Source: Fulvivirga maritima (lineage in GTDB: Bacteria; Bacteroidota; Bacteroidia; Cytophagales; Cyclobacteriaceae). From it: a DNA stretch of 64,000 bases. The notes under the pieces were generated by a model, which had not been told where the DNA came from, searched no databases, and worked only from the letters and a program-made list of their open reading frames with translations. The position numbers and the translations under genes are program-made. Below are positions 1-64,000 of the stretch, in pieces. Position 1 is the first letter of the stretch. Each line of letters starts with the position of its first letter. The stretch covers positions 619,501 to 683,500 of the forward strand of contig NZ_CP089980.1 of NCBI RefSeq assembly GCF_021389955.1. Direction: 5' to 3'.

Positions 1-173
1 TTGCCCGGCTTATTCTGCCTTATTTGAGGATGCATAGAACACGTCCAGACTGTTGCCTCCCCTCCTGAATGCTGATGCTGTTCTGACTCTCCTCCAAAGA
101 GTAAGCTGCCCAGCACAACCCCTACAACCAGGGCTGCCAGCATAAATAGTATTGTTGATTTATTTAGTTTCAT
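1..173 (-). CDS. CusB-like RND efflux periplasmic adaptor (N-terminal part only)
   Basis: Partial gene; it runs off the left edge, so only about 57 residues are visible. It begins with one hydrophobic segment (roughly residues 7-27), then a His-rich stretch and the start of a heavy-metal-binding motif, VWTCSMHPQIRQNKPG. In CusB-like membrane-fusion proteins this motif normally continues into CPxCGM. The protein would join an inner-membrane RND pump to an outer-membrane channel and help deliver copper, silver or a similar metal. Its start overlaps the end of the upstream TolC-like gene by 14 bp, so the two are probably translated together. The metal cannot be decided from this fragment. Confidence 0.85.
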   Translation of the reverse strand, partial: MKLNKSTILFMLAALVVGVVLGSLLFGGESEQHQHSGGEATVWTCSMHPQIRQNKPG

Positions 174-1494
174 GATCAATATCAATGTTTTTAGCCCATA
201 ATTTTTCTAATAATGCTATAGCTATTTGTAAGTCGGCCCCGGCTTTATCTAAGGCCAATTCATAGCGAAGCACCTGCTGCTCTATATCCAGCACTTTCTC
301 ATAACTGCCTTCACCACCAGCATAAGCCTGAGTGATGATGTTTGAGGCCTGCCGAGACTGAACCAGCAACTCTGCATATAATAGACGCTTGCGATCAGCA
401 TCTTTATATTGATTAATAGCTTGCACCAGCTGAGCCTCTAAAGAATTCTTCTTTTGCTCAATTTCTTGCTGCAAGCTCTGCTGCATATAATCTACTTCGC
501 TAATTTTTGCCTTGTATTTTTTCCTGTAAATAGGAATACTCAGAGTAGCCATAGGCATTAAAATATCTTGCCCGTTGTCCGGTACGTCCATATCTGTTCT
601 TGGAGTTACTAAACCATAGCTTATCCCCACTCCAAATGAAGGCTGACCCTCTTTCTGCGCAATAACCTTTTGAGAATTTAAAGCGGCATTTCGTTGATAT
701 AAAGCATTCAATTTAGGGTTATTCAATAGAATACTATCCATCAGCACCTGATCATCCAAGGCTAGCTCTGTACTAACCAGACTATCCTGCACCTCTACTT
801 TTTGGTTTACAGAATGGTTGAGCAAGGCATTAAAGCGAGCGGATTGGGTTTGCTGTATATCGAGCAACATTTCTAACTGAGCTTGCCTTTCTTTTGCTTC
901 CATTTGTACTTGCAGCACATCTACCATAGAGCCTTCTCCTCCTTCTATTCTGCTTAAGCTTACTTTCTCGTCTCGCTTCAAAATATCAAGATAACGACGC
1001 GTGGTGTTTATACTTTTTTGAGTAACGTAAAGCTGATAATAAGCTAATTTCACCTCATAGAACAGTTCATTTTTCACTTTTAGAAACTCTTGATAACTCA
1101 CTTCAGCCTGCTGTGAAGCGGCATCTTTTTTAGCAGCAAGAGTACCAAACCATGGAAATGATTGTGAAAGCTCTATGCCCATTACCCTTTCTCCTACCCG
1201 CGTTTCTGTAGGTAAGATGGCATAACTCAAGCTGGCTTTAGGATCTGGCAAAGCCCCCACTTGTGGCACTTTTTGAAGATCAGCATAATAGCGATTAAAC
1301 TGAGCCTGCAACCCGGGATTATGCTCTGCGGCTTCTTGCAAATACTCATTTAACTGACCAAAGGACATATTATTGATGAATAAGAAGAATAACGTTAGCA
1401 TTATTCCCTTTACCCGAATCAGATAATTGCTCAATGTATTTTTCCTTAGCTGAAAATAACCATTCATGGTATCGAATTTTTTAAATCTATTCAT
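160..1494 (-). CDS. TolC/CusC-family outer-membrane efflux protein
   Basis: An outer-membrane channel protein for the RND efflux system encoded on both sides. The chain is mostly long amphipathic helices with Q/E/A-rich heptads, as in the TolC family, and it matches the CusC-like group found in Bacteroidota metal-efflux operons. I place the start at 1494: a strong AGGAGG ribosome-binding site lies about 7 bases upstream, giving about 444 aa. A longer reading from 1521 adds nine residues without such a site. The hydrophobic segment ending in MSFGQ near residue 46 looks like a signal peptide, so a still later start (near 1404) is possible. The gene overlaps the upstream cusA-like gene by 8 bp and the cusB-like gene by 14 bp. 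Confidence 0.87.
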   Translation of the reverse strand: MNRFKKFDTMNGYFQLRKNTLSNYLIRVKGIMLTLFFLFINNMSFGQLNEYLQEAAEHNPGLQAQFNRYYADLQKVPQVGALPDPKASLSYAILPTETRVGERVMGIELSQSFPWFGTLAAKKDAASQQAEVSYQEFLKVKNELFYEVKLAYYQLYVTQKSINTTRRYLDILKRDEKVSLSRIEGGEGSMVDVLQVQMEAKERQAQLEMLLDIQQTQSARFNALLNHSVNQKVEVQDSLVSTELALDDQVLMDSILLNNPKLNALYQRNAALNSQKVIAQKEGQPSFGVGISYGLVTPRTDMDVPDNGQDILMPMATLSIPIYRKKYKAKISEVDYMQQSLQQEIEQKKNSLEAQLVQAINQYKDADRKRLLYAELLVQSRQASNIITQAYAGGEGSYEKVLDIEQQVLRYELALDKAGADLQIAIALLEKLWAKNIDIDHETK

Positions 1495-4400
1495 CTTTAA
1501 CCCTCCTTTCTTGCCACACACTGTACAGCACGGGCACTACAAACATGGTCATTACTTGTAGCAGCATACCGCCAAAAGCAGGAATAGCCATTGGCACCAT
1601 AATGTCAGAACCTTTACCGGTAGAAGACAGCACAGGAAGTAACGCTATGATAGCCGTAGCGGCTGTCATCATTGCTGGTCGTACTCGCATCATTCCCGCA
1701 TGTAATACTGCCTTTCGCACTTCTTTTTTGGTGGCTGGCTTCTCCCTTTCAAAAGTTTGAGTCAGGTAAGTACCCATGATTACGCCATCATCAGTAGCTA
1801 TTCCAAATAAGGCTATAAAGCCGACCCACACCGCCACGCTGAGGTTAATAGTGTGCATCTGAAAGAGATCTCTGAGATTAGTTCCGGCTACGGAAAAGTT
1901 CATAAACCAATCTTGACCATAAAGCCAAACCATTAAAAAACCTCCTGAGAAAGCCACGAATATGCCGCTAAAAACCATAGCCGACATAGTCACTGATTTG
2001 AACTGAAAATACAAAATCAGGAAAATAATGATTAATGACAACGGCACTACAATAAGCAATCTCTGTGTAGCTCGTACCTGATTTTCATAGTTCCCTGTAA
2101 ACTGATAACTAACTCCGGCAGGAATTTCTACTGCACCCTCATCAATCTTTTGCTGAATAGCCGCCTGAGCTTGCTCCACCACATCTACTTCGGCAAAGCC
2201 CTCTTTCATGTCAAAAATAACATAGCTGACTAGAAAGGTATTCTCACTTTTAACATTTTGAGGTCCCTGAGTATATTTTATAGTTGCCAATTGCCCCAAT
2301 GGAATCTGAGCTCCTGAGGGAGTAGGGATCAAAACCTCTTTAACGGCCTGCGGACTATCACGAAACTCTCTGGCATAGCGAACCCGCACCGCAAAACGCT
2401 CCCGGCCTTCTACCGTAGAAGTTTGCTCCATACCCCCGATAGTACCGCTGATGTAGCTCTGTACATCCTGAATGGTAAGCCCATACCTACCAATGGCTTC
2501 TCTGTCAATATCTATATTTAAATAAGGTTTACCCACTACCCGATCCGCAAAAACAGTAGGTGCATCTATACTCGGCACCTGCTTAAGCACTTTTTCAATC
2601 TCGAAACCTACCTTTTCAATGGTTTTTAAGTCTGGACCATATACTTTGATACCCATAGGAGCCCGCATACCGGTTTGCAACATCACCAGCCTGGTCTGTA
2701 TGGGTTGAAGTTTGGGGGCAGAGGTAAGACCGGGGTAATCAGATTGAGCTACAATTTGCTCCCAAATATCATCTGGCGATTGAATTTCAGGTCGCCACTG
2801 ACGGAAGTATTCTCCTCCGGGATCCTTGATTAGGCTTTGTGTATCCAATTGTAAAAGATCACCTTTTTGAGGATCATATAAATCGCCATTTTTTAATTCA
2901 AAAGCCCCCTCTTCATTCACTTTAAAACGCTGCCGTTGACCATCTTCATCTAAGATATACTCAGATTTATAGTTGATGATGTTTTCAAACATAGAAACAG
3001 GTGCAGGATCCAGCGCACTGTTAGTTCTACCCCACTTACCAACTACAGATTCTACCTCAGGAATATTATTTACCCGCAAGTCTAATTGCCTGATGACCTC
3101 AATATTCTGCTCTACTCCTGTATGGGGCATAGTACTAGGCATAAGCAAAAACGAACCTTCATCTAGCGTAGGCATAAACTCTTTACCTACTCCTGGAAAT
3201 GTGTGTTCCATTGCTTGCCAACCACCACTATCCCGGAGTTCCCAACCGACCTTCTCTGCTCCTGTAGCCACAAAACCAAACACTTGGTTAAAGCCCTGCC
3301 AAATGAGAACACCCAGCAAAATGCTCATAACAGGAACAATAAGAAAAGTTAATTTATGATTGAGACACCAAGGCAAAATACGAGGGTAAAAATGCACCAC
3401 AGATAATAGTACCGCCAGTATACTTCCTACCATTACTACTACAAAAAGAAAGTTAGCAAAAGCGCTATTTTGAGGCCCTAGAGGCATCCATTCCTGTGTT
3501 AAAAAGAACAGTACGATCAGAACAGATACACCAATATTTATCCAATTGGGCAATTTACTATTTCGTTTCTCCCAAAAATCATGAGTGAGGGATATAACTC
3601 CGAAAAGAGATAGCAAAAGGGCAATCCATGTACTGAAAATAAAGGCTAAAACTACTCCAGCCACTATCAATATCGCGCCCCAAATTTTTCTGGTTTTACT
3701 TTTATCTAAACGAATAGAAAATACTAACTGAGCTAAAGTCGGTATTACTATTATTCCCAATGCAAAAGATGAAAGGATCGCAAAAGTTTTTGTAAAAGCT
3801 AGCGGCCTAAAGAGCTTACCTTCTGCTGCTTCCATAGCAAAGACAGGAATAAAACTCACTACAGTAGTGGCCAGGGCAGTCATAATAGCAGGAGCTACTT
3901 CTTTAGCCCCTTCAAATACTACCTTCTGAAGTTGCTTGCCTTTCACTCCATTATTCTCGGGTAGCTCCAGGTGTCGCACGATATTTTCTACGAATACAAT
4001 CCCTACATCCACCATTACCCCAATGGCTATGGCTATACCAGACAAGGCCACCACATTAGCATCTACACCAAAATAGCGCATGCTTATGAAAGTAATAAGC
4101 ACTCCAATAGGTAATAAACTAGATATTAGTATCGATGCTCTGAGGTTCATCACCAGCACTATTACCACCAAAATACTGATTAGTATTTCATGCGATAAGG
4201 CCGATTCCAACGTACCCAGCGTTTCATGAATCAGCCCTGACCTATCATAAAAAGGCACTATAGTTACCTTAGATATAGAACCATCTTCTAATGTTTTTTG
4301 AGGCAGACCGGAGCTTAGTTCATCAATTTTTTCTTTTACATTAGTAATTACCTCCATAGGGTTAGCTCCATAGCGTGCTACCACTACACCTCCTACAGCT

Positions 4401-5296
4401 TCAGCGCCCCCTTTGTCTAGTCCGCCTCTGCGAGGTGCAGGACCAAATGACACATGTGCAACATCTTCAATTCTAATGGGCACATTATCTCGAACTGTAA
4501 CTACACTTTTCTTAAGGTCATCCAGGTTCTTGATATAACCAAGGCCACGCACCAGGTATTCGGCTTTGTTAAACTCAATGGTTCTGGCTCCGATATCCAG
4601 GTTACTCTTCTTCACCGCCTGCATAATCTGAGCAACAGACACCTTACTGGCCTTCATGGCATCAGGATCTATGTCTACCTGATATTCCTTCACATAACCA
4701 CCCACAGAAGCGACTTCTGCCACCCCACTGGCTGAGGTAAGTCCATATTTCACGTAGAAGTCCTGTAATGTTCTAAGCTCCTGCGGATCCCAGCCACCAT
4801 TTGGCTTACCCGTTTCAGGATTACGACCTTCCAGCGTGTACCAGTAGATCTGCCCTAAAGCGGTAGCATCTGGCCCCAAAGCCGGAGTAGCCTCTGAAGG
4901 CAATGTACCGGCAGGCAATGAGTTTAACTTCTCTAATATTCTGGTTCGACTCCAGTAAAATTCCAGGTCCTCATCAAAAATTATATAGATGCTGGAAAAG
5001 CCAAAAACAGAGTTACTCCTGATGGTTTTTACCCCAGGGATACCTAATAAAGCGGTAGTAAGCGGATAGGTAATCTGATCCTCAATATCCTGAGGAGACC
5101 GCCCTTTCCATTCTGTATAAACTATCTGCTGGTTCTCACCCAGATCCGGAATGGCATCTACAGGCACAGGGTCTCGAGGAAGGCCTATATCCCAACCAAA
5201 CGGAGCGGTAACTATACCCCAGGCTATCAAAGCCAGAAGTAGCAGAAAAGTGACCAGCTTATTTTCTAAAAAATATTTAATTATTCTATTTAACAT
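1487..5296 (-). CDS. CusA/CzcA-family heavy-metal RND efflux pump
   Basis: Inner-membrane proton-driven metal exporter of the HME-RND family. It has the usual first TM helix, two large periplasmic loops and the TM bundles with GIAIAIGVMVDVGIV and a GIATDDGVIMGT segment. At 1269 aa it is longer than the usual ~1040 aa of CusA. The extra length lies in an additional membrane region after the first TM bundle (about residues 535-675) and in an Asp/Gly-rich stretch in the second periplasmic loop (about residues 790-870). Similar long forms are known among Bacteroidota CusA-like proteins. It is the first pump gene of the operon and is followed by the channel and adaptor genes. Copper or silver is the likely substrate given the neighbouring cutC, but the sequence does not prove this. 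Confidence 0.92.
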   Translation of the reverse strand: MLNRIIKYFLENKLVTFLLLLALIAWGIVTAPFGWDIGLPRDPVPVDAIPDLGENQQIVYTEWKGRSPQDIEDQITYPLTTALLGIPGVKTIRSNSVFGFSSIYIIFDEDLEFYWSRTRILEKLNSLPAGTLPSEATPALGPDATALGQIYWYTLEGRNPETGKPNGGWDPQELRTLQDFYVKYGLTSASGVAEVASVGGYVKEYQVDIDPDAMKASKVSVAQIMQAVKKSNLDIGARTIEFNKAEYLVRGLGYIKNLDDLKKSVVTVRDNVPIRIEDVAHVSFGPAPRRGGLDKGGAEAVGGVVVARYGANPMEVITNVKEKIDELSSGLPQKTLEDGSISKVTIVPFYDRSGLIHETLGTLESALSHEILISILVVIVLVMNLRASILISSLLPIGVLITFISMRYFGVDANVVALSGIAIAIGVMVDVGIVFVENIVRHLELPENNGVKGKQLQKVVFEGAKEVAPAIMTALATTVVSFIPVFAMEAAEGKLFRPLAFTKTFAILSSFALGIIVIPTLAQLVFSIRLDKSKTRKIWGAILIVAGVVLAFIFSTWIALLLSLFGVISLTHDFWEKRNSKLPNWINIGVSVLIVLFFLTQEWMPLGPQNSAFANFLFVVVMVGSILAVLLSVVHFYPRILPWCLNHKLTFLIVPVMSILLGVLIWQGFNQVFGFVATGAEKVGWELRDSGGWQAMEHTFPGVGKEFMPTLDEGSFLLMPSTMPHTGVEQNIEVIRQLDLRVNNIPEVESVVGKWGRTNSALDPAPVSMFENIINYKSEYILDEDGQRQRFKVNEEGAFELKNGDLYDPQKGDLLQLDTQSLIKDPGGEYFRQWRPEIQSPDDIWEQIVAQSDYPGLTSAPKLQPIQTRLVMLQTGMRAPMGIKVYGPDLKTIEKVGFEIEKVLKQVPSIDAPTVFADRVVGKPYLNIDIDREAIGRYGLTIQDVQSYISGTIGGMEQTSTVEGRERFAVRVRYAREFRDSPQAVKEVLIPTPSGAQIPLGQLATIKYTQGPQNVKSENTFLVSYVIFDMKEGFAEVDVVEQAQAAIQQKIDEGAVEIPAGVSYQFTGNYENQVRATQRLLIVVPLSLIIIFLILYFQFKSVTMSAMVFSGIFVAFSGGFLMVWLYGQDWFMNFSVAGTNLRDLFQMHTINLSVAVWVGFIALFGIATDDGVIMGTYLTQTFEREKPATKKEVRKAVLHAGMMRVRPAMMTAATAIIALLPVLSSTGKGSDIMVPMAIPAFGGMLLQVMTMFVVPVLYSVWQERRVKDE

Positions 5297-5429
5297 GATA
5301 TAGTGTCTTAAAAGACATACATTAAGATCAGCTTAAGCAGATCTTGAAAATATAAGTAAGAAGTCTACATACTGAGATATAGAATTCTTGACCGGACTAT
5401 AAATAGACCGTGATTATATCATGCTAGAT

Positions 5430-5846
5430 TTATAAAAGAAAAGACTGATTCAGGATGTGTATATCCTGATCCAGCAAAGGAGGGGGATCATTGGTTTTAT
5501 GAATTTGAACGAAACTATCATTAGGCTGAATAGCCAGAAAAGTATAAGTAAAGGCCGCTAGAAACTGAAGGTTAACAGCATCTAAAGCCACTTTAGTAAG
5601 TACTGTATTATCTGCACTTACTGTCTGATAGTCATTATCACAGCAATTGTTAACAGGCTTTACTACCTGCTGACCTGTTGAAGAACTGCAATCAGTATCC
5701 ATTTGCATAACACAGCCCAGCATGTGCTGACCAAGCATTATTTCTGACTCTACCGCATAGCCTCCACAATAATGTGTTGCCAGCGTAATGCCGGTGCTGG
5801 CCATGAGCATCAGACCTGCCAGAAATATGGATAAAAGTTTCTTCAT
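5430..5846 (-). CDS. HYC_CC_PP family small exported protein
   Basis: A 138-aa protein with a clear signal peptide (residues 1-23). It carries the three marks that name the HYC_CC_PP family: a THYCGG motif just after the signal peptide, an adjacent Cys pair (NNCCDND) in the middle, and a Pro-rich NDPPPLL stretch near the C-terminus. The family is common in Bacteroidota and often sits beside RND metal-efflux genes, as here, where the pump gene starts 133 bp downstream on the same strand. Cys and His residues suggest metal binding in the periplasm, but the biochemical role is unknown. Confidence 0.82.
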   Translation of the reverse strand: MKKLLSIFLAGLMLMASTGITLATHYCGGYAVESEIMLGQHMLGCVMQMDTDCSSSTGQQVVKPVNNCCDNDYQTVSADNTVLTKVALDAVNLQFLAAFTYTFLAIQPNDSFVQIHKTNDPPPLLDQDIHILNQSFLL

Positions 5847-6023
5847 ATTGCTACTTTCTCCTACGCAGATGACTTAAAAAGGGTTCATCAGGAAGGATTA
5901 TTGTAAAGGTAGTGAATTTTTATAATGAATAATACCCCACTACCTTAGAATGAATTATGACCTTTCTCAGTTGTCTAAGCACCGTCATAGCAGATTACCA
6001 TGATACATATTCAACAGATTCTT

Positions 6024-6758
6024 CTAGTCTCTAAAAGCCGCAATCACATTACTGTCCACCACAGAAATACTAAATTCAGGCTGTTGTAAGGCGCCTCCCA
6101 TAGACACTCTGCCATTTCTAAACTGCATCTTGCTTTCTACCGGCTGTCTGCCCGAAACATGGCATTCTTTAGCGCCAGTCTTTTCAACTATCTTTTTAAG
6201 ATTATACGGCCTGATGCCTCCACCTACCAATATAACTATTCTGTCGCCAGCCTTTTCTATTAATTCATTGAGAAGATCAGCTCCTTCCAGCGCAGTACGC
6301 TCCAACCCAGAAGTAAGAATGCGATCTACTCCTAGTTCTATTAGATCTTCTAAAGCCTGAAATGGATCAGCAACCATATCGAATGCTCGGTGAAAAGTGA
6401 CTTGTAACGGCCTGGCTAAGTCTATCAACTCCTTAGTTTTCTGCTTGTCTACCTCTCCTTGAGGAGTAAGTAAACCAAAAACTACACCATCAACACCCAA
6501 TGATTTGGCAACTTTTATATCCTCCTTCATTACTTCGAACTCCTCCTCTGAATACAAGAAGTCTCCTCCTCTGGGTCTTATCATCACCATCAAACCAATG
6601 GATACTTTTTCTCTCACCAGCTTGATCATGCCAGCGCTAGGAGTGGTTCCCCCCTCAAAAAGGTTATCACATAATTCTACTCTATCAGCACCACCTGCCT
6701 GTGCATTTACACAAGATGCCACTGAATCCGTTACTACTTCTATTGTTAGTTTTGTCAT
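6024..6758 (-). CDS. cutC: CutC copper homeostasis family protein
   Basis: A 244-aa cytoplasmic TIM-barrel protein of the CutC family. The N-terminal block with ANAQAGGADRVELC-type sequence (VNAQAGGADRVELCDN here), the VMIRPRGGDF segment and the central VTFHRAFDM motif are characteristic, and the length is normal. CutC was originally linked to copper tolerance in E. coli, though its direct copper role is debated. Its position next to a Cus-like efflux operon on the same strand fits a metal-handling neighbourhood. It lies 177 bp beyond the start of the HYC_CC_PP gene and probably has its own promoter. Confidence 0.93.
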   Translation of the reverse strand: MTKLTIEVVTDSVASCVNAQAGGADRVELCDNLFEGGTTPSAGMIKLVREKVSIGLMVMIRPRGGDFLYSEEEFEVMKEDIKVAKSLGVDGVVFGLLTPQGEVDKQKTKELIDLARPLQVTFHRAFDMVADPFQALEDLIELGVDRILTSGLERTALEGADLLNELIEKAGDRIVILVGGGIRPYNLKKIVEKTGAKECHVSGRQPVESKMQFRNGRVSMGGALQQPEFSISVVDSNVIAAFRD

Positions 6759-6874
6759 TGATAAACTGATTTAGCAGGCGAAATTTAAAGAAATTTAATA
6801 AAGATTCTTAATTAAGAAGAAACTTTTAATCTCAACACATCAAATACAAATGAGTATCTCAAAAGAAAGAAAAA

Positions 6875-8338
6875 CTACTTTGCAGCTAATTCTCTCAACC
6901 TGATTTCTATGGGAATTGCTTTTTCTACCACTTCTGCTGATGGGCCTTCCGCAGCAAAATCTATTAAGAGGCCTTGTTTATCAAAAATGATATAATTGGG
7001 CACCCAGTTTATTTTTAAATATTGATGCAATTGAGATTTATACCCATTTTTAAAAGCATAAATAGCCTTTGACTGTTGGGTATGCTCCTGGATCACATCC
7101 CAACCAATACCCTCAGTATCATCCACAGTAATATACACAAACTCCACCGGCAGCTTACTCAGCTTTTCTCTCAAAATTTTAGCATATGGCATTGCTTTAA
7201 TACACGGACCACAGGTAATAGACCACATATCTAAATACACAACCTGACCTTTCATACTATCTATCACCTCTCCTAGTTTCACTTCCTTCCCGTGAGGATC
7301 AAGAAGAAGCGTATTATAAAAGGCTTTATTCATTGGTTTGCCAATCAATTTTAGATTCTCTCCTCTTTTATTGAGCTGTTTATCAATTATCTGCTTAGTT
7401 ATATCCTCAGTGGCTATTTCATCAAAAAGAGCAATAGTTTCTTCATCATAAGTGTTTTCGTCCAGCTGATCTATGATATACTGAGTCAACACATATTCCC
7501 TGCTTCTGCCTGATAAAGAATCCTTCAAAACTATCATGATAGCAGCAGGCGTATCTATCTCTGGGTGGAGTTGCTGAATTTCTGATGCTTCAAAATATAA
7601 GGCATTATTCAACATATAGATATAGTAAGAGGAATTTACAAATGCATCATTTTGATACTCCTCTACATTTCCACTCTGCACGTAAGTTGCTGACCAATCA
7701 ATATTTACTTCTGATCCTTTCTTTTCTTGGTAGTAGCTCTGAAATAAGCCAAGCCCAGAATAATAAGCAGCCTCTGTATCGGCTTTGAATAAATCTTTAA
7801 ACTCCTGACTTAAACGTAAGGAATTAGAATACTCAGACAAGTAATTCAGTCTCTCTTGCCTGAGATGTGTGGCCCATTTCAAATAGCTATCAGGAGACCA
7901 AATAGTGTCACTTTGATAAAAAGCATAAAACTGCGACAAAGAAAGGCCAGATTCTTCCGCTTGCCGAATTAATATATTTCTATCAGCTCCTTTGCCTGCA
8001 AACAATAAGGTGTCAGGTTTAATGGTAATAGAAAGCTTATCTCCCGGAGCTAGCAGTATCTCTGCACTCTCTTCTCCATAAGTGAGGTAGGCACTTGACA
8101 ATTTTCCTAATGGTATTTCTATATGAAATTTAGAATCTTTCGTAAGCTCCATAGCATAAGATTGACCATCATATTCTATTGGGTTATCCACGACATCCTC
8201 TAGAGATATCTCTCCTACTTGCATACCAACAACTTGCCCTTCCACCATCACTTTTCTCTCATTCTGAGGCAATGGCTTTCCCTGCACATGCTGTTCAACA
8301 CACAAAAAAATGATTAAAAAGGCGCAAATGAGTTTCAT
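6875..8338 (-). CDS. TlpA-like thioredoxin-fold protein, exported
   Basis: About 487 aa from the preferred start at 8338, where a signal peptide (MKLICAFLIIFLC...) begins; a longer reading to 8389 adds 17 residues of poor quality ahead of it. The N-terminal half resembles the DUF4369-type beta domain seen before thioredoxin domains in Bacteroidota, and the middle is helical. The C-terminal ~140 residues form a TlpA/AhpC-like thioredoxin domain with a CGPC active site at about residues 376-379. The likely role is a periplasmic thiol-disulfide oxidoreductase. It stands alone between cutC and a divergent ABC gene pair, so its partner is unknown. Confidence 0.82.
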   Translation of the reverse strand: MKLICAFLIIFLCVEQHVQGKPLPQNERKVMVEGQVVGMQVGEISLEDVVDNPIEYDGQSYAMELTKDSKFHIEIPLGKLSSAYLTYGEESAEILLAPGDKLSITIKPDTLLFAGKGADRNILIRQAEESGLSLSQFYAFYQSDTIWSPDSYLKWATHLRQERLNYLSEYSNSLRLSQEFKDLFKADTEAAYYSGLGLFQSYYQEKKGSEVNIDWSATYVQSGNVEEYQNDAFVNSSYYIYMLNNALYFEASEIQQLHPEIDTPAAIMIVLKDSLSGRSREYVLTQYIIDQLDENTYDEETIALFDEIATEDITKQIIDKQLNKRGENLKLIGKPMNKAFYNTLLLDPHGKEVKLGEVIDSMKGQVVYLDMWSITCGPCIKAMPYAKILREKLSKLPVEFVYITVDDTEGIGWDVIQEHTQQSKAIYAFKNGYKSQLHQYLKINWVPNYIIFDKQGLLIDFAAEGPSAEVVEKAIPIEIRLRELAAK

Positions 8339-8467
8339 AATAAATACATCTATTTTATAGTCATATTTAATATTACAATTATAAATCATATTTAAAAATA
8401 TAATTTTTCAATTTCAAATAAATACGGCATCATATTTGATTAACTCAACACCTAACCTTTCATTTCT

Positions 8468-8785
8468 ATGGTAAATTATAAAAACTGGTGGTTCAGTATC
8501 AAAATCTTTTATCGTGAATTCAATATCTACAACCTGATTTTCACTCTATTCTCTGTATACTTACTATATATTGACCCTGTACACAGCATCAAGTACATCT
8601 TTTGGTTCAAAGTGGTTGGGTACGCAGCTATTACCATTTATTTCACTTCCTATAAAAAAGAGCGACTGTATTTCTTTTACAACCTGGGCATTAAACGCAA
8701 AAGGCTATTCATTCCTGCAATTATTATTGATTTCGTCACCCTTATTATAATACTCATGTTGGCTAATTATTTTATATATGGATAA
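8468..8785 (+). CDS. Small membrane protein paired with an ABC ATPase
   Basis: A 105-aa protein with three hydrophobic segments (about residues 19-35, 41-60 and 80-103), and a Lys/Arg-rich cytoplasmic patch between the second and third. It overlaps the next gene, an ABC ATPase, by 8 bp, so they are probably co-translated. I do not recognise a family. It could be a minimal membrane partner of the ATPase or a remnant of a larger permease. There is no other permease gene nearby. Confidence 0.62.
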   Translation: MVNYKNWWFSIKIFYREFNIYNLIFTLFSVYLLYIDPVHSIKYIFWFKVVGYAAITIYFTSYKKERLYFFYNLGIKRKRLFIPAIIIDFVTLIIILMLANYFIYG

Positions 8786-9443
8786 ACTAGAAATAGACGG
8801 TGTGAGTCTGAGCTTTTCAGGCCGCACGATATTAAATAACATTTACCTCCAATGCCAAACCGGAGAAATTATAGGTCTATTGGGGCGAAATGGTTCTGGT
8901 AAATCTAGTTTGATGAAAATGATTTTTGGCAGCCTTAAAGGCGATCATCAGTCGGTAAGAATCAATGGTCACTACCATGAACAGGCATTTTCAGAGCCTA
9001 AGACCATTCATTTTATGCCTCAAAATGGCTTTGCAATGAATCGCCATTCTTTTAACCAGCTAGCCACTTATTTCGATCTGGCTTCTCACCTGGGAGTTAT
9101 TTATGAGAATGATGAAGTTTATAAAAAGAGAAATGATCAGCTAGGCACGCTGTCTTATGGAATGAGAAAGGTAATGCAGATCCTCTGCATATTATATACA
9201 CCGGGTAAATTTGCTATTCTTGATGAGCCCTTCAGCCACCTCTCTCCGCTAATGATAGAACAGATTACTCCTCATATTCAGACTCAATCAAAAGTGAAGG
9301 GAATTATTCTTTCTGATCACCTTTATGAAACCGTTTATGACGTCAGCTCTCGTCTATATGTGGTATCCGCGGGAGTGCTACACCATATACAAGAAAAGGA
9401 TGAGTTGGTAATGTTCGGGTATGTGAAGGGGGAAGAAGTTTAA
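8778..9443 (+). CDS. ABC transporter ATP-binding protein
   Basis: A 221-aa ABC ATPase with Walker A GRNGSGKS at residues 36-43, a signature motif LSYGM at 125-129 (Tyr-Gly in place of the usual SGGQ) and Walker B FAILDE at 145-150. It resembles the short ATPases of ABC-2 type exporters. The start lies inside the preceding small membrane-protein gene. The signature deviates from LSGGQ but keeps the Ser and Gly that matter most. The substrate is unknown; the only membrane partner in sight is the 105-aa protein. Its end is 8 bp from the end of a convergent gene. Confidence 0.85.
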   Translation: MDKLEIDGVSLSFSGRTILNNIYLQCQTGEIIGLLGRNGSGKSSLMKMIFGSLKGDHQSVRINGHYHEQAFSEPKTIHFMPQNGFAMNRHSFNQLATYFDLASHLGVIYENDEVYKKRNDQLGTLSYGMRKVMQILCILYTPGKFAILDEPFSHLSPLMIEQITPHIQTQSKVKGIILSDHLYETVYDVSSRLYVVSAGVLHHIQEKDELVMFGYVKGEEV

Positions 9444-9450
9444 GATATTC

Positions 9451-10119
9451 TCAATTCATTTTTCTATAAGCTTCGCAAATAGTAAGAATAATGCTGCCTC
9501 CTATTGAGCCATTTATTGAAAGCTTCAATGGTTCTGACTTACCTAATAGGTTTAGTACCAAATACGAACCTTGCTTCATTAAATTTAAATTACAATAAAC
9601 CAAGGTAACATCAGACCACGAGATAAAATCACCTCCTGCAATAGTAATCCCTTCTTTATTGACCAATGCCAATTCTAAAGCATCTACTTTGAGGTTCTTC
9701 CAATTAAGAATAAAAGCATAGATCGCCAATCCAAAACATGTAAGGGCAATGCTATAAACTCCACCAAAACTAACCCCTAAAAATATTACCCCAATCATTA
9801 TTAAAAACATTGAAGTTAAGGCATATAACCCGATTTTATACCTTTTAATTCTAAACTCAGCAGGCAAATAATGCTGAGCTAACAAAATCAATCTTTCATG
9901 GGTGGAGTAAAAATTCTTACTTGCAAAACTTCCATTTCGTATCTTTTCATCAAACAAGCGAGCCTCATAAGCTTCTCTTTCCGCAGAGTCTTCTATAAAG
10001 TAGGGACAACGATTCTTAAATTGAGGTTTATCATTTGTAAGTTTACAGACTACACCATAATTGTTATAAGCTCTATTGCTGCAAATCTTACAATATTTGA
10101 GACGTTCCTGAATATCCAT
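9451..10119 (-). CDS. Membrane protein with N-terminal four-Cys motif
   Basis: A 222-aa protein of unknown function. The N-terminus holds a CKIC pair, a third Cys at about residue 25 and a fourth at about residue 38, a pattern like a small zinc ribbon common in Bacteroidota membrane proteins. Two adjacent hydrophobic segments follow (about residues 101-119 and 124-142), then a ~75-residue cytoplasmic tail. It converges on the ABC ATPase gene with only 7 bp between the stop codons. No catalytic motif is visible. Confidence 0.62.
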   Translation of the reverse strand: MDIQERLKYCKICSNRAYNNYGVVCKLTNDKPQFKNRCPYFIEDSAEREAYEARLFDEKIRNGSFASKNFYSTHERLILLAQHYLPAEFRIKRYKIGLYALTSMFLIMIGVIFLGVSFGGVYSIALTCFGLAIYAFILNWKNLKVDALELALVNKEGITIAGGDFISWSDVTLVYCNLNLMKQGSYLVLNLLGKSEPLKLSINGSIGGSIILTICEAYRKMN

Positions 10120-10156
10120 TTATTACTTATAAAATAGACTAAAAAATAAGAGAACG

Positions 10157-10417
10157 CTATTTATCATAGTGATATTTACAGCTAAAAATGATCAAATCTG
10201 CACCTGAAACCTGATATACTAATCTATGTTCTCGGTCGATTCTACGCGACCAATAGCCAGAAAGCTCATATTTTAAGGGTTCTGGCTTACCAATTCCTTC
10301 CAAAGGGGTTCTCTTGATATCCTTGACTAAGTCATTTATTTTCTTCAATATCTTTCTATCTTCCTTTAACCAAGAGGTGTAATCTTCCCATGCGTTATGT
10401 GAGAAAATAACATTCAC
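10157..10417 (-). CDS. yoeB: YoeB-family ribosome-dependent mRNA interferase toxin
   Basis: An 86-aa toxin of the Txe/YoeB family. The sequence keeps the SGYWSRRID and EHRLVYQV blocks and ends in CKYHYDK; the Glu, Arg and C-terminal His needed for mRNA cleavage in YoeB are all present. It shares one base with the end of the antitoxin gene upstream, the usual toxin-antitoxin arrangement in which both proteins are made from one transcript. Nothing suggests the toxin is inactive. Confidence 0.93.
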   Translation of the reverse strand: MNVIFSHNAWEDYTSWLKEDRKILKKINDLVKDIKRTPLEGIGKPEPLKYELSGYWSRRIDREHRLVYQVSGADLIIFSCKYHYDK

Positions 10418-10671
10418 TAACCCTCAATCAACCCTCGTTTAACTACTTTTCCATCTTTTATCTGCTGTATCGATTCAAACAGTCTATCAGCATTTTTCTT
10501 TGAGCTCAACAAATGAACTGTTTCCATTAAAGAATTATATTCGTCAAGTGAAATCATTACGGTACCATTTCCCGTCCCTCTTTTAACAATCAATGTTTCT
10601 TGATTTTGCTCCACATCATCAAGATACTTCTTAAGGTTAGTCCTAAACTCTGTATAATTTGCTGCTATCAT
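10417..10671 (-). CDS. yefM: YefM/Phd-family antitoxin
   Basis: An 84-aa antitoxin of the Phd/YefM family. The N-terminal half has the typical MIAANYTEFRTNLKKYLDDV DNA-binding fold, and the C-terminal half is the toxin-binding tail. It precedes yoeB in the same direction. Two AAGTACG repeats 15-33 bp upstream are a likely binding site for autorepression, because YefM proteins recognise sites centred on GTAC. Confidence 0.92.
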   Translation of the reverse strand: MIAANYTEFRTNLKKYLDDVEQNQETLIVKRGTGNGTVMISLDEYNSLMETVHLLSSKKNADRLFESIQQIKDGKVVKRGLIEG

Positions 10672-10685
10672 AAATTTTGAATACT

Positions 10686-10704
10686 AAGTACGAATATAAG
10701 TACG
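10686..10704. promoter_or_regulatory. Candidate YefM operator
   Basis: Two AAGTACG repeats lie 12 bp apart start to start, each with a GTAC core, just upstream of the yefM start codon. The spacing is close to one helical turn. YefM-family operators often contain TGTACA-like cores, so this is a plausible autoregulatory site. This is based on position and motif only. Confidence 0.45.
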
Positions 10705-10831
10705 TTTTTAATTACTTAAAAGTTCCAACCTCCTCCTACACCTGAATTTCAAAAATATATTGAGATAGTATTTCTTAACCATCATAAACCCTTCACCAAC
10801 ACGAAATACCTGGAAATTTATAATTACATCT

Positions 10832-10839
10832 TATATTTG
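10832..10839 (+). promoter_or_regulatory. Bacteroidota -7 box for the trHb/GNAT pair
   Basis: TATATTTG matches the Bacteroidota -7 consensus TAnnTTTG exactly and lies 22 bp before the haemoglobin start codon. The -33 region is weak. Confidence 0.5.
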
Positions 10840-10861
10840 CATTCCAAAAAAGACATCAACT

Positions 10862-11251
10862 ATGGAAAAAGCGGATCAAAAACACGATATTCTCACGCTG
10901 GATGATGTAAAGCTATTAGTCAACACTTTTTATGATAAGGTAAAGGTTGACCCTATTTTAGGAGGTATTTTTAATGGAGTCATTCAAGACCGGTGGCCTG
11001 AGCATTTAGATAAAATGTATCGTTTTTGGCAATCCATACTATTGGAAGAAAACACCTATAACGGCAGACCTTTTCCTCCACACATGAATCTGCCTGTAGG
11101 CAAAGAGCATTTCGATCAGTGGTTGATTTTATTTTTTGACAATATTGACTCTCAATTTGAAGGAGAGAAAGCGCATGAAGCCAAGTGGCGCGCCTATAAA
11201 ATAGCTCAAACTTTTCACTCTAAAATAGAATACTTCCGTCAGAATTCATGA
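10862..11251 (+). CDS. Group III truncated haemoglobin
   Basis: A 129-aa haem protein of the truncated haemoglobin family, group III. Diagnostic parts are the N-terminal VNTFYDKVKVDPILGGIF helix, the RFWQSILL segment, the PPHMNLP loop and the EHFDQWLILF helix that carries the proximal haem-binding His. Group III proteins are thought to bind oxygen or nitric oxide in the cytoplasm; the exact role is unsettled. The gene overlaps the following GNAT gene by four bases (ATGA), so both are likely translated together. Confidence 0.93.
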   Translation: MEKADQKHDILTLDDVKLLVNTFYDKVKVDPILGGIFNGVIQDRWPEHLDKMYRFWQSILLEENTYNGRPFPPHMNLPVGKEHFDQWLILFFDNIDSQFEGEKAHEAKWRAYKIAQTFHSKIEYFRQNS

Positions 11252-11748
11252 ATAACATAATAGCTGTAGAAAACGTAGATCAACTTAATAATGTAGAAAA
11301 ACTGGCCACACAAATCTGGCATGAGCACTACACTCCGCTTATTGGTAAAGAACAAGTAGAATATATGCTCAACAAATTTCAGTCTGTGGCTGCCATGCAA
11401 GAGCAGCTGAAACAAGGCTATCTCTACTTTCTTATTTTAAATAATAATACGCCATGTGGCTATTTATCTGTACAACCCAGAGATAACAATCAGGAGCTAT
11501 TCCTTAGCAAAATATATGTTTCGGGTGATTTTAGAGGGAAAGGTATAGGCAAAAAGCTCATGCAGCACGCTATATCTATAGCCAAATCTTTACCTGCACA
11601 AAAGATCAGGCTCACGGTTAATAAAGACAATGCAGGCAGCATAGCCGCATATCATAAAATGGGCTTCACTACTACTGACATGGTAAAAACTGATATTGGA
11701 AATGGCTTCTATATGGATGATTACATCCTGGAGCTCCCACTACACTAG
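11248..11748 (+). CDS. GNAT-family N-acetyltransferase
   Basis: A 166-aa acetyltransferase. The acetyl-CoA binding motif A is visible as IYVSGDFRGKGIGKKLM, followed by RLTVNKDNAGSIAAYHKMGF, a classic GNAT motif B. It transfers an acetyl group from acetyl-CoA to an amine; the acceptor cannot be predicted. The sequence resembles spermidine or small-molecule acetyltransferases more than ribosomal-protein RimI, but weakly. Translation is coupled to the upstream haemoglobin gene. Confidence 0.87.
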   Translation: MNNIIAVENVDQLNNVEKLATQIWHEHYTPLIGKEQVEYMLNKFQSVAAMQEQLKQGYLYFLILNNNTPCGYLSVQPRDNNQELFLSKIYVSGDFRGKGIGKKLMQHAISIAKSLPAQKIRLTVNKDNAGSIAAYHKMGFTTTDMVKTDIGNGFYMDDYILELPLH

Positions 11749-11801
11749 TAGCAAAAGTTATATTTTATTAACATAAAGTCCATTATCCGGTTTGTTAGTG
11801 T

Positions 11802-12839
11802 ATGAATTGGATATTAATCATTTGCGGAGGCATACTGGTATTACTGGCCTCTTATGACATAATAAGGACTACGATTAATAATAATGGAGCCGGTTTGCTC
11901 TCCAGCAGGATAGCTTCAGCAGTCTGGAGTATTCTATTCCGATTGGCGGGCAAAAAGGGAAAGCGTAAGCTTCTAGCCCAAGCCGGCTTATGCATTATTC
12001 TATCTTTGGTGCTCACCTGGATCTTTGCCACCTGGCTAGGCTATACACTTATCTTCGCCGCAGATCCGCAATCCGTTCAAGTTTCATCTTCTAACGCACC
12101 TACCCTGCTTCCTGAAAAGATATATTATGTAGGCTATACCTTAAGCACTATGGGTAATGGTGATATGGTGGCATCCACAACAGGATGGAAGATATTCTCG
12201 GTTATCGTTTCCTTTTCCGGACTCACCTTTCTTACACTTGCCATTACCTACCTCATCCCTATTTTATCGGCTGTAGTGGCTAAAAGAAAGCTTTCAGCCT
12301 ACATCTTCTTCTTGGGTAGCACACCGGTAGAGATGCTCAACAACGGCTGGGATGGCACCAGTTTTAAAAACCTGGAACAGCACTTTCTGGGTTTGGCTGA
12401 TTTAATCCTTCACCATAAGGAAAGACACTTACTATATCCTGTATTGCACTATTTTCATAGTACTGATGATAAATATGCGGCTCCCAAAACACTTACTGTG
12501 CTAGATGAGGCCATCACCATGTTACTATACCACCCTGATTTAAAAAATAAGTTTAACAGGCTCAACGTAAAAATCCTCCGTAATGCTATGGATGAATACC
12601 TGCTAACCCTTAGCTCTACTTATATAGGCAAAGCCCAGGAGTGGCCTGAAATACCTTATGTAGATGACTTGCAAATGACCACTCCTCATGGCAATGAAAT
12701 ATTGAAAGAAAGCTATGATAAATTAAAAGAAAGAAGGCAATTACTAATGGGGCTAGTCCAAAAAGACGGTTGGAAATGGGCTGATATTTATTCTCCACAA
12801 AGCCCTACCTTAACACTTGACCTGCCTAACGTTCTTTAA
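11802..12839 (+). CDS. Ion-channel family membrane protein, altered filter
   Basis: A 345-aa membrane protein with a two-TM channel core (Ion_trans_2-like). Helices lie at about residues 1-20, 60-88 and 131-158, and between the last two is a pore loop TLSTMGNGD at residues 113-121. Potassium channels normally have TVGYGD here, so the filter is degenerate: Met replaces Val and Asn replaces Tyr. The C-terminal ~185 residues are soluble and helical and match no domain I know. It may be a channel of altered selectivity, or a channel-derived protein that no longer conducts. Confidence 0.7.
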   Translation: MNWILIICGGILVLLASYDIIRTTINNNGAGLLSSRIASAVWSILFRLAGKKGKRKLLAQAGLCIILSLVLTWIFATWLGYTLIFAADPQSVQVSSSNAPTLLPEKIYYVGYTLSTMGNGDMVASTTGWKIFSVIVSFSGLTFLTLAITYLIPILSAVVAKRKLSAYIFFLGSTPVEMLNNGWDGTSFKNLEQHFLGLADLILHHKERHLLYPVLHYFHSTDDKYAAPKTLTVLDEAITMLLYHPDLKNKFNRLNVKILRNAMDEYLLTLSSTYIGKAQEWPEIPYVDDLQMTTPHGNEILKESYDKLKERRQLLMGLVQKDGWKWADIYSPQSPTLTLDLPNVL

Positions 12840-12855
12840 GGTGATTGATTTTGCC

Positions 12856-12863
12856 TATTTTTG
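12856..12863 (+). promoter_or_regulatory. Candidate -7 promoter box before rluE-like gene
   Basis: TATTTTTG fits TAnnTTTG and lies 22 bp before the start codon of the pseudouridine synthase gene. Confidence 0.42.
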
Positions 12864-12885
12864 AGGTTCGATTCAAAATTATAGC

Positions 12886-13452
12886 ATGTCAGAGCATCGT
12901 CATTTCATTCTAAACAAGCCTTTTGGATACCTATCTCAGTTCGTCTACAATCAGACAAAACGGAGAAATAAAAAACTATTAGGAGAGCTGCATGACTTCC
13001 CTGACGGTACCATGTCCATCGGCCGTTTAGACAAAAACTCTGAAGGACTGCTGCTGCTTACTACTGATGGAAAAGTAAGTTATTTTGTCCGTAGCCGAAA
13101 GGTAGAAAAAGAATACCTGGCTCAGGTAGAAGGTGAAATAACAGAAGAGGCCATTGAAAACCTTAAATCAGGCGTGGAAATTAGTATCGATGGAGAAAAA
13201 TACGTCACAGACCCTTGCCAGGTTAAAGCTGTAGATAAAATCCCTGATTATATTGGGCCTAAAGATATGGGCAACCGAACTACCCGCTGGATCTCCATTA
13301 CACTGAGAGAAGGTAAATTTAGGCAAGTTCGGAAAATGACTGCTATGGTGGGTTTTCGTACGTTAAGATTAATTAGAGTACGAATAGGTGACACCTATTT
13401 AAAAGACCTAGAACCAGGAGAGGTACTAGAAGTAAGTGATTTTGACATTTAA
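12886..13452 (+). CDS. rluE: RluE-like 23S rRNA pseudouridine synthase
   Basis: A 188-aa RsuA/RluB/E/F-family enzyme that converts uridine to pseudouridine in rRNA. The catalytic motif is GRLDKNSEGLLLLT with Asp49 as the presumed nucleophile, and the C-terminal FRQVRKMTA motif is complete. There is no N-terminal S4 domain, which matches RluE (23S rRNA position 2457) rather than RluB, RluF or RsuA. It stands as a single gene with its own likely promoter and converges on the porin operon, with a hairpin terminator between them. Confidence 0.88.
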   Translation: MSEHRHFILNKPFGYLSQFVYNQTKRRNKKLLGELHDFPDGTMSIGRLDKNSEGLLLLTTDGKVSYFVRSRKVEKEYLAQVEGEITEEAIENLKSGVEISIDGEKYVTDPCQVKAVDKIPDYIGPKDMGNRTTRWISITLREGKFRQVRKMTAMVGFRTLRLIRVRIGDTYLKDLEPGEVLEVSDFDI

Positions 13453-13481
13453 GCAATCACTTTACTGATCTAAAAGCAAAA

Positions 13482-13511
13482 AATCCGCTTCCCAGGTTTA
13501 GAAAGCGGATT
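13482..13511 (-). terminator. Rho-independent terminator of the porin operon
   Basis: A 9-bp stem AATCCGCTT/AAGCGGATT with a 12-nt loop. On the minus strand it is followed by a T-rich run (TTTTTTGCTTTT), so it most clearly ends the porin operon; it may also stop rluE transcription. Confidence 0.8.
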
Positions 13512-13530
13512 CTATTATACTTTTCCAGGG

Positions 13531-14697
13531 TTATAAATTCAGAGTTAGCCCCACTCTTATTTGCTCTTTCCATTTTAAGGCATCAATGGTTTCTTCTTCA
13601 GAAATAACATTGAAATACTGGGCTTTAATCATGGCATCAAAGCCTTTCAACTGATAAGCCAGAGCCGCGCAGAACCTTTTAGAATCTCCATCAGCAAGAT
13701 CATTCAGGTTGAGCTGCTCGTAACGAACACTTAGAATGGTTTTGATGTCTTTCGCAAAGTAACTTAACTGCCCATAATAGCCTCCAGCCAAAAAGTAGCC
13801 TTCCGTTTTATCTGAAGACAATCCCAGCAATAATTGGTTAGCAGGATCTTGAGGCTCCCCTCTTACCTGATGAATTTCAAACTGGCCAGAAAAGCCCTGA
13901 TACTGTACTGAAAAGTCCATTCCATAAACATATTTCTTTCCATCTATCACGCTCATACCGTACTCACCCTGGCTATACTCAGGAAATTCTTCTCCTTCCG
14001 GCAGTTTTTTATTAGCATATCTACCGTTTAAACCAACTGAAAATAATGGAACCGGCGTATGCACATAGTCAATCTCTCTTTTCTTACTTGCGGCAGGATA
14101 TGAAAAATCAACTCTTCCTATATACTCCAACCCTCCGCTGGCATCATTATTACCTCTCAATGAATATTCTCCCAAGCCTGTATAAGCTCCGGCATATACA
14201 TTTATTCGGCTCTGCCAGAAATCCTGAAATAAGGTCACCCCTACATCTCTTCTGCTAAACAAATCTCCTCTGGCTATCTGGGCTCGTTGCCAGTAGGGTG
14301 AATAGGGAAATGGTGTTAATGAACTTCTGGAATAAGGCAATTTACCATAACCCACTTTCACATTCATAAAGTTGAATCCTTTATAAATCACATAAGCATC
14401 CATAAGCCCCGGGTTGGCAGGGTCTACTTCTCCGTCGTTAGCCAAGTCAGGAAAGTCCACCTGAATCTCATACTCCCATATATCTCTAACACGGCCTTCA
14501 ATATTTATCTGAGCATCTCTAAGCTTAAAACGATCCTTCTTCTGATCCTCTTCTCCATCTTTTAAAAACCTCTGATTATAATAAGTAGAAAGTCGACCTT
14601 TTATTTCAACAACATGATCAGCGGTACCAATAGTCACCTGAGCCTGCACCAAACCACTTACGCAGGCCATTATCAATATTAATAATACTCTTTTCAA
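13531..14697 (-). CDS. Phosphate-selective (OprP/OprO-type) porin
   Basis: A 388-aa outer-membrane beta-barrel protein with a signal peptide (residues 1-19). It matches the porin O/P family by its LKDGEEDQKKDRFKLRDAQI-like opening segment, the 'YVIYKGFNFMNVKVGYGKLPYSRS' type strand (only part quoted as a block near residues 103-127), and its C-terminal strand ending in LTLNL. OprP-type porins pass phosphate or polyphosphate, but many Bacteroidota members have unknown substrates. It is the last gene of an operon with an SdiA-regulated protein 6 bp upstream. Confidence 0.82.
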   Translation of the reverse strand: MKRVLLILIMACVSGLVQAQVTIGTADHVVEIKGRLSTYYNQRFLKDGEEDQKKDRFKLRDAQINIEGRVRDIWEYEIQVDFPDLANDGEVDPANPGLMDAYVIYKGFNFMNVKVGYGKLPYSRSSLTPFPYSPYWQRAQIARGDLFSRRDVGVTLFQDFWQSRINVYAGAYTGLGEYSLRGNNDASGGLEYIGRVDFSYPAASKKREIDYVHTPVPLFSVGLNGRYANKKLPEGEEFPEYSQGEYGMSVIDGKKYVYGMDFSVQYQGFSGQFEIHQVRGEPQDPANQLLLGLSSDKTEGYFLAGGYYGQLSYFAKDIKTILSVRYEQLNLNDLADGDSKRFCAALAYQLKGFDAMIKAQYFNVISEEETIDALKWKEQIRVGLTLNL

Positions 14698-14703
14698 GAC
14701 TTC

Positions 14704-15432
14704 TTAATTTTCTGGATTGTTGAAATAATAGATTTTTTGCATGGCATCTGAAACCACTATGATGTTACCATCCGCATCAAAAGCAAGGCCTTCTGGGTTA
14801 AGTACAGGAATCTCCCACTGAGAAAGCACCTTATAAGTATTAGCATCCAGCTTAAAAATGCTTCTATCTTCATCGCTCAATAACCACACATAACCATTAT
14901 AAAAAGTAGCTGCAGAAATGTCTCTTGCTATATGACTGATGTCTATGGTATTAACTTTTTCAAAGCTCTCATTAAGCTCAAAAAGATAAGCCGGGCTCTT
15001 CTCAGTAATTAACAAAAACCGATTTTTGATTTTATTAAATGTAAAGGCCTCATAGCTTTTATTTCTACCCCCATGATAAGAAACCTCATAAGTTCGCTGC
15101 TGCGTAAGGGTTTCCAAATCGAATAGTTTGATAGTTCTTGAAAACTCTTCCACGGCATATACAAAATTTGCATCAGCATATACTCCTTCGTCATCTAAAC
15201 CTTTATAGCCCTCTGCTTTTCTTATTATTTTACCTTTTAAGTCTGTTTCGAAGAGATAGCCATTATCACTTACAATAAAGAGTGATTTTCCATCATGCGC
15301 CAAAGCCACATCAGATGGCTCCGGAATATCTACAGTAACCTTTTCCGTAGGTTTTAATTTAATATCTTGTGCAAAAAGACAAGTGCAGCTAAAAACTAAA
15401 GCTACACTAAGCACCTTTCTAAATAATGTCAT
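14704..15432 (-). CDS. SdiA-regulated family exported beta-propeller protein
   Basis: A 242-aa protein with a signal peptide (residues 1-21) and beta-propeller-like repeats, such as VALAHDGKSLFIVSDNG and EGLAFDADGNIIVVSD. This is the pattern of the SdiA-regulated/YjiK-like family, which is related in fold to phytase-like and NHL propellers. It is likely periplasmic. Function is unknown. It sits between a lipoprotein gene (4 bp upstream) and a porin gene (6 bp downstream), so the three are probably one operon acting together at the outer membrane. Confidence 0.78.
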   Translation of the reverse strand: MTLFRKVLSVALVFSCTCLFAQDIKLKPTEKVTVDIPEPSDVALAHDGKSLFIVSDNGYLFETDLKGKIIRKAEGYKGLDDEGVYADANFVYAVEEFSRTIKLFDLETLTQQRTYEVSYHGGRNKSYEAFTFNKIKNRFLLITEKSPAYLFELNESFEKVNTIDISHIARDISAATFYNGYVWLLSDEDRSIFKLDANTYKVLSQWEIPVLNPEGLAFDADGNIIVVSDAMQKIYYFNNPEN

Positions 15433-15436
15433 TGTC

Positions 15437-16618
15437 TTAAATTGAAGTACCTTCCAACGTTATATTATCATAGCGGGTATTACCCTTTTCTGTCTCCTCT
15501 GAAGAGAATTTCACTTTGAAATCCTCATTATTATTTACATCAGATATAGCGCTGAAATCAATTGTTACCAGCACATAACCCAGATTTTCAGCATCAGAAT
15601 CCTCTTCAGGCACTTCAAAGCTTGCAGCAGAGAGATTATCCTGAATAAAGTCTGTTCCATTAACTGAATAGTAAATATTTTGAGATGTGGCTCCTTTGCC
15701 TGATCGCTGCACAGCAAACTTCATTACCACATTTTCATAACCTGAGGTAGGCAATGACAGTATAAAATCTCCTGATGGATTTCTTAATCTCAAGCCCGTA
15801 GAGGGCTCATCACCATTCAAAGCATTAAGAGTGGCACCTTCTACATCGTCATACTCATCTCCAGAATATGACCAGCTACCAGCCCCGATATTTGGTGTTT
15901 CTAAATCATCAGCATTGTTAAAATTCCAATAATGAAATACTTCCACCTCTTTTTCGCCATCAGGAAAATCAGGAATAGGCTCTCCATTGCGTATACCATC
16001 AAGGGTTAGATTATCGAAACGGGAGTTACCAGAATCACCATCAGCATTAATATCAAAGGTGATTTTAATTTTAAATTCAGGGTTGTTATCGGCCTCAGGT
16101 ATATCCTGAAAATCGAACTGGTGAAGTACAAAGTTTTCAGCTACCGCATAATCGGTATTCTCAAGGCCAATTTTCACATAATTAGCCCCATCTACAGTAT
16201 AGAAAAACTGCTCTCGCTGCGGACCGCTGCTAGTGCGTCTCACCGCATAAGTGACTATAACATCATCATACCCTGTGGTGGGCATGCTTACCGTAAAATC
16301 TCCTGATGGATTTCTCAGTCTTAATGCATTTCCTGCTTCGTCTGCATTACGCGCATTTAATAATGATCCTTCATCCGTATCATCATAATAGCTTCCTTCA
16401 TAAATAACTGATGTACCACCAATACTGTAAGTGGGCGTTATCAACGTTTCTTCTGATGTGTTATCATTAAAATTCCAATAATGCACTACATCATAGCTAG
16501 TGGTATCAACGATGGTCTCAGGTATTACTCTGTCCTCAGTGCAGGAGAATAAACCTAGTAAGGCCAATACCAATGTAATAGATATCCTACTCTTCATTCT
16601 TTTAAAAAATTTGAGCAA
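15437..16618 (-). CDS. Lipoprotein with two tandem homologous domains
   Basis: A 393-aa exported lipoprotein; a lipobox LFSC lies near residue 26, after a hydrophobic signal. The rest is two clearly homologous domains, about residues 44-210 and 225-393. Each starts with HYWNFN, contains LRLRNPSGDF about 55-60 residues later, and ends with FDNLTLDG or YDNITLEG. These look like beta-sandwich, carbohydrate-binding-like or anchor modules, but I cannot name a family. It may start at the second Met (16597). It is the first gene of the porin operon. Confidence 0.72.
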   Translation of the reverse strand: MLKFFKRMKSRISITLVLALLGLFSCTEDRVIPETIVDTTSYDVVHYWNFNDNTSEETLITPTYSIGGTSVIYEGSYYDDTDEGSLLNARNADEAGNALRLRNPSGDFTVSMPTTGYDDVIVTYAVRRTSSGPQREQFFYTVDGANYVKIGLENTDYAVAENFVLHQFDFQDIPEADNNPEFKIKITFDINADGDSGNSRFDNLTLDGIRNGEPIPDFPDGEKEVEVFHYWNFNNADDLETPNIGAGSWSYSGDEYDDVEGATLNALNGDEPSTGLRLRNPSGDFILSLPTSGYENVVMKFAVQRSGKGATSQNIYYSVNGTDFIQDNLSAASFEVPEEDSDAENLGYVLVTIDFSAISDVNNNEDFKVKFSSEETEKGNTRYDNITLEGTSI

Positions 16619-17061
16619 AGAAAGGTATCTCGTATTAACTCAGAGTTTAATTTATGTTACGTATATGTTGTTAATGTTAAGTAGTGCCATTTCTAAGTAG
16701 CCCGCATCCTGTTATAATACAGATGCGATACTCAAATAATGCAAGATAAAAAGGTCAGATAATTAAAAGCTAAATCGAATTACCAAATATAATTTCCTAA
16801 CATAAAACATAAGCAGTAATTTGTTTAACCAAAGAAAGAAACTCGTGCTTTTCTTTCCTCAAAGTGGTTTGACTGACCTAGTATTAACATTAAGTTAACA
16901 TCTAAAAAAATCAGAGTTTCATGAAGTTCATTTAATTGGATATTAAACTCACAACCATTTAACTCCTTCTTGAAAAAGCTCAAGAATAATTGATAACTAA
17001 CATCACTAAGTCTTCATTTTAATTGAAGAGGCTTCGTTATATGATAGAATTAAATGCTTAC
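16619..17061. other. 443-bp gene-free region
   Basis: AT-rich. I see no gene or RNA in it. The end next to 16618 has a weak candidate -7 box on the minus strand (TACCTTTC, one mismatch to TAnnTTTG) that could drive the lipoprotein-porin operon. The rest holds the downstream end of the M28 peptidase gene; no clear terminator hairpin is visible. Confidence 0.5.
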
Positions 17062-18420
17062 TTATTCTCTCCTATAAACACCCCCCGGAAACACTACCAC
17101 ACTTTCATTTCCATCTTTCGCCACTGCCGCCACTCCGAAAAAGTAGTTATCAATCACCACATTCTCCAACAAATATTCTGACACATCCCCTACAAACTTA
17201 GAATACTGCCACTGTGCTTCTGTAGTTTCTCTCCAATAGATTTTATAACCAGCCAAACTCTCATCATCCGTTTTCTCCCATCGAAGTGAAGTGCTTGCTT
17301 GCACGGCACCAGCTATTTCTACATTATCAGGTGCTGGTGGTGCCCAGGCCAAACCAGCCAGAGTAATTGCATTTACGGCTGTAAGCTTAGCGGCATAAGG
17401 AAAATTAACATGCTCAATAACATCTCCATAGGCTACACCATCTTCAGTTCTCACATCCTGATGTTGCCATGTGTAATTTTCATTTGTCTCCATAATACGC
17501 ACTCCAGGAAAGCCTGCATCATTAAAAGGCTTATGATGTCCACCTCTCCCAAACCTATCCAGTCTATAGATCATCATAGGCTTCATTTCAGGCATGTAGG
17601 TATTGGTCATTCTATCAATATACCTGGCCAGCTGACGAGAAACACCATCCACTTCACCGCCATAATAGCGCCTCATAGTGCGAGTTCGTTCATCTTCCGT
17701 AACAGGTGTAGGCTCAGAAAATATGCGGAAACTGCGGTTATCAATCACCTGGTTTATGCCTTGAATATTACCAATCATGTCATTATTCAGCACTCCAATG
17801 ATATCCCAATCATGGGCTTTGGCATATTCAGCCATTATTTTACCTCCAAAAAGCCCTTGTTCCTCACCTGACAGCCCCACATAAATAATACTTGATTCAA
17901 ACTGATATTTACTCAACACACGAGCCGCTTCTATTACGCCTGCCATGCCCGAAGCATTGTCATTAGCTCCTGGGGCATCAGATTTTGCATTCATGACATC
18001 TGTAACCCGGCTATCAATATCACCAGACATAATCACATAACGGTTGGGGTACTTACTGCCTCGCTGAATAGCTACTACATTAACTATTTCTACATCCTTC
18101 TTAATACGTGTTTCAGGATCTCCTTTTACGATATCCCTCATAAAGCTCACTTCAAGACAGCTCTTACAGTCTTTTGAGATATTATCAAATTCAGATTTTA
18201 TCCACCTTCTGGCAGCCCCGATTCCTCGCTTTTTAGAAGTAGTATCTGACAAAGTATGTCTGGTACCAAAAGAAACCAGTCTTTTTATGTCTTGCTCTAT
18301 CCTATCAGCGGAAACGGCTGAGACAATATCGTAATGCCGCTGATCCGTGGCTGGCGGCACTTGGGCTGAAGAAATTGAAATAATAAAAAAGGCAAATAAA
18401 AGACTGAATGCGTATTTCAT
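17062..18420 (-). CDS. M28-family metallopeptidase with C-terminal FnIII domain
   Basis: A 452-aa exported peptidase with a signal peptide (residues 1-19). The M28 core shows the metal and catalytic positions: GDIDS at 133-137, APGANDNASG around Asp154, the SGEEQGLFGG catalytic Glu pair at 186-187, and a downstream Asp and His. In most M28 enzymes the first metal ligand is a His in a GHxDS motif; here it is Asp134 (GDIDS), a known variant in some Bacteroidota and proteobacterial members. The last ~95 residues look like a fibronectin type III domain. It likely degrades peptides in the periplasm or outside the cell. Confidence 0.86.
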   Translation of the reverse strand: MKYAFSLLFAFFIISISSAQVPPATDQRHYDIVSAVSADRIEQDIKRLVSFGTRHTLSDTTSKKRGIGAARRWIKSEFDNISKDCKSCLEVSFMRDIVKGDPETRIKKDVEIVNVVAIQRGSKYPNRYVIMSGDIDSRVTDVMNAKSDAPGANDNASGMAGVIEAARVLSKYQFESSIIYVGLSGEEQGLFGGKIMAEYAKAHDWDIIGVLNNDMIGNIQGINQVIDNRSFRIFSEPTPVTEDERTRTMRRYYGGEVDGVSRQLARYIDRMTNTYMPEMKPMMIYRLDRFGRGGHHKPFNDAGFPGVRIMETNENYTWQHQDVRTEDGVAYGDVIEHVNFPYAAKLTAVNAITLAGLAWAPPAPDNVEIAGAVQASTSLRWEKTDDESLAGYKIYWRETTEAQWQYSKFVGDVSEYLLENVVIDNYFFGVAAVAKDGNESVVVFPGGVYRRE

Positions 18421-18523
18421 AATAATATGGGATTCGTATTACAACCAAGTATAACATTAATCCATTACGAAATCCAGTCCTATTATTTAAATGGTCTAAT
18501 AAATAATAATTTATTGAAGAGGT

Positions 18524-20323
18524 TTAACCATCAATATTATCCAGGCGAATACCCATCACTAATATATCATCTGTTTGGTGGCCATCACCTTTCCATGACT
18601 CTATAGCATCATTTAATGCTTTCTTTTGCTCTGCCAAAGGCAATTCATGGATACTCAACAGTAATTCCTTGAACCGTTTAGACATGAACTTAGTGTTATT
18701 AGGTCCTCCAAACTGATCTTGAAAACCATCTGAAAACACATAAATCATGGTTGGCTCATCTATGGCCACTACATGTTTGGTAAATGGAGCTGGCTTTTTC
18801 TTTTTCATAGGCCTGTTACCACCTATAGCCCTGGTATCTCCTTTTATTTGGTGTAATTCTCCCTCCTGAATGTAGATTAAAGGGTTTTTAGCTCCTGAAA
18901 ATTCAAGAATATTTTTCTCTTTTCTATAAATACAAAGGGCCACATCCATACCATCTCGGTTGCCAGTAGTTTCTTGTTGCAAGGCTTTTCTTATGCCTGT
19001 ATCCAGCTTTTCCAGTATCTGGTTAGACTCCGCCTCTCCCTGATTCACAATATTGGTGAGCGTGTTCATACCTATCAAAGACATGAATGCCCCTGGTATA
19101 CCATGGCCCGTACAGTCTACTGCAGCAAAAACAACATCAGGATCATACCAACTTTTTATTTCTGAGAACCAATAAAAATCACCACTTACAGAGTCTCTGG
19201 GTTTGAATAATATGAACGATTCTGGCAGCAGGCTTTCCTGCACGGAAGCGTTTACTAACATGGCTTCCTGAATACGCTTGGCATAGTTAATACTACTTTG
19301 TATACTCTTATTTTGCCTGTCTATTTCTTTATTAGCCTCAATCTTTTTCCTGTAACTACGAATAATCACTACCACTAAAGCTCCGGCTAAAAGCACTCCA
19401 AAAATGATGAAGTTTCTTACCAAAGCGGCATTTTTCAATCTGGCATTTTGCTCTTTTATTTCTAAATCTGCCAGCTGCTTATCTTTATTCAGTAAGTCTA
19501 TCTGCAATTTCTGATTTTCGCTTACCTCTTCCATATTCCTCAGTGAACGCTCAGTAGCTTCCAATGAATAACGAGTAGCCAAAAGGGAGTCTTCTACCTG
19601 CCTTAGTTTATCCATACTGGCTCCCGCTCTACTTCTGCCATTTCGTATAGATCTCCCTGATGATGAAATGGTACTTTCTGTATCACCCTGCTCCTCTACG
19701 GGTTCAGCATTGCTGTTTTTCAGACCATTAAGTAGGGTTTCATATTCCTTTACCTTATCAGCCTTTCCCCAGGAGTCATACGTCTCCACCAATAAGGCAT
19801 AACACCTCATGCGAGTTTGCAAGTCCTTTTCTACAATAGCCAAAGAAAGGGCTTCTTCCAAGGCACTTACTGCTCGCCTCTCCTTACCCTGAGCCATAAA
19901 AGAAATACCACTATTTATCAGGGCTTCCATTTCATAATCGGCTTGCCCAACACTCTGAGCAGCCTTCAAGGACCTCTTAAAACTAGTCTGTGCTTTGCTG
20001 GCATTATTTTGATCCAGGTAGATATTACCTTCCAGCTGATAAGCCAGATATTCCAGTAAATCATCGCCTGATTTTTTATTATAATCAAAGAAAGTATCTA
20101 TATACTCTAGCGCTGCGGCTTTATCGCCCTGAGTGTAGCTATGCTTGGCCAGCTGATAAGTATAATACGACGCCTTGCCGTAATCTTCTTCTTTTAATAC
20201 CTGCTGCAAACTTTCCGTAAGACTCTCTTTATCTACACTTTGTGCTACTGAATCAGAAACCCCCACTACAGCCCCAGATATTAATATTGTTACTGCGATA
20301 AAACGCAAAAAATAATCGTACAT
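18524..20323 (-). CDS. TPR/coiled-coil membrane-anchored SpoIIE-type phosphatase
   Basis: A 599-aa protein with TPR-like helical repeats (about residues 35-205), a coiled coil (about 236-298), one TM helix (about 305-322) and a C-terminal PP2C/SpoIIE domain (about 345-597). The phosphatase keeps the metal-binding aspartates in FAAVDCTGHGIPGAF and FSDGFQDQF. An N-terminal signal segment would put the TPR part outside the cytoplasm and the phosphatase inside. This layout is common in Bacteroidota, where such proteins dephosphorylate anti-sigma-type switch partners. The partner is not in this window. It is divergent from the M1 peptidase gene. Confidence 0.87.
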   Translation of the reverse strand: MYDYFLRFIAVTILISGAVVGVSDSVAQSVDKESLTESLQQVLKEEDYGKASYYTYQLAKHSYTQGDKAAALEYIDTFFDYNKKSGDDLLEYLAYQLEGNIYLDQNNASKAQTSFKRSLKAAQSVGQADYEMEALINSGISFMAQGKERRAVSALEEALSLAIVEKDLQTRMRCYALLVETYDSWGKADKVKEYETLLNGLKNSNAEPVEEQGDTESTISSSGRSIRNGRSRAGASMDKLRQVEDSLLATRYSLEATERSLRNMEEVSENQKLQIDLLNKDKQLADLEIKEQNARLKNAALVRNFIIFGVLLAGALVVVIIRSYRKKIEANKEIDRQNKSIQSSINYAKRIQEAMLVNASVQESLLPESFILFKPRDSVSGDFYWFSEIKSWYDPDVVFAAVDCTGHGIPGAFMSLIGMNTLTNIVNQGEAESNQILEKLDTGIRKALQQETTGNRDGMDVALCIYRKEKNILEFSGAKNPLIYIQEGELHQIKGDTRAIGGNRPMKKKKPAPFTKHVVAIDEPTMIYVFSDGFQDQFGGPNNTKFMSKRFKELLLSIHELPLAEQKKALNDAIESWKGDGHQTDDILVMGIRLDNIDG

Positions 20324-20527
20324 ATTACTGTAGAAAAAAAATGAAATATTTCAATTACTATACATTATAAGTATCTTATTTGGGTAACCATGTTTTAATG
20401 AATATTAACACATTAATTTGATTACCTAATATTACTCCCAAATCCGTAATAATTACCGCTTACACTCAATTTTAATACTATAATCAAATTACCACTTATT
20501 TACTTCTTTTCCCCTATAACTACGGTC

Positions 20528-20535
20528 TAACTTTG
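20528..20535 (+). promoter_or_regulatory. Bacteroidota -7 box before the M1 peptidase gene
   Basis: TAACTTTG fits TAnnTTTG exactly and lies 31 bp before the start codon of the M1 peptidase gene. The divergent region (20324-20566) holds no gene. Confidence 0.5.
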
Positions 20536-20566
20536 TAGTTTATTAACCTACAGCAACTTAATAACC

Positions 20567-22444
20567 ATGATGAAAATAAAAATTATAACAGGCGTCCTCT
20601 TTTTGATGACCCTTTCTGGGTTTAGCCAAAGCTTGTATCAGCCCAGAGATTTGAAAGAAGCATACCAAAATAATACGCGAGATACGAATGGAAAACCGGG
20701 CATCAATTATTGGCAAAACAGAGGAGTTTACAATATTGATATCAGAGTTACGCCTCCACAACGTACCGTTTTCGGCTCTGAAAACATTACTTATACTAAT
20801 AATAGCCCTGACACTTTAAGCAGGCTCAATTTCAAATTATTTCTCAATAATCATAAGCCAGGCGCGGCAAGATTGAGTCAAGTTGGTGAAGATTATCTTA
20901 CCTCAGGCATGCATATAGATTCATTTAAAGAGAATGGAGAAGCATCAACCTGGAAAGATTTAAACGATGGCACCAATAAGTTCATTAATTTAAAAGAACC
21001 ATTACTTCCTAGTAAAAGTGTGAATTTGAGTATAGAATGGCACTATGATGTTTCTATTGAGAGCGGCCGTGAAGGTGCTATTGACAGCACTACCTTTTTC
21101 CTGGCTTACTTCTTCCCCAGAGTAGCTGTATATGATGATTATAGCGGCTGGGACACTATGATTTTCACAGGATCGCAGGAGTTTTACAATGATTTTAATG
21201 ATTATACTTTCTCAGTTACCGTACCCAAAAACTATATAGTTTGGGCTACTGGAGACCTGCTAAACCCTGAAGAGGTATTGCAACCAAAATATTCTGATAA
21301 ACTAGAAAAATCTATGACCAGCGATCAGGTGATCAGAATAGCTACCCCAGAAGACCTGGCGCAGCAGCAGATTACCAAGCAAAGTACCTCCAACACCTGG
21401 AAATGGAAAGCCGATAGCATCACAGACATAGCCATAGCGATAAGTGACCATTATAACTGGGACGGCGGCAGCGTAATAGTAGATGAAAAAACAGGACGTA
21501 GAGCCAGTGTACAAGCCGCTTATAATGATGATGCTCAAGACTTTCACCAGATGGTAGATTTTGGAAAGCATTCTTTAGAATGGTTCTCTAATAATTCCCC
21601 AGGCGTACCCTATCCATATCAAAAATCTACGATTGTAAGAGGCTTTGCTGATATGGAATACCCCATGATGGTAAACGACAACAGCACTCCTAATCCTGAT
21701 TTCTCAAGGTTTGTAGTGGAGCACGAGATCGCTCATACCTATTTCCCTTTTTATATGGGCATTAATGAAACGCGCTACGGCTTTATGGACGAAGGCTGGG
21801 CTACTGCACTGGAATATATGATAGGTATAAATGACCTAGGAGAAGAGGCTGCTACCCGAAATTTTCAGATGTTTAGAGTAAACCGATGGGCTAATGATGC
21901 CAATGCAGAAGAAGACATCCCTATCATAACGCCTTCTAATATACTTACCGGTGTTGCTCTGGGAAATAATGAATATGGAAAAGCAGCAATAGGATACTTA
22001 GCCATGAAAGACCTACTGGGAGACGAACTTTTCTTAAAAGCATTGCAAGGTTATATGGCGCGCTGGAATGGAAAGCACCCTACCCCGTGGGATTTCTTCT
22101 ACTCTTTTAATGACATTAGCCAGCAGAATCTTAACTGGTTCTGGAACAGTTGGTTTTTTAGTAACAACTACATAGACCTGGCTATTACTGACGTACAAAC
22201 AAAAAAGAAAAACACCAGTATTACACTAGAAAACATTGGAGGCATGCCTGCTCCGGTAGATGTAATTATAACTACCAGCACTGGCGAAAGCAAAACCTAT
22301 CATTATACTCCAGAAATATGGAAGAACGATCTAGACAAAACTACTATAACACTAGACGGTGAAAAGGATATCGTTTCCATATCATTAGAAGGAGGAATAT
22401 TTATGGATGCCGATACCTCTAACAATCAATGGAGTAAAGAATAA
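20567..22444 (+). CDS. M1-family zinc metallopeptidase
   Basis: A 625-aa exported aminopeptidase-like enzyme with a signal peptide (MMKIKIITGVLFLMTLSGFSQ, cut near residue 21). The zinc site HEIAH is at residues 386-390, and the third ligand Glu is at 410, the normal HExxH-x18-E spacing. The upstream substrate-binding motif reads DMEYP in place of GAMEN. A C-terminal beta domain follows the catalytic core. It probably trims N-terminal residues from peptides outside the cytoplasm. It is a single gene ending in a strong hairpin shared with the convergent TetR gene. Confidence 0.87.
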   Translation: MMKIKIITGVLFLMTLSGFSQSLYQPRDLKEAYQNNTRDTNGKPGINYWQNRGVYNIDIRVTPPQRTVFGSENITYTNNSPDTLSRLNFKLFLNNHKPGAARLSQVGEDYLTSGMHIDSFKENGEASTWKDLNDGTNKFINLKEPLLPSKSVNLSIEWHYDVSIESGREGAIDSTTFFLAYFFPRVAVYDDYSGWDTMIFTGSQEFYNDFNDYTFSVTVPKNYIVWATGDLLNPEEVLQPKYSDKLEKSMTSDQVIRIATPEDLAQQQITKQSTSNTWKWKADSITDIAIAISDHYNWDGGSVIVDEKTGRRASVQAAYNDDAQDFHQMVDFGKHSLEWFSNNSPGVPYPYQKSTIVRGFADMEYPMMVNDNSTPNPDFSRFVVEHEIAHTYFPFYMGINETRYGFMDEGWATALEYMIGINDLGEEAATRNFQMFRVNRWANDANAEEDIPIITPSNILTGVALGNNEYGKAAIGYLAMKDLLGDELFLKALQGYMARWNGKHPTPWDFFYSFNDISQQNLNWFWNSWFFSNNYIDLAITDVQTKKKNTSITLENIGGMPAPVDVIITTSTGESKTYHYTPEIWKNDLDKTTITLDGEKDIVSISLEGGIFMDADTSNNQWSKE

Positions 22445-22452
22445 AACTTTAC

Positions 22453-22493
22453 ATTTTCCTTTCTGGTGTTTTTAGAACATCAGAAAGGAAAAT
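22453..22493. terminator. Strong bidirectional hairpin between M1 and TetR genes
   Basis: An 18-bp stem (22453-22470 with 22476-22493, one G-U pair) and a 5-nt loop lie between the convergent genes. Its arms read ATTTTCCTTTCTG and CAGAAAGGAAAAT. It reaches the first base of the TetR stop codon and can end transcription from both sides. Confidence 0.78.
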
Positions 22494-23053
22494 CATTGAC
22501 TCACTTCTATATTCACAAAGCCCTCAACCAGTTCTATGGCTTCGTTTATCATTTTTCTGTTAATAGTTCGATATTTATATTTTTCATACCACCCTCTATA
22601 AAAATGTAATAACAGCTGAGTCTTATTATGAGCCTCTTCCTCTGAATAGCCCAAATCACTAATTAGTATGAAAGCCACCTCATAATTCTGCTTTTCATAG
22701 TCCTTCAGTATTTTCCTAAAGTATTTATCTTCAGCGGCTATCTTTTGTAAGTAAAAAGTCAAATCTTTAAAACTGCCTGATTTAAATAGAAAGAGAAGAT
22801 AATTCTTAAAACGTTCCTCTCTGGAATGCTCCATATGTAGCTTTTGAATCACTGAGTCCTGATGCTCCACCCAATAATTAATTACCTGCTTTAGAAAAGC
22901 CTTGCGGGTTTTAAAATGCCAATAGAAACTCGATTTATTACAGTTAAGAATATCGGCTAATTGCTCTACATTAATGCCCTCGTTTCCCTGAGTTGAAAAC
23001 TTCTCAAGCCCCAGCTGCAGCCAATCTTCCTTTTTTGCTTTTATTACAGGCAT
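22493..23053 (-). CDS. TetR/AcrR-family transcriptional regulator
   Basis: A 186-aa repressor with an N-terminal TetR helix-turn-helix: the LADILNCNKSSFYWHFKTR segment carries the recognition helix and the typical FYxHFxxK/R block. The C-terminal ligand-binding part is diverse and gives no clue to the inducer. A TAGACG-AAAG-CGTCTA palindrome lies 47 bp upstream and is a good candidate operator for autoregulation. No obvious target operon is next to it. Confidence 0.85.
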   Translation of the reverse strand: MPVIKAKKEDWLQLGLEKFSTQGNEGINVEQLADILNCNKSSFYWHFKTRKAFLKQVINYWVEHQDSVIQKLHMEHSREERFKNYLLFLFKSGSFKDLTFYLQKIAAEDKYFRKILKDYEKQNYEVAFILISDLGYSEEEAHNKTQLLLHFYRGWYEKYKYRTINRKMINEAIELVEGFVNIEVSQ

Positions 23054-23099
23054 AGGATTAAACGTTTTCGTCTATTTAGATAGAATATAGCCATTTTAT

Positions 23100-23115
23100 T
23101 AGACGAAAGCGTCTA
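23100..23115. promoter_or_regulatory. Palindrome, candidate TetR operator
   Basis: A perfect inverted repeat, TAGACG and CGTCTA separated by AAAG, in the leader of the TetR gene. A second, partial copy (TTTTCGTCTA) lies at 23075-23084. The position fits autorepression. Confidence 0.55.
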
Positions 23116-23198
23116 TATGTAAGAAAAATGACTTTATCAAAAAAAGAGGCACTGAACTACTCCAATGCCTCCTCTTACCTATTGAATATAATAATAAT

Positions 23199-24806
23199 CT
23201 ATATTTTAACCCAAATTACCTGTATAGTTTTTCCGTCATGAGCATTTAACCTCAAAGTAGCATAAGTATGTGATTCCTGATCATAATCAGCGACTGAGAA
23301 CATACCAAACTGATAATCTCTTGACTCTGCCTTTTTGCCAAATAAAGCAGTTCTATCATAATTATTAGCAGCTTTATTTATATCTACATAAAAGGCATCA
23401 GTAGCAGAAACCCCACTGATCAGAGCCAATTTACCTGATTCTTTAATCTTTTCTCCATTTGAAAACACATCATTATACAATAGGTAATTAGATTCAGCTC
23501 CATTTACGTATGAAAGGAATTTATATTGATTACTACCTAAAAGTTTAGTAGCCTCATTTCTTACATCATTATGAATAAGCACAGAAATGTCTCCCTGAAG
23601 AGAATGACTTTTAGGCACAAGAGTCTCCTTTTGCAATCTCAATTCCGGACTAAAAGTAGACACCACAGCATCCCCTAAAAGACTAGCTAACACCACCGAT
23701 CCTTTCAAACGATAAAATCTGCGTTCATAAATAACGGAGTACGTACCATCACTATTTACATGAAAATCACTAGGCACACCTTCATATTTATGGTCTGTAT
23801 TAGCAAAGGACTCATAATTGACTTCAACAGAAGGATTATCTAAGTCCTTCACATATTTAGTAGAAAGGCTTTCAGGATCAAACACGGTTAGATTAGAAGA
23901 ATATAACCCATAAACACTATTAAGGTCGGGAGCATAAGTCAAAAGTGACAATGCAACGATAAATTTTTCTTGAGGATTATATTTTAACACCGCCTCAGCC
24001 AATTTCTGATCTCCATTAAAATCTTTTTCTTTAACATAGAAAAAATCATGATCACTTTTCAAACTACCAATAAAAACGGTACCCTTATTCTTTTCCAAAT
24101 CAGAACCGACCAAAGCGATAACCTGATTATCCAAAACCATAAACTCTACCAGCCTTAAAGCCTTATATTCTCCGCTTGTAGGAATAAAATATGCTTCAGT
24201 CATTTTAGTATGGTTGGCATCATAAAAAACCAGCTGTACTTGCTTGTTTTTACTAAATTCAGTGGCATTATAAAGACCGATTGCATAATTGCCCGATTTA
24301 TCATCGTGTCTCACCAAAAACTTATTCTTGACTTTTTTCGAATTCGGCTGTAGTTTGGCCACCAGCTCTTCTGACTTTAGCTTACCGTCATTGGTGTCTA
24401 TGATTACTCTGTATAAAGAAGTAGGTTGCTTTTTCTCTTCAATGCTCAAAAAAGTTACTAGCTCATCTCCTTGATCAAAAGCACTCAATATTTCTGTGGT
24501 TCGTAGCTCTAACCTTCCTTTTGAGTTAAACTGGGGTTTGGCAAATTTATCTACCAAAAGTTTACGTTCTTTACTATAAACCCAAACATGAAAACCATCC
24601 CTCTCGGTGATATGTAATAATGCGGTCTTACCATCAGACAGTTGAAAAATCTTCAACCACCCTACTACAGGCTCTTCTTTAAGAGGCTCGCTTTCCTGAA
24701 TATCAAAGTTTTGACTGAATACAGGAGCTATATTTAAAAGAAGAAATACGAAAATTAAAAAATTAATTGATCTCAATATTTTATACTTAAAATTAAAAAG
24801 ATGCAA
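23199..24806 (-). CDS. Exported protein of unknown function
   Basis: A 535-aa protein with a signal peptide ending near residue 32 (APVFSQ). The rest is beta-strand rich with no motif I recognise; it has repeated short segments like VVLASLLGDAV and SLLTYAPDLN, and could be a beta-propeller. No metal-binding or catalytic signature is visible. It stands alone between the TetR gene and uxuA and is likely periplasmic or secreted. Confidence 0.6.
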   Translation of the reverse strand: MHLFNFKYKILRSINFLIFVFLLLNIAPVFSQNFDIQESEPLKEEPVVGWLKIFQLSDGKTALLHITERDGFHVWVYSKERKLLVDKFAKPQFNSKGRLELRTTEILSAFDQGDELVTFLSIEEKKQPTSLYRVIIDTNDGKLKSEELVAKLQPNSKKVKNKFLVRHDDKSGNYAIGLYNATEFSKNKQVQLVFYDANHTKMTEAYFIPTSGEYKALRLVEFMVLDNQVIALVGSDLEKNKGTVFIGSLKSDHDFFYVKEKDFNGDQKLAEAVLKYNPQEKFIVALSLLTYAPDLNSVYGLYSSNLTVFDPESLSTKYVKDLDNPSVEVNYESFANTDHKYEGVPSDFHVNSDGTYSVIYERRFYRLKGSVVLASLLGDAVVSTFSPELRLQKETLVPKSHSLQGDISVLIHNDVRNEATKLLGSNQYKFLSYVNGAESNYLLYNDVFSNGEKIKESGKLALISGVSATDAFYVDINKAANNYDRTALFGKKAESRDYQFGMFSVADYDQESHTYATLRLNAHDGKTIQVIWVKI

Positions 24807-24850
24807 TTTATATTTTTCCTTAAAACCTCTCTATAATTGAGCCTGAAAAA

Positions 24851-26053
24851 TTAATCACTCATAATAGAGGCTAATCCCAACTCCAGACCTCTCAACTCGG
24901 CTAACCCTTTTAACCTGCCAATGGCGGTATAACCAGGGTAAGTATCCTTTTTCAGATCATCCAGCATCTGATGGCCATGGTCCGGGCGCATAGGCAATGA
25001 ACGCTGGCGTTTATTCATAAGCTTCAGAACTTCTCTAACTACCGCTACCATATTAGTATCTCCATCCAGGTGATTGGCTTCGTAAAAATTACCCTCTTCA
25101 TCTCTTTTGGTATTCCTCAAGTGCAGAAAGTGGACATGCTCGCCAAACCGTTGAATCATCTTAATAATATCATTATCAGGCCTGGCACCCAAGCTCCCTG
25201 TACAAAAACAGAGGCCATTAGCAGGAGAAGGCGCCGCATCAAGAATATCCGCTAAATCTTGCTCTGTACTCACTATACGGGGCAAGCCTAAAATAGGATA
25301 TGGAGGATCATCGGGGTGAATAGCCAGCTCAGCACCTACCTCTTCCGCTACAGGTACCACTTCCTGTAAAAAATAGGTTAAATGCGATTTAAGCTTTTCT
25401 CTATCAATATTTTCATAGGTTTTTAATGCCTTAATAATGCCTTCGGGAGTAAATTTTTCATCACTCCCGGGCAAGCCCAGCAGCGCATGGTTGAATAGTT
25501 CCTCCCTCTCCTTTTCTGACATCTGCTCATAGCGTAATCTGGCCACCTCTATTTCTTCAGTAGAATAATCATTTTCAGCCTCTGGCCTTTGAAGCAGAAA
25601 TAGATCAAAAACATTAAAAGCCACTTTTTCAAACCTCAACGCTCTACTACCATTGACCAGTTCGTAAGTAGGATTAGTGCGCATCCAATCCAAAATAGGC
25701 ATGAAATTATAAGTTATAACCTTAACCCCACATGCTGCCAGGTTTCGAATGCTCTGTTGGTAGGCCTCTATATATTCTTTAAACTTTCCCGTCTGCTTTT
25801 TTATATCTTCATGTACAGGCAAGCTTTCTACCACTGCCCAATTCATACCTTCTTGCTCCACTATTTCAATCCGCTTCTTTATTTCATCTACAGTCCACAC
25901 TTCCCCTACAGGAATATGATGAAGGGCTGTAACCACGCCTGTACACCCCGCCTGGCGAATATCTCTTAAGCTAACTGCATCATTAGGGCCGTACCACCTC
26001 ATGGTTTGCTCCATTAAAAACTTATTCATAGGTCTAATGCTTATATTCTTCAT
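24851..26053 (-). CDS. uxuA: Mannonate dehydratase
   Basis: A 400-aa UxuA enzyme that dehydrates D-mannonate to 2-keto-3-deoxy-D-gluconate in glucuronate breakdown. Matching segments are [12 protein letters not shown] near the N-terminus, the [15 protein letters not shown] metal-site block, VHFLHLRN and the final [10 protein letters not shown] block. Length and motifs are normal. The gene is 3 bp after the GH67 alpha-glucuronidase gene on the same strand, so glucuronic acid released from xylan side chains is probably fed into this pathway. Confidence 0.95.
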
Positions 26054-26056
26054 AAT

Positions 26057-27634
26057 TTAATTGCCTGGCGCGAAAGGGAAAGTAAGCCCTTCGTAATATT
26101 CCAGGGTATGTGATGCCTTAGGTATATCTTTCGGTATAGGTTTCCCTGAAAAGGTCTGAAAGTAAAGCAGGCAGGCATCTCTCCACCATTCCGCTTCCTT
26201 TTTCTGTATTTTCAAAAAGGTTTTCACCTGTTCAAATCGTCCTTTATCTATGCTGTTTTCTAATGTTTGCCATTGCTGCTGCATTTTCTCCACCTCTTGC
26301 ACGCCATGCTGGTACTCATTACTCATAGCCATCCACAGCTCTTCCCCTGATTTCATTTTGTAATTCCAGGGAACATGATGAAACCACAGCAAAAATTTTT
26401 CAGGGCATTGTTCCAGAGAGCTGAACTTTGCTGCTACCTCAGGATAATATTGGGCTACGGCATTACTTCCCGATGCTGTGCGGTCAAAACCAATTCCATT
26501 CTTATCAGCTTTATGATAATATACCGAAGTCCAATCTGCCCGATGCTTGTTAGCTATCCAAGGACCAGGCCCATAATGATGTCCCCAGCCCATAATATGA
26601 TGTAAACCAAATGGAGTCATATAACTTACTACCGCTTCGTGCGAAGTCATCATAATATCTGTAATGGAACGGATCACCTCCTTTTGGTTAGAAAAAGTCA
26701 TCCTGATCCACTCTTGGGCTATTTCTTCTGACGAAAGGCTATGATTCCATGCCAACCGACCAAAGGCATACCAGTTTGACTGCCCAAATAAATGTCCCGT
26801 CCAGTTTCTGTCTGTCCCGATATTAGAAACCCCTGCTATACCCGTTAACCGATGATTATTCAAAGAACCATCTATCACCTCAGCCACAGTGGAGCCTTTA
26901 CCTTTGGCATAAGTATCCGATTCAAGACATTCTTTATACATAGGAGAAAGATAGGCCAGGTGCGTTCCCTGACCGAGATATTCCTGCGTAATTTGGAACT
27001 CCATCATCATCGGAGTTTTAGGCATAGCACCAAATAAAGGGTGAAAAGGCTCACGAGGTTGAAAATCAATAGCTCCATTTTTCACCTGGACCATCACATT
27101 ATCATCAAACTGACCATCAAGTGGTTTAAACTCATTATAAGCCTGTTTTGCCCTGTCGTCTGGCTCTTCATTACTATACACAAAAGCACGCCACATGACC
27201 ACGCCTCCATAAGGTTTTACGGCTGCTGCCATCATGTTAGCCCCATCAGCATGGGTACGCCCATAATTTTGAGGACCAGGTTGACCTTCTGAGTTTGCCT
27301 TTACCAAAAAACCACCAAAGTCAGGTATCATATTATAGATCTCAGTGGCTTTATCTTTCCACCACTGCTGTACTTCAGCGTTAAGCGGATCAGCGGTTTC
27401 CAAACCTCCAATCTCAATAGGAGCACTAAAACGGGCTGTGAGATATACTTTTAAGCCATAAGGACGGAAAACATTAGCTAAGACTTTCACCTTCTCCAAG
27501 TAGGCCGGGGTAAGGACTAAAGCATTAGCATTTACATTGGTAAGAACGGTACCGTTTATACCTATAGAAGCGTTGGCCCGAGCATAATCAATATATGAGA
27601 ATCTATATAATCTGGCAAGCGGTGCCAATCCCAC
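26057..27634 (-). pseudogene. GH67 alpha-glucuronidase, C-terminal reading frame (frameshifted)
   Basis: This frame encodes most of a GH67 alpha-glucuronidase: the barrel from about [15 protein letters not shown] onward and the C-terminal domain. Catalytic-region segments are intact, namely [10 protein letters not shown] with the likely acid Glu, [14 protein letters not shown] and MMEFQ. The first ~15 residues of this frame (up to the LYRFS stretch) are not native GH67 sequence. The native N-terminal part lies in another frame at 27562-28194 and the two frames overlap. A 1-base deletion near 27591-27604 would join them into one ~700-aa enzyme. GH67 enzymes remove 4-O-methylglucuronic acid from xylo-oligosaccharide ends. 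As assembled the gene is broken; a sequence error is possible. Confidence 0.85.
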
Positions 27635-28194
27635 AAGGAAAAACCCGCATACCCTCTTTCTACCGTACGATCAAGGTTATCCCAATGATTGAGCACCCTT
27701 AGTTTTACCTTAGGTGTACTAGTGATATTAAGTTCTTTTATACTTTGCTGTGTCTGAAGTAATCTTAAAAAATGAAAAGTACCATATAACACACCAATAT
27801 CTGTATTAGCCGCAATTATGATATTCCCCTTTTTTGTAGTAATCATATATCCTTCATCTCCTAAAGGGTCTAATGATTTTTGAAGCTTTAAAGAAGCGAT
27901 ATAAGGTGATGAGGCAGAAGTACCCAGAACAAGCGTCTGTTCGCCAACCTGGTCAGCATACTTTAATTCCACCCCAAGCATGCCTTTCATAGCAATGCTC
28001 AATTCATCCACAGCCGACTGTATGGTGGGTGACTTATCCGCAGCCACAGAATAGGCCTTTAGTGCTTGTACATATTCCGCTTTAAGCGACGCATTGTCAA
28101 CAGGTTTATAACGCAACCATAGATCATAGCCGTCTTCCGCTTTCGTTTGGAAAAAAGCCAGTAGTAGAAACAGTAAAACTTTAAACTTTATCAT
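27562..28194 (-). pseudogene. GH67 alpha-glucuronidase, N-terminal reading frame (frameshifted)
   Basis: This 210-aa frame starts with a signal peptide (MIKFKVLLFLLLAFFQTKA) and carries the GH67 N-terminal domain, including YDLWLRYKPV and the [13 protein letters not shown] block that leads into the barrel. It is in frame to DYIDS; the protein then runs into unrelated residues ([11 protein letters not shown]) and stops. The expected continuation, [15 protein letters not shown], is in the neighbouring frame. The start codon is close to the divergent beta-xylosidase gene, and the two probably share one control region. Confidence 0.83.
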
Positions 28195-28238
28195 TTTATG
28201 AGGGAATTTATGCTTTCTAATTTAAAAAATAATTTACG

Positions 28239-28248
28239 CAATCGATTG
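28239..28248. promoter_or_regulatory. CAATCGATTG palindrome, candidate LacI-family operator
   Basis: A 10-bp perfect palindrome with a central CG in the 117-bp space between the divergent GH67 and GH3 genes. LacI-family operators commonly have a symmetric AAnCGnTT-type core, so this may be where a sugar-responsive repressor binds. No LacI gene is in the window. Confidence 0.42.
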
Positions 28249-28311
28249 TTTAAACTTAATAAGTTTCTAATTTTAATGATAATACGCTACAACAATGTCA
28301 AACTAACAATC

Positions 28312-30504
28312 ATGAAAAATAAGCCTACTATAATAATTCTTGCCTTATTCTTATCGACCATAAGTTATATAGCAATAGGGCAAACTCCAATTTATAAAGA
28401 CCCAAATCAGCCTATTGAAGCCCGGGCTAAAGACCTGGTAAGCAAAATGACTCTAGAAGAAAAAGTGCTTCAGATGATGCACACTGCACCTGCCATCCCC
28501 AGGCTTGATCTGCCTGCTTATAACTGGTGGAATGAAGCATTGCACGGAGTCGGCCGATCAGGCTCAGCCACGGTATTCCCCCAAGCTATTGGTTTAGGTG
28601 CTACTTTTGATTCAGACCTGGCTTTAAGAGTATCAACCGTCATTTCTGACGAGGCCAGAGCCATGTATAATGCCGCCATTGCCAAAGGCTATCATCAAAA
28701 ATATGGAGGCCTCACTTTCTGGACGCCCAATGTTAATATCTTCAGAGACCCTCGCTGGGGCCGTGGACAAGAAACATACGGAGAAGATCCTTTCCTCACC
28801 TCCACTTTGGGAGTTGCCTTTGTAAAAGGATTACAGGGAGAAGATCCTAAATATCTCAAAACAGCCGCTTGTGCTAAGCACTATGCCGTACACAGCGGAC
28901 CGGAAAGATTGAGACATGAATTTAATGCTGTAGCTAGTAAAAAGGATATGTTTGAGACCTATTTACCTGCTTTTCATGCTTTAGTTGATGCCGATGTTGA
29001 AGCGGTAATGTGTGCTTATAATGCCACTAATGGTGAACCTTGCTGCTCTAACAAATACCTGCTACAGGATCTATTAAGAAAAGAATGGGGCTTTGATGGC
29101 CACGTGGTAAGCGACTGCTGGGCCGTAGTAGACTTTTATGAAGGCCACAAAAACGTTAAAAATGTTACGGAAGCTTCAGCTCTAGCTGTAAATAGTGGAG
29201 TAAACCTCAATTGTGGTGATGAATATCCTGCTTTGGTAGATGCTGTAAAGCAAGGATTGATCTCAGAAGAAACCATCAATAACACACTGGCTCACTTACT
29301 GGAAACCCGCTTTAAACTCGGCATGTTTGACCCTGAAGAAAACGTTCCCTACAATAATATTAGCCCTGAAATCATTAATAGCAAAAAGCATAGGGCCTTA
29401 GCCAAAGAAGTAGCCACTAAGTCTATTGTAATGCTAAAAAATAATGGCGTGCTTCCGCTTAAAAGTGATTTATCCACTTACTATGTAACCGGTCCTAACG
29501 CTGCCAATGTAGAATCATTAGTAGGTAATTATTATGGTGTAAATCCTGAAATGGTCACTGTGCTGGAAGGCATAACCAAAGCCATTGAACCCGGAAGCCA
29601 GCTTCAATATCGACCTGGTGTTTTGCTTGACAGGGAAAATGTTAATCCTATAGACTGGTCTAGCAGTGTAGCAGCCAAAAGTGATGCTACTTTCATGGTT
29701 ATGGGTATTAATGGCCTTATTGAAGGTGAGGAAGGAGAATCTATCGCCTCTGAACACTACGGAGACCGATTAGACTACAACGTCCCTAAAAATCAAATCG
29801 ATTATCTGAGAAAGCTAAAAGATAGCAATGACAACCCCGTGATAGCCATTGTAACTGGCGGAAGCCCCATGAACCTGGCTGAGGTACAAGAAATAGCAGA
29901 TGCTGTTTTACTGGTATGGTATCCTGGTGAAGAAGGTGGAAATGCGGTAGCTGATATTATTTTTGGTAAGACATCTCCTTCAGGAAGGCTGCCTATCACT
30001 TTCCCTAAGTCATTAGACCAACTCCCTAACTATCAGAACTATGATATGGAAGGCAGAACTTACAGGTATATGAAGGAAGAGCCTTTGTACCCATTCGGTT
30101 ATGGGTTAAGCTATACTACGTTTAACTACTCTGACATTCAGCTTAGCACTACTACTGCCAGAAGAAAAAAAATGGAACCCATTACCGTTTCCGCTTTAGT
30201 GAAAAACACTGGTGAATTTGAAGCAGAAGAAGTAGTACAGTTTTACATCACTGACAAAGAAGGTAGTGCTCGCACGCCTTTATATTCATTAAAAGGCATT
30301 AAAAGAGTGAAATTGAAACCAGGAGCATCAGAAAGAGTGAGCTTTTCTATCACTGAAGACATCTTATCATTAGTAGATAATGAAGGAAGAAGTATCCTGG
30401 AAAAAGGAGAGTTTGATGTATTCATAGGAGGTTCACTACCAGATAAAAGAAGTAGCGACTTAGGCATGCCTGCAGTCGCTAAAACCACACTCACGTTGAA
30501 GTAA
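28312..30504 (+). CDS. GH3-family beta-xylosidase/beta-glucosidase
   Basis: From the preferred start at 28312 this is a ~730-aa exported glycoside hydrolase with a signal peptide ending near SYIAIGQ. It has the GH3 N-terminal barrel, with RWGRGQETYGEDP and AKHYAVHSGPE segments and the catalytic nucleophile Asp at about residue 268 in VVSDCWAV. The SDCW-type motif is typical of beta-xylosidase-like GH3 members. The C-terminal (alpha/beta) sandwich and FnIII-like domains follow, with PLYPFGYGLSYTTF. Next to GH67 and uxuA it probably cleaves xylose from xylo-oligosaccharides. A longer start at 28198 has no signal-peptide logic. Confidence 0.9.
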   Translation: MKNKPTIIILALFLSTISYIAIGQTPIYKDPNQPIEARAKDLVSKMTLEEKVLQMMHTAPAIPRLDLPAYNWWNEALHGVGRSGSATVFPQAIGLGATFDSDLALRVSTVISDEARAMYNAAIAKGYHQKYGGLTFWTPNVNIFRDPRWGRGQETYGEDPFLTSTLGVAFVKGLQGEDPKYLKTAACAKHYAVHSGPERLRHEFNAVASKKDMFETYLPAFHALVDADVEAVMCAYNATNGEPCCSNKYLLQDLLRKEWGFDGHVVSDCWAVVDFYEGHKNVKNVTEASALAVNSGVNLNCGDEYPALVDAVKQGLISEETINNTLAHLLETRFKLGMFDPEENVPYNNISPEIINSKKHRALAKEVATKSIVMLKNNGVLPLKSDLSTYYVTGPNAANVESLVGNYYGVNPEMVTVLEGITKAIEPGSQLQYRPGVLLDRENVNPIDWSSSVAAKSDATFMVMGINGLIEGEEGESIASEHYGDRLDYNVPKNQIDYLRKLKDSNDNPVIAIVTGGSPMNLAEVQEIADAVLLVWYPGEEGGNAVADIIFGKTSPSGRLPITFPKSLDQLPNYQNYDMEGRTYRYMKEEPLYPFGYGLSYTTFNYSDIQLSTTTARRKKMEPITVSALVKNTGEFEAEEVVQFYITDKEGSARTPLYSLKGIKRVKLKPGASERVSFSITEDILSLVDNEGRSILEKGEFDVFIGGSLPDKRSSDLGMPAVAKTTLTLK

Positions 30505-30572
30505 AGGTAAAATTAAGATAGAAAAAGGAGGCTGTATCAATATGACTTTGGATCTCCAGGCCCAAGGTTCTG

Positions 30573-30596
30573 AAACGGTCTCCGTTTTCGTTTTTT
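30573..30596 (+). terminator. Terminator after the GH3 gene
   Basis: A 6-bp stem AAACGG-TCT-CCGTTT is followed within 3 bases by a run of six T (30591-30596). Position and T-tract fit intrinsic termination of the plus-strand GH3 gene. Confidence 0.7.
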
Positions 30597-30715
30597 GGAT
30601 CTTACTTAATACTCTAGTTAATTCATCTTTCCTCTTAAAATATTCATTAAATGGTCTCTAGTATGAAAGTGACTTTTATCCACTCCCGGGTTATGATGTA
30701 AAAAAGCACTTATCT

Positions 30716-31351
30716 ATGGAGGACATCCAAAATATTAACCTGGCTTTTCCTTGTGATCAAAATCGAGGGACATTAAGTAAGAAAGATCAACAACTTCACT
30801 GCGCTAAATGTCAACATCAGGTTCATGATTTCACTGAGAAAAATGCTAAAGAGCTAAACAATGAAGTTATAAACGCTACAAGACCAGTTTGTGGTATTTT
30901 TAAAGCTCATCAGCTCAGTAAAAGTTTTCTAAAGTATGCTTCTCTTTCATTACTGGCTACCGCTACGGCTTGCTCACAAGATTTACTCCCTGAGCCTGCG
31001 CCAGTCCAAGAAATAATAATAGAAGAGGGTAATGAAGAATTTTTAGGAATCATAATCGAAGCTTCCCCCATGCCCGAAGCAGGCTTCGAGCAATTCTATA
31101 AAAGTCTGTCTGAAGCCATAAAATTACCTAAAAACTTAACTGATCACCCTGCTAAGGTTTATGTAGGCTTTATGGTAAATACTAACGGAGACATGACTAA
31201 TATTGAGGTGCTCAAAGGCGGTTCGGAAGAGCTTAACAAAATTATTATAGATGCTATTAAAGGACTTAACTACCATTTTAAACCTGCTGAGCAAAAAGGC
31301 ATAAAAGTAGAATCCAGAATGGTAGTTCCCATCACTTTAAAAAACGAATAA
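30716..31351 (+). CDS. Zinc-ribbon-like and TonB-C-like protein
   Basis: A 211-aa protein. The N-terminal ~65 residues include two Cys pairs, CAKC and flanking Cys, a small zinc-ribbon-like pattern. A hydrophobic segment follows (about residues 72-86, SLSLLATATACS). The C-terminal ~80 residues (VYVGFMVNTNGDMTNIEVLKGG and FKPAEQKG) match the TonB C-terminal fold. This makes it an unusual TonB-like protein with an atypical N-terminus. It may work with the TonB-dependent receptor about 1 kb away, but that is only a guess from distance. Confidence 0.68.
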   Translation: MEDIQNINLAFPCDQNRGTLSKKDQQLHCAKCQHQVHDFTEKNAKELNNEVINATRPVCGIFKAHQLSKSFLKYASLSLLATATACSQDLLPEPAPVQEIIIEEGNEEFLGIIIEASPMPEAGFEQFYKSLSEAIKLPKNLTDHPAKVYVGFMVNTNGDMTNIEVLKGGSEELNKIIIDAIKGLNYHFKPAEQKGIKVESRMVVPITLKNE

Positions 31352-31369
31352 TTAAAGAGGTTCATTTCT

Positions 31370-32011
31370 CTATTCACACTTTTCTGACATTTCTACGGCC
31401 CGCTTATGTCCCCAGGTTGGTGCTATTCCTGTGTCCATTTTCGCTTCACTTTTATAAAGATTCACACTTCGTCTGGCCAATTTGCAGGGCTCTTCTGTGC
31501 TCTTACCAAAAAACTGAGCAGTACCATATTGCAGCTGAGCCATAAGAAAAATTGCTCTGGGATTTTCTGGATTTTGATCAATGGCCTTTTCAAAATATTT
31601 AAACGCTTGCGGTGATAAAGTCTGCCCTCTATTGGCCGGATCTACAGCCAACTTACCCATAACGGCATAACCTTGCAGTGCTGTTATCTCCGAATTGTTG
31701 GTTATTGCTTTTGCCTGAGCAATTAACTCCTCTGCCTTTTTATAATATTGATCCTTTTGATCTCTATCCAAATCTGCATCAAACCCCATGATGATATAAG
31801 TGAGGGCCGAATAATATAACGGTAGCCATTCCTGTTTCTCCTTCTGACCGATTCGCTCAAAAGTATTGGCAACTGACTGAAAATCTGTAATAGATTGGGA
31901 CTGAGACAACTGTTTTAAATTTTTCACCATGGCCCTTTCATAGGGTGACTGTGCATATGCTGACAAGCAGAAAATCAGAAGTATGGCAGATATTAAGATG
32001 ATATTTTTCAT
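31370..32011 (-). CDS. Exported TPR-repeat protein
   Basis: A 213-aa protein with a signal peptide (residues 1-20) and helical repeats with TPR features, such as AFKYFEKAIDQNPENPRAIFLMAQLQYG. TPR proteins serve as interaction scaffolds. It follows the TonB-dependent receptor gene by 20 bp in the same direction, so both are probably one transcript and it may act in the periplasm near that receptor. Confidence 0.78.
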   Translation of the reverse strand: MKNIILISAILLIFCLSAYAQSPYERAMVKNLKQLSQSQSITDFQSVANTFERIGQKEKQEWLPLYYSALTYIIMGFDADLDRDQKDQYYKKAEELIAQAKAITNNSEITALQGYAVMGKLAVDPANRGQTLSPQAFKYFEKAIDQNPENPRAIFLMAQLQYGTAQFFGKSTEEPCKLARRSVNLYKSEAKMDTGIAPTWGHKRAVEMSEKCE

Positions 32012-32031
32012 AATATTAAATGGTTATGGCA

Positions 32032-34188
32032 TTAAAGATTGTTTAGCATATTGGCCGATTTGTCTTTAGACAATGTGATAAAAACACCTAAAAACAAGAA
32101 CCTGTCTGCTGATTGTATTACGGGCTGGCTGGCATACTGTCCCCTTTCATCAGGATGAGAACTGTATTCATATCCGAAAATATTTTCACTACCCAACACG
32201 TTACTACACTCAGCGTGGATAATGATATTTGGGGCAGGCAAATAGCTCCAGCTAAGGCTGAGGTTATGATAATCTTTAGTTTTACTACCCATCTCCACAG
32301 GTTGATTCTTATCATTATAAGTGCAACCGTCATTCCATGAATATGAAAAGCCTATTTGAGATTTCAACTGCTTGATGAAATGCTTCATCACCACAGAGAC
32401 ATTATGCCTGGGAGCATAGCCAGGAGTAACTTGAGTAGTGAACTGATCAAACTTTCTTTTACTATCTACAAAGGAATAGGTCACCCAAAAATCAGTTCCG
32501 CTAATGCTTTTATTATCTCTATAAAACACATCAAAACCACGACTATAGCCCTTTCCTGTATTTTCAAGACCAAAATAGTTTTCAGAAGCCATTGAATCAT
32601 AGGTAACTAATGACTCATATTTTTTATAGAAACTCTCTATCCTAAAAGTTCTACCTTCTGTTTGCAGCAGGTAATTAAGAATAAAATGTCTAGCTTTTAC
32701 ATTATCCAGCCCGGTAGACTGCACCAGTTTTTCAGCTACTGGCATTTGTCTGAAATTACCATAAGCAAAAGAAAACTGTCCATGTTCACTGGCTTTATAG
32801 GCCAATGATGCTCGAGGTGTAGCCCAAACTTTGTCCAAGTAGCTGTTGTAAGAAGTTCTCAATCCTGCTCTTATGGCCCAATTGTTATTCAAGTAATAAT
32901 CCGCTTCAGCAAAATGGTTAACAAAATGAATGCCATAGCTCCTTTTGGCTCCAACACTTTCATTCTCTTCTGAGTAACCATCATAATAATATTCCACCCC
33001 ATTTTTTAAAGAAAATTTCTCACTAAAGTCTTTCACTGCCACTATTTTACCATGCCCCAGATCTGCCTTTCTTTTGAAAGGGGTTTCTCCAAGAATTATA
33101 TCATCAGTGTTTAAGGAAAAGGAAGCTCCACCATATACAGACCAATCGTTTTTTAATATTTGCTTATAGCTGGTACTACCAAAGTGATATTGATTATCCA
33201 TATCTACCAGCTGTTTATAGTCTTCTCCGGCTAATGGTCGATTAAGAGAAAATTGAGCTCTTTCTGTATGCACGAATACTTTCACCATTCCATTATCGCC
33301 TAGCTGCTGCCTGCCCAGCACTTCTGCACTCCAGCTGTGTGGAGCCCTATTCCAGTCATAGTTCTGTGAAATGATAGATTGATAAGGCTTTAAATCCATA
33401 TATGTACCGTTAAAGCTGATGGCATTATGCTCCCCTACTACGGTTTGAGAGTAACCGGCGCCTACGCTCATAAGGCTAATATCAGCCTGACTACGAAGCG
33501 GCATATCTACCGAATTGAGCACTAGTGCAGACGATAGAGCCTGACCGTATTCCGCTGAATATCCGCCAGTACTAAAAAAGCTGCCTTTAAATAGATTTGC
33601 ATCAAAACGTGAACGTGTAGGTACATTAGGGCCGGTGCTACCATAAGCATTGCCTACTTCAAGCCCATCTATATAAATATTAGTTTCAGAAGCATCTCCT
33701 CCACGAACAAACAAACGACCATCATTACCTACAGTGGAAGTGCCTGGCAACTTGGTTAGCGCTCCAATAAGGTTACCCGCAGCCCCAGAAGTAGTAACTA
33801 TATCCAGGGGTTTCATCATTACTGACTTAGCCTCATCACTGGCCTCCATAGCACCTGCAGTAATAGTTACCGCTGATAATTCATCAATACTTTCCTGAAG
33901 AGTGATCATCAGCTCAATAGTAGCTCCATCACACAGCACTTCCTTTTCAAAACCTTGGTAGCCTACCATTGAGGTTACAACCAGCTGACTGCCATCTTCC
34001 TCGGTAGTAAACCGGAAAGAACCATCAGCTCCGCTACTGGCTCCATCATAAGTATCCTTTAAATAAACATTGGCACCTGGAAGACTATTCCCGGCAGCAT
34101 CAGTAACCCGACCTGAAATAACTGTTTGTGAATAAACCTGACCTGTTAATAAGGCTAAAAACAGAAGAATAAAGAGAGATGATTTCAT
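32032..34188 (-). CDS. TonB-dependent outer-membrane receptor
   Basis: A 718-aa receptor with a signal peptide (residues 1-20), a carboxypeptidase-regulatory-like domain (about 22-100; VISGRVTDAAGNSLPGANVYL), a plug domain (about 120-220; TSGAAGNLIGALTKLPG and RLFVRGGDA), then a beta-barrel. It imports a ligand through the outer membrane using TonB energy. There is no SusD-like partner beside it, so it is probably not a classical polysaccharide SusCD pair. Ligand unknown; a TPR gene follows. Confidence 0.88.
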   Translation of the reverse strand: MKSSLFILLFLALLTGQVYSQTVISGRVTDAAGNSLPGANVYLKDTYDGASSGADGSFRFTTEEDGSQLVVTSMVGYQGFEKEVLCDGATIELMITLQESIDELSAVTITAGAMEASDEAKSVMMKPLDIVTTSGAAGNLIGALTKLPGTSTVGNDGRLFVRGGDASETNIYIDGLEVGNAYGSTGPNVPTRSRFDANLFKGSFFSTGGYSAEYGQALSSALVLNSVDMPLRSQADISLMSVGAGYSQTVVGEHNAISFNGTYMDLKPYQSIISQNYDWNRAPHSWSAEVLGRQQLGDNGMVKVFVHTERAQFSLNRPLAGEDYKQLVDMDNQYHFGSTSYKQILKNDWSVYGGASFSLNTDDIILGETPFKRKADLGHGKIVAVKDFSEKFSLKNGVEYYYDGYSEENESVGAKRSYGIHFVNHFAEADYYLNNNWAIRAGLRTSYNSYLDKVWATPRASLAYKASEHGQFSFAYGNFRQMPVAEKLVQSTGLDNVKARHFILNYLLQTEGRTFRIESFYKKYESLVTYDSMASENYFGLENTGKGYSRGFDVFYRDNKSISGTDFWVTYSFVDSKRKFDQFTTQVTPGYAPRHNVSVVMKHFIKQLKSQIGFSYSWNDGCTYNDKNQPVEMGSKTKDYHNLSLSWSYLPAPNIIIHAECSNVLGSENIFGYEYSSHPDERGQYASQPVIQSADRFLFLGVFITLSKDKSANMLNNL

Positions 34189-34221
34189 GACTTTAGAAGT
34201 TAATTACACTCCTAAAGTGGC

Positions 34222-34237
34222 TTCCTTTTAAAAGGAA
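34222..34237. repeat. 16-bp perfect palindrome between TonB receptor and eCIS operon
   Basis: TTCCTTTTAAAAGGAA. It lies 34 bp upstream of the receptor start and about 60 bp past the end of the eCIS operon. It could act as an operator for the receptor or as a weak part of the eCIS terminator; only the symmetry supports either. Confidence 0.35.
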
Positions 34238-34295
34238 ATAAAAAAAGACTTACCCAATTGACAAGATCCGAGGCTGAACCGTAGAAGCACCTAAC

Positions 34296-36314
34296 TCAAT
34301 TTTTTTGAAGCCCATCACATTTACTATTCACAGAGGTTAACTTATTCCATTGTTCATCATTGCAATGGGCTTTTAGGGTTTGACAAAAATGGTCTATAAT
34401 ATACCTTGCGCTGTCTATTGAGCCATCATTCGGGCTAAGACCCTTCCAGTTTAAAGCCCAACTTCTCAGCGTATTTTGTATATTCAGAATCTCTAGCTTA
34501 ATCCCCCTTTTACATAAAGAATCAGTTTCTATCAGCACTTCTGTATAAGTATAAATATCTTCCAGTGTTTTACTATCTTGCTTTCTAAGATCCCAAACCC
34601 GATATCTTACCTCATCAATATGGGCTGAGTCAAGGTCTTGCAAAGCATCAATGTATAAGGCTCTGATGGAATCAAGATCCTGCACCACCGCTAGCTTCAC
34701 TTTTTCTGATCTCATCTTTTCCTTTTCACTCATCGCCCATGTAGCTAAAATCAAAGAAAGAATACTGGCAATAATAAGTACCCAGCGAAATTGCTTATCC
34801 TTCCTTACTTTTTGCTGGTGGCGGAGCTTCTCTGTATGTAGAATGTGTTGGTAGTTCTGTTCACTATCCAATAAATAGTCTATGGCTCCATTGAAATGAT
34901 TAGAATAATACTGCGCCCAGGCTTCATTAGGGTCTTCTTGGTTGTACCAATCTAAGGCGATCTTCAATTCAGGATTCTGATAAAAGCCTCTTTTCTCTTG
35001 TCGGTATAAAAGTAAAGCACTCACCAACCGCAGAAATATCTCCGAGTTATCATCCTCAGCATTCACCCAATCATTTAATCTTGGCCATGCTAATATCAGC
35101 TCTTTGTTCCTTAGTGTGATTTTTGAATTTCTATTAACATATAAAAAACCTTCTTCTAATAGGCTATCAAGTGAATCTAGTCTCTCCTTGATGTCATAAG
35201 TCTCTATTACTTCTATCAGTTCTATCTGGTCAACACCAAATTTATTCACCACATCCACTACCTGTTGCTCGGAGCATTCAGCTATTTCGCTGATAGTTGA
35301 TATTAGTACAGCATTAATGTTTCCTGTTTTGTCCTTACGGGTAATAACTTTAAACAGGATACTACAAATACGTTTTTGTTCGGGGTTGAACTTATCAAAC
35401 AATTGCTCCGCCTTTCTCTCAATAGCTTGGGAAATCCTACCTGCTCTTTTGTAATGCTGAAGACCTACCTCCTGATACTCGCCCCCTTCATCTCTCCAGA
35501 TATCTACCATTGATTTCAATACGTATTGCAACTGATAGTTATTGGCCTCAAACTTTTGATATTCCTGTAAAACCACTTCAATTAACTCTCTTTCAAACCT
35601 AATTCTCGCGCTATTAAAACCATGAGCTATTACTTTTTTGAGCTGTGTGGGATCCATTTTAGGAATCAGGTATTGACTATCATTGATCATCTCTGGCAAA
35701 CCAGGATAACGAGAAGTGCTGCTTAAGTAATCAGAAGAAAGGGCTATGACCAGGTAGACAGGATAGTTGCTCCTCCTTATAAATCTCAAAATAAGGTTGA
35801 TGAATAGTAAAATATCCTCTTTCTGATCATATAGATCTTCATTAGCTAAAATATCTTCAAAGTCATTAATGAATACTAGCAGGTTATGCTCTTCTTTTAG
35901 CGAGTAGGTTTCAAATACATTTAAAAGCCCTTGCACTCCTTCCCTAAGCATATCCTCAATATGGCTGGTGAAATTGGGTTCTATTTTACCGCCTTCTAAA
36001 AACACCTTTGAGTTTGCCAATACTAAAGCCAGATTACGTAAAGGGTTGGTACCCGGCCTGAAGCTAACATACTCCCACTGGCTCCCTACCATACCTGCAA
36101 AACCTGCTTCTAACACCGGTATAATAGCACAGTTTAGCAAAGACTCCTTTCCTCCCCCGGCCTCTCCCACCAATGTTATAAACTGGTTAGACCGTAACCT
36201 GCTGAGAATATCATCTGTACGATAGCCGTAAGAATAATAATAATCCTTTTCTGCCACGGAGTATGCCCTTAAGCCCGGAAACGGGTTTGTTATTTCATCT
36301 TTAAGGTTGGTCAT
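34296..36314 (-). CDS. nSTAND1-type ATPase with C-terminal membrane segment
   Basis: A 672-aa protein. The first ~60 residues carry the NPFPGLR motif and P-loop region of novel STAND NTPases (nSTAND1). The Walker A reads GEAGGGKES at residues 50-58: GK is present, but Glu replaces the usual Ser/Thr at 57. Walker B reads LVFINDFED at 146-154, which fits the family. A TM helix lies near residues 508-528, followed by a coiled, probably exported or membrane-side C-terminal part of ~140 residues. The start overlaps the end of the Pvc12-like gene by 14 bp, tying it to the eCIS operon. STAND ATPases sense signals and switch state; a regulator, immunity or effector role is inferred, not shown. Confidence 0.72.
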   Translation of the reverse strand: MTNLKDEITNPFPGLRAYSVAEKDYYYSYGYRTDDILSRLRSNQFITLVGEAGGGKESLLNCAIIPVLEAGFAGMVGSQWEYVSFRPGTNPLRNLALVLANSKVFLEGGKIEPNFTSHIEDMLREGVQGLLNVFETYSLKEEHNLLVFINDFEDILANEDLYDQKEDILLFINLILRFIRRSNYPVYLVIALSSDYLSSTSRYPGLPEMINDSQYLIPKMDPTQLKKVIAHGFNSARIRFERELIEVVLQEYQKFEANNYQLQYVLKSMVDIWRDEGGEYQEVGLQHYKRAGRISQAIERKAEQLFDKFNPEQKRICSILFKVITRKDKTGNINAVLISTISEIAECSEQQVVDVVNKFGVDQIELIEVIETYDIKERLDSLDSLLEEGFLYVNRNSKITLRNKELILAWPRLNDWVNAEDDNSEIFLRLVSALLLYRQEKRGFYQNPELKIALDWYNQEDPNEAWAQYYSNHFNGAIDYLLDSEQNYQHILHTEKLRHQQKVRKDKQFRWVLIIASILSLILATWAMSEKEKMRSEKVKLAVVQDLDSIRALYIDALQDLDSAHIDEVRYRVWDLRKQDSKTLEDIYTYTEVLIETDSLCKRGIKLEILNIQNTLRSWALNWKGLSPNDGSIDSARYIIDHFCQTLKAHCNDEQWNKLTSVNSKCDGLQKN

Positions 36315-39021
36315 CTTCAGGTTGGATTAAAATTTTAATTAATCGGTCAGAAAGCCCATTCAATTTTTTCCAATCAAATTCGGGGCGTGCCCTTTCTTCG
36401 AGCCATTCCTTTTGTATTTGCTCAAAAGTTTTCATCTGTGCTATATCAAACCAATGCATATCTACTTTTAAATGGGCAGGCACATTTTGCCTTAAGGCAT
36501 TCATCAGAAGCAACCTAAACTCTTCATTTTGAAACCGAGCCACCCAAGCAGGCAAAATAATGCTCATGCGTCCGTTATAAAATAGCCGATTTACCGTTCG
36601 CTTTTCTGACTTCACTCCGGTCAATACCACTTTCTTCTGAAAGGAATTACTATCCTTTTCCAAGGCTTTAAAATAGGCTATCAGGCTGTCTATTTTAGTG
36701 GCCACGCTCTCTTCTGACTGCAGCTTAAATGCATAGCGAGCAATATCACCCCGATCTCCATCTTTAAGAATAATAGTGTGCCCACCTGATCTTAACTGAG
36801 CTCGTTTATAGTTTGATTTAATGGTTCCTGCTATTAAAGCATCAGCAGCAAAACTTCTCTGCCTTCCATATTCAAAAGATTCTAAACTATTGAAAATCAC
36901 CGCATCATTAGCATCTAAAAGCTGGAATTGAAATTCATCAGTACCATAAGGACGCAGGAGAACATGCTCTACCACATGAAAGCCCTCACTCTTATTATTG
37001 ATCTCAGTGAAATACTTAATAAGCTTATTTATTGTTTTCTTAGCCTTATCTACATCATTAGCCTCAAAAACCTTAATCGGCATTTCATTTTTGTGAGTAT
37101 AAAACAATACCATATACTTGCCGCTGGCCTGTACCAGATGATAATTAGCCTTGTTAACTCCTTTAGAAAATAGATACTCAAAAGTTTTTCGATCTTTCAC
37201 CAGAAAGGTCACTTTTTCACTTTGACTGTGCCTGTAATTAATTGTTTGTCCGTTATCAGTGGTGAGCTCCTGCTCTTCTACAGTGCGGCTACCAGGATCA
37301 TAGACATCTATTTTTATATCAGAAAAGTGCTTTATCAGCGAGTGCTGTCTGTGATCTTTAATATTGAGCTCATAGCTTACCTTTTTCCGAAAAACAGGTA
37401 CATTATCCTGATCTATAGAATCCTTTAGATAATTAAAGGCCTTTGATCTGTTTCTGCTCAGATGCACATAATCCTTCAAATAATCTGCCTTTAAAACTAC
37501 TATTTCTTCCGCCACCTTCTCTTGTGGCAAGTCTCCAAACAAGCTTTTCACCTTACCATTCATACCGTTGGAAAAGCGCTCTCCAAAACGGGCCAGCAGG
37601 TGATCTAAGATCCTATTTTTTCTATTAAGGAAGTGATCAAATTCAGCCAGGAGAGATTGTAAGGCTTCGTCAGTAGGGTCTGTTAATACTTCTGAGAGAT
37701 CAGGAAACTCAATAGGGAGCTTGGCATAATAGGTTTGGCTGCTTATGTCATTAATAGAAAACAATTCCTTTATATGCTGCAATTGTGCCAAATGATTCGC
37801 CATTACCTGATCAAATAGTAAGAGAAATCCTTTTAACTGCCTGGCCTTAGCTTTTCTTTCTTCACGAGCATCTTCAGGTAAACCATAGCGACCTACTCCA
37901 TACATTGCTGGCAGCGTGTTCTGCACAGACGGAAAGCTAGCAATCTCTTTCAGCTTGAACTTAGAGACGACCTTATCAAATTGCCATTTTAATTTTTGCT
38001 TAAAGGCACTTTTATGTTGATCTAATTTTACTTCAAAAAGATGTTTGGTTATTGATGCATCAAAATCATAGGCAATCCCTCCTTTGGTCATATCTATATT
38101 ACTTAGAAGATCTACATGGAGCTGAGGGAAATGGCCTGCTTTCACTTTTAAGACATTCCCATATACCTTCACATCATCCTGATAAACAATTAAGTTTTGT
38201 AGGCTTCGAACACCTGGTACTGTAGATATAATTTCACTGATTTTTGACACATAGAATTCATCATTTTTATGAGGTAGCTCTTCCTTTTGAATAAAACCAT
38301 GCTCAAAAGAAGGAGTGTCAAAAATGTTCTCCTCAGCCATACCTTTTCTGAGCAACTCCTCATAAACATGAAAATGTACTACAGGATTCAAATAGGCATC
38401 GAGCAAAAAGAGTAATTGAGACAACACTTCTTCGCCGACGGCATCAGACCGGATATCTATATTGGCACTAATTTTAATATGCTGAGGCAACAGAATGCTC
38501 ACCTCATTAAGGTCTTCTCCAAGGTTACGATTTGCTGCAAATAGTGCCTTTACCCGAGCTTTCACCTGATCATATTCTGATTCAGGAGTTTCATTAAACA
38601 CCTGAGCAGTAACATTATACAAACCGGATATACCCAGTTTATCTTCATCTACCGGATCTATCCATACATTATTAACCTCACTAACCTGATCCATTATAAG
38701 TATGCGATAATCTGCAAGAGTCAGGGCACTGCAAGGGAATATTTCATTTGGAGGATAGAGCGCATTAGAATCAGAAACAGGCTTGTAATCATCATCATAA
38801 AAAAGCAGCTTTTCTATGCTGATATTAGTTCGATAGGCCACATCCGTTAGCGCATAACATATCTGCTCCAGCAGCGTAACACCAGGATCATGCTCATTAT
38901 AGTCTGTCCAAATGCTACCCGAAAGCTGCTGAAGATATTCTATTCCTTCCCTTCTTAAGGCCTGAAAGTCCATGCTTCTGGGCAGGTCAGGATTTCGCGC
39001 TATAGAATCGGGTTTTTGCAA
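36301..39021 (-). CDS. eCIS baseplate J-like protein, Pvc12-type
   Basis: A 906-aa structural protein of the injection-system baseplate. It shows the Bacteroidota Pvc12/Afp12-type signature: the WTDYNEHDPGVTLLEQICYA block near the N-terminus, EGFHVVEHVLLRP in the C-terminal half and a long beta-rich middle. In Pvc and Afp particles this protein forms wedges of the baseplate around the spike. It follows the fiber-like gene by 14 bp and overlaps the nSTAND gene by 14 bp. Length is within the range for this family. Confidence 0.88.
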   Translation of the reverse strand: MQKPDSIARNPDLPRSMDFQALRREGIEYLQQLSGSIWTDYNEHDPGVTLLEQICYALTDVAYRTNISIEKLLFYDDDYKPVSDSNALYPPNEIFPCSALTLADYRILIMDQVSEVNNVWIDPVDEDKLGISGLYNVTAQVFNETPESEYDQVKARVKALFAANRNLGEDLNEVSILLPQHIKISANIDIRSDAVGEEVLSQLLFLLDAYLNPVVHFHVYEELLRKGMAEENIFDTPSFEHGFIQKEELPHKNDEFYVSKISEIISTVPGVRSLQNLIVYQDDVKVYGNVLKVKAGHFPQLHVDLLSNIDMTKGGIAYDFDASITKHLFEVKLDQHKSAFKQKLKWQFDKVVSKFKLKEIASFPSVQNTLPAMYGVGRYGLPEDAREERKAKARQLKGFLLLFDQVMANHLAQLQHIKELFSINDISSQTYYAKLPIEFPDLSEVLTDPTDEALQSLLAEFDHFLNRKNRILDHLLARFGERFSNGMNGKVKSLFGDLPQEKVAEEIVVLKADYLKDYVHLSRNRSKAFNYLKDSIDQDNVPVFRKKVSYELNIKDHRQHSLIKHFSDIKIDVYDPGSRTVEEQELTTDNGQTINYRHSQSEKVTFLVKDRKTFEYLFSKGVNKANYHLVQASGKYMVLFYTHKNEMPIKVFEANDVDKAKKTINKLIKYFTEINNKSEGFHVVEHVLLRPYGTDEFQFQLLDANDAVIFNSLESFEYGRQRSFAADALIAGTIKSNYKRAQLRSGGHTIILKDGDRGDIARYAFKLQSEESVATKIDSLIAYFKALEKDSNSFQKKVVLTGVKSEKRTVNRLFYNGRMSIILPAWVARFQNEEFRLLLMNALRQNVPAHLKVDMHWFDIAQMKTFEQIQKEWLEERARPEFDWKKLNGLSDRLIKILIQPEDDQP

Positions 39022-39035
39022 GGTATAATAAAGGT

Positions 39036-39785
39036 TTATTGCTTATTGAATAATTGGTCATCCCACAGGCTACAGACATGAAAAGAGATATAAAACGGCT
39101 TATCTCCATTCATACCATAATGGCTACTGGTGCGCATCTCCAGCCTGTAATTATCTGGTGTGCCTCTCCATCTAAATTTAAGCCGGTTCCAAAAGCTGCC
39201 ATACCATGATTGTGTTACCTTCACTTTACTGGAAGAGGTTCCAAATGCACTTACAGCAATAGCGTGAGCCATAGCATACTTTCCTCGGCCCTTGCCTGCT
39301 GCTACTTTAGCTACTATTTCAAAGGCATTACAATCTGTGAGATTTTCTATGGCCGCGTGCCAGTTTCCATCAGCAGGCACAGCATTTATTTTAGAGTAAG
39401 AACCCACCCTAACCTGTGTACGGCTGGTGCCTTTTACATCTAACTTAGCCTTGGGGAACAGCGTACCTACTCCAATTCGCCCATTTTTCTGAAAAAACAG
39501 TCGATGCTTATTGACTCCCTCTCCTATACTTAAGCCCTTGACCTCTTCTATAGGATTAATCACAAACTGCCAATCAGCCTCTTTATCTCTCACATTTTCA
39601 TAAAAACTCATCACCTTCTTACTACCTCCCAGAGGTGATAGCTGCAGGCCATCTTCAATGCTTTTGGCAAAGCCGTCATCAATCTTATTAATGGTAGAGT
39701 CTATGAGGTCAGAAAAATGCACCTCAGTAGGATTGGCTCCATTTTTAAAGAAATTTTTTAGAGTAGTTCGATTATAGATTGGCAT
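39036..39785 (-). CDS. Tail-fiber-like adhesion protein (eCIS)
   Basis: A 249-aa protein placed between the two baseplate genes. The first part (FFKNGANPTEVHFSDLIDS) is like attachment segments of fibers, and RIGVGTLFPKAKLDVKG is a common bacteriophage tail-fiber/intramolecular motif. The C-terminal ~130 residues look like a beta-rich receptor-binding domain. It could be the Pvc13-like fiber that recognises the target cell. It is short for a full fiber, so it may be an adaptor or only a part of it. Confidence 0.62.
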   Translation of the reverse strand: MPIYNRTTLKNFFKNGANPTEVHFSDLIDSTINKIDDGFAKSIEDGLQLSPLGGSKKVMSFYENVRDKEADWQFVINPIEEVKGLSIGEGVNKHRLFFQKNGRIGVGTLFPKAKLDVKGTSRTQVRVGSYSKINAVPADGNWHAAIENLTDCNAFEIVAKVAAGKGRGKYAMAHAIAVSAFGTSSSKVKVTQSWYGSFWNRLKFRWRGTPDNYRLEMRTSSHYGMNGDKPFYISFHVCSLWDDQLFNKQ

Positions 39786-39804
39786 AACCTTAGTCTTTTA
39801 ATAT

Positions 39805-40641
39805 TCAGATATCAATTTCTACGATGAAGTAGTCTGCATCATCACCCTTGTCTTTATCAGAAGTGGGCATATCCCACTTTTCTTCAGGGCTCTCTGTAAT
39901 TACAAAATCACCTCCCAGCCGCATGCTCTCAATGGCTGCCTTCTCTGGTACTTCATGAATAGTTTTTTCTATTATATTAATTTGATGCTTCTCCATAGGC
40001 ACTAAAATGCTCCAGGGAGTACTTGGGCGCAGCAAGCCCGGTCCGTCCATAGAATCAGAAATAGAGTACTCCTCCCTACTATGATGCACCACCACTACCG
40101 ATAGTTTAGTTATGAAAGTGACATATTCTCTAGATTCAAGAAATGTAAGGACTTCTTCATGCTTTACAGAACCCCAAAACTGAATGCCGGCAGAGGTCCG
40201 GTAAAACCAGGGACATAAAAATTGCTGTAGTTCCTCGTGCAGCCTGGTTATGTATTCACCCTTTTTACTGTTATCATTAAATTTGAGATTACAATTAATC
40301 TTCACCCGTTCATACACGGGATTCATTACTTTAACACTCACAAAATGAGAGGCATGCGATAAAACAAAGCCCCTTATTTCTCCTAAGGTCTTAAAATCTA
40401 TTTTAGGTAAATAAAAAGCTCTGTTTCGGTCAATATCTGGCACTACCACTATCACTACTTCCCCTCCTTTTACTTCTTCAAAACCATCTGCCGGGGTTAT
40501 ACAAACTACTCTTTTCACCATAGGAAAATGAGATAAAATGAGATGTTCATAGTCCCAAGGAGTAACCAACCTGTTTTTATGCCGCAACCGCTCACTTACG
40601 CGAGCATAAAACCTATCTTCAGTTTCTACAGGAACCCCCAA
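39805..40641 (-). CDS. eCIS baseplate protein, Pvc11-type, C-terminal frame
   Basis: A 278-aa frame that is the C-terminal part of the Pvc11-like baseplate J protein. It includes DRFYARVSERLRHKNRLVTP and the baseplate J-like block that follows the N-terminal part in intact relatives. The only usable start is a TTG at 40641, at the exact place where the upstream frame is lost. The two frames overlap by 16 bp at a homopolymer (five A then five C on the plus strand). A 1-base change there would join it to the 988-aa upstream frame as one ~1270-aa protein. As drawn it would probably be poorly translated. Confidence 0.72.
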   Translation of the reverse strand: MGVPVETEDRFYARVSERLRHKNRLVTPWDYEHLILSHFPMVKRVVCITPADGFEEVKGGEVVIVVVPDIDRNRAFYLPKIDFKTLGEIRGFVLSHASHFVSVKVMNPVYERVKINCNLKFNDNSKKGEYITRLHEELQQFLCPWFYRTSAGIQFWGSVKHEEVLTFLESREYVTFITKLSVVVVHHSREEYSISDSMDGPGLLRPSTPWSILVPMEKHQINIIEKTIHEVPEKAAIESMRLGGDFVITESPEEKWDMPTSDKDKGDDADYFIVEIDI

Positions 40642-43592
40642 AAAGAAGGAGCCACCTGTAATACGGCTCCAATTTCTGATCTTGCAGTAAGTAGACCTTC
40701 AATAGTGCCAGCTGGAATATTAGCGGTCCACTGGGCACCTTGCTTATGCGGCTGCCATGAAGCTGATATGGTCTGAGTATAAACCCCTTTGGTCTTGGGC
40801 AAGAGATCTACATTACCTTTGGCAGAAGCACATATCCAATGTTTGCCATAAGGCAAAATGCTGTTAGTATCAGTAATATCATCTGGTATCGATAGTTTTA
40901 TAATACCTGAAGAGGTGAAGTCATTGGTACTATCAAAGATGATATCGCTTTTCTCAAAATCAATCCATTGATCATTAGCCAGGTACTTCCAGTGTAGTGT
41001 CGGCAGCTCAGCTCCCCAGTCATTCCCCTTACGCTGCTCCAGCAAGAAATAAATAGTTAAAACTTCCGGAGGGTTCAGTTTAGACAAGCCCATAAAAAGG
41101 TAGCCGTTATCATCAAACTGTGGCAAAAGATAATGATCATAAGGAATGCTGTTTTTAAAGACTACTCTGGTTCCAAAAGGATTAAGATGATAGAATTTTT
41201 CATCTGCCTCAGGATCACTTCTTCGGGTAGCTGTTTTTTTAAAGAAAATCTTGCTGGATGCCTTATAACCCATATAAATGGTGCGCAACTGTGGAGCAAA
41301 TGGCACGTTTGGTAAATCCAATGGTTCCTTATTAGATGGCTTGGATTTTTCTACTACCTCATTAGCAAACAGGCCCGGATATAGATCTTGTCCAAAGCCC
41401 ATTTCAGGAGAAACCAGTTCCAACTTCAGGTAGCCAGCCCGGGTTGTATTATCATAGTCTGGTAACTCATCCATATTATAATCAGTGCTAATCTGCAAAG
41501 CATCAATATCTACCTGACTGATTACATTTTTATCTATAAGCCGGGTTTGCCTGACCTGGCCTTCCATTACCTCAGCTTCTTCAAAAAGCGTGTAATATTG
41601 TAAACGGTCTTTTGATTTGGGAAAAAACTCATATCCTGATAAGGCTCTTAATGATACCTTAAAAGAATCATTAGTGATATTCTGATTATACTTCCGATAA
41701 TATTCTTTAAATCCACCTTCTTTACGAGGTAAATTATGCCATTCCAGATCTATAGTGAGATCTTTTAAATCCTTTTTAAACACCTCATCATAACCAATAA
41801 GCATGAACGAACCCACTACAGGAGTGGTACCAAAAGGATAGAAAGGACTGCTTATATCCAATTTACCCAAATTATTAAACACTTGCAGGCCTTTGATATG
41901 CTCAACCTCCACCTTAATATCACACTCTTCAATAATGAGATCTCTGAGATAAGAATAAGCATACATGGCTCTCTTGGTACTTAAAAGCACTTTTAACACA
42001 GGCCACTTAGAATCAAAATACCCATAATCAGGATGCTCTAATGGCAGACCTGTTATAGCAGGATCAGCCATACCCAGCTCCAAGTCAAATGAGATTATAC
42101 CGCTGGTCCAGCCTTTATCGGGCACAATTCTATAATCATCAATTTCATACCAGCCATCAGCCTTAGACAAGTAGATTTCAAAGGAATTAGAAAATACCTT
42201 TTGAAAGGCGCTCTCCGCACTTATCTTTTCGTCAGATGAAAAATCTTCAAGAAAAGACACCATGGGAGACATGGATTTCAGGTTAAACTTAAAGTCAACT
42301 TTAATTTTTCGATACCCCTCTTTCAAAAGCAGGACTGGAGAGGAAACAGCATAACCTACTTCAGAACTATGCATGCTTCTTTTGTCTTGCTTCAGCGTAA
42401 ATTGCTCTTCTCCTAAAGTCGGAAAAGGAACCGGAGATTGACCTTCTATCAGCGGCACTTCTGCCTGATAGATGTTAGAAATAAGCTTATACTTATCTCC
42501 TTCGGCAATAATTGGTTGCTTAGACAAAAACAAAACTCGTAAGTCCGATACAATGGCCTTATTTATAACCAGATCATCATCTGCTTTATAAAGGTAATTA
42601 TAGCCCTCTTCATCCTGCCCAGCGGTAAATAAGGTACCCTTTTCTAAATAAAATCCTTCTATATGATCTGATAAAGCAAAAGTCAGATGCACCTGATCTG
42701 GCGCTGACATATGAAGCTTCTGCTTGAGTTTATCAAAATAATAGTAATCCAGATGCTTTTTGAGTATGGAGTTAATATCTCCTTTTACATGATCAAAAAG
42801 CCTTAAAAAAGCTATTACCAGGGCATTTTGTGGTGCATGATCATTTTCTGATAGCGACTGATCTAAGATTTTGGGAGCCAGATTAACTATATAGGTAATG
42901 ACCCGTAAAAAATCTTTAAACAGAAAAGTAAGCTGCTTGGCTAAGTAACTATACTTTTCTCGTTCGCTTTCACCTTCTAAGCCATATTCATCATCATCCT
43001 GATCACCCCAGATTTTATCTAGTCCGGACATGCCATGCATATAACTTCCGGCTAGCTCATTATCATTAGTGAAATGATGAAAAGCATGAGCCATAGCCTG
43101 AAAACGCTTGTACTTACTACCTAATCTATAAGTAATAGCATTCCTCACAATATCTGCCAGCTCATTATTGCCTTCTCCAAGATTATATTCATTAGAAATG
43201 CCATACCACTCATTAACCATCTCTATGAGCTTCCAAACTTCTTCATAAAGATCTCTGAGATACAACCTGGATTTCTCACTATCTACCTCATTTTCAAAAC
43301 TATATAGCGTCTCATTGAAGTGAATATCTATTTTTTCAACATCAATGATTACAATCCTGGCTAGCAAAAAGGTAATATCACTGGCTAAAAAAGGCTGCCA
43401 GTTGCCGTCTTCCTTATTTTTAAGGTTATAGAATTTAATAGCTCCTGCATATTTATACAAAAGCGCCAGATAGTCTGCCAGCTCACGCTCATCTATTTTT
43501 ACCTGTTCATGGTGCAATAGTGTATTAAGCCTGTCAGTCTGAGAGGTTCCATTTGCATGCGATAATATGTTCCTGAGTTTATCATTCATCAC
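40626..43592 (-). CDS. eCIS baseplate protein, Pvc11-type, N-terminal frame
   Basis: A 988-aa protein with the N-terminal and central domains of a Bacteroidota Pvc11-like baseplate protein; it runs from 5 bp after the gp25-like gene. The final residues (VAPSFWGFL) diverge from the expected continuation into ETEDRFYARVSERLRHKN, which lies in the next frame. So the 3' end of the gene is frameshifted within a run of five A and five C. Apart from this, the frame is open throughout and codon use matches its neighbours. Pvc11/12-type proteins build the baseplate wedges that hold the spike and start sheath contraction. Confidence 0.82.
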   Translation of the reverse strand: MMNDKLRNILSHANGTSQTDRLNTLLHHEQVKIDERELADYLALLYKYAGAIKFYNLKNKEDGNWQPFLASDITFLLARIVIIDVEKIDIHFNETLYSFENEVDSEKSRLYLRDLYEEVWKLIEMVNEWYGISNEYNLGEGNNELADIVRNAITYRLGSKYKRFQAMAHAFHHFTNDNELAGSYMHGMSGLDKIWGDQDDDEYGLEGESEREKYSYLAKQLTFLFKDFLRVITYIVNLAPKILDQSLSENDHAPQNALVIAFLRLFDHVKGDINSILKKHLDYYYFDKLKQKLHMSAPDQVHLTFALSDHIEGFYLEKGTLFTAGQDEEGYNYLYKADDDLVINKAIVSDLRVLFLSKQPIIAEGDKYKLISNIYQAEVPLIEGQSPVPFPTLGEEQFTLKQDKRSMHSSEVGYAVSSPVLLLKEGYRKIKVDFKFNLKSMSPMVSFLEDFSSDEKISAESAFQKVFSNSFEIYLSKADGWYEIDDYRIVPDKGWTSGIISFDLELGMADPAITGLPLEHPDYGYFDSKWPVLKVLLSTKRAMYAYSYLRDLIIEECDIKVEVEHIKGLQVFNNLGKLDISSPFYPFGTTPVVGSFMLIGYDEVFKKDLKDLTIDLEWHNLPRKEGGFKEYYRKYNQNITNDSFKVSLRALSGYEFFPKSKDRLQYYTLFEEAEVMEGQVRQTRLIDKNVISQVDIDALQISTDYNMDELPDYDNTTRAGYLKLELVSPEMGFGQDLYPGLFANEVVEKSKPSNKEPLDLPNVPFAPQLRTIYMGYKASSKIFFKKTATRRSDPEADEKFYHLNPFGTRVVFKNSIPYDHYLLPQFDDNGYLFMGLSKLNPPEVLTIYFLLEQRKGNDWGAELPTLHWKYLANDQWIDFEKSDIIFDSTNDFTSSGIIKLSIPDDITDTNSILPYGKHWICASAKGNVDLLPKTKGVYTQTISASWQPHKQGAQWTANIPAGTIEGLLTARSEIGAVLQVAPSFWGFL

Positions 43593-43596
43593 CTCA

Positions 43597-44016
43597 TTAC
43601 ATGCCGGTTACATTAGTACCTTCTTTAAGGTAGAAAGGATACACAATATTAGTTCTCACGTTAATTTTTCTGATGGTATATTCTAAAGTGATATTCACTA
43701 CACCTTCTAAAGTTTCTACCACATCTACCAACACCTGATGCAGCGTTACTCTGGGTTCATAATTAAGCACGGCTGTTCGTACAGCATCTTTCATTCTGTT
43801 TTCTGCCAGGCTATCCATGGTATCAAAAACAGAAGAGTGCAGGCCACAGCCGAATTTTGGTTTCATAATCCGCTCTCCCGGGATAGTAGATAATATTATA
43901 AAAAGGCTTTGTTTAATATCTTCCTCTTCTTCAATCATCACACTTCGCTTGAGCTTCTTATCAAACGCCGGAGGGAATGCCCATCCTCTACCTAAAAATG
44001 AATTATCAGCACCCAT
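43597..44016 (-). CDS. GPW/gp25-family baseplate protein (Pvc9-like)
   Basis: A 139-aa protein of the gp25 family. The motif IPGERIMKPKFGCGLHSSVFD, shortened here as GERIMKPKFGCGL near residues 48-60, is the gp25 signature. In contractile systems gp25 sits in the baseplate and starts sheath assembly. It lies between the PAAR gene (3 bp) and the large baseplate gene (4 bp) in the same tight operon. Confidence 0.92.
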   Translation of the reverse strand: MGADNSFLGRGWAFPPAFDKKLKRSVMIEEEEDIKQSLFIILSTIPGERIMKPKFGCGLHSSVFDTMDSLAENRMKDAVRTAVLNYEPRVTLHQVLVDVVETLEGVVNITLEYTIRKINVRTNIVYPFYLKEGTNVTGM

Positions 44017-44019
44017 TGC

Positions 44020-44319
44020 CTACCCTCCTATCATTACTGTAGGGCAGCCAAGTACTATTTGCCCTCCATGTGCCGTGGTATCGCCCATTCGGGCAGCAGG
44101 TTTACCTCCAATCATTACCGTAGCCGATCCTTTGATAATAGTGTCTGGCGGCCCTACGCATACACAGTTATCGCCCATTACGGCTGCTGGCATCCCTCCT
44201 ATGAGCACGGTAGGCACTCCCGGACCAATTACAGGACCTCCCACATGCGGTATAGGTGGCAACCCTGGTGTTTGCATCGGACATGTGTGCATATCTGTTA
44301 ATCTCGCTGCTAGTGGCAT
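44020..44319 (-). CDS. PAAR-type spike tip protein (Pvc10-like)
   Basis: A 99-aa PAAR-family protein made of Gly-Pro-rich short repeats with GGMPAAVMGD and GGKPAARMGD patterns and scattered Cys/His residues that can bind a metal ion at the tip. It would sharpen the end of the spike and help pierce the target membrane. There is no extra C-terminal domain, so this tip carries no obvious fused effector. Confidence 0.92.
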   Translation of the reverse strand: MPLAARLTDMHTCPMQTPGLPPIPHVGGPVIGPGVPTVLIGGMPAAVMGDNCVCVGPPDTIIKGSATVMIGGKPAARMGDTTAHGGQIVLGCPTVMIGG

Positions 44320-44339
44320 AAGTTTTTATTTTTTGGGTT

Positions 44340-46136
44340 TTAGTTGATCATAACCATGGCTCCTTTCACCTCTACCTGCCCGGAAGCCTTAAGCGCTGCC
44401 TGAGCTGATCCTTCAGCAGAAAGAGCCATATTGGCCTTTATATTTACATTGTTTCCTGTTACTGAAGCATCTCCTGTGGCTTTTACAGTGACATTAGATG
44501 TGGCCTCAGCACTCAAGCTGCCTGAAGCAGATATTTTGATATCTTTCGGGCTATTTATCACTATTCCTGAATCAGACATTTCAATTTTATTGCTATTCTG
44601 ATCCTGCATGGTAATAGATTTAGCATCATCACTAAGAGTTATCTTATTACCGCCAGGAGTTTCTACAGTAATTACCTTTTTATCTTCATCAAAAGTGAGT
44701 TTCATTTCGCTTTTGGTAACTATCCCTTTGGTTTTGTTCTCGCTATCGGGTGTATAAGGAGGCTTCAATTTTTTCCCGTACATTGATCCTAATATTATGG
44801 GAAATCGTGGATCGTCATTAAGAAAGCCTAATATTACTTCATCATTTACCTCTGGGTAGAAATAGTTTCCTATGCCGTCTGAAGCATAAAAACCAGACAG
44901 CCTGGCCCATACACCATCCCCACTTTCTTCTATTATCGGCACATTTACCAATACCCTAAATTCACCATCCGGATCCTGATCTATCTGCTTTACTACGCCT
45001 ATCTGCAGGCCAGAAATTCCAGGCAGAAGGCCGGCCGTAAGTGGGGTCTCTATCTTACGGGTTTCCGCATACCATTGATCATCCAGCCCAAAGCCAATTT
45101 TAGTGACCCAAGCGCCTTTTTCTAAGGTATGTTCTACTTTAGAAACATAGGCCTTTCCATTAAACCTTGCGCCAAAACCATCTAAGGATATCAATACATT
45201 GGGCTTAACCGTAGCATTTCCTGGAATAGTAACGTAGCCTTTAACCTTAGCTAAGCGTGATTTTTGCAAACGAGCATTAGCCCAGTCTTTCAGTACGGCA
45301 GCCTCTTCAGGTGCTGTAGTGCTCATGGTGAAAGATGATAACCCTACCACGCCTGACAGCTTTTTACCGGTAAGGTTACTCTGCTCATTTACAGTAGGCT
45401 CTACAGATTGGCTTTTCACTATTTTCTGAGTGGTACTATCCCAGCTCAGGCATTCCACAGAGGCCAGCTGAGAGGTGGCTTCCAAATCGGCCTGAAAATC
45501 GATAACATCTACACCAAAGGTGAGGTCGAGAACAGTAGACCCGCTTAGTTCAGGTGCTCCTATTTTTAAATTACCATCATCACAAATAGCTAAAAAACCA
45601 TTGACCTCGGCTCTTGAAAGCACAAAATCCCAATCGGTACTATTATATTGAATGATTTTTTTATGCACATTATTAGTGCTGCTCACCGTCTTGGTAATAC
45701 CACTATCTCCTAGGATGGAAGTAATAATATCGCTATCCTTTTTATCTTTGAAATTTCGACTATTTCGGCCTATAGTCAGTTTTACCGCTTCATCAGAACA
45801 CCTCACGGTAAGCATAGATCTTGTGCCTGACATGGAACTTCTGACCTTAATATTTTGAGAAACTATGATCCCTTTAAAAGCAGTGGTTTCATCAGAGTGA
45901 TAGCCAAGATCTACCTCAATAGTGCTCCCGGGAACAAAATCATTAGATTCGCTAATCTCAAAGGTCTGGTCATTGGGGCTGCCATCAAGAATGACGATCT
46001 CAGCGATATTTATCTTGTTCACCTCCTTTTCAATAAAAATGCTTACTACTTCATAGTAATCTTTTATAGCCTGGCCATCTACAAGTACTTTAAAAGTGGG
46101 AAGATCTGTTTTACTATTTAGAGGAGATGTTGCCAT
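44340..46136 (-). CDS. VgrG-like spike protein (Pvc8-like)
   Basis: A 598-aa spike protein. The N-terminal ~360 residues match the gp27-like phage hub, and the IGVVKQIDQDPDGEFRVLVN block at about residue 375 begins an OB-fold gp5-like domain ending near NDDPRFPIILGSMYG. The C-terminal part is a repetitive beta-helix-like stretch with many short V/I/K/T strands. It would trimerise and carry the PAAR tip. There is no lysozyme domain. Its start overlaps the LysM gene by 23 bp. Confidence 0.92.
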   Translation of the reverse strand: MATSPLNSKTDLPTFKVLVDGQAIKDYYEVVSIFIEKEVNKINIAEIVILDGSPNDQTFEISESNDFVPGSTIEVDLGYHSDETTAFKGIIVSQNIKVRSSMSGTRSMLTVRCSDEAVKLTIGRNSRNFKDKKDSDIITSILGDSGITKTVSSTNNVHKKIIQYNSTDWDFVLSRAEVNGFLAICDDGNLKIGAPELSGSTVLDLTFGVDVIDFQADLEATSQLASVECLSWDSTTQKIVKSQSVEPTVNEQSNLTGKKLSGVVGLSSFTMSTTAPEEAAVLKDWANARLQKSRLAKVKGYVTIPGNATVKPNVLISLDGFGARFNGKAYVSKVEHTLEKGAWVTKIGFGLDDQWYAETRKIETPLTAGLLPGISGLQIGVVKQIDQDPDGEFRVLVNVPIIEESGDGVWARLSGFYASDGIGNYFYPEVNDEVILGFLNDDPRFPIILGSMYGKKLKPPYTPDSENKTKGIVTKSEMKLTFDEDKKVITVETPGGNKITLSDDAKSITMQDQNSNKIEMSDSGIVINSPKDIKISASGSLSAEATSNVTVKATGDASVTGNNVNIKANMALSAEGSAQAALKASGQVEVKGAMVMIN

Positions 46137-46806
46137 AAGATAAAGGAGGAAAAATAATTTTTTGTCCGGGGTTTAAACAACTTAAATTGATAATATCATT
46201 ATACTCAGCCACTTGCAGATAGTACTTACTATCTCCATAAATTTTGTAGCAGAGCAAGGGCAGGTTATCTCCCGCCACTACAGTATGCACATGTGTAAGG
46301 TCAGGAGAGCTGGTATTATTTATTTTAGCCTGTGTTTCTGCATCAATAAATTGCTCAAATTCTGCTGACAATTTCGCTCTTACCGGAGTACCATCAGGTT
46401 TAAATAGCAGGTAGTCCACTTCTAAAGACTTCATGACACAAGGAAATACCAGTACAGAATCCCACCTCACTTTCAGGTAGTTTTTACGATGTATTTTTCC
46501 ATTGATTTCCAACCCCAGCTTTCTTAGCTTCTCTATACTTTCATGTACATCAGTACAGCCAGGGACTATTCCGGTAGCATCCAGATAAAAATCAAAGGTT
46601 AATACTTCAAGCTTTTCAGAATCATTGCCAGGAGCTACTTCTCCATTACTGAGCACATTCTTCTTTTCATATGTTTTTTGAGGAACAGAAATATCATATT
46701 TTTCAGGATTCATTTGAAGGCTAAAGTCACCCGCACTGCTGGTAAAATCAGGCTGTTCATAAGCCTCTATAACCATTTTTACCCGTTTCCCGCTATTCGC
46801 CGCCAT
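46114..46806 (-). CDS. LysM-domain eCIS baseplate protein (Pvc7-like)
   Basis: A 230-aa protein with a beta-rich N-terminal domain (FSLQMNPEKYDISVPQ and GEVAPGNDSEKLEVLTFDFYL regions) and a C-terminal LysM-type module: HTVVAGDNLPLLCYKIYGD to NPGQKIIFPPL. This is the Pvc7/Afp7 arrangement of contractile injection systems, where it links the tube initiator to the spike hub. It is 3 bp after the small DUF5908 gene and overlaps the spike gene. Confidence 0.9.
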   Translation of the reverse strand: MAANSGKRVKMVIEAYEQPDFTSSAGDFSLQMNPEKYDISVPQKTYEKKNVLSNGEVAPGNDSEKLEVLTFDFYLDATGIVPGCTDVHESIEKLRKLGLEINGKIHRKNYLKVRWDSVLVFPCVMKSLEVDYLLFKPDGTPVRAKLSAEFEQFIDAETQAKINNTSSPDLTHVHTVVAGDNLPLLCYKIYGDSKYYLQVAEYNDIINLSCLNPGQKIIFPPLSYGNISSK

Positions 46807-46809
46807 GCT

Positions 46810-46986
46810 TTACCGTCTTTCCTTTCTTATTAAATAGTCTTCCATCTTATCAAGGCACTCTTTTATAATATCTTCTTTGAGCAGCTCTATATCCAACGGT
46901 ACTGCTTTTGAGCGCGATGCGGGAGCCGAACCAGCACCTTCCTCAAACTTGGCCTGAATTACAAATTCATTTATTTTTAAAGGCAT
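46810..46986 (-). CDS. DUF5908-family small protein (Pvc6-like)
   Basis: A 58-aa gene between the second tube gene and the LysM gene, too short to be caught by most gene calls. It begins MPLKINEFVIQAKFEE and ends in YLIRKERR; this is the pattern of DUF5908 proteins found at this position in Bacteroidota eCIS loci. It fits the small Pvc6/Afp6-like slot. The start is at 46986 and the gap to the next gene is 3 bp, so it is in the operon. Role unknown; perhaps a small assembly factor. Confidence 0.8.
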   Translation of the reverse strand: MPLKINEFVIQAKFEEGAGSAPASRSKAVPLDIELLKEDIIKECLDKMEDYLIRKERR

Positions 46987-46992
46987 CTTCTA

Positions 46993-47493
46993 TCAATTGA
47001 TAATTTTAAAATCCTCAAACACCAGGGTGATTGTCTCTACAACTATAGCTGCATCTCCCGTGGCGGTGGAATTAAACCCGCCTATCTCCATTTTTTTAGG
47101 ATGTGCACCGCTAAACAGCCAGGTAAAAACCGGCTTACCGGTTTGGTTAAGAAGCTTAACATAGATGTTTTTTTTAACCATTGGGGAGGAATAGTCATTA
47201 CTAAAAAAGCTCATACACCATTTAGAAAGGTCAGTATTTGCCTTTAATAAGCCTCTTTTCAAAACCAGATCAGAATACTTAGCCCTACCGGGAAGTTCAT
47301 ATACCGCTCCGTTTTCTCCTCCTTCTTTTACGGTAATGCCATCAGTGATCTCCATGGTTATACCTGATACTTCACTGAATTTAGAGTCTACCTGATTGGT
47401 AATTCCTTCAAAACTTACAGAAAAATAAAACCCTACTAAAGGGTAATAGGGAGGCTTTCCCCACTGACCTACATTTGTTTTTTTCTTAGCCAA
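46993..47493 (-). CDS. Phage tail tube-like protein (Pvc1/5-like)
   Basis: A 166-aa inner-tube protein of the T4 gp19 family, with VGFYFSVSFEGITNQVDSKFSEVSGI and the central YELPGRAKYSDLVLKRGL type segment. The tube is the rigid rod driven into the target on contraction. It is the second of two adjacent tube genes. The two are similar in length and layout but not identical, so one is probably the main tube and the other the tube initiator or end ring. Confidence 0.9.
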   Translation of the reverse strand: MAKKKTNVGQWGKPPYYPLVGFYFSVSFEGITNQVDSKFSEVSGITMEITDGITVKEGGENGAVYELPGRAKYSDLVLKRGLLKANTDLSKWCMSFFSNDYSSPMVKKNIYVKLLNQTGKPVFTWLFSGAHPKKMEIGGFNSTATGDAAIVVETITLVFEDFKIIN

Positions 47494-47568
47494 GGTTATA
47501 GCTCTTTAATAAAAAAAATTGTGTTCATCAGACTATCCAATGAACACATGTTGTTCGGTTATTTGTGC

Positions 47569-48021
47569 TTAAGGAGTACTAATGGTTAATCCTTCATGAG
47601 CTAAAACAAGCGTTTCAATAGCGGCATCGCTGCTGGTAGAGTTAAGGTCTGTTCCTTGCACCTGCTTAGGAAAAGCATTGGCCAGCGTCCATACAATTTC
47701 AGAATCGCCAGACTCATTGAGCAACATAATAGTAACCGTTTTTCTTTCAATGGTATTGAGTTTTATCTCATTGAACCATTCAAAAAACTGAACGTCAGTA
47801 GTGAAGATCCCTTTCTTCAAGGTTACATCGCTAGATTTCTTTAAACCAGGCATTTTTATGGTCGAAAAATCGGGGCTATCACCATGCCTGTACTCATATA
47901 CATCTGTTTCTATATCCAGGCCAGATACTTCCTGAAAAGAGGCTGCAATACCGCCATCTACCTCTACTTTGAAGTAAAACTTAGGTAATGGCCATACGTT
48001 ATCTTGACTTTCTCCTGCCAT
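47569..48021 (-). CDS. Phage tail tube-like protein, first copy (Pvc1-like)
   Basis: A 150-aa gp19-family tube protein. Key segments are FKVEVDGGIAASFQEVSGLD and KMPGLKKSSDVTLKKGIF, typical of the tube fold. It comes 50 bp after the sheath gene, the usual sheath-tube order. The first tube gene usually makes the main tube in eCIS. Confidence 0.9.
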   Translation of the reverse strand: MAGESQDNVWPLPKFYFKVEVDGGIAASFQEVSGLDIETDVYEYRHGDSPDFSTIKMPGLKKSSDVTLKKGIFTTDVQFFEWFNEIKLNTIERKTVTIMLLNESGDSEIVWTLANAFPKQVQGTDLNSTSSDAAIETLVLAHEGLTISTP

Positions 48022-48071
48022 TGTATTTTAGGTTTAATATGTTAATGTTTTAAATTTCTAATTAATAAAGG

Positions 48072-49565
48072 TTATGATTTTTGCATTTGCTGTTGGAAGG
48101 TGATGACAATAAACTCAGCAGGTCTTGTTACAGCCAGTTTCACTGTTATTCTCATAATTCCATCGAGCACATCAGTAGGAGTCATGGTTACCCCAAGGCC
48201 AACATCTACACTAAAAGCATCTTCTGGAGTAGAGCCGGCCAATGCACCTCTTTTCCACTGATCAGTAAGGAAATTGGTCATCATGCCTTTCACCGTTACC
48301 CAGGTATTCACCACGTTGGGTTTAAAAACATAAGCCTCTGAAGCCGCCTTGAGCGATTGTTCTATCATGATTACTGTTCTTCTCACTGACAGGTATCTCC
48401 AATCCTGACTGTTACCGTCAAGCGTTCTTGCGCCCCAAACCAGCACCCCTTTACCAGGGAAACTTCTGATAGCGTTTATGGCTTTTCCGTTTAGAGGAAG
48501 GTTTAAATCTTCTTGAATAGTATGGGTAATATTTACGGTTGGTTTTATTACAGAACCAATAGAAACATTAGCGGGAGATTGGAATACGCCTACTGAACTA
48601 TCTACCATAGAAAGTACACCAGCCATACCTACACTTGGAGGCAAAATATTGGTTTGAGACCTTACTTCAGCCATAATAGCTTTATATAGCGGACTTACTG
48701 CGCTCAGCGTTTGGTGCAGAGAGGTTACGTCAGCATCATCACTAGAAAGTTGTTCTATTTCTGCTTTTATTAATTCAGCTCTCTTTTCTTTTATGGCTTC
48801 GTTAGCCACCATATCGTCCACTTCCTTATTTAACACTGCGGCCAGGCCATCAGCATTACTAATATTGGTATAGTTAATTTCATCAGCAGAAACTATGGTA
48901 GTACTTAACCAGGGATAGTAGGCCGCCCCCCATTGCAGGAAGTTAATACCAATACCTTCACGAAACTTGGTGATTACATCATCATCAGCCATGGTTCGCT
49001 CCTTATGTCCTCCATAAATATCTAGCAGAGCTACACGACTTTTCATTTCAAAGCCACAGTGCTGCAACATATCTTGCTGTAAAGAATAGCAGTCTGCCTC
49101 CTCTAGCAGCACGGCATCAGGTATTACCAACATGGTAGGCTCCGGCTCTTTAAGCAAAGTACGTATGCCACCTTCATTATCCACATCATTTAGCTCTGAT
49201 GCTTTAACACCTGAAGAATAATCTCCTACCGACACGATATAGCAGGTAGAACCACCATTGGCAAAAAAGAGCCTTAGACAATTGTAAAGATTATATTTTG
49301 TGTCAGGATTAACCGTAAGATTAAACTGAGCCTCATCATCCTCCGCCACTTCATACGTGATTTTAGGACCTCTACCAAAAAACTGATGGTACTCCCCTAA
49401 TGAAGTGATGCGTGTAGGCACATTTTTTATAGACTTATTGTCTCTCACTGCCTTTTCTGTATAACCTACAAAAGCAGGAACTGCCGTAGCCACTGCTACT
49501 GCCGAACTAGGGAAGGCACTTTTCTCCTCAATATACACTCCCGGGGTAGCCAATACTTGAGTCAT
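48072..49565 (-). CDS. Contractile sheath protein (Pvc2-4-like)
   Basis: A 497-aa tail sheath protein with the classic N-terminal LATPGVYIEEKSAFPSSAVA and FVGYTEKA motifs, a variable central insertion and the conserved C-terminal half (GKGVLVWGARTLDGNSQDWRYL and WKRGALAGSTPEDAFSV). It would contract on firing. There is only one sheath gene here, while PVC and Afp loci carry three, so the whole sheath would be one subunit type. Confidence 0.96.
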   Translation of the reverse strand: MTQVLATPGVYIEEKSAFPSSAVAVATAVPAFVGYTEKAVRDNKSIKNVPTRITSLGEYHQFFGRGPKITYEVAEDDEAQFNLTVNPDTKYNLYNCLRLFFANGGSTCYIVSVGDYSSGVKASELNDVDNEGGIRTLLKEPEPTMLVIPDAVLLEEADCYSLQQDMLQHCGFEMKSRVALLDIYGGHKERTMADDDVITKFREGIGINFLQWGAAYYPWLSTTIVSADEINYTNISNADGLAAVLNKEVDDMVANEAIKEKRAELIKAEIEQLSSDDADVTSLHQTLSAVSPLYKAIMAEVRSQTNILPPSVGMAGVLSMVDSSVGVFQSPANVSIGSVIKPTVNITHTIQEDLNLPLNGKAINAIRSFPGKGVLVWGARTLDGNSQDWRYLSVRRTVIMIEQSLKAASEAYVFKPNVVNTWVTVKGMMTNFLTDQWKRGALAGSTPEDAFSVDVGLGVTMTPTDVLDGIMRITVKLAVTRPAEFIVITFQQQMQKS

Positions 49566-49583
49566 AATTTCCTAATAGTTTTA

Positions 49584-50606
49584 TTAAAAATATATATACA
49601 TTTCTGAGTATGCTCTTATCTCTCCCTGCTCAGCCTGCATCCTTACCTTGTTCACATCAGGAGTGGGTAAATTCATCCGTTTCTTTACATTTCTGCCTGC
49701 TTCTATCTTTACCATCTCCAGCTCCATGTGCCTTTCATACCGCTCTTGCAATTGAATAGGAGCTGTAGTTTCAATATAATAAGCCTTTTCTCCTGTGACC
49801 ATGATCTTATCCTGCACATCGTTAAGTGGTACTTCATTTTTGCCTGAGTACACTTTGAATTCAGCATATTTTCCATCATCACGATGAATAAGGTTGTATT
49901 TCCAGGTAGTAGCCCTGGAAGCTATATTTATTGTATAGTCTGTTCCTTTTATAGTATCAAAATGGTGCTTACCTCCACTGCCTGGTTCAATGACTATATT
50001 AAGCACTGCCATGCACTGCTTAAGGCCTGAAGGCTTATAGTAAAATGAGTAATTCTGATCCTGAGTAGATATTTTCAGATATCCGCTTTCTTTTAAAAAC
50101 AAATTGAATTCAGCCTGATCTATTGAAGCCCAACCCCTTTGATGAAAGACTTCACCGTAAAGATTTTTAATGCTAATGTCTGAATCGGATCCAACAGCAT
50201 TTAAATGATTTTTAATATCTAATACTGAGGACACAAGAACCACCTGTTCTCCACCAGCCAAATAATCGCCTTTATGCAGTTGCTGCTCTTCAGCACCTAA
50301 ATTAGTTAACCAGTAAGGCTCATTAAGAGCAGTAGAAATGTCTGAGTAATTATAAAAAGAGGTGTCTTTAGCTATAAGAAAGAAACAAAACCGAAGAGGC
50401 GACTTGATATTTTTTAACAAAGAAGAGCCGTTTTCAGATTCTCTGTATAATAAAGAAAATCCTGAATCAAAATCGCGAAGTACAATTCCATAGCTTTTTA
50501 GTAAACTCTTTGTATTCCCATCTAAAACCTGCCTTACTCCCCTGAATTTGCCTGAACTATAGTACTCGTGAAAATAATTTACCGAAAAAAGCTTTTCGTA
50601 TTTCAA
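49584..50606 (-). CDS. Conserved eCIS protein of unknown function
   Basis: A 340-aa protein in the position between the cap gene and the sheath gene. It has no signal peptide or TM segment and no catalytic motif I recognise. It is beta-rich with several Trp/Tyr-containing strands, such as FYNYSDISTALNEPYWL. A structural role in the particle (for example terminal cap or plug) is plausible from position; nothing more can be said. A 165-bp AT-rich gap upstream may carry its own promoter. Confidence 0.65.
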   Translation of the reverse strand: MKYEKLFSVNYFHEYYSSGKFRGVRQVLDGNTKSLLKSYGIVLRDFDSGFSLLYRESENGSSLLKNIKSPLRFCFFLIAKDTSFYNYSDISTALNEPYWLTNLGAEEQQLHKGDYLAGGEQVVLVSSVLDIKNHLNAVGSDSDISIKNLYGEVFHQRGWASIDQAEFNLFLKESGYLKISTQDQNYSFYYKPSGLKQCMAVLNIVIEPGSGGKHHFDTIKGTDYTINIASRATTWKYNLIHRDDGKYAEFKVYSGKNEVPLNDVQDKIMVTGEKAYYIETTAPIQLQERYERHMELEMVKIEAGRNVKKRMNLPTPDVNKVRMQAEQGEIRAYSEMYIYF

Positions 50607-50771
50607 AGGTTTAGATCATTAAAAAATTAATCACGTAGCTAAAAGAAGCATTTAGTTTAATATAGTAAATGTATGAAAAAAAAGCGTTTAAAATAATTAT
50701 TAAAACATTTTCATAAACTAAATATAAATTATTTTAACTATTTCACTTTAACAAACTGAAAATCATAACAC

Positions 50772-51338
50772 TTATGATTCCAGGTCAAAACCTTTAATAG
50801 CAGGGATCTCATCAATGATATTATCCTGACTAAAGGTGAGCATCTTCATTTTGTAGACTACCGTGGGCGTATACTTGGCTCCAGTCATAGAAAAAAGGTT
50901 CATTTGCTCCTGGGGTGCCAGAGATAGCATGTCAAAATGGATTTTTTCTACATTCTGGCTAAGACCTGGAGTATTTTGTGCTGTAAACAATGGTTTCGAC
51001 TGAAAGAAGTAGATAACCCCAGAAATATATTTCAGAGACTCCACATAATTTCTTGGCTGGAAATAGGCCGAAATCATAATGGTAAGGTTCACGCTGATGG
51101 ACGGGGTGAAATCCACAAAAGCACTCCCCATTAACCGCTGATTGGCTTTGGCCTTTAGTGTACCCTCTTCTGATATATTAATTAAAGTAAGCACCATTTT
51201 ATTATGGCCTTCTATGGCTATGGCTCCGCTCTGATCAATGATATTAGATAAGATCACCTTATCTTCCACTGAATTAAATCGTGTTTTAAGATATTCATTA
51301 AGTTCTCCGGCTATTACGGGAAGTATGTTATGTATCAT
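50772..51338 (-). CDS. DUF4255 terminal cap protein (Pvc16-like)
   Basis: A 188-aa protein of the DUF4255 family, with NILPVIAGELNEYLKTRF at the N-terminus and the LMGSAFVDFTPSISVNLTIM middle segment. In Afp/PVC/AlgoCIS the member of this family caps the tube end and ends tail growth. It lies 13 bp after the 79-aa membrane-protein gene. There is no other cap candidate in this locus. Confidence 0.9.
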   Translation of the reverse strand: MIHNILPVIAGELNEYLKTRFNSVEDKVILSNIIDQSGAIAIEGHNKMVLTLINISEEGTLKAKANQRLMGSAFVDFTPSISVNLTIMISAYFQPRNYVESLKYISGVIYFFQSKPLFTAQNTPGLSQNVEKIHFDMLSLAPQEQMNLFSMTGAKYTPTVVYKMKMLTFSQDNIIDEIPAIKGFDLES

Positions 51339-51351
51339 GAATTGCTTATTC

Positions 51352-51591
51352 TTATTGAGATATTAAAACCCTTTTTACCGCCCATACGGTAAGCCGAATG
51401 AGGTAAACGCCTATAAACCCAAGCACTCCACCAATTATTAAAAGATCCATTTCCAACACCTTTTCGTCTGGCGTTAGTACTGCTCCTGAAGGCTGCACAT
51501 GCATCAGATATAAAAACAAGAACCCCACTGGCAAAGCAGTGATCAAGGCTATGAAGAAATATAAAAACTCTCGCGCTATAGTACTTTTCAT
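51352..51591 (-). CDS. Small two-TM membrane protein in the eCIS operon
   Basis: A 79-aa protein with two hydrophobic helices (about residues 9-29 and 48-72). It begins 5 bp after the GH18 gene ends and ends 13 bp before the cap gene, so it is part of the operon. No family recognised. A role beside the GH18 and DUF4407 membrane proteins is inferred. Confidence 0.65.
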   Translation of the reverse strand: MKSTIAREFLYFFIALITALPVGFLFLYLMHVQPSGAVLTPDEKVLEMDLLIIGGVLGFIGVYLIRLTVWAVKRVLISQ

Positions 51592-51596
51592 ATATT

Positions 51597-53348
51597 CTAA
51601 GGCAATTTATTTCTATAAGAGATGTACCTGTTTGTGACCAAATAAACAATGACTGCCCCTATCACTAATCCGATCAGTAAAGGAAAAAGATAGGCGCCCA
51701 ACCCGCCTTCCGGGTGAACCAGCAGAGACACAGACACAATGCTCAACACTATGATTACCCCTGCGAACAAGGCTCTATAAGTGAAGTTTTGGAAAAATAT
51801 TTCACGTACCCTCCAATCGAATAGTGATATAAAAAGGCCTAATACAAAGAAATAAACGATAATAATCAGGCCAACACCTATAGCTCTTTTGTGCTCTACC
51901 AGGGATTCTACCATTCCGTAAAGTCTCCCATTATCCACATCTATGGGTTCTATGCGTTGCAATGGCTTCATGCCAAAGCTCTTGGCTATGGCATTAGTAA
52001 TGCCCGGCTGATTGCCATCATACCCTAATGACCAGATAGCGGCACCTTTCATACCATGATCAAGTGCCCATTTAAATTTCATTTCTAAGCCTTCAGAACT
52101 CTCATACCAAACCAACTTAGTTTGCTTGCCCTGATCTACTATAAAAAATGAACTACCACTCACTGGGTCATAAGAAGTTTCGTAATCTTGACCATAACGG
52201 GCCATGACATCGCTATAAGTGATATAGCCGTCAAAATTAGCTTTAGCATCCCAACTGTTTCCTTTCAATGTCCATTCGGTACCGTAAGCAGGCAAGCCCA
52301 AAATCGCCTTTGCTGGCTTAAGTCCATTTCTTATACAATAATCAAACGTGTTTACAATACAAGGACAGTTACTATTGATGGTAAGCAAAGGTGACACCGG
52401 CCCCGGTTTACCTCCACAATCTACCCGACTATAATCGTAGCCCTGCACCACATAGAGGTCTACCACATCATTCAAAGCAAAAAAGTCAATGCCTCCATGA
52501 TTATTGTAGGCTGGCACCTGAACTGTGACCATACGTGCATCTCCCAGCTTGCTTTTCACCTGCTTCACAAACCTTGTAAATGCTTCTTTGTTGTTTTCAG
52601 TAAGACCTTCAAAATCAATATCTACACCGGCTCCGCCACGCATATTCAATAGCATGTCCACCGAGTCTATCATGCGCCCCCACAGCATCTCATCTTGTAA
52701 AAAGGCATTAGTCTCAGCGGCCCCATAATTAGTGATGCTCAACAGCACTTTTACATCATGCGCTTTAGCTGAATCTATCATAGCTGTGGTTTTCCAGTCA
52801 TTGATGGCATCAGCATCATTATACAGACCGGAATTAGGATCTATATCATAAGAATAATAGGAAATGATGGAAAGCAGGTTATAATTATAGTTCTTGAAAT
52901 CATCTTTCATCCAGTAAGGATGCCACCCGAATACAATATCGCCTTTGTTAAGCGCATTGATTTTATCTAACCTATTATAGAAACGATTGTCTGTAGAATC
53001 CCAAACTATTTTATTGAGGTTCTTGGTATTCTTAAACTTCACCTGATGATACTTGCCATGCAGTGAGCGAAAGAGATAGGCATAATCATTTACCACTCCC
53101 CGCTGAGGAATGTATCGTTCCTTTTCCCACGCAATAGTATCAGCCACATTTTCTTCAGGAGTAACCGTTTTCTTTTCTGAGCTAAAAAACCGCTCCATGC
53201 GCCTCATATCACTTTTGGCAGTGTTAGTCTCTCGCTCCGTTTGCCGAAGCTTTTTCCGTGCCCCTTGCAATAAACCCTGCTGAGCATGAAGTGCTACTGA
53301 ACTCAAGTTTAATATGACAAGAAAGATTAAAGCTCTACTCATAATCAT
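51597..53348 (-). CDS. Membrane-anchored GH18 glycoside hydrolase
   Basis: A 583-aa protein with a signal peptide (residues 1-22), a short helical linker, a GH18 chitinase-fold domain (about 135-455) and three C-terminal TM helices. The catalytic motif VDIDFE at about 242-247 carries the two Asp and the Glu of the DxDxE motif, so it should be active. GH18 enzymes cleave beta-1,4 GlcNAc-type bonds; in SleL-like members the substrate is peptidoglycan. This gene, embedded between DUF4407 and the cap gene, could let the particle cross or anchor in the cell wall. That role is inferred. Confidence 0.82.
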   Translation of the reverse strand: MIMSRALIFLVILNLSSVALHAQQGLLQGARKKLRQTERETNTAKSDMRRMERFFSSEKKTVTPEENVADTIAWEKERYIPQRGVVNDYAYLFRSLHGKYHQVKFKNTKNLNKIVWDSTDNRFYNRLDKINALNKGDIVFGWHPYWMKDDFKNYNYNLLSIISYYSYDIDPNSGLYNDADAINDWKTTAMIDSAKAHDVKVLLSITNYGAAETNAFLQDEMLWGRMIDSVDMLLNMRGGAGVDIDFEGLTENNKEAFTRFVKQVKSKLGDARMVTVQVPAYNNHGGIDFFALNDVVDLYVVQGYDYSRVDCGGKPGPVSPLLTINSNCPCIVNTFDYCIRNGLKPAKAILGLPAYGTEWTLKGNSWDAKANFDGYITYSDVMARYGQDYETSYDPVSGSSFFIVDQGKQTKLVWYESSEGLEMKFKWALDHGMKGAAIWSLGYDGNQPGITNAIAKSFGMKPLQRIEPIDVDNGRLYGMVESLVEHKRAIGVGLIIIVYFFVLGLFISLFDWRVREIFFQNFTYRALFAGVIIVLSIVSVSLLVHPEGGLGAYLFPLLIGLVIGAVIVYLVTNRYISYRNKLP

Positions 53349-54277
53349 TATTTCTTTTTAGGCACTTTTTTCTCTCCACTTTTAACAAAATCAAAGGCCA
53401 TTACTTTAAAATAGACATACTCTCCCACTACTTCGTCATCATTAATTACAGCCAAAGTATAGTGCCCCGGGTGCTTATTAACTGTACCATAAGCTGTAGT
53501 ATGATATGAACTATTTACTCCAGGCCCTTTCAATGACAATTCAATTTTTTTGCTCTCAGACTCTGGAAATTCATTCCTATTCTTCATAAAAAAGGCCACT
53601 AAGGGATCTCCCACGGGTTGCTGCGTTTTTATATCTACCTGGTTATTTGCCTCAGCACCATATTCTCTTCCAAACCCAATTAAAAAGGCCCAGTATAGCG
53701 GCGCCTTGTCTTTCGCTGGAGCAATATCAAACTCCACCGTTTTCCTATAATCTTCCTTGATATTTCTTCTGGCTCCAAGGTAGTAAGTATCATCAAGGAC
53801 TAACCGAGGAACGGTGTCATATACGGCCACTGTAACAGAATCTACAATAATAGGTACCTTGATTTTTGTTGTTTCCGTCCACCCTTTGGCCTGTTTCAAA
53901 GTGATAGTAACATAATTATTCTTCAGACTCCTATTGAGTATTTCCAGCGTATAAGTGCCTGCACCGGCATCAGTGGGTAGTGGCATATTTTCTACCTGAT
54001 CGTCTATCATGAACTGCTTCTCTGTATTATCAGGAAAAACTATGCGATATTTCATTTTAACATCTTTTTCCTTTTTCAAAGTGTACAATAAGCTATCTCC
54101 TGCATTTACCTGAAATGGAAATTTCTTCTTTGTCATTACCCACACTTTCATCCTGGTATGTAAAAGAGTAACCGTATCTATACCGCTATAAGTACTGTCT
54201 TCTAATGTAAATTGCTGCGCCACAGAAATTCCACAGCACAAAAAACATAGTATTGAGAAGAAAAAAGCTGCCCTCAT
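53348..54277 (-). CDS. Exported protein of unknown function in the eCIS operon
   Basis: A 309-aa protein with a signal peptide (residues 1-20) and otherwise beta-rich sequence without recognisable motifs; the C-terminus is basic (GEKKVPKKK). It shares one base with the GH18 gene start and overlaps the DUF4407 gene by 4 bp (ATGA), the tightest coupling in this module, so its product is likely made in step with both. A periplasmic partner of the membrane protein is the simplest guess. Confidence 0.68.
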   Translation of the reverse strand: MRAAFFFSILCFLCCGISVAQQFTLEDSTYSGIDTVTLLHTRMKVWVMTKKKFPFQVNAGDSLLYTLKKEKDVKMKYRIVFPDNTEKQFMIDDQVENMPLPTDAGAGTYTLEILNRSLKNNYVTITLKQAKGWTETTKIKVPIIVDSVTVAVYDTVPRLVLDDTYYLGARRNIKEDYRKTVEFDIAPAKDKAPLYWAFLIGFGREYGAEANNQVDIKTQQPVGDPLVAFFMKNRNEFPESESKKIELSLKGPGVNSSYHTTAYGTVNKHPGHYTLAVINDDEVVGEYVYFKVMAFDFVKSGEKKVPKKK

Positions 54278-55467
54278 ATTATTTTATCAGTGTTCTGATA
54301 TTGATCTGTTTTACGCTTCATATCTTCCCTGAGCTTTTTCTTTTCCTGCTCTACCCAAATAGAAAGCTGCTCACGCACCAATTCTTCCTGAGCTTCTTCT
54401 ATCAGTTGTAATGTTCTTTTATTATTAATGATCTGCTGCTCCACTTTTTCTTGCTCTACATTAGCCAAGACAGTCAGCTGATTATTGAGCTTCTGGTTAC
54501 GCAGATTAATCGATGATATTTCATCTATCTCATAATCATACTCTATAGTTTTAAGCAAATGATCATAAGGCCCATAAGGGGAAAGTAACTTGGTAAGTAT
54601 AGGCGCCACTTCTATGCAAATGAGTAGCATAACAATGGCTAATGACGGACCTGAAGGCAGATTTCCTAAGGCATTTAACCTGGCCAGTAAACCAGAAGCG
54701 AAAGAGGCCTGTAACTCATGCTTATACTCCTTTTCTTCTGCATGAAGATCATCTATTATTGCTTGTATGGTCTGTATTTCTTCATCATTTTCAGCTTTAG
54801 CCAGCTTATATTCTTCATCAGCCTTCAGGTATTTCTGCTCCTTTCTCAAGCATTCAGAACCTATACCTTTTTCGCCGGTACCACAGCTGCCTTCGCACTC
54901 ACATTTATACTCTTCATAGTACTTTTCCCGAATTTCAAACTTAGCATTAGTGGCGGCTTTTAGCTTTTCTATAGAGGCTCTGCGCTTGTCTATTTTCTGC
55001 TCATAGAGCTGATCTATGTCTTCAAGCTTTTTCACCCCTGTGTAGTGTAGCTGCTCATTGATTTCCTGCTCAAAAATCTTTAACTCCAACGGCTTAGAGA
55101 TAATGAGAGACAGAAAAACCGCCAATAATAAGCGTGGTATCACCTGTTTCCACTGATCCGACTTCTTATCATTTTTCTTAATGGTAGAAACAATAAACCT
55201 ATCTAAATTAAAAATAAGCCCACCCCAAAACAGCCCCAATAGAGCCCCGATAGTTACACTATTAAAAACGGTATAAATAGCATATCCACCTGATAAAGCG
55301 GCCAATAAACCGGTAAAAAAGACGGTAGCTCCTACGCCGGCATATTTATTCCTTTCTGAAGAAGGGCACTTTTTTAGAAGATCCTGATTAGCAGCTGAGC
55401 AAAACAGGAAAAACCTCATAAAAGGCTTCAGCTTTACTTCCTCTACCTCCATATTATTCCTGCTCAT
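54274..55467 (-). CDS. DUF4407-family multi-pass membrane protein
   Basis: A 397-aa membrane protein of the DUF4407 family. The N-terminal half has at least three TM segments (YAGVGATVFFTGLLAALSGG, ALLGLFWGGLIF, RLLLAVFLSLIISK). A long coiled middle part (about 150-260) contains a Cys-rich CECEGSCGTG loop. A further TM lies near IVMLLICIEVAPILTKLL, and the C-terminus is a long, charged helix. The family function is not known. Here it overlaps its upstream and downstream genes by 14 and 4 bp inside an eCIS operon, which makes a membrane anchor for the particle possible. Confidence 0.78.
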   Translation of the reverse strand: MSRNNMEVEEVKLKPFMRFFLFCSAANQDLLKKCPSSERNKYAGVGATVFFTGLLAALSGGYAIYTVFNSVTIGALLGLFWGGLIFNLDRFIVSTIKKNDKKSDQWKQVIPRLLLAVFLSLIISKPLELKIFEQEINEQLHYTGVKKLEDIDQLYEQKIDKRRASIEKLKAATNAKFEIREKYYEEYKCECEGSCGTGEKGIGSECLRKEQKYLKADEEYKLAKAENDEEIQTIQAIIDDLHAEEKEYKHELQASFASGLLARLNALGNLPSGPSLAIVMLLICIEVAPILTKLLSPYGPYDHLLKTIEYDYEIDEISSINLRNQKLNNQLTVLANVEQEKVEQQIINNKRTLQLIEEAQEELVREQLSIWVEQEKKKLREDMKRKTDQYQNTDKII

Positions 55468-56689
55468 AATAAGATTTCATTGATTTAAGAACATCAGCAA
55501 CACCAGGCTTCCGTTTAAATAATCGTTTCAATTGACAAAAAACACCCCTATTTATGGATTTAATATTACATTTTTTATTGTAATTATTAAAAATTAATTC
55601 ATCCGCATGATTCACCAGATAGGTTCCTCGCTGCTCTTGGGCTTTTCTAATTTCCTCAAGTGATTGATTATAAATTCCTTTTCTATTTTTTATCTCTTCT
55701 AAAATTTCTGCTGTATCAGGTATCTTTTTTTGAAGCTGCTCACTCAAAGCTTCTGAATTGAGCATTAATTGATCTCTAAATACTTTTATAGGAAAAACTA
55801 ATAGCTGGATTTTGCGAGTGACCGACCTATTATGAACTACGGCCTCTATTAGGATTTCGGTATGCCTTTCTGCCAGGAATCCATAGATCCCTTCGGTACC
55901 TTGTAAATCGAATGGTAATATGCTTACGGCATTAGAATCTTTAACCGACCATTGAAACCGTACGTAATTACCTTTAGAAACACCGTAAACGTGAGTTCCT
56001 TCAGCATCCGCCGCTAAATCAGAATAATTTTGTGTTTTGGGGTGAGCAGCACTTAAGGTATAGTTGATTTGAAGATCATCATACACACTTACAAAAGTCG
56101 TTCTTAAGCTCGTTTGCGCCTGATTATAGGCTCCCAACTTAAATATAGTATTGCGCTGAGGCCTTACCTTTTTATAACCGATATGATCCACTTCGCCAAT
56201 GCCATGAATAATAACCGTTTGCGCATTTTTTACTTCCCAGCGTAAAGTAATCTCATCATCTTTAAAGATAATATCATCATTCACTTCAAAATGAATTTGA
56301 ATATCATTGTCTTCCTGAAGAAAAGGAGTCGCTCCCTTTATCAGGGACCTGGTATTTCTTAAGTACTGGGTTAAATCATCTGCTGGTGTGGTGCCTGCAT
56401 CATCATAAATGGATAAATTTTGATAATCAGCTATAGCATATGATATAAAATCATGCTCCACCACATATATCTGAGCTCCTTTTTTGAGTAAAACCAGACA
56501 TTTATTAAACAGAAAAACATTATTTTCTATGACTAATCCTACTTCACGAGAAACCACAAGGGTAACGGCTATCCCTTTCTCTAACAGGGTAGTTAAAGCA
56601 CTCAGAATCTCTTCTGAAGGCGGTTGATTTACTACCAGCTTCAGGTCTTGCTTTACATCAGAAATTACATAGCCAATATCAGACTGCAT
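55454..56689 (-). CDS. eCIS-associated protein of unknown function
   Basis: A 411-aa protein without a signal peptide. The middle (about residues 145-200, LRWEVKNAQTVIIHGIGEVDHIG) looks like an Ig-like beta domain, followed by a second similar one, and the C-terminus is a basic helical tail. The N-terminal ~100 residues have an alternating strand-helix pattern that could be a nucleotide-binding or PLD-like fold, but no HKD motif is present. It lies 108 bp after the AAA+ gene and overlaps the DUF4407 gene by 14 bp. Function unknown. Confidence 0.6.
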   Translation of the reverse strand: MQSDIGYVISDVKQDLKLVVNQPPSEEILSALTTLLEKGIAVTLVVSREVGLVIENNVFLFNKCLVLLKKGAQIYVVEHDFISYAIADYQNLSIYDDAGTTPADDLTQYLRNTRSLIKGATPFLQEDNDIQIHFEVNDDIIFKDDEITLRWEVKNAQTVIIHGIGEVDHIGYKKVRPQRNTIFKLGAYNQAQTSLRTTFVSVYDDLQINYTLSAAHPKTQNYSDLAADAEGTHVYGVSKGNYVRFQWSVKDSNAVSILPFDLQGTEGIYGFLAERHTEILIEAVVHNRSVTRKIQLLVFPIKVFRDQLMLNSEALSEQLQKKIPDTAEILEEIKNRKGIYNQSLEEIRKAQEQRGTYLVNHADELIFNNYNKKCNIKSINRGVFCQLKRLFKRKPGVADVLKSMKSYYEQE

Positions 56690-56797
56690 AGAGAGGTTAT
56701 TAGATCAATACTCCCATCGCCTCAATCAATCATGTGCTCAATGTATCACAACTACACTTAATATGCAATCAGGTGTTAGTTTATGGGTATTTTTCAA

Positions 56798-58150
56798 CTA
56801 AAGTGTAATGCCTTCTTTATGATACTCCTTGTTTATGCCTTTGAGAATATCTTCCATATACACCTTATCATCACCACGCTTTTTGGCTGCTATAGTGCAA
56901 TGACGCAGCACGTTAATCATGCTACCTCCTGTTATTTCATGATCCATAGCTATTTGCTCCAGGTCTACATCTACCAGGTCAAAGGTATCATCAAAATACT
57001 TTTGCCATAGGCGAAGTCTTTCCTCCAGCTTAGGTTTAGGAAAATACACCACAGACTGAAAACGTCTTAAAAAGGCCGTATCAATATTATCTTTGAAATT
57101 AGTAGCCAGAATGACTACCCCATCAAAATCTTCAATCCGCTGCAACAGATAGGCCACCTGCTGATTCACAAACTGATCATTACTACTCTGCACACTGGTG
57201 CGCTTTCCGAAAAGGGCATCGGCTTCATCAAAAAACAGTATCCAGTTCTTATTTTCAGCCATTTCAAAAATACCAGCCAGATTCTTTTCCGTTTCTCCGA
57301 TATACTTAGACACCACAGCAGAAAGATCAATCTGATAAACATCCATTTCTGCTTGCTGCCCCAGCAATGCGGCTGTCATCGTTTTTCCCGTTCCGGGAGG
57401 GCCATGAAAAAGTATCCTAAAGCCTCTTTTCAAATGCTTTTGCAGCTTATCATTTTGCATGATTTCATGACTATGCTGAATCCATATTTTTGCTTCTTCC
57501 AGGTCATTGAGCGTATGATCATCATACACAGCATCTTCCCAATGCAGCCTGCTGGTGAGCCGCCGTGCAGGAAAAGAAGAGGTATATTGCGGCTTGTACT
57601 CCCGGCCTTGCACCAAAAGACTCAGATATTCTTTACTAATAGTGAGTGCTCCACTAAAAACAGGTTCATTTTCATTGATACCGGTTAGGCTTAGGATGTT
57701 TTGAGTATGAAAAAAGTGAGTGTCAGAAAACAGATCCAGAAGCTCAAACCGTTTCTCCAGATCATTTCCACTTAGTATAAAAGAAACCGTTTCTCCTGTA
57801 GGAATAAAACCACTGTGGGCCTGACCGGTTATACCACCAAAAACCGTGAATCCGCGGTCAAAATTGGTGTTTTTGGTGAAAAATATATCATAAATAGCCG
57901 GAGAGACATGCACAGCCAGAGCCATCAATAAGATTATCCTCTCTTCTGCAGTAAATTCATACTCCTTAATTACCGCACTATAAACAGAATCATCCTGACT
58001 AAGGTCTGGTGGAGGCACCTCATCTATACTTTTATGTTCTGACTCCTGAAAATAATTATTGAACCTGAACTCAATCACCTGACTGAGCCAGTCGAGATCT
58101 TCCTTAATTACTTTAATAGCTGATTTTATCTTTTTACTTTCAGAAGCCAT
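56798..58150 (-). CDS. AAA+ ATPase of the eCIS (Pvc15-like)
   Basis: A 450-aa AAA+ ATPase with Walker A GPPGTGKT at residues 250-257, Walker B LFFDEA at 305-310, and sensor and arginine-finger positions in ATNFKDNIDTAFLRRF. The N-terminal ~200 residues are a separate domain that may bind the partner protein. In Pvc/Afp systems the Pvc15 ATPase is needed for effector loading or particle assembly. It is the second gene of the operon, 6 bp after the tape-measure gene. Confidence 0.92.
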   Translation of the reverse strand: MASESKKIKSAIKVIKEDLDWLSQVIEFRFNNYFQESEHKSIDEVPPPDLSQDDSVYSAVIKEYEFTAEERIILLMALAVHVSPAIYDIFFTKNTNFDRGFTVFGGITGQAHSGFIPTGETVSFILSGNDLEKRFELLDLFSDTHFFHTQNILSLTGINENEPVFSGALTISKEYLSLLVQGREYKPQYTSSFPARRLTSRLHWEDAVYDDHTLNDLEEAKIWIQHSHEIMQNDKLQKHLKRGFRILFHGPPGTGKTMTAALLGQQAEMDVYQIDLSAVVSKYIGETEKNLAGIFEMAENKNWILFFDEADALFGKRTSVQSSNDQFVNQQVAYLLQRIEDFDGVVILATNFKDNIDTAFLRRFQSVVYFPKPKLEERLRLWQKYFDDTFDLVDVDLEQIAMDHEITGGSMINVLRHCTIAAKKRGDDKVYMEDILKGINKEYHKEGITL

Positions 58151-58156
58151 TTGATG

Positions 58157-61100
58157 TTAATTTCGCCACTTTACGTTTAAGCTCTTTTTCATCCAAGATA
58201 ATTTTATTGTGTTAAACGACCAAGGCATAAAATCCAATAAAATATCCTTACCGCTTTCCTCCACCTCAAGCTCCCAATTGTAAGGTGTTTCTACCAGATA
58301 TCCTGTTCTCATTAAAAAACCTTCCCTCAAAGCATCAACAGAAACATTTTGCATTCTGTCCCAATTTTGCAGCACTCCTTTCAGCAGGCTTTCAGAAATA
58401 TCCTTTTCTTTATCAGTCAACTCTATAAATCGGTCTACCGGATAAGCTAAATCCACTCCGCAGAGCACTTTGTTAAGCACCAGCTCATGCTCAGGTGTTT
58501 CCTGCTCTCCAGTGATCAGATATTGAACCAGCAATACTGCCCTGGCAGCCGTTTCCTCATCTTTAAAAACCCGCTTTTCTTTCATTTGGAGCATATCAAA
58601 ATAGCGAGGTAAAAAATTAGCCAGAATAACAGCTCCTGCGTTATGTACCTCCAAACTTCCCTTCAGTGGGGTTTCAGGTATGTCCTTTTTATCTTCCTCT
58701 TTCGTGGTTTTAGATGGTTTTTTCGGCAAAGCTACGGTCTTTTTTAGAGAACGCTTAAAAAGAGTAGATACCTGCGGTGAAGGTTTATAGTCTTTAATAT
58801 GCTCTTGAACCTCTTCTTTCCACCCAGGAATCAGCCGTAGCTTCACTTCTTCAAAGAAAGCATGAATAAGCCTTTCAGAGTTAAACTGAAGCTGCGCTCC
58901 TGTCTTTAATGATGCTATTAAGACTTTGATAGCCAGTGCTTCATAGTTGCCTTTAGATATTTCAGGGTGTGAATATCTCATAAAATCCACCACTCCTGTA
59001 AGCCACTCTGCAAGCCTTACTTTTGGAATCTGATAGATAAAAGCAGCGATTTGTATTAACAGAGTATTTCCATGTTTCAAGAGCTTATCTACAGCTAGTG
59101 GCTGCTTGAAAGATTGTAAGGAAGCTCGTAACTCCGGACCATTCGTTTCTGCTTCTGCCTTGAATATATCCTGAAGCTCCTGATATGTTTTAATTTCAGT
59201 ATTAAATGGCAATGCTGCCTTGGTAAGATAAAAAACGAGGACATCGAAAAAAGTTAACTGTTCGGCTTCAGAATCCTCCCCATTGATGAGAGAAGGAGAA
59301 GTTTTAAGGCCTTTAGATAAAGATGGAACTGAAGTCAAAACCTCAATTAAGGTATCGAATTTAGACTCGCCCTTCAAAGCCATTTCATGCGCAATATGCT
59401 CCATCCTTTCTAAAAACTGTCGATGATTTATATTAAAAGCATCAGTAACGAACATAGACATTTGCGACGTAAATGCCTGAGCAGTAAAACTTCGTTTATT
59501 GGTTTTTACATAATTATACATGTACAGGTAAACCGAATGTGCGGAAGGAAATGCTAGTCTGCCATAATACTCCCGCGCCGACAACTGTAACACCCTGACA
59601 TACATCACTATGAAGCCTGCTATTTCAGGAGCCATAGCTGTAATCAGACTTAAGTATTCGTTTAAAGTGACCTCTTTAATTATTTTCTGAACAAAGGCCT
59701 GTTCCTTTCCTGATGTACGTAATGACTCAATTAGGCTTGGTATATCCCTTTGAAATATAGTTTTGTACAGTCTCGCTTTCTCCTTTTCTATAGAGCTGCC
59801 TTTTTTCTCTGGATGCTGATACCACCATGGAAATTCATTATATTCCAGTATATAAAAAAGAGCATTAACATCAACAGCATTGTCGCTTTCCTCAAGCTTA
59901 TCTTCCTGCTGAACAGTTACTGGCTGATTACCTTTAAATGCCTTTAAGGCTTTAATTAAAGGTTTACTTTTTAGTTTATGAACCCTTTCGTTTAGAAAGT
60001 AATAAATCTCCTGAATACCAAGCGCATAATGTGCAGCTATATTATTTATTAACTGCGTAGCCACCTGATGCCCTTGCAAAGAAGTCGATTTCACCAAAGC
60101 TGCTGTTATCTGTTCATTTAAATAAGTTTCTAGATGAGTTTTAGTGGTTTGAAGAAAGACAGGTAGTTCTTTCAGCAACAGTAAATCTGCCACCACCAAT
60201 CGATAAACCTTAAACTTCTGCGCATCAACGGCCTTTAAAATAGCCTTAAGCTCTTCATCGCCCACCAATTGAGTAAATGTTATTAATGCCTGATCATCAT
60301 CTTTAATAAAAAGCAAAACATCCAAAATCTTATGCATAGAGAGCTCTATACCACGAGAAATTAGTTTTTTAATGGATGAAACACCTCTAAATGTAGACCA
60401 TACAGGAAAAGTCTGAGTTTTTAAGTAATAAATAATCAGTTCCTCGGAGGTAAATTCCGCCTGCCGATCAGTCTCCACTCCCTCTTTAAGCCATTCTCTC
60501 AGCTGACCTCCTTTGTTCATAACTAACTGCTCATCAATCGCTTCTTTTAAGATATGGGGACCTATTTGAGGATAATAATGACTGAGTTCATGCCAAAACA
60601 CACTTCCTTGCTTACCATATTGATGGGAAAAGTACTGTGCAAAAACGACTAATAACTGTTTAACTGTATACTGGAAAAGAGTCCTTTCCTGCATCAACAG
60701 CACTTCCAATAAGGATAAATATATGTTCCTTTTAAAAGCTGCTTCAGAAGACTTAAAACTGAGATTATGGGCTGATTTTCCGAAAGCAATCAGTGTTTCG
60801 AATACCAATTCAAATACCGCCAACCTTTGGCTATTGACCTGCCCCAGCATCACCACCAGATCTGCTGATCTTATTAAATTTACCAGTCTTATAAAAGCCG
60901 GTCTATCTTGATATATTTCTTTAAATACCGAAGTAACCAGAGCTGGTCGTTGCTTTATATTCTCCCTTAAAAGAGACTTCAATTGAGTTAACTCTGAAAT
61001 GCTAGCCCACTTTGGAATATGCCCTTCGACCGCATAAAACTGGATTAAATCAGAAAACTCATATTCAGATGAATGCTCTAATGCGATTCCTTCTAAACGC

Positions 61101-63406
61101 TTTCGTTTAATTGGCTGCTGAGAAGACTTTGTTTCAAGAACGGGTGCTGTTTCATTTTCAGTTGAGGTAAGCTCTTCTTTTTGATCATTAGGCGTAATAC
61201 CCCTTATAAATTCTTTGCCCTTATTCTCTAACCACTTAGCCAGATGTTGGTAATAATAACTCCTGTTAATTGGGTTCTTTAAAAGTAATTGCAAGACCTT
61301 GCTTGCATTCCTATACTTAGCATTCGACAAACTCTTCTTCAGATTTGTGAATATATACCCATAAATAAAATGAACTATTTCCGTGACAGAAGTAGAAAAA
61401 TCACTGGCAACCAATTTTTCCAACACTCCTTTGACTAAATCAAAAGACAAAGGATAAATTGATTTTTCATCACCTGGAAAAGAAGGTAATTCTGCTTGTA
61501 ATCGCTTTATTTCTTTAAAAACCTGCTCCAAAACAGACCTTTGAAAAGGAGCCAGTTGAAGCACCAGCTGCTGCCGCTGCCTATCATTCAAAACCTGCAA
61601 AATATGCCTCCAAAAATCAGGGTGGACTTCATATTGGAGTAATAACTGAGGCAAGAAATAATGATTTTGAAATGCCTCTAAAAGAGCCTTCTCCACCTCT
61701 TTCTTTTTCTTTTCCGCTTTATTATTCACATTACCCCCGTTAGCCAATATCTCTGGAATAATTGAGGCATAATAACCTTTTGACTTGTACCATTGCTCAG
61801 ACTCCTCTTTCAAAAGAGAAATTAAGGCAATACCTGGGTGCTGCTGTCCTTGTGCGAGTAGTGTAATTATTTCATCAGCTTTTGCTTGAAGCTGAGTAAC
61901 ACTTTGCGTGAAAACATGAAAAAAGGCCGCTGTAAATTCAGCTTCATTAACAGTTTCAGAAGTTCCTTGATGCATCACCTCGAAAAAGGAAAAATACAAA
62001 TGCCTTTTTATCCTTTCAGGAACATCCATAGCATGAAACTCATCCGAATCAAACAGGTTTTCAAAAAGAGATAAGTGCTCAGAATCACCAAAAAGAAGAT
62101 GTATGATTTGAATGACTTGAGTGATATCCAGCTGATAAGCCACTCTATACCTTACTGGGAAATGTGCCCATTTTTCATGCAATACTTGAGTTAATAGGAT
62201 AGCATGAGATTGCAATAAACCGTCCACAACATCAGCCAAAGTCAATTCTGAAGGGAAAAGCCCTGTCTCCAAAAAGCGAATGAAAAGATCCATTTGGCTA
62301 TAGGAAATTGCCATTTCCCGATCCTTTTCAAAGGTCTGACGATTGTCCTTGCCAACAGCCAACCAGCTCTGATCATCATCCCAATCATTGAGTTGACTCT
62401 TTAATCGTCTTTGAGCATATTTAGTCAGCACTACACCAGACTCTTTGAGCATATCCCTGATTACTTTGGCCTGAGCCTTCTGCTGCTTACTATTAGCCAT
62501 AAAAGCTAAAAAGGCCTTTTTATATTGATATGTATAGGTATAGCGATGCGCTAATTCGTTCTCAGCAAATATTAGACGAACACGTTTAAAAGTTTCTATA
62601 GATTGCTCATATTCAGGAATCAACAAAAACAAAGACTCTAAAAATTGAATAGATAAGGTCTTTATTATTCGATCTTCAATCTCTTTTTTATTTAGTTTAG
62701 GAGCCAGGCGCTGCATCATCTTTTTTCTGTCCGAAGTATTGAGCTTTTTTAAAGCCGCTTCTACTTCCCCCTGAAAATAAGTGCGGAAACTACGCGGCCA
62801 TTTCCCTGACATAAAGTATTGTATCAACTCATCTACTCTGTTTTTTTGAATTGAAGTGTGACCTAGCAATTCTTCCAATTGATGGTAAAGTTGAGGTTTC
62901 AATTGCCTTTTCAACCTTTTCTGCACCACCACTTGCAAGCGTGCTTTCTTAAGAGTCTCTATTAAAAGCCTTTCATCTTTTTGCCATAATTCTTCAATCA
63001 ATTCATTGATATCATACGCTTCTTCCACATGAGCTGGAAAGTAAGATCGACTTAAAAAATGAGTGAGCCACTTATATCGATCATCAGCACTGTCTGATTC
63101 TAACTTCCTAAAAACCGGCAACTGCCTATTCTTTGACAGCTTTTTAAACTCACGATCGAGCAATTCAATCAATCGCCTTTTATATTCTTCAAGAAAATTC
63201 TCCGTATTAAATGCCCCCAGATCAAGCGCCACTTTATCTATAACCACCTCCTGATCATCAGAAAAATACTGATTAAACAGCTTCTCTATCGAATCATTAA
63301 TGGCTTTGCTATTACCTTGTAGCTGCTGGCTAATACGCTTGTGATCAGCCACATCTTTGGCTGTAATTACTACACGGTATTTTTTGATTTGGTGGGGTTT
63401 AGACAA
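58157..63406 (-). CDS. CIS_TMP-type tape-measure protein (Pvc14-like)
   Basis: A 1749-aa protein, first gene of the operon. The N-terminus (KAINDSIEKLFNQYFSDDQEVVIDKVALDLG) and the C-terminal block (ELVLNKVLCGVDLAYPVD) mark it as a contractile injection system tape-measure protein. At least seven copies of a short motif, roughly DLIxFYxxxGxxP, are spread along the chain (near 63.05, 62.8, 62.25, 61.0, 60.4, 59.85 and 59.2 kb), in long helical stretches. This protein should help set the length of the particle. No TM helices are evident. Confidence 0.88.
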   Translation of the reverse strand: MSKPHQIKKYRVVITAKDVADHKRISQQLQGNSKAINDSIEKLFNQYFSDDQEVVIDKVALDLGAFNTENFLEEYKRRLIELLDREFKKLSKNRQLPVFRKLESDSADDRYKWLTHFLSRSYFPAHVEEAYDINELIEELWQKDERLLIETLKKARLQVVVQKRLKRQLKPQLYHQLEELLGHTSIQKNRVDELIQYFMSGKWPRSFRTYFQGEVEAALKKLNTSDRKKMMQRLAPKLNKKEIEDRIIKTLSIQFLESLFLLIPEYEQSIETFKRVRLIFAENELAHRYTYTYQYKKAFLAFMANSKQQKAQAKVIRDMLKESGVVLTKYAQRRLKSQLNDWDDDQSWLAVGKDNRQTFEKDREMAISYSQMDLFIRFLETGLFPSELTLADVVDGLLQSHAILLTQVLHEKWAHFPVRYRVAYQLDITQVIQIIHLLFGDSEHLSLFENLFDSDEFHAMDVPERIKRHLYFSFFEVMHQGTSETVNEAEFTAAFFHVFTQSVTQLQAKADEIITLLAQGQQHPGIALISLLKEESEQWYKSKGYYASIIPEILANGGNVNNKAEKKKKEVEKALLEAFQNHYFLPQLLLQYEVHPDFWRHILQVLNDRQRQQLVLQLAPFQRSVLEQVFKEIKRLQAELPSFPGDEKSIYPLSFDLVKGVLEKLVASDFSTSVTEIVHFIYGYIFTNLKKSLSNAKYRNASKVLQLLLKNPINRSYYYQHLAKWLENKGKEFIRGITPNDQKEELTSTENETAPVLETKSSQQPIKRKRLEGIALEHSSEYEFSDLIQFYAVEGHIPKWASISELTQLKSLLRENIKQRPALVTSVFKEIYQDRPAFIRLVNLIRSADLVVMLGQVNSQRLAVFELVFETLIAFGKSAHNLSFKSSEAAFKRNIYLSLLEVLLMQERTLFQYTVKQLLVVFAQYFSHQYGKQGSVFWHELSHYYPQIGPHILKEAIDEQLVMNKGGQLREWLKEGVETDRQAEFTSEELIIYYLKTQTFPVWSTFRGVSSIKKLISRGIELSMHKILDVLLFIKDDDQALITFTQLVGDEELKAILKAVDAQKFKVYRLVVADLLLLKELPVFLQTTKTHLETYLNEQITAALVKSTSLQGHQVATQLINNIAAHYALGIQEIYYFLNERVHKLKSKPLIKALKAFKGNQPVTVQQEDKLEESDNAVDVNALFYILEYNEFPWWYQHPEKKGSSIEKEKARLYKTIFQRDIPSLIESLRTSGKEQAFVQKIIKEVTLNEYLSLITAMAPEIAGFIVMYVRVLQLSAREYYGRLAFPSAHSVYLYMYNYVKTNKRSFTAQAFTSQMSMFVTDAFNINHRQFLERMEHIAHEMALKGESKFDTLIEVLTSVPSLSKGLKTSPSLINGEDSEAEQLTFFDVLVFYLTKAALPFNTEIKTYQELQDIFKAEAETNGPELRASLQSFKQPLAVDKLLKHGNTLLIQIAAFIYQIPKVRLAEWLTGVVDFMRYSHPEISKGNYEALAIKVLIASLKTGAQLQFNSERLIHAFFEEVKLRLIPGWKEEVQEHIKDYKPSPQVSTLFKRSLKKTVALPKKPSKTTKEEDKKDIPETPLKGSLEVHNAGAVILANFLPRYFDMLQMKEKRVFKDEETAARAVLLVQYLITGEQETPEHELVLNKVLCGVDLAYPVDRFIELTDKEKDISESLLKGVLQNWDRMQNVSVDALREGFLMRTGYLVETPYNWELEVEESGKDILLDFMPWSFNTIKLSWMKKSLNVKWRN

Positions 63407-63614
63407 AATATAGCAATAGTGATAAGTTCACAATTTAGAATGATCCTTATATTAAATATTGAGTTTTGCAATATAGATAAATTGCCATTTGGATAAAAGA
63501 GCATGTATTTATTCACTTTATCTTCCTCAAAAGCATCGGTGATAGTATTATTTCTTTGATATTTGTTATAATTTCACCTTCCTTTTGTAAAACTAACAGC
63601 TTTAGAGACCACGG

Positions 63615-64000
63615 TTGGCACTAGATAATATTATAGAACGCGTAAAGAGAGGTGATAAAGAGGCCTTTGAAAGTATTTTTAGAGAATATTATAATCCTCT
63701 ATGGAATCTTGCCAACGGTATTTTAAAGGACGAAGTTCTGGCGGAAGAGCAGGTACAAGAAGTGTTTATCAAATTTTGGGAAAACCGACATCAGCATCAA
63801 TCTACGCTAAAGATTTTTCCATACCTTCTCACAGCAGTTAGAAATAAGTGCTATAACCACATAAAAAAACAGGCTGTAGAGCAAAAGTACATTAACCATA
63901 CTCAGAAGTTGTTTCAGGATCAGATATTGAATTATGAGTATGATGACCTTACGGAAGATCTGATCAAAAAGATGGAGCGTATTATAGGTTCTCTTCCTGA
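63615..64000 (+). CDS. ECF-type RNA polymerase sigma factor (partial)
   Basis: Start of an ECF (RpoE-like) sigma-70 gene that runs off the right edge (about 128 residues seen). The N-terminal sigma region 2 includes FESIFREYYNPLW and DEVLAEEQVQEVFIKFWEN, with the region 2.4 block FPYLLTAVRNKCYNH. A TTG at 63615 is the only usable start; an in-frame stop lies a few codons upstream. It is divergent from the eCIS operon, with 208 bp between the two genes. ECF factors in Bacteroidota often work with an anti-sigma FecR-like gene; the neighbour is outside the window. Confidence 0.85.
   Translation, partial: MALDNIIERVKRGDKEAFESIFREYYNPLWNLANGILKDEVLAEEQVQEVFIKFWENRHQHQSTLKIFPYLLTAVRNKCYNHIKKQAVEQKYINHTQKLFQDQILNYEYDDLTEDLIKKMERIIGSLP

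What the first reader, a model, noticed from the sequence alone, without database searches (positions are those of the whole stretch)
51352..56689. Five-gene membrane and hydrolase module inside the eCIS operon
Between the AAA+ ATPase and the cap gene lie five genes that the Pvc/Afp core does not have: a 411-aa Ig-like protein, DUF4407 membrane protein, 309-aa exported protein, active-looking membrane-anchored GH18 hydrolase, and 79-aa membrane protein. Overlaps of 14, 4 and 1 bp and gaps of 5 and 13 bp show a single coupled set. Together they span inner membrane and periplasm and include a wall-cutting domain. This suggests an envelope anchor or exit port for the particle, analogous in idea to membrane-attached CIS such as tCIS. 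This is inferred from gene content and order.
Basis: inference. Interest (0 to 1): 0.8.

Follow-up and report, generated by a model that had tools for sequence, protein, structure and literature searches.

The report
Membrane module inside a CIS operon
Five neighbouring genes whose products are predicted to lie in the cytoplasm, inner membrane and periplasm sit inside the genes for a bacterial phage-tail-like syringe, keep the same order in several related bacteria, and may be the part that attaches the syringe to the cell's own envelope.

Summary
The five-gene string is real and its coordinates are exact. Its order, ending at the cap gene, recurs in 7 other loci (Marivirga, Fulvivirga, five MAGs). 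In the MAGs no tape measure or ATPase precedes it; in two these are seen at the far end. The 8 module-bearing sheaths form one clade. DUF4407 and CIS genes are neighbours in only 2 of 194 genomes of the order and 1 of 395 of the phylum.

The 411-aa protein is a pseudo-phospholipase-D plus Ig-like protein. The GH18 motif is intact in the window, but 108 of 119 listed relatives lack DxDxE, so wall binding is likelier than cutting. The set is composite: GH18 beside the cap is wider spread, and four genomes keep the 411-aa/DUF4407 pair away from their CIS. This DUF4407 subfamily has four cysteines at the tip of a predicted periplasmic hairpin (15 of 15 module-type, 0 of 9 others tested).

Best explanation: a docking complex that holds this CIS clade at its own envelope. 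This is inferred; no contact with the particle was shown.

The parts
55454..56689 (-). 411-aa protein: degenerate PLD-like domain (HKD lost) + Ig-like domains + C-terminal tail; predicted cytosolic
   Evidence: ORF; PLD relationship; HKD loss; no visible signal peptide. Hydropathy flags two stretches (28-46, 50-68), which I read as PLD core
54274..55467 (-). DUF4407 inner-membrane protein, 4 TM helices, long predicted periplasmic helical hairpin with CxCxGxC...C at its tip, ~97-residue C-terminal helix
   Evidence: PF14362 E 3.5e-81; AlphaFold2 model pLDDT 88.1, pTM 0.63; Cys signature; hydropathy
53348..54277 (-). 309-aa exported protein (signal peptide), predicted periplasmic
   Evidence: ORF; N-terminal hydrophobic segment; relatives in A5; model too poor to use, mostly beta
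51597..53348 (-). GH18 protein: signal peptide, periplasmic GH18 domain, three C-terminal TM helices
   Evidence: PF00704 E 4.7e-31; TM pattern; catalytic motif; nearest solved relatives YdhD, a cortical-lytic enzyme and YaaH among 29 matches
51352..51591 (-). 79-aa protein with two predicted TM helices
   Evidence: hydropathy and alignment of 10 sequences
50772..51338 (-). cap protein (Pvc16_N / Alg16A type), module's 3' neighbour
   Evidence: PF14065 E 5.2e-27; PDB cap Algo1 2.2e-17
49584..50606 (-). 340-aa cap-adaptor-like protein
   Evidence: PDB 9r9n 'SalCis16b - cap' E 6.4e-7 over residues 3-89
48072..49565 (-). contractile sheath
   Evidence: PF17482 E 3.1e-9; PDB 9r9h sheath E 1.7e-163
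56798..58150 (-). AAA+ ATPase, module's 5' neighbour in this genome
   Evidence: PF00004 E 5.2e-31
58157..63406 (-). tape measure protein, first gene of the operon
   Evidence: PF19268 E 1.4e-100; the next genes upstream run the other way

Best explanation
The module encodes an envelope-docking complex for one clade of Cytophagales contractile injection systems. DUF4407 is its inner-membrane core. Its C-terminal helix and the pseudo-PLD/Ig protein form the cytosolic face that would meet the particle. Its long periplasmic hairpin, tipped by four conserved cysteines, would meet the exported 309-aa protein and the membrane-anchored GH18 domain, which would grip or locally loosen peptidoglycan. 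The 79-aa two-helix protein would assist GH18 in the membrane. The particle would then be held or assembled at the cell's own inner membrane and fire outward, or on envelope damage, instead of being freed only by lysis. Shown here: gene order, conservation, domain content, clade restriction in the sample, loss of enzyme residues, predicted topology. Inferred: physical contact with the particle, which end is held, and firing mode.
For: (1) Conserved order beside the cap in 7 further loci (L046, L047, L053, L055-L058), three more cut by contig ends. (2) No tape measure or ATPase directly before the module in L053, L055-L058; in L056 and L057 they lie at the far end of the region, so linkage is to the cap side. 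(3) The 8 module-bearing sheaths form one clade, SH-aLRT 100, in a 75-row tree. (4) Background: DUF4407 over its cut-off in 38 of 194 genomes of the order and CIS_TMP in 57 of 194, neighbours in 2; in 395 genomes of the phylum DUF4407 in 117, cap in 77, neighbours only in the window's genome. (5) In four genomes where the 411-aa/DUF4407 pair stands apart (G062, G103, G154, G192) the CIS has GH18 next to cap or cap adaptor. Of 15 genomes with module-type genes 14 have CIS_TMP; the 2 genomes with HKD-intact pairs have none. (6) Cys signature in 15 of 15 module-type and 0 of 9 other DUF4407 proteins tested, at the tip of hairpin H133-191/H204-258. (7) GH18 keeps its N-terminal and C-terminal membrane segments while losing catalytic residues: scaffold-like; two relatives also carry an OmpA domain. 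(8) The genome's second, AlgoCIS-like CIS has no such module; AlgoCIS was never seen membrane-anchored (PMC8894135, passage).
Against: No interaction, localisation or expression data. G142, in the same genus as three pair-carrying genomes, has the GH18-CIS but no DUF4407 match, and G093 likewise, so not every relative needs the pair. One MAG (G585) has module genes without a detected tape measure. The 79-aa gene was not found beside GH18 in the five f16 genomes, G093 or G004. A Cis13-like protein may be present (E 4.8e-4), so a released mode with short fibres stays possible. 50 of 61 sheath-bearing genomes show no linked GH18 (some loci cut by contig ends). The 309-aa protein could not be modelled. 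The trees contain few independent lineages. CIS_TMP presence does not tell which CIS a distant pair would serve.
Confidence: 0.5

Rival explanations
1. A firing trigger or stress sensor, not an anchor: the DUF4407/411-aa pair senses envelope state (cysteine-tipped hairpin as a redox or contact sensor) and makes the particle contract, as CisA is required for Streptomyces CIS firing.
For: CisA precedent: contraction and function depend on this membrane protein (PMC12237407, abstract passage). Conserved cysteines at the hairpin tip. The pair can sit away from the CIS cluster, which suits a regulator.
Against: Does not explain linked GH18, 309-aa and 79-aa proteins. Nothing here separates sensing from holding; both may be true.
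Confidence: 0.22
2. A release (lysis) cassette: GH18 as muralytic enzyme and the 79-aa two-helix protein as a holin-like pore free the particles by killing the producer.
For: Two-TM small protein next to the GH18 gene in the window, in 7 further module loci, and in G181 and G011. Nearest solved GH18 relatives include a spore cortex-lytic enzyme. The window GH18 keeps D-x-D-x-E.
Against: D-x-D-x-E is missing in 16 of 18 linked loci and in 108 of 119 listed database relatives, with the acid itself lost in 3 and 14. GH18 is tied to the inner membrane by C-terminal helices. The small gene was not found in seven GH18-bearing clusters. Does not explain DUF4407, the pseudo-PLD or the 309-aa protein.
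Confidence: 0.12
3. A passenger set: genes with another role (envelope stress or defence against phage) that became fixed by linkage in one CIS clade.
For: HKD-intact PLD/Ig + DUF4407 pairs exist in two genomes without CIS_TMP, and their PLD domain resembles the defence protein DrmC. Generic DUF4407 genes are common and mostly not beside CIS genes.
Against: Conserved order across a rearranged cluster, short overlaps and gaps in many loci, loss of HKD and a Cys signature in the module-type proteins, and CIS_TMP in 14 of 15 carrier genomes.
Confidence: 0.11

Closest known systems
Haloarchaeal T6SS with putative anchor Hbor_38620 (PMC11566945, passages)
   Same: A putative membrane protein outside the Pvc/Afp core is associated with one clade of CIS clusters and correlates with membrane attachment.
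   Different: There a single protein with six predicted TM helices, upstream of the core cluster, in an archaeon with an S-layer; here five genes inside the operon, with periplasmic parts, and no imaging.
Streptomyces CIS with CisA (PMC12237407, passages)
   Same: A cluster-encoded membrane protein on which contraction and function depend.
   Different: CisA is single-pass with a periplasmic domain like substrate-binding domains and is encoded just downstream of baseplate genes; DUF4407 has four predicted TM helices and the module sits beside the cap gene.
Thylakoid-anchored CIS of Anabaena (PMC8894136, passages)
   Same: Idea of a CIS held in a membrane of the producer; related sheath, Cis11 and Cis12.
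   Different: Anchored by a TM helix in Cis13 and a Cis12 extension; the Cis13-like protein here has no TM segment.
AlgoCIS and T6SS subtype iv, clade Ib (PMC8894135, passages)
   Same: Cap, Cis11 and Cis12 relatives. T6SSiv is stated there to attach to the inner membrane through a cage-domain site.
   Different: AlgoCIS is free in the cytoplasm; the passages I read name no DUF4407 or GH18 partner. The window's genome holds a second, AlgoCIS-like CIS without the module.
SalCis structures (PDB 9r9h, 9r9i, 9r9n, 9rce)
   Same: Closest solved sheath (E 1.7e-163) and only significant match of the cap-adaptor-like protein.
   Different: No paper with 'SalCIS' in the held library; its gene cluster could not be seen, so whether it has the module is unknown.

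Membership tests
eCIS-type contractile injection system (host operon) | sheath, T4 gp19-like tube, Pvc16-type cap, VgrG-like hub, gp25, Cis11/Cis12, tape measure and AAA+ ATPase in one cluster | tested here: met
eCIS-type contractile injection system (host operon) | release into the medium | not testable with these tools
   needs imaging or fractionation
Canonical T6SS | TssJ/TssL/TssM membrane complex | tested here: not met
   none of the five proteins matches a Pfam or NCBIfam Tss family; the rest of the genome was not searched for them
tCIS | Cis13 with a C-terminal transmembrane helix | tested here: not met
   249-aa Cis13-like protein, best 19-residue hydropathy 0.73; relation to All3316 only E 4.8e-4 over residues 3-40
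CisA-type membrane adaptor | single-pass protein with periplasmic substrate-binding-like domain | tested here: not met
   DUF4407 model has four membrane helices and a helical hairpin
DUF4407 (PF14362) | match above gathering score | tested here: met
   273.2 bits against a cut-off of 31.3
GH18 enzymes | GH18 domain above gathering score | tested here: met
   109.1 bits against 29.6
GH18 enzymes | catalytic D-x-D-x-E (motif meaning recalled) | tested here: met
   intact in the window (first D of the longer DxxDxDxE is A); but only 2 of 18 linked loci, window included, and 11 of 119 listed database relatives
Active phospholipase D superfamily | HxKxxxxD motif | tested here: not met
   incomplete in 15 of 15 module-type proteins; K missing in all, one still has H
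Holin/endolysin lysis cassette | small membrane protein beside an active wall hydrolase | tested here: inconclusive
   two-TM protein beside GH18; activity in doubt for most relatives

The most novel reading that the evidence does not exclude
A new kind of CIS docking apparatus for diderm bacteria, unrelated to TssJLM, CisA or Cis13: a DUF4407 membrane core with a cysteine-tipped periplasmic hairpin, a pseudo-PLD cytosolic adaptor and a largely degenerate GH18 wall-binding subunit encoded next to the cap. One CIS clade would have built a T6SS-like, envelope-held mode from two retired enzymes.
Probability: 0.38. Interest if true: 0.82.

Novelty: new variant of a known kind. Interest (0 to 1): 0.62.

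Why it matters
How non-canonical CIS attach to, or pass, the producer's own Gram-negative envelope is open as far as I could see; for clade Ib the passages of PMC8894135 that I read name a site on the particle but no membrane partner. This module gives deletable candidates in bacteria with named strains (Fulvivirga imtechensis AK7, Marivirga aurantiaca S37H4) and a sequence signature (CxCxGxCG...C in DUF4407) that can flag such systems. It also suggests that some clusters of the eCIS type may not be extracellular.

Tried and rejected
Anti-phage system: PADLOC gave no convincing match for the four window proteins scanned (best E 0.018 and 0.05); only the HKD-intact relatives resemble DrmC. Solved relative of DUF4407: none (best E 0.36). 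NCBIfam: none of the five proteins above a cut-off. Viral contigs: 2 loci, both only 34% identical DUF4407. Fold of the 309-aa protein: model too poor (mean pLDDT 49.7), so no fold search was made with it. Fold search of the DUF4407 model: machine busy three times. eCIS_core (DUF4157) cargo beside the window CIS: none found by that family model; in Fulvivirga and Marivirga such genes lie near the tape measure. Tail fibre absence as an argument for anchoring: dropped, because a Cis13-like gene may be present. Comparison with T6SSiv by sequence: not possible by name, since the whole-genome sample is unnamed; the small genomes of group f21 fall in the same larger sheath clade, but I do not name them.

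Rows dropped and choices made: sheath ORFs under 400 aa were left out of the tree. G051 has three sheath loci; the one most like the window's was labelled module-bearing although it lies on another contig than the module. L199's GH18 (no C-terminal TM helices, not beside a cap) was left out of the 18; the two GH18 pieces of L130 were counted as one. The 9 other DUF4407 proteins were picked by me, not all those found. The 120 listed GH18 and 120 listed DUF4407 database hits each include the window's own protein, are the best of 198 and 4441, and hold many near-copies. Linkage in draft genomes cannot be judged when genes lie on different contigs; on one contig but far apart lie, for example, G181 (about 47 kb) and G436 (about 66 kb). 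That the sampled order is Cytophagales is inferred from named contigs of equal length.

Literature: no paper in the held library has 'DUF4407' with 'contractile injection system'; 'GH18' with 'contractile injection system' gave 2 listings, not read; 'SalCIS' none; broader searches. Supplementary files and subscription journals were not searched.
Full report
WHAT IS THERE. The window is bases 619501-683500 of a 6.39-Mb single-contig genome, by its relatives a member of the Cytophagales (inferred). A minus-strand gene run goes from a tape measure gene (58157-63406) through an AAA+ ATPase, the five genes in question, a Pvc16-type cap, a cap-adaptor-like protein, sheath, tubes, hub, PAAR tip, gp25, Cis11 (in two overlapping frames), a short Cis13-like gene, Cis12 and an nSTAND1 gene. 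The next genes upstream run the other way: ECF sigma factor, FecR, STN.

THE FIVE PROTEINS. The 411-aa protein has no Pfam match over a cut-off, but relatives show what it is. The L041 and L042 relatives hit PLDc_2 at 5e-26 and 1.7e-21, the L040 relative at 4.6e-4 (below cut-off). A profile of 12 relatives, those two included, finds NucT, cardiolipin hydrolase and FAM83B in the PDB. HxKxxxxD is incomplete in 15 of 15 module-type proteins and intact in both outgroup proteins. So the protein is a pseudo-PLD followed by Ig-like domains, without a visible signal peptide. DUF4407 has four membrane helices, a long hairpin (H133-191, H204-258) and a C-terminal helix of about 97 residues in a model of mean pLDDT 88.1, pTM 0.63. 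By the positive-inside rule (recalled) the hairpin is periplasmic. Its tip holds C189, C191, C195 and C206, invariant in 41 of 41 aligned proteins, matched by the motif in 15 of 15 module-type and 0 of 9 other DUF4407 proteins tested, and in 118 of 119 listed relatives besides the query. The 309-aa protein has a signal peptide and an unusable, mostly beta model. GH18 has a signal peptide, the domain and three C-terminal TM segments (two flagged in L057). Of the 120 listed database proteins, window included, 116 have at least 500 aa and 105 of these show three C-terminal TM segments. The 79-aa protein has two TM segments.

CONSERVATION AND LINKAGE. A scan of the genome collection (84,980 species by its description) with DUF4407 alignment A1 gave 15 loci. 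Seven show the full five-gene order followed by the cap: Marivirga aurantiaca, Fulvivirga imtechensis and five MAGs (L053, L055-L058). Three are cut by contig ends (L048, L052, L054), three show only the 411-aa/DUF4407 pair (L049-L051), one is a generic DUF4407 gene (L059), and one is an HKD-intact pair (L060). In the five MAGs no tape measure or ATPase directly precedes the module; in L056 and L057 both are seen at the far end of the region, in the other three the tape measure lies on other contigs and the ATPase was not located. Five of the 15 are the same contigs as genomes in the unnamed sample (equal contig lengths). The scan patterns favour close relatives, so distant ones may be missed.

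BACKGROUND. In 194 genomes of the order DUF4407 is over its cut-off in 38 and CIS_TMP in 57; they are neighbours in 2 (G000, G051). In 395 genomes of the phylum the A1 profile hits 117 and the cap model 77; they are neighbours only in G000. The 411-aa profile hits 62 of the 194 genomes, mostly over one domain; full-length relatives occur in 8: six module-type (508-614 bits), all with a CIS, and two HKD-intact (389 and 396 bits), both without CIS_TMP. Over the genomes found, 14 of 15 carriers of module-type genes have CIS_TMP; the exception is a 2.8-Mb MAG.

A COMPOSITE MODULE. I fetched sheath loci of all 61 of 194 genomes with a sheath hit. GH18 of this type sits beside the cap or cap adaptor, or in the module, in 11 of 61: G000, G051, G062, G103, G142, G154, G192, G093, G181, G004, G011; this is a lower bound. 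G181 and G011 also have the 79-aa homologue; it was not found in the five f16 genomes, G093 or G004. G062, G103, G154 and G192 have the 411-aa/DUF4407 pair elsewhere; G142 and G093 have no DUF4407 match. The trans pairs fall inside the module-type DUF4407 clade (support 100/100). The sheath tree puts the 8 module-bearing rows in one clade (SH-aLRT 100, quick method, 75 rows). I read this as an older GH18/cap unit, joined in one lineage by the 411-aa, DUF4407 and 309-aa genes; the order of events is inferred.

THE GH18 QUESTION. The window keeps D-x-D-x-E, but only 2 of 18 linked loci do, window included; the acid residue is lost in three (G051, G181, G011). Among 119 listed database relatives 11 keep D-x-D-x-E, 94 have D-x-N-x-E and 14 have lost the acid; many are near-copies. 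Nearest solved proteins are sporulation-type and cortex-lytic glycosylases, with chitinases among and behind them, and two relatives also carry an OmpA domain. A wall-binding or weakly active subunit fits better than a cutter or lysin. The window's own enzyme may still be active.

MECHANISM. The most economical reading is a complex that joins cytosol, inner membrane and periplasm and holds or assembles the particle at the envelope. The place beside the cap gene may mean cap-side contact, or only co-regulation; the data do not decide. A trigger or sensor role is the main rival. A lysis cassette and a passenger set are less likely.

COMPARISON. Precedents exist for cluster-encoded membrane proteins in CIS: Hbor_38620, CisA and Cis13 of tCIS (passages). 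By their descriptions none has the build of this module; I did not compare their sequences. AlgoCIS, a related particle, is cytoplasmic (passage). The closest solved sheath is SalCis, whose cluster I could not see. So this is a new variant of a known kind, with the membrane link inferred.

Noticed in passing
window 39805-43592: The Cis11-like baseplate gene is in two overlapping frames (988 and 278 aa, 16-bp overlap) where Fulvivirga has one 1265-aa frame. Whether this is real or an assembly matter is open.
   Followed up: partly
window 34296-36314: An nSTAND1 NTPase gene follows Cis12; similar genes lie in or beside the CIS clusters of Fulvivirga, two MAGs (L056, L057 contigs) and f16 genomes.
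   Followed up: no
L045:3378-15001 and L044:1-9019: The same genome holds a second, AlgoCIS-like CIS with an eCIS_core (DUF4157) gene after its ATPase and no membrane module.
   Followed up: partly
L041:3739-6172 and L042:7521-10069: HKD-intact PLD/Ig + DUF4407 gene pairs in genomes without CIS_TMP, with DrmC-like PLD domains: a possible free-standing system.
   Followed up: no
L204:116-5356: Divergent from the CIS operon: ECF sigma factor, FecR, STN-domain gene and a PKD-rich protein with a sub-cut-off sorting-domain match; possible regulation not tested.
   Followed up: no
P0161 and P0163: Two relatives of the GH18 protein (706 and 713 aa) carry an OmpA domain as well as GH18 and keep D-x-D-x-E.
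   Followed up: no
L141:16031-17755: A protein-kinase-domain gene directly precedes the tape measure in Marivirga aurantiaca, after an AAA_13 gene and an unassigned 293-aa gene.
   Followed up: no
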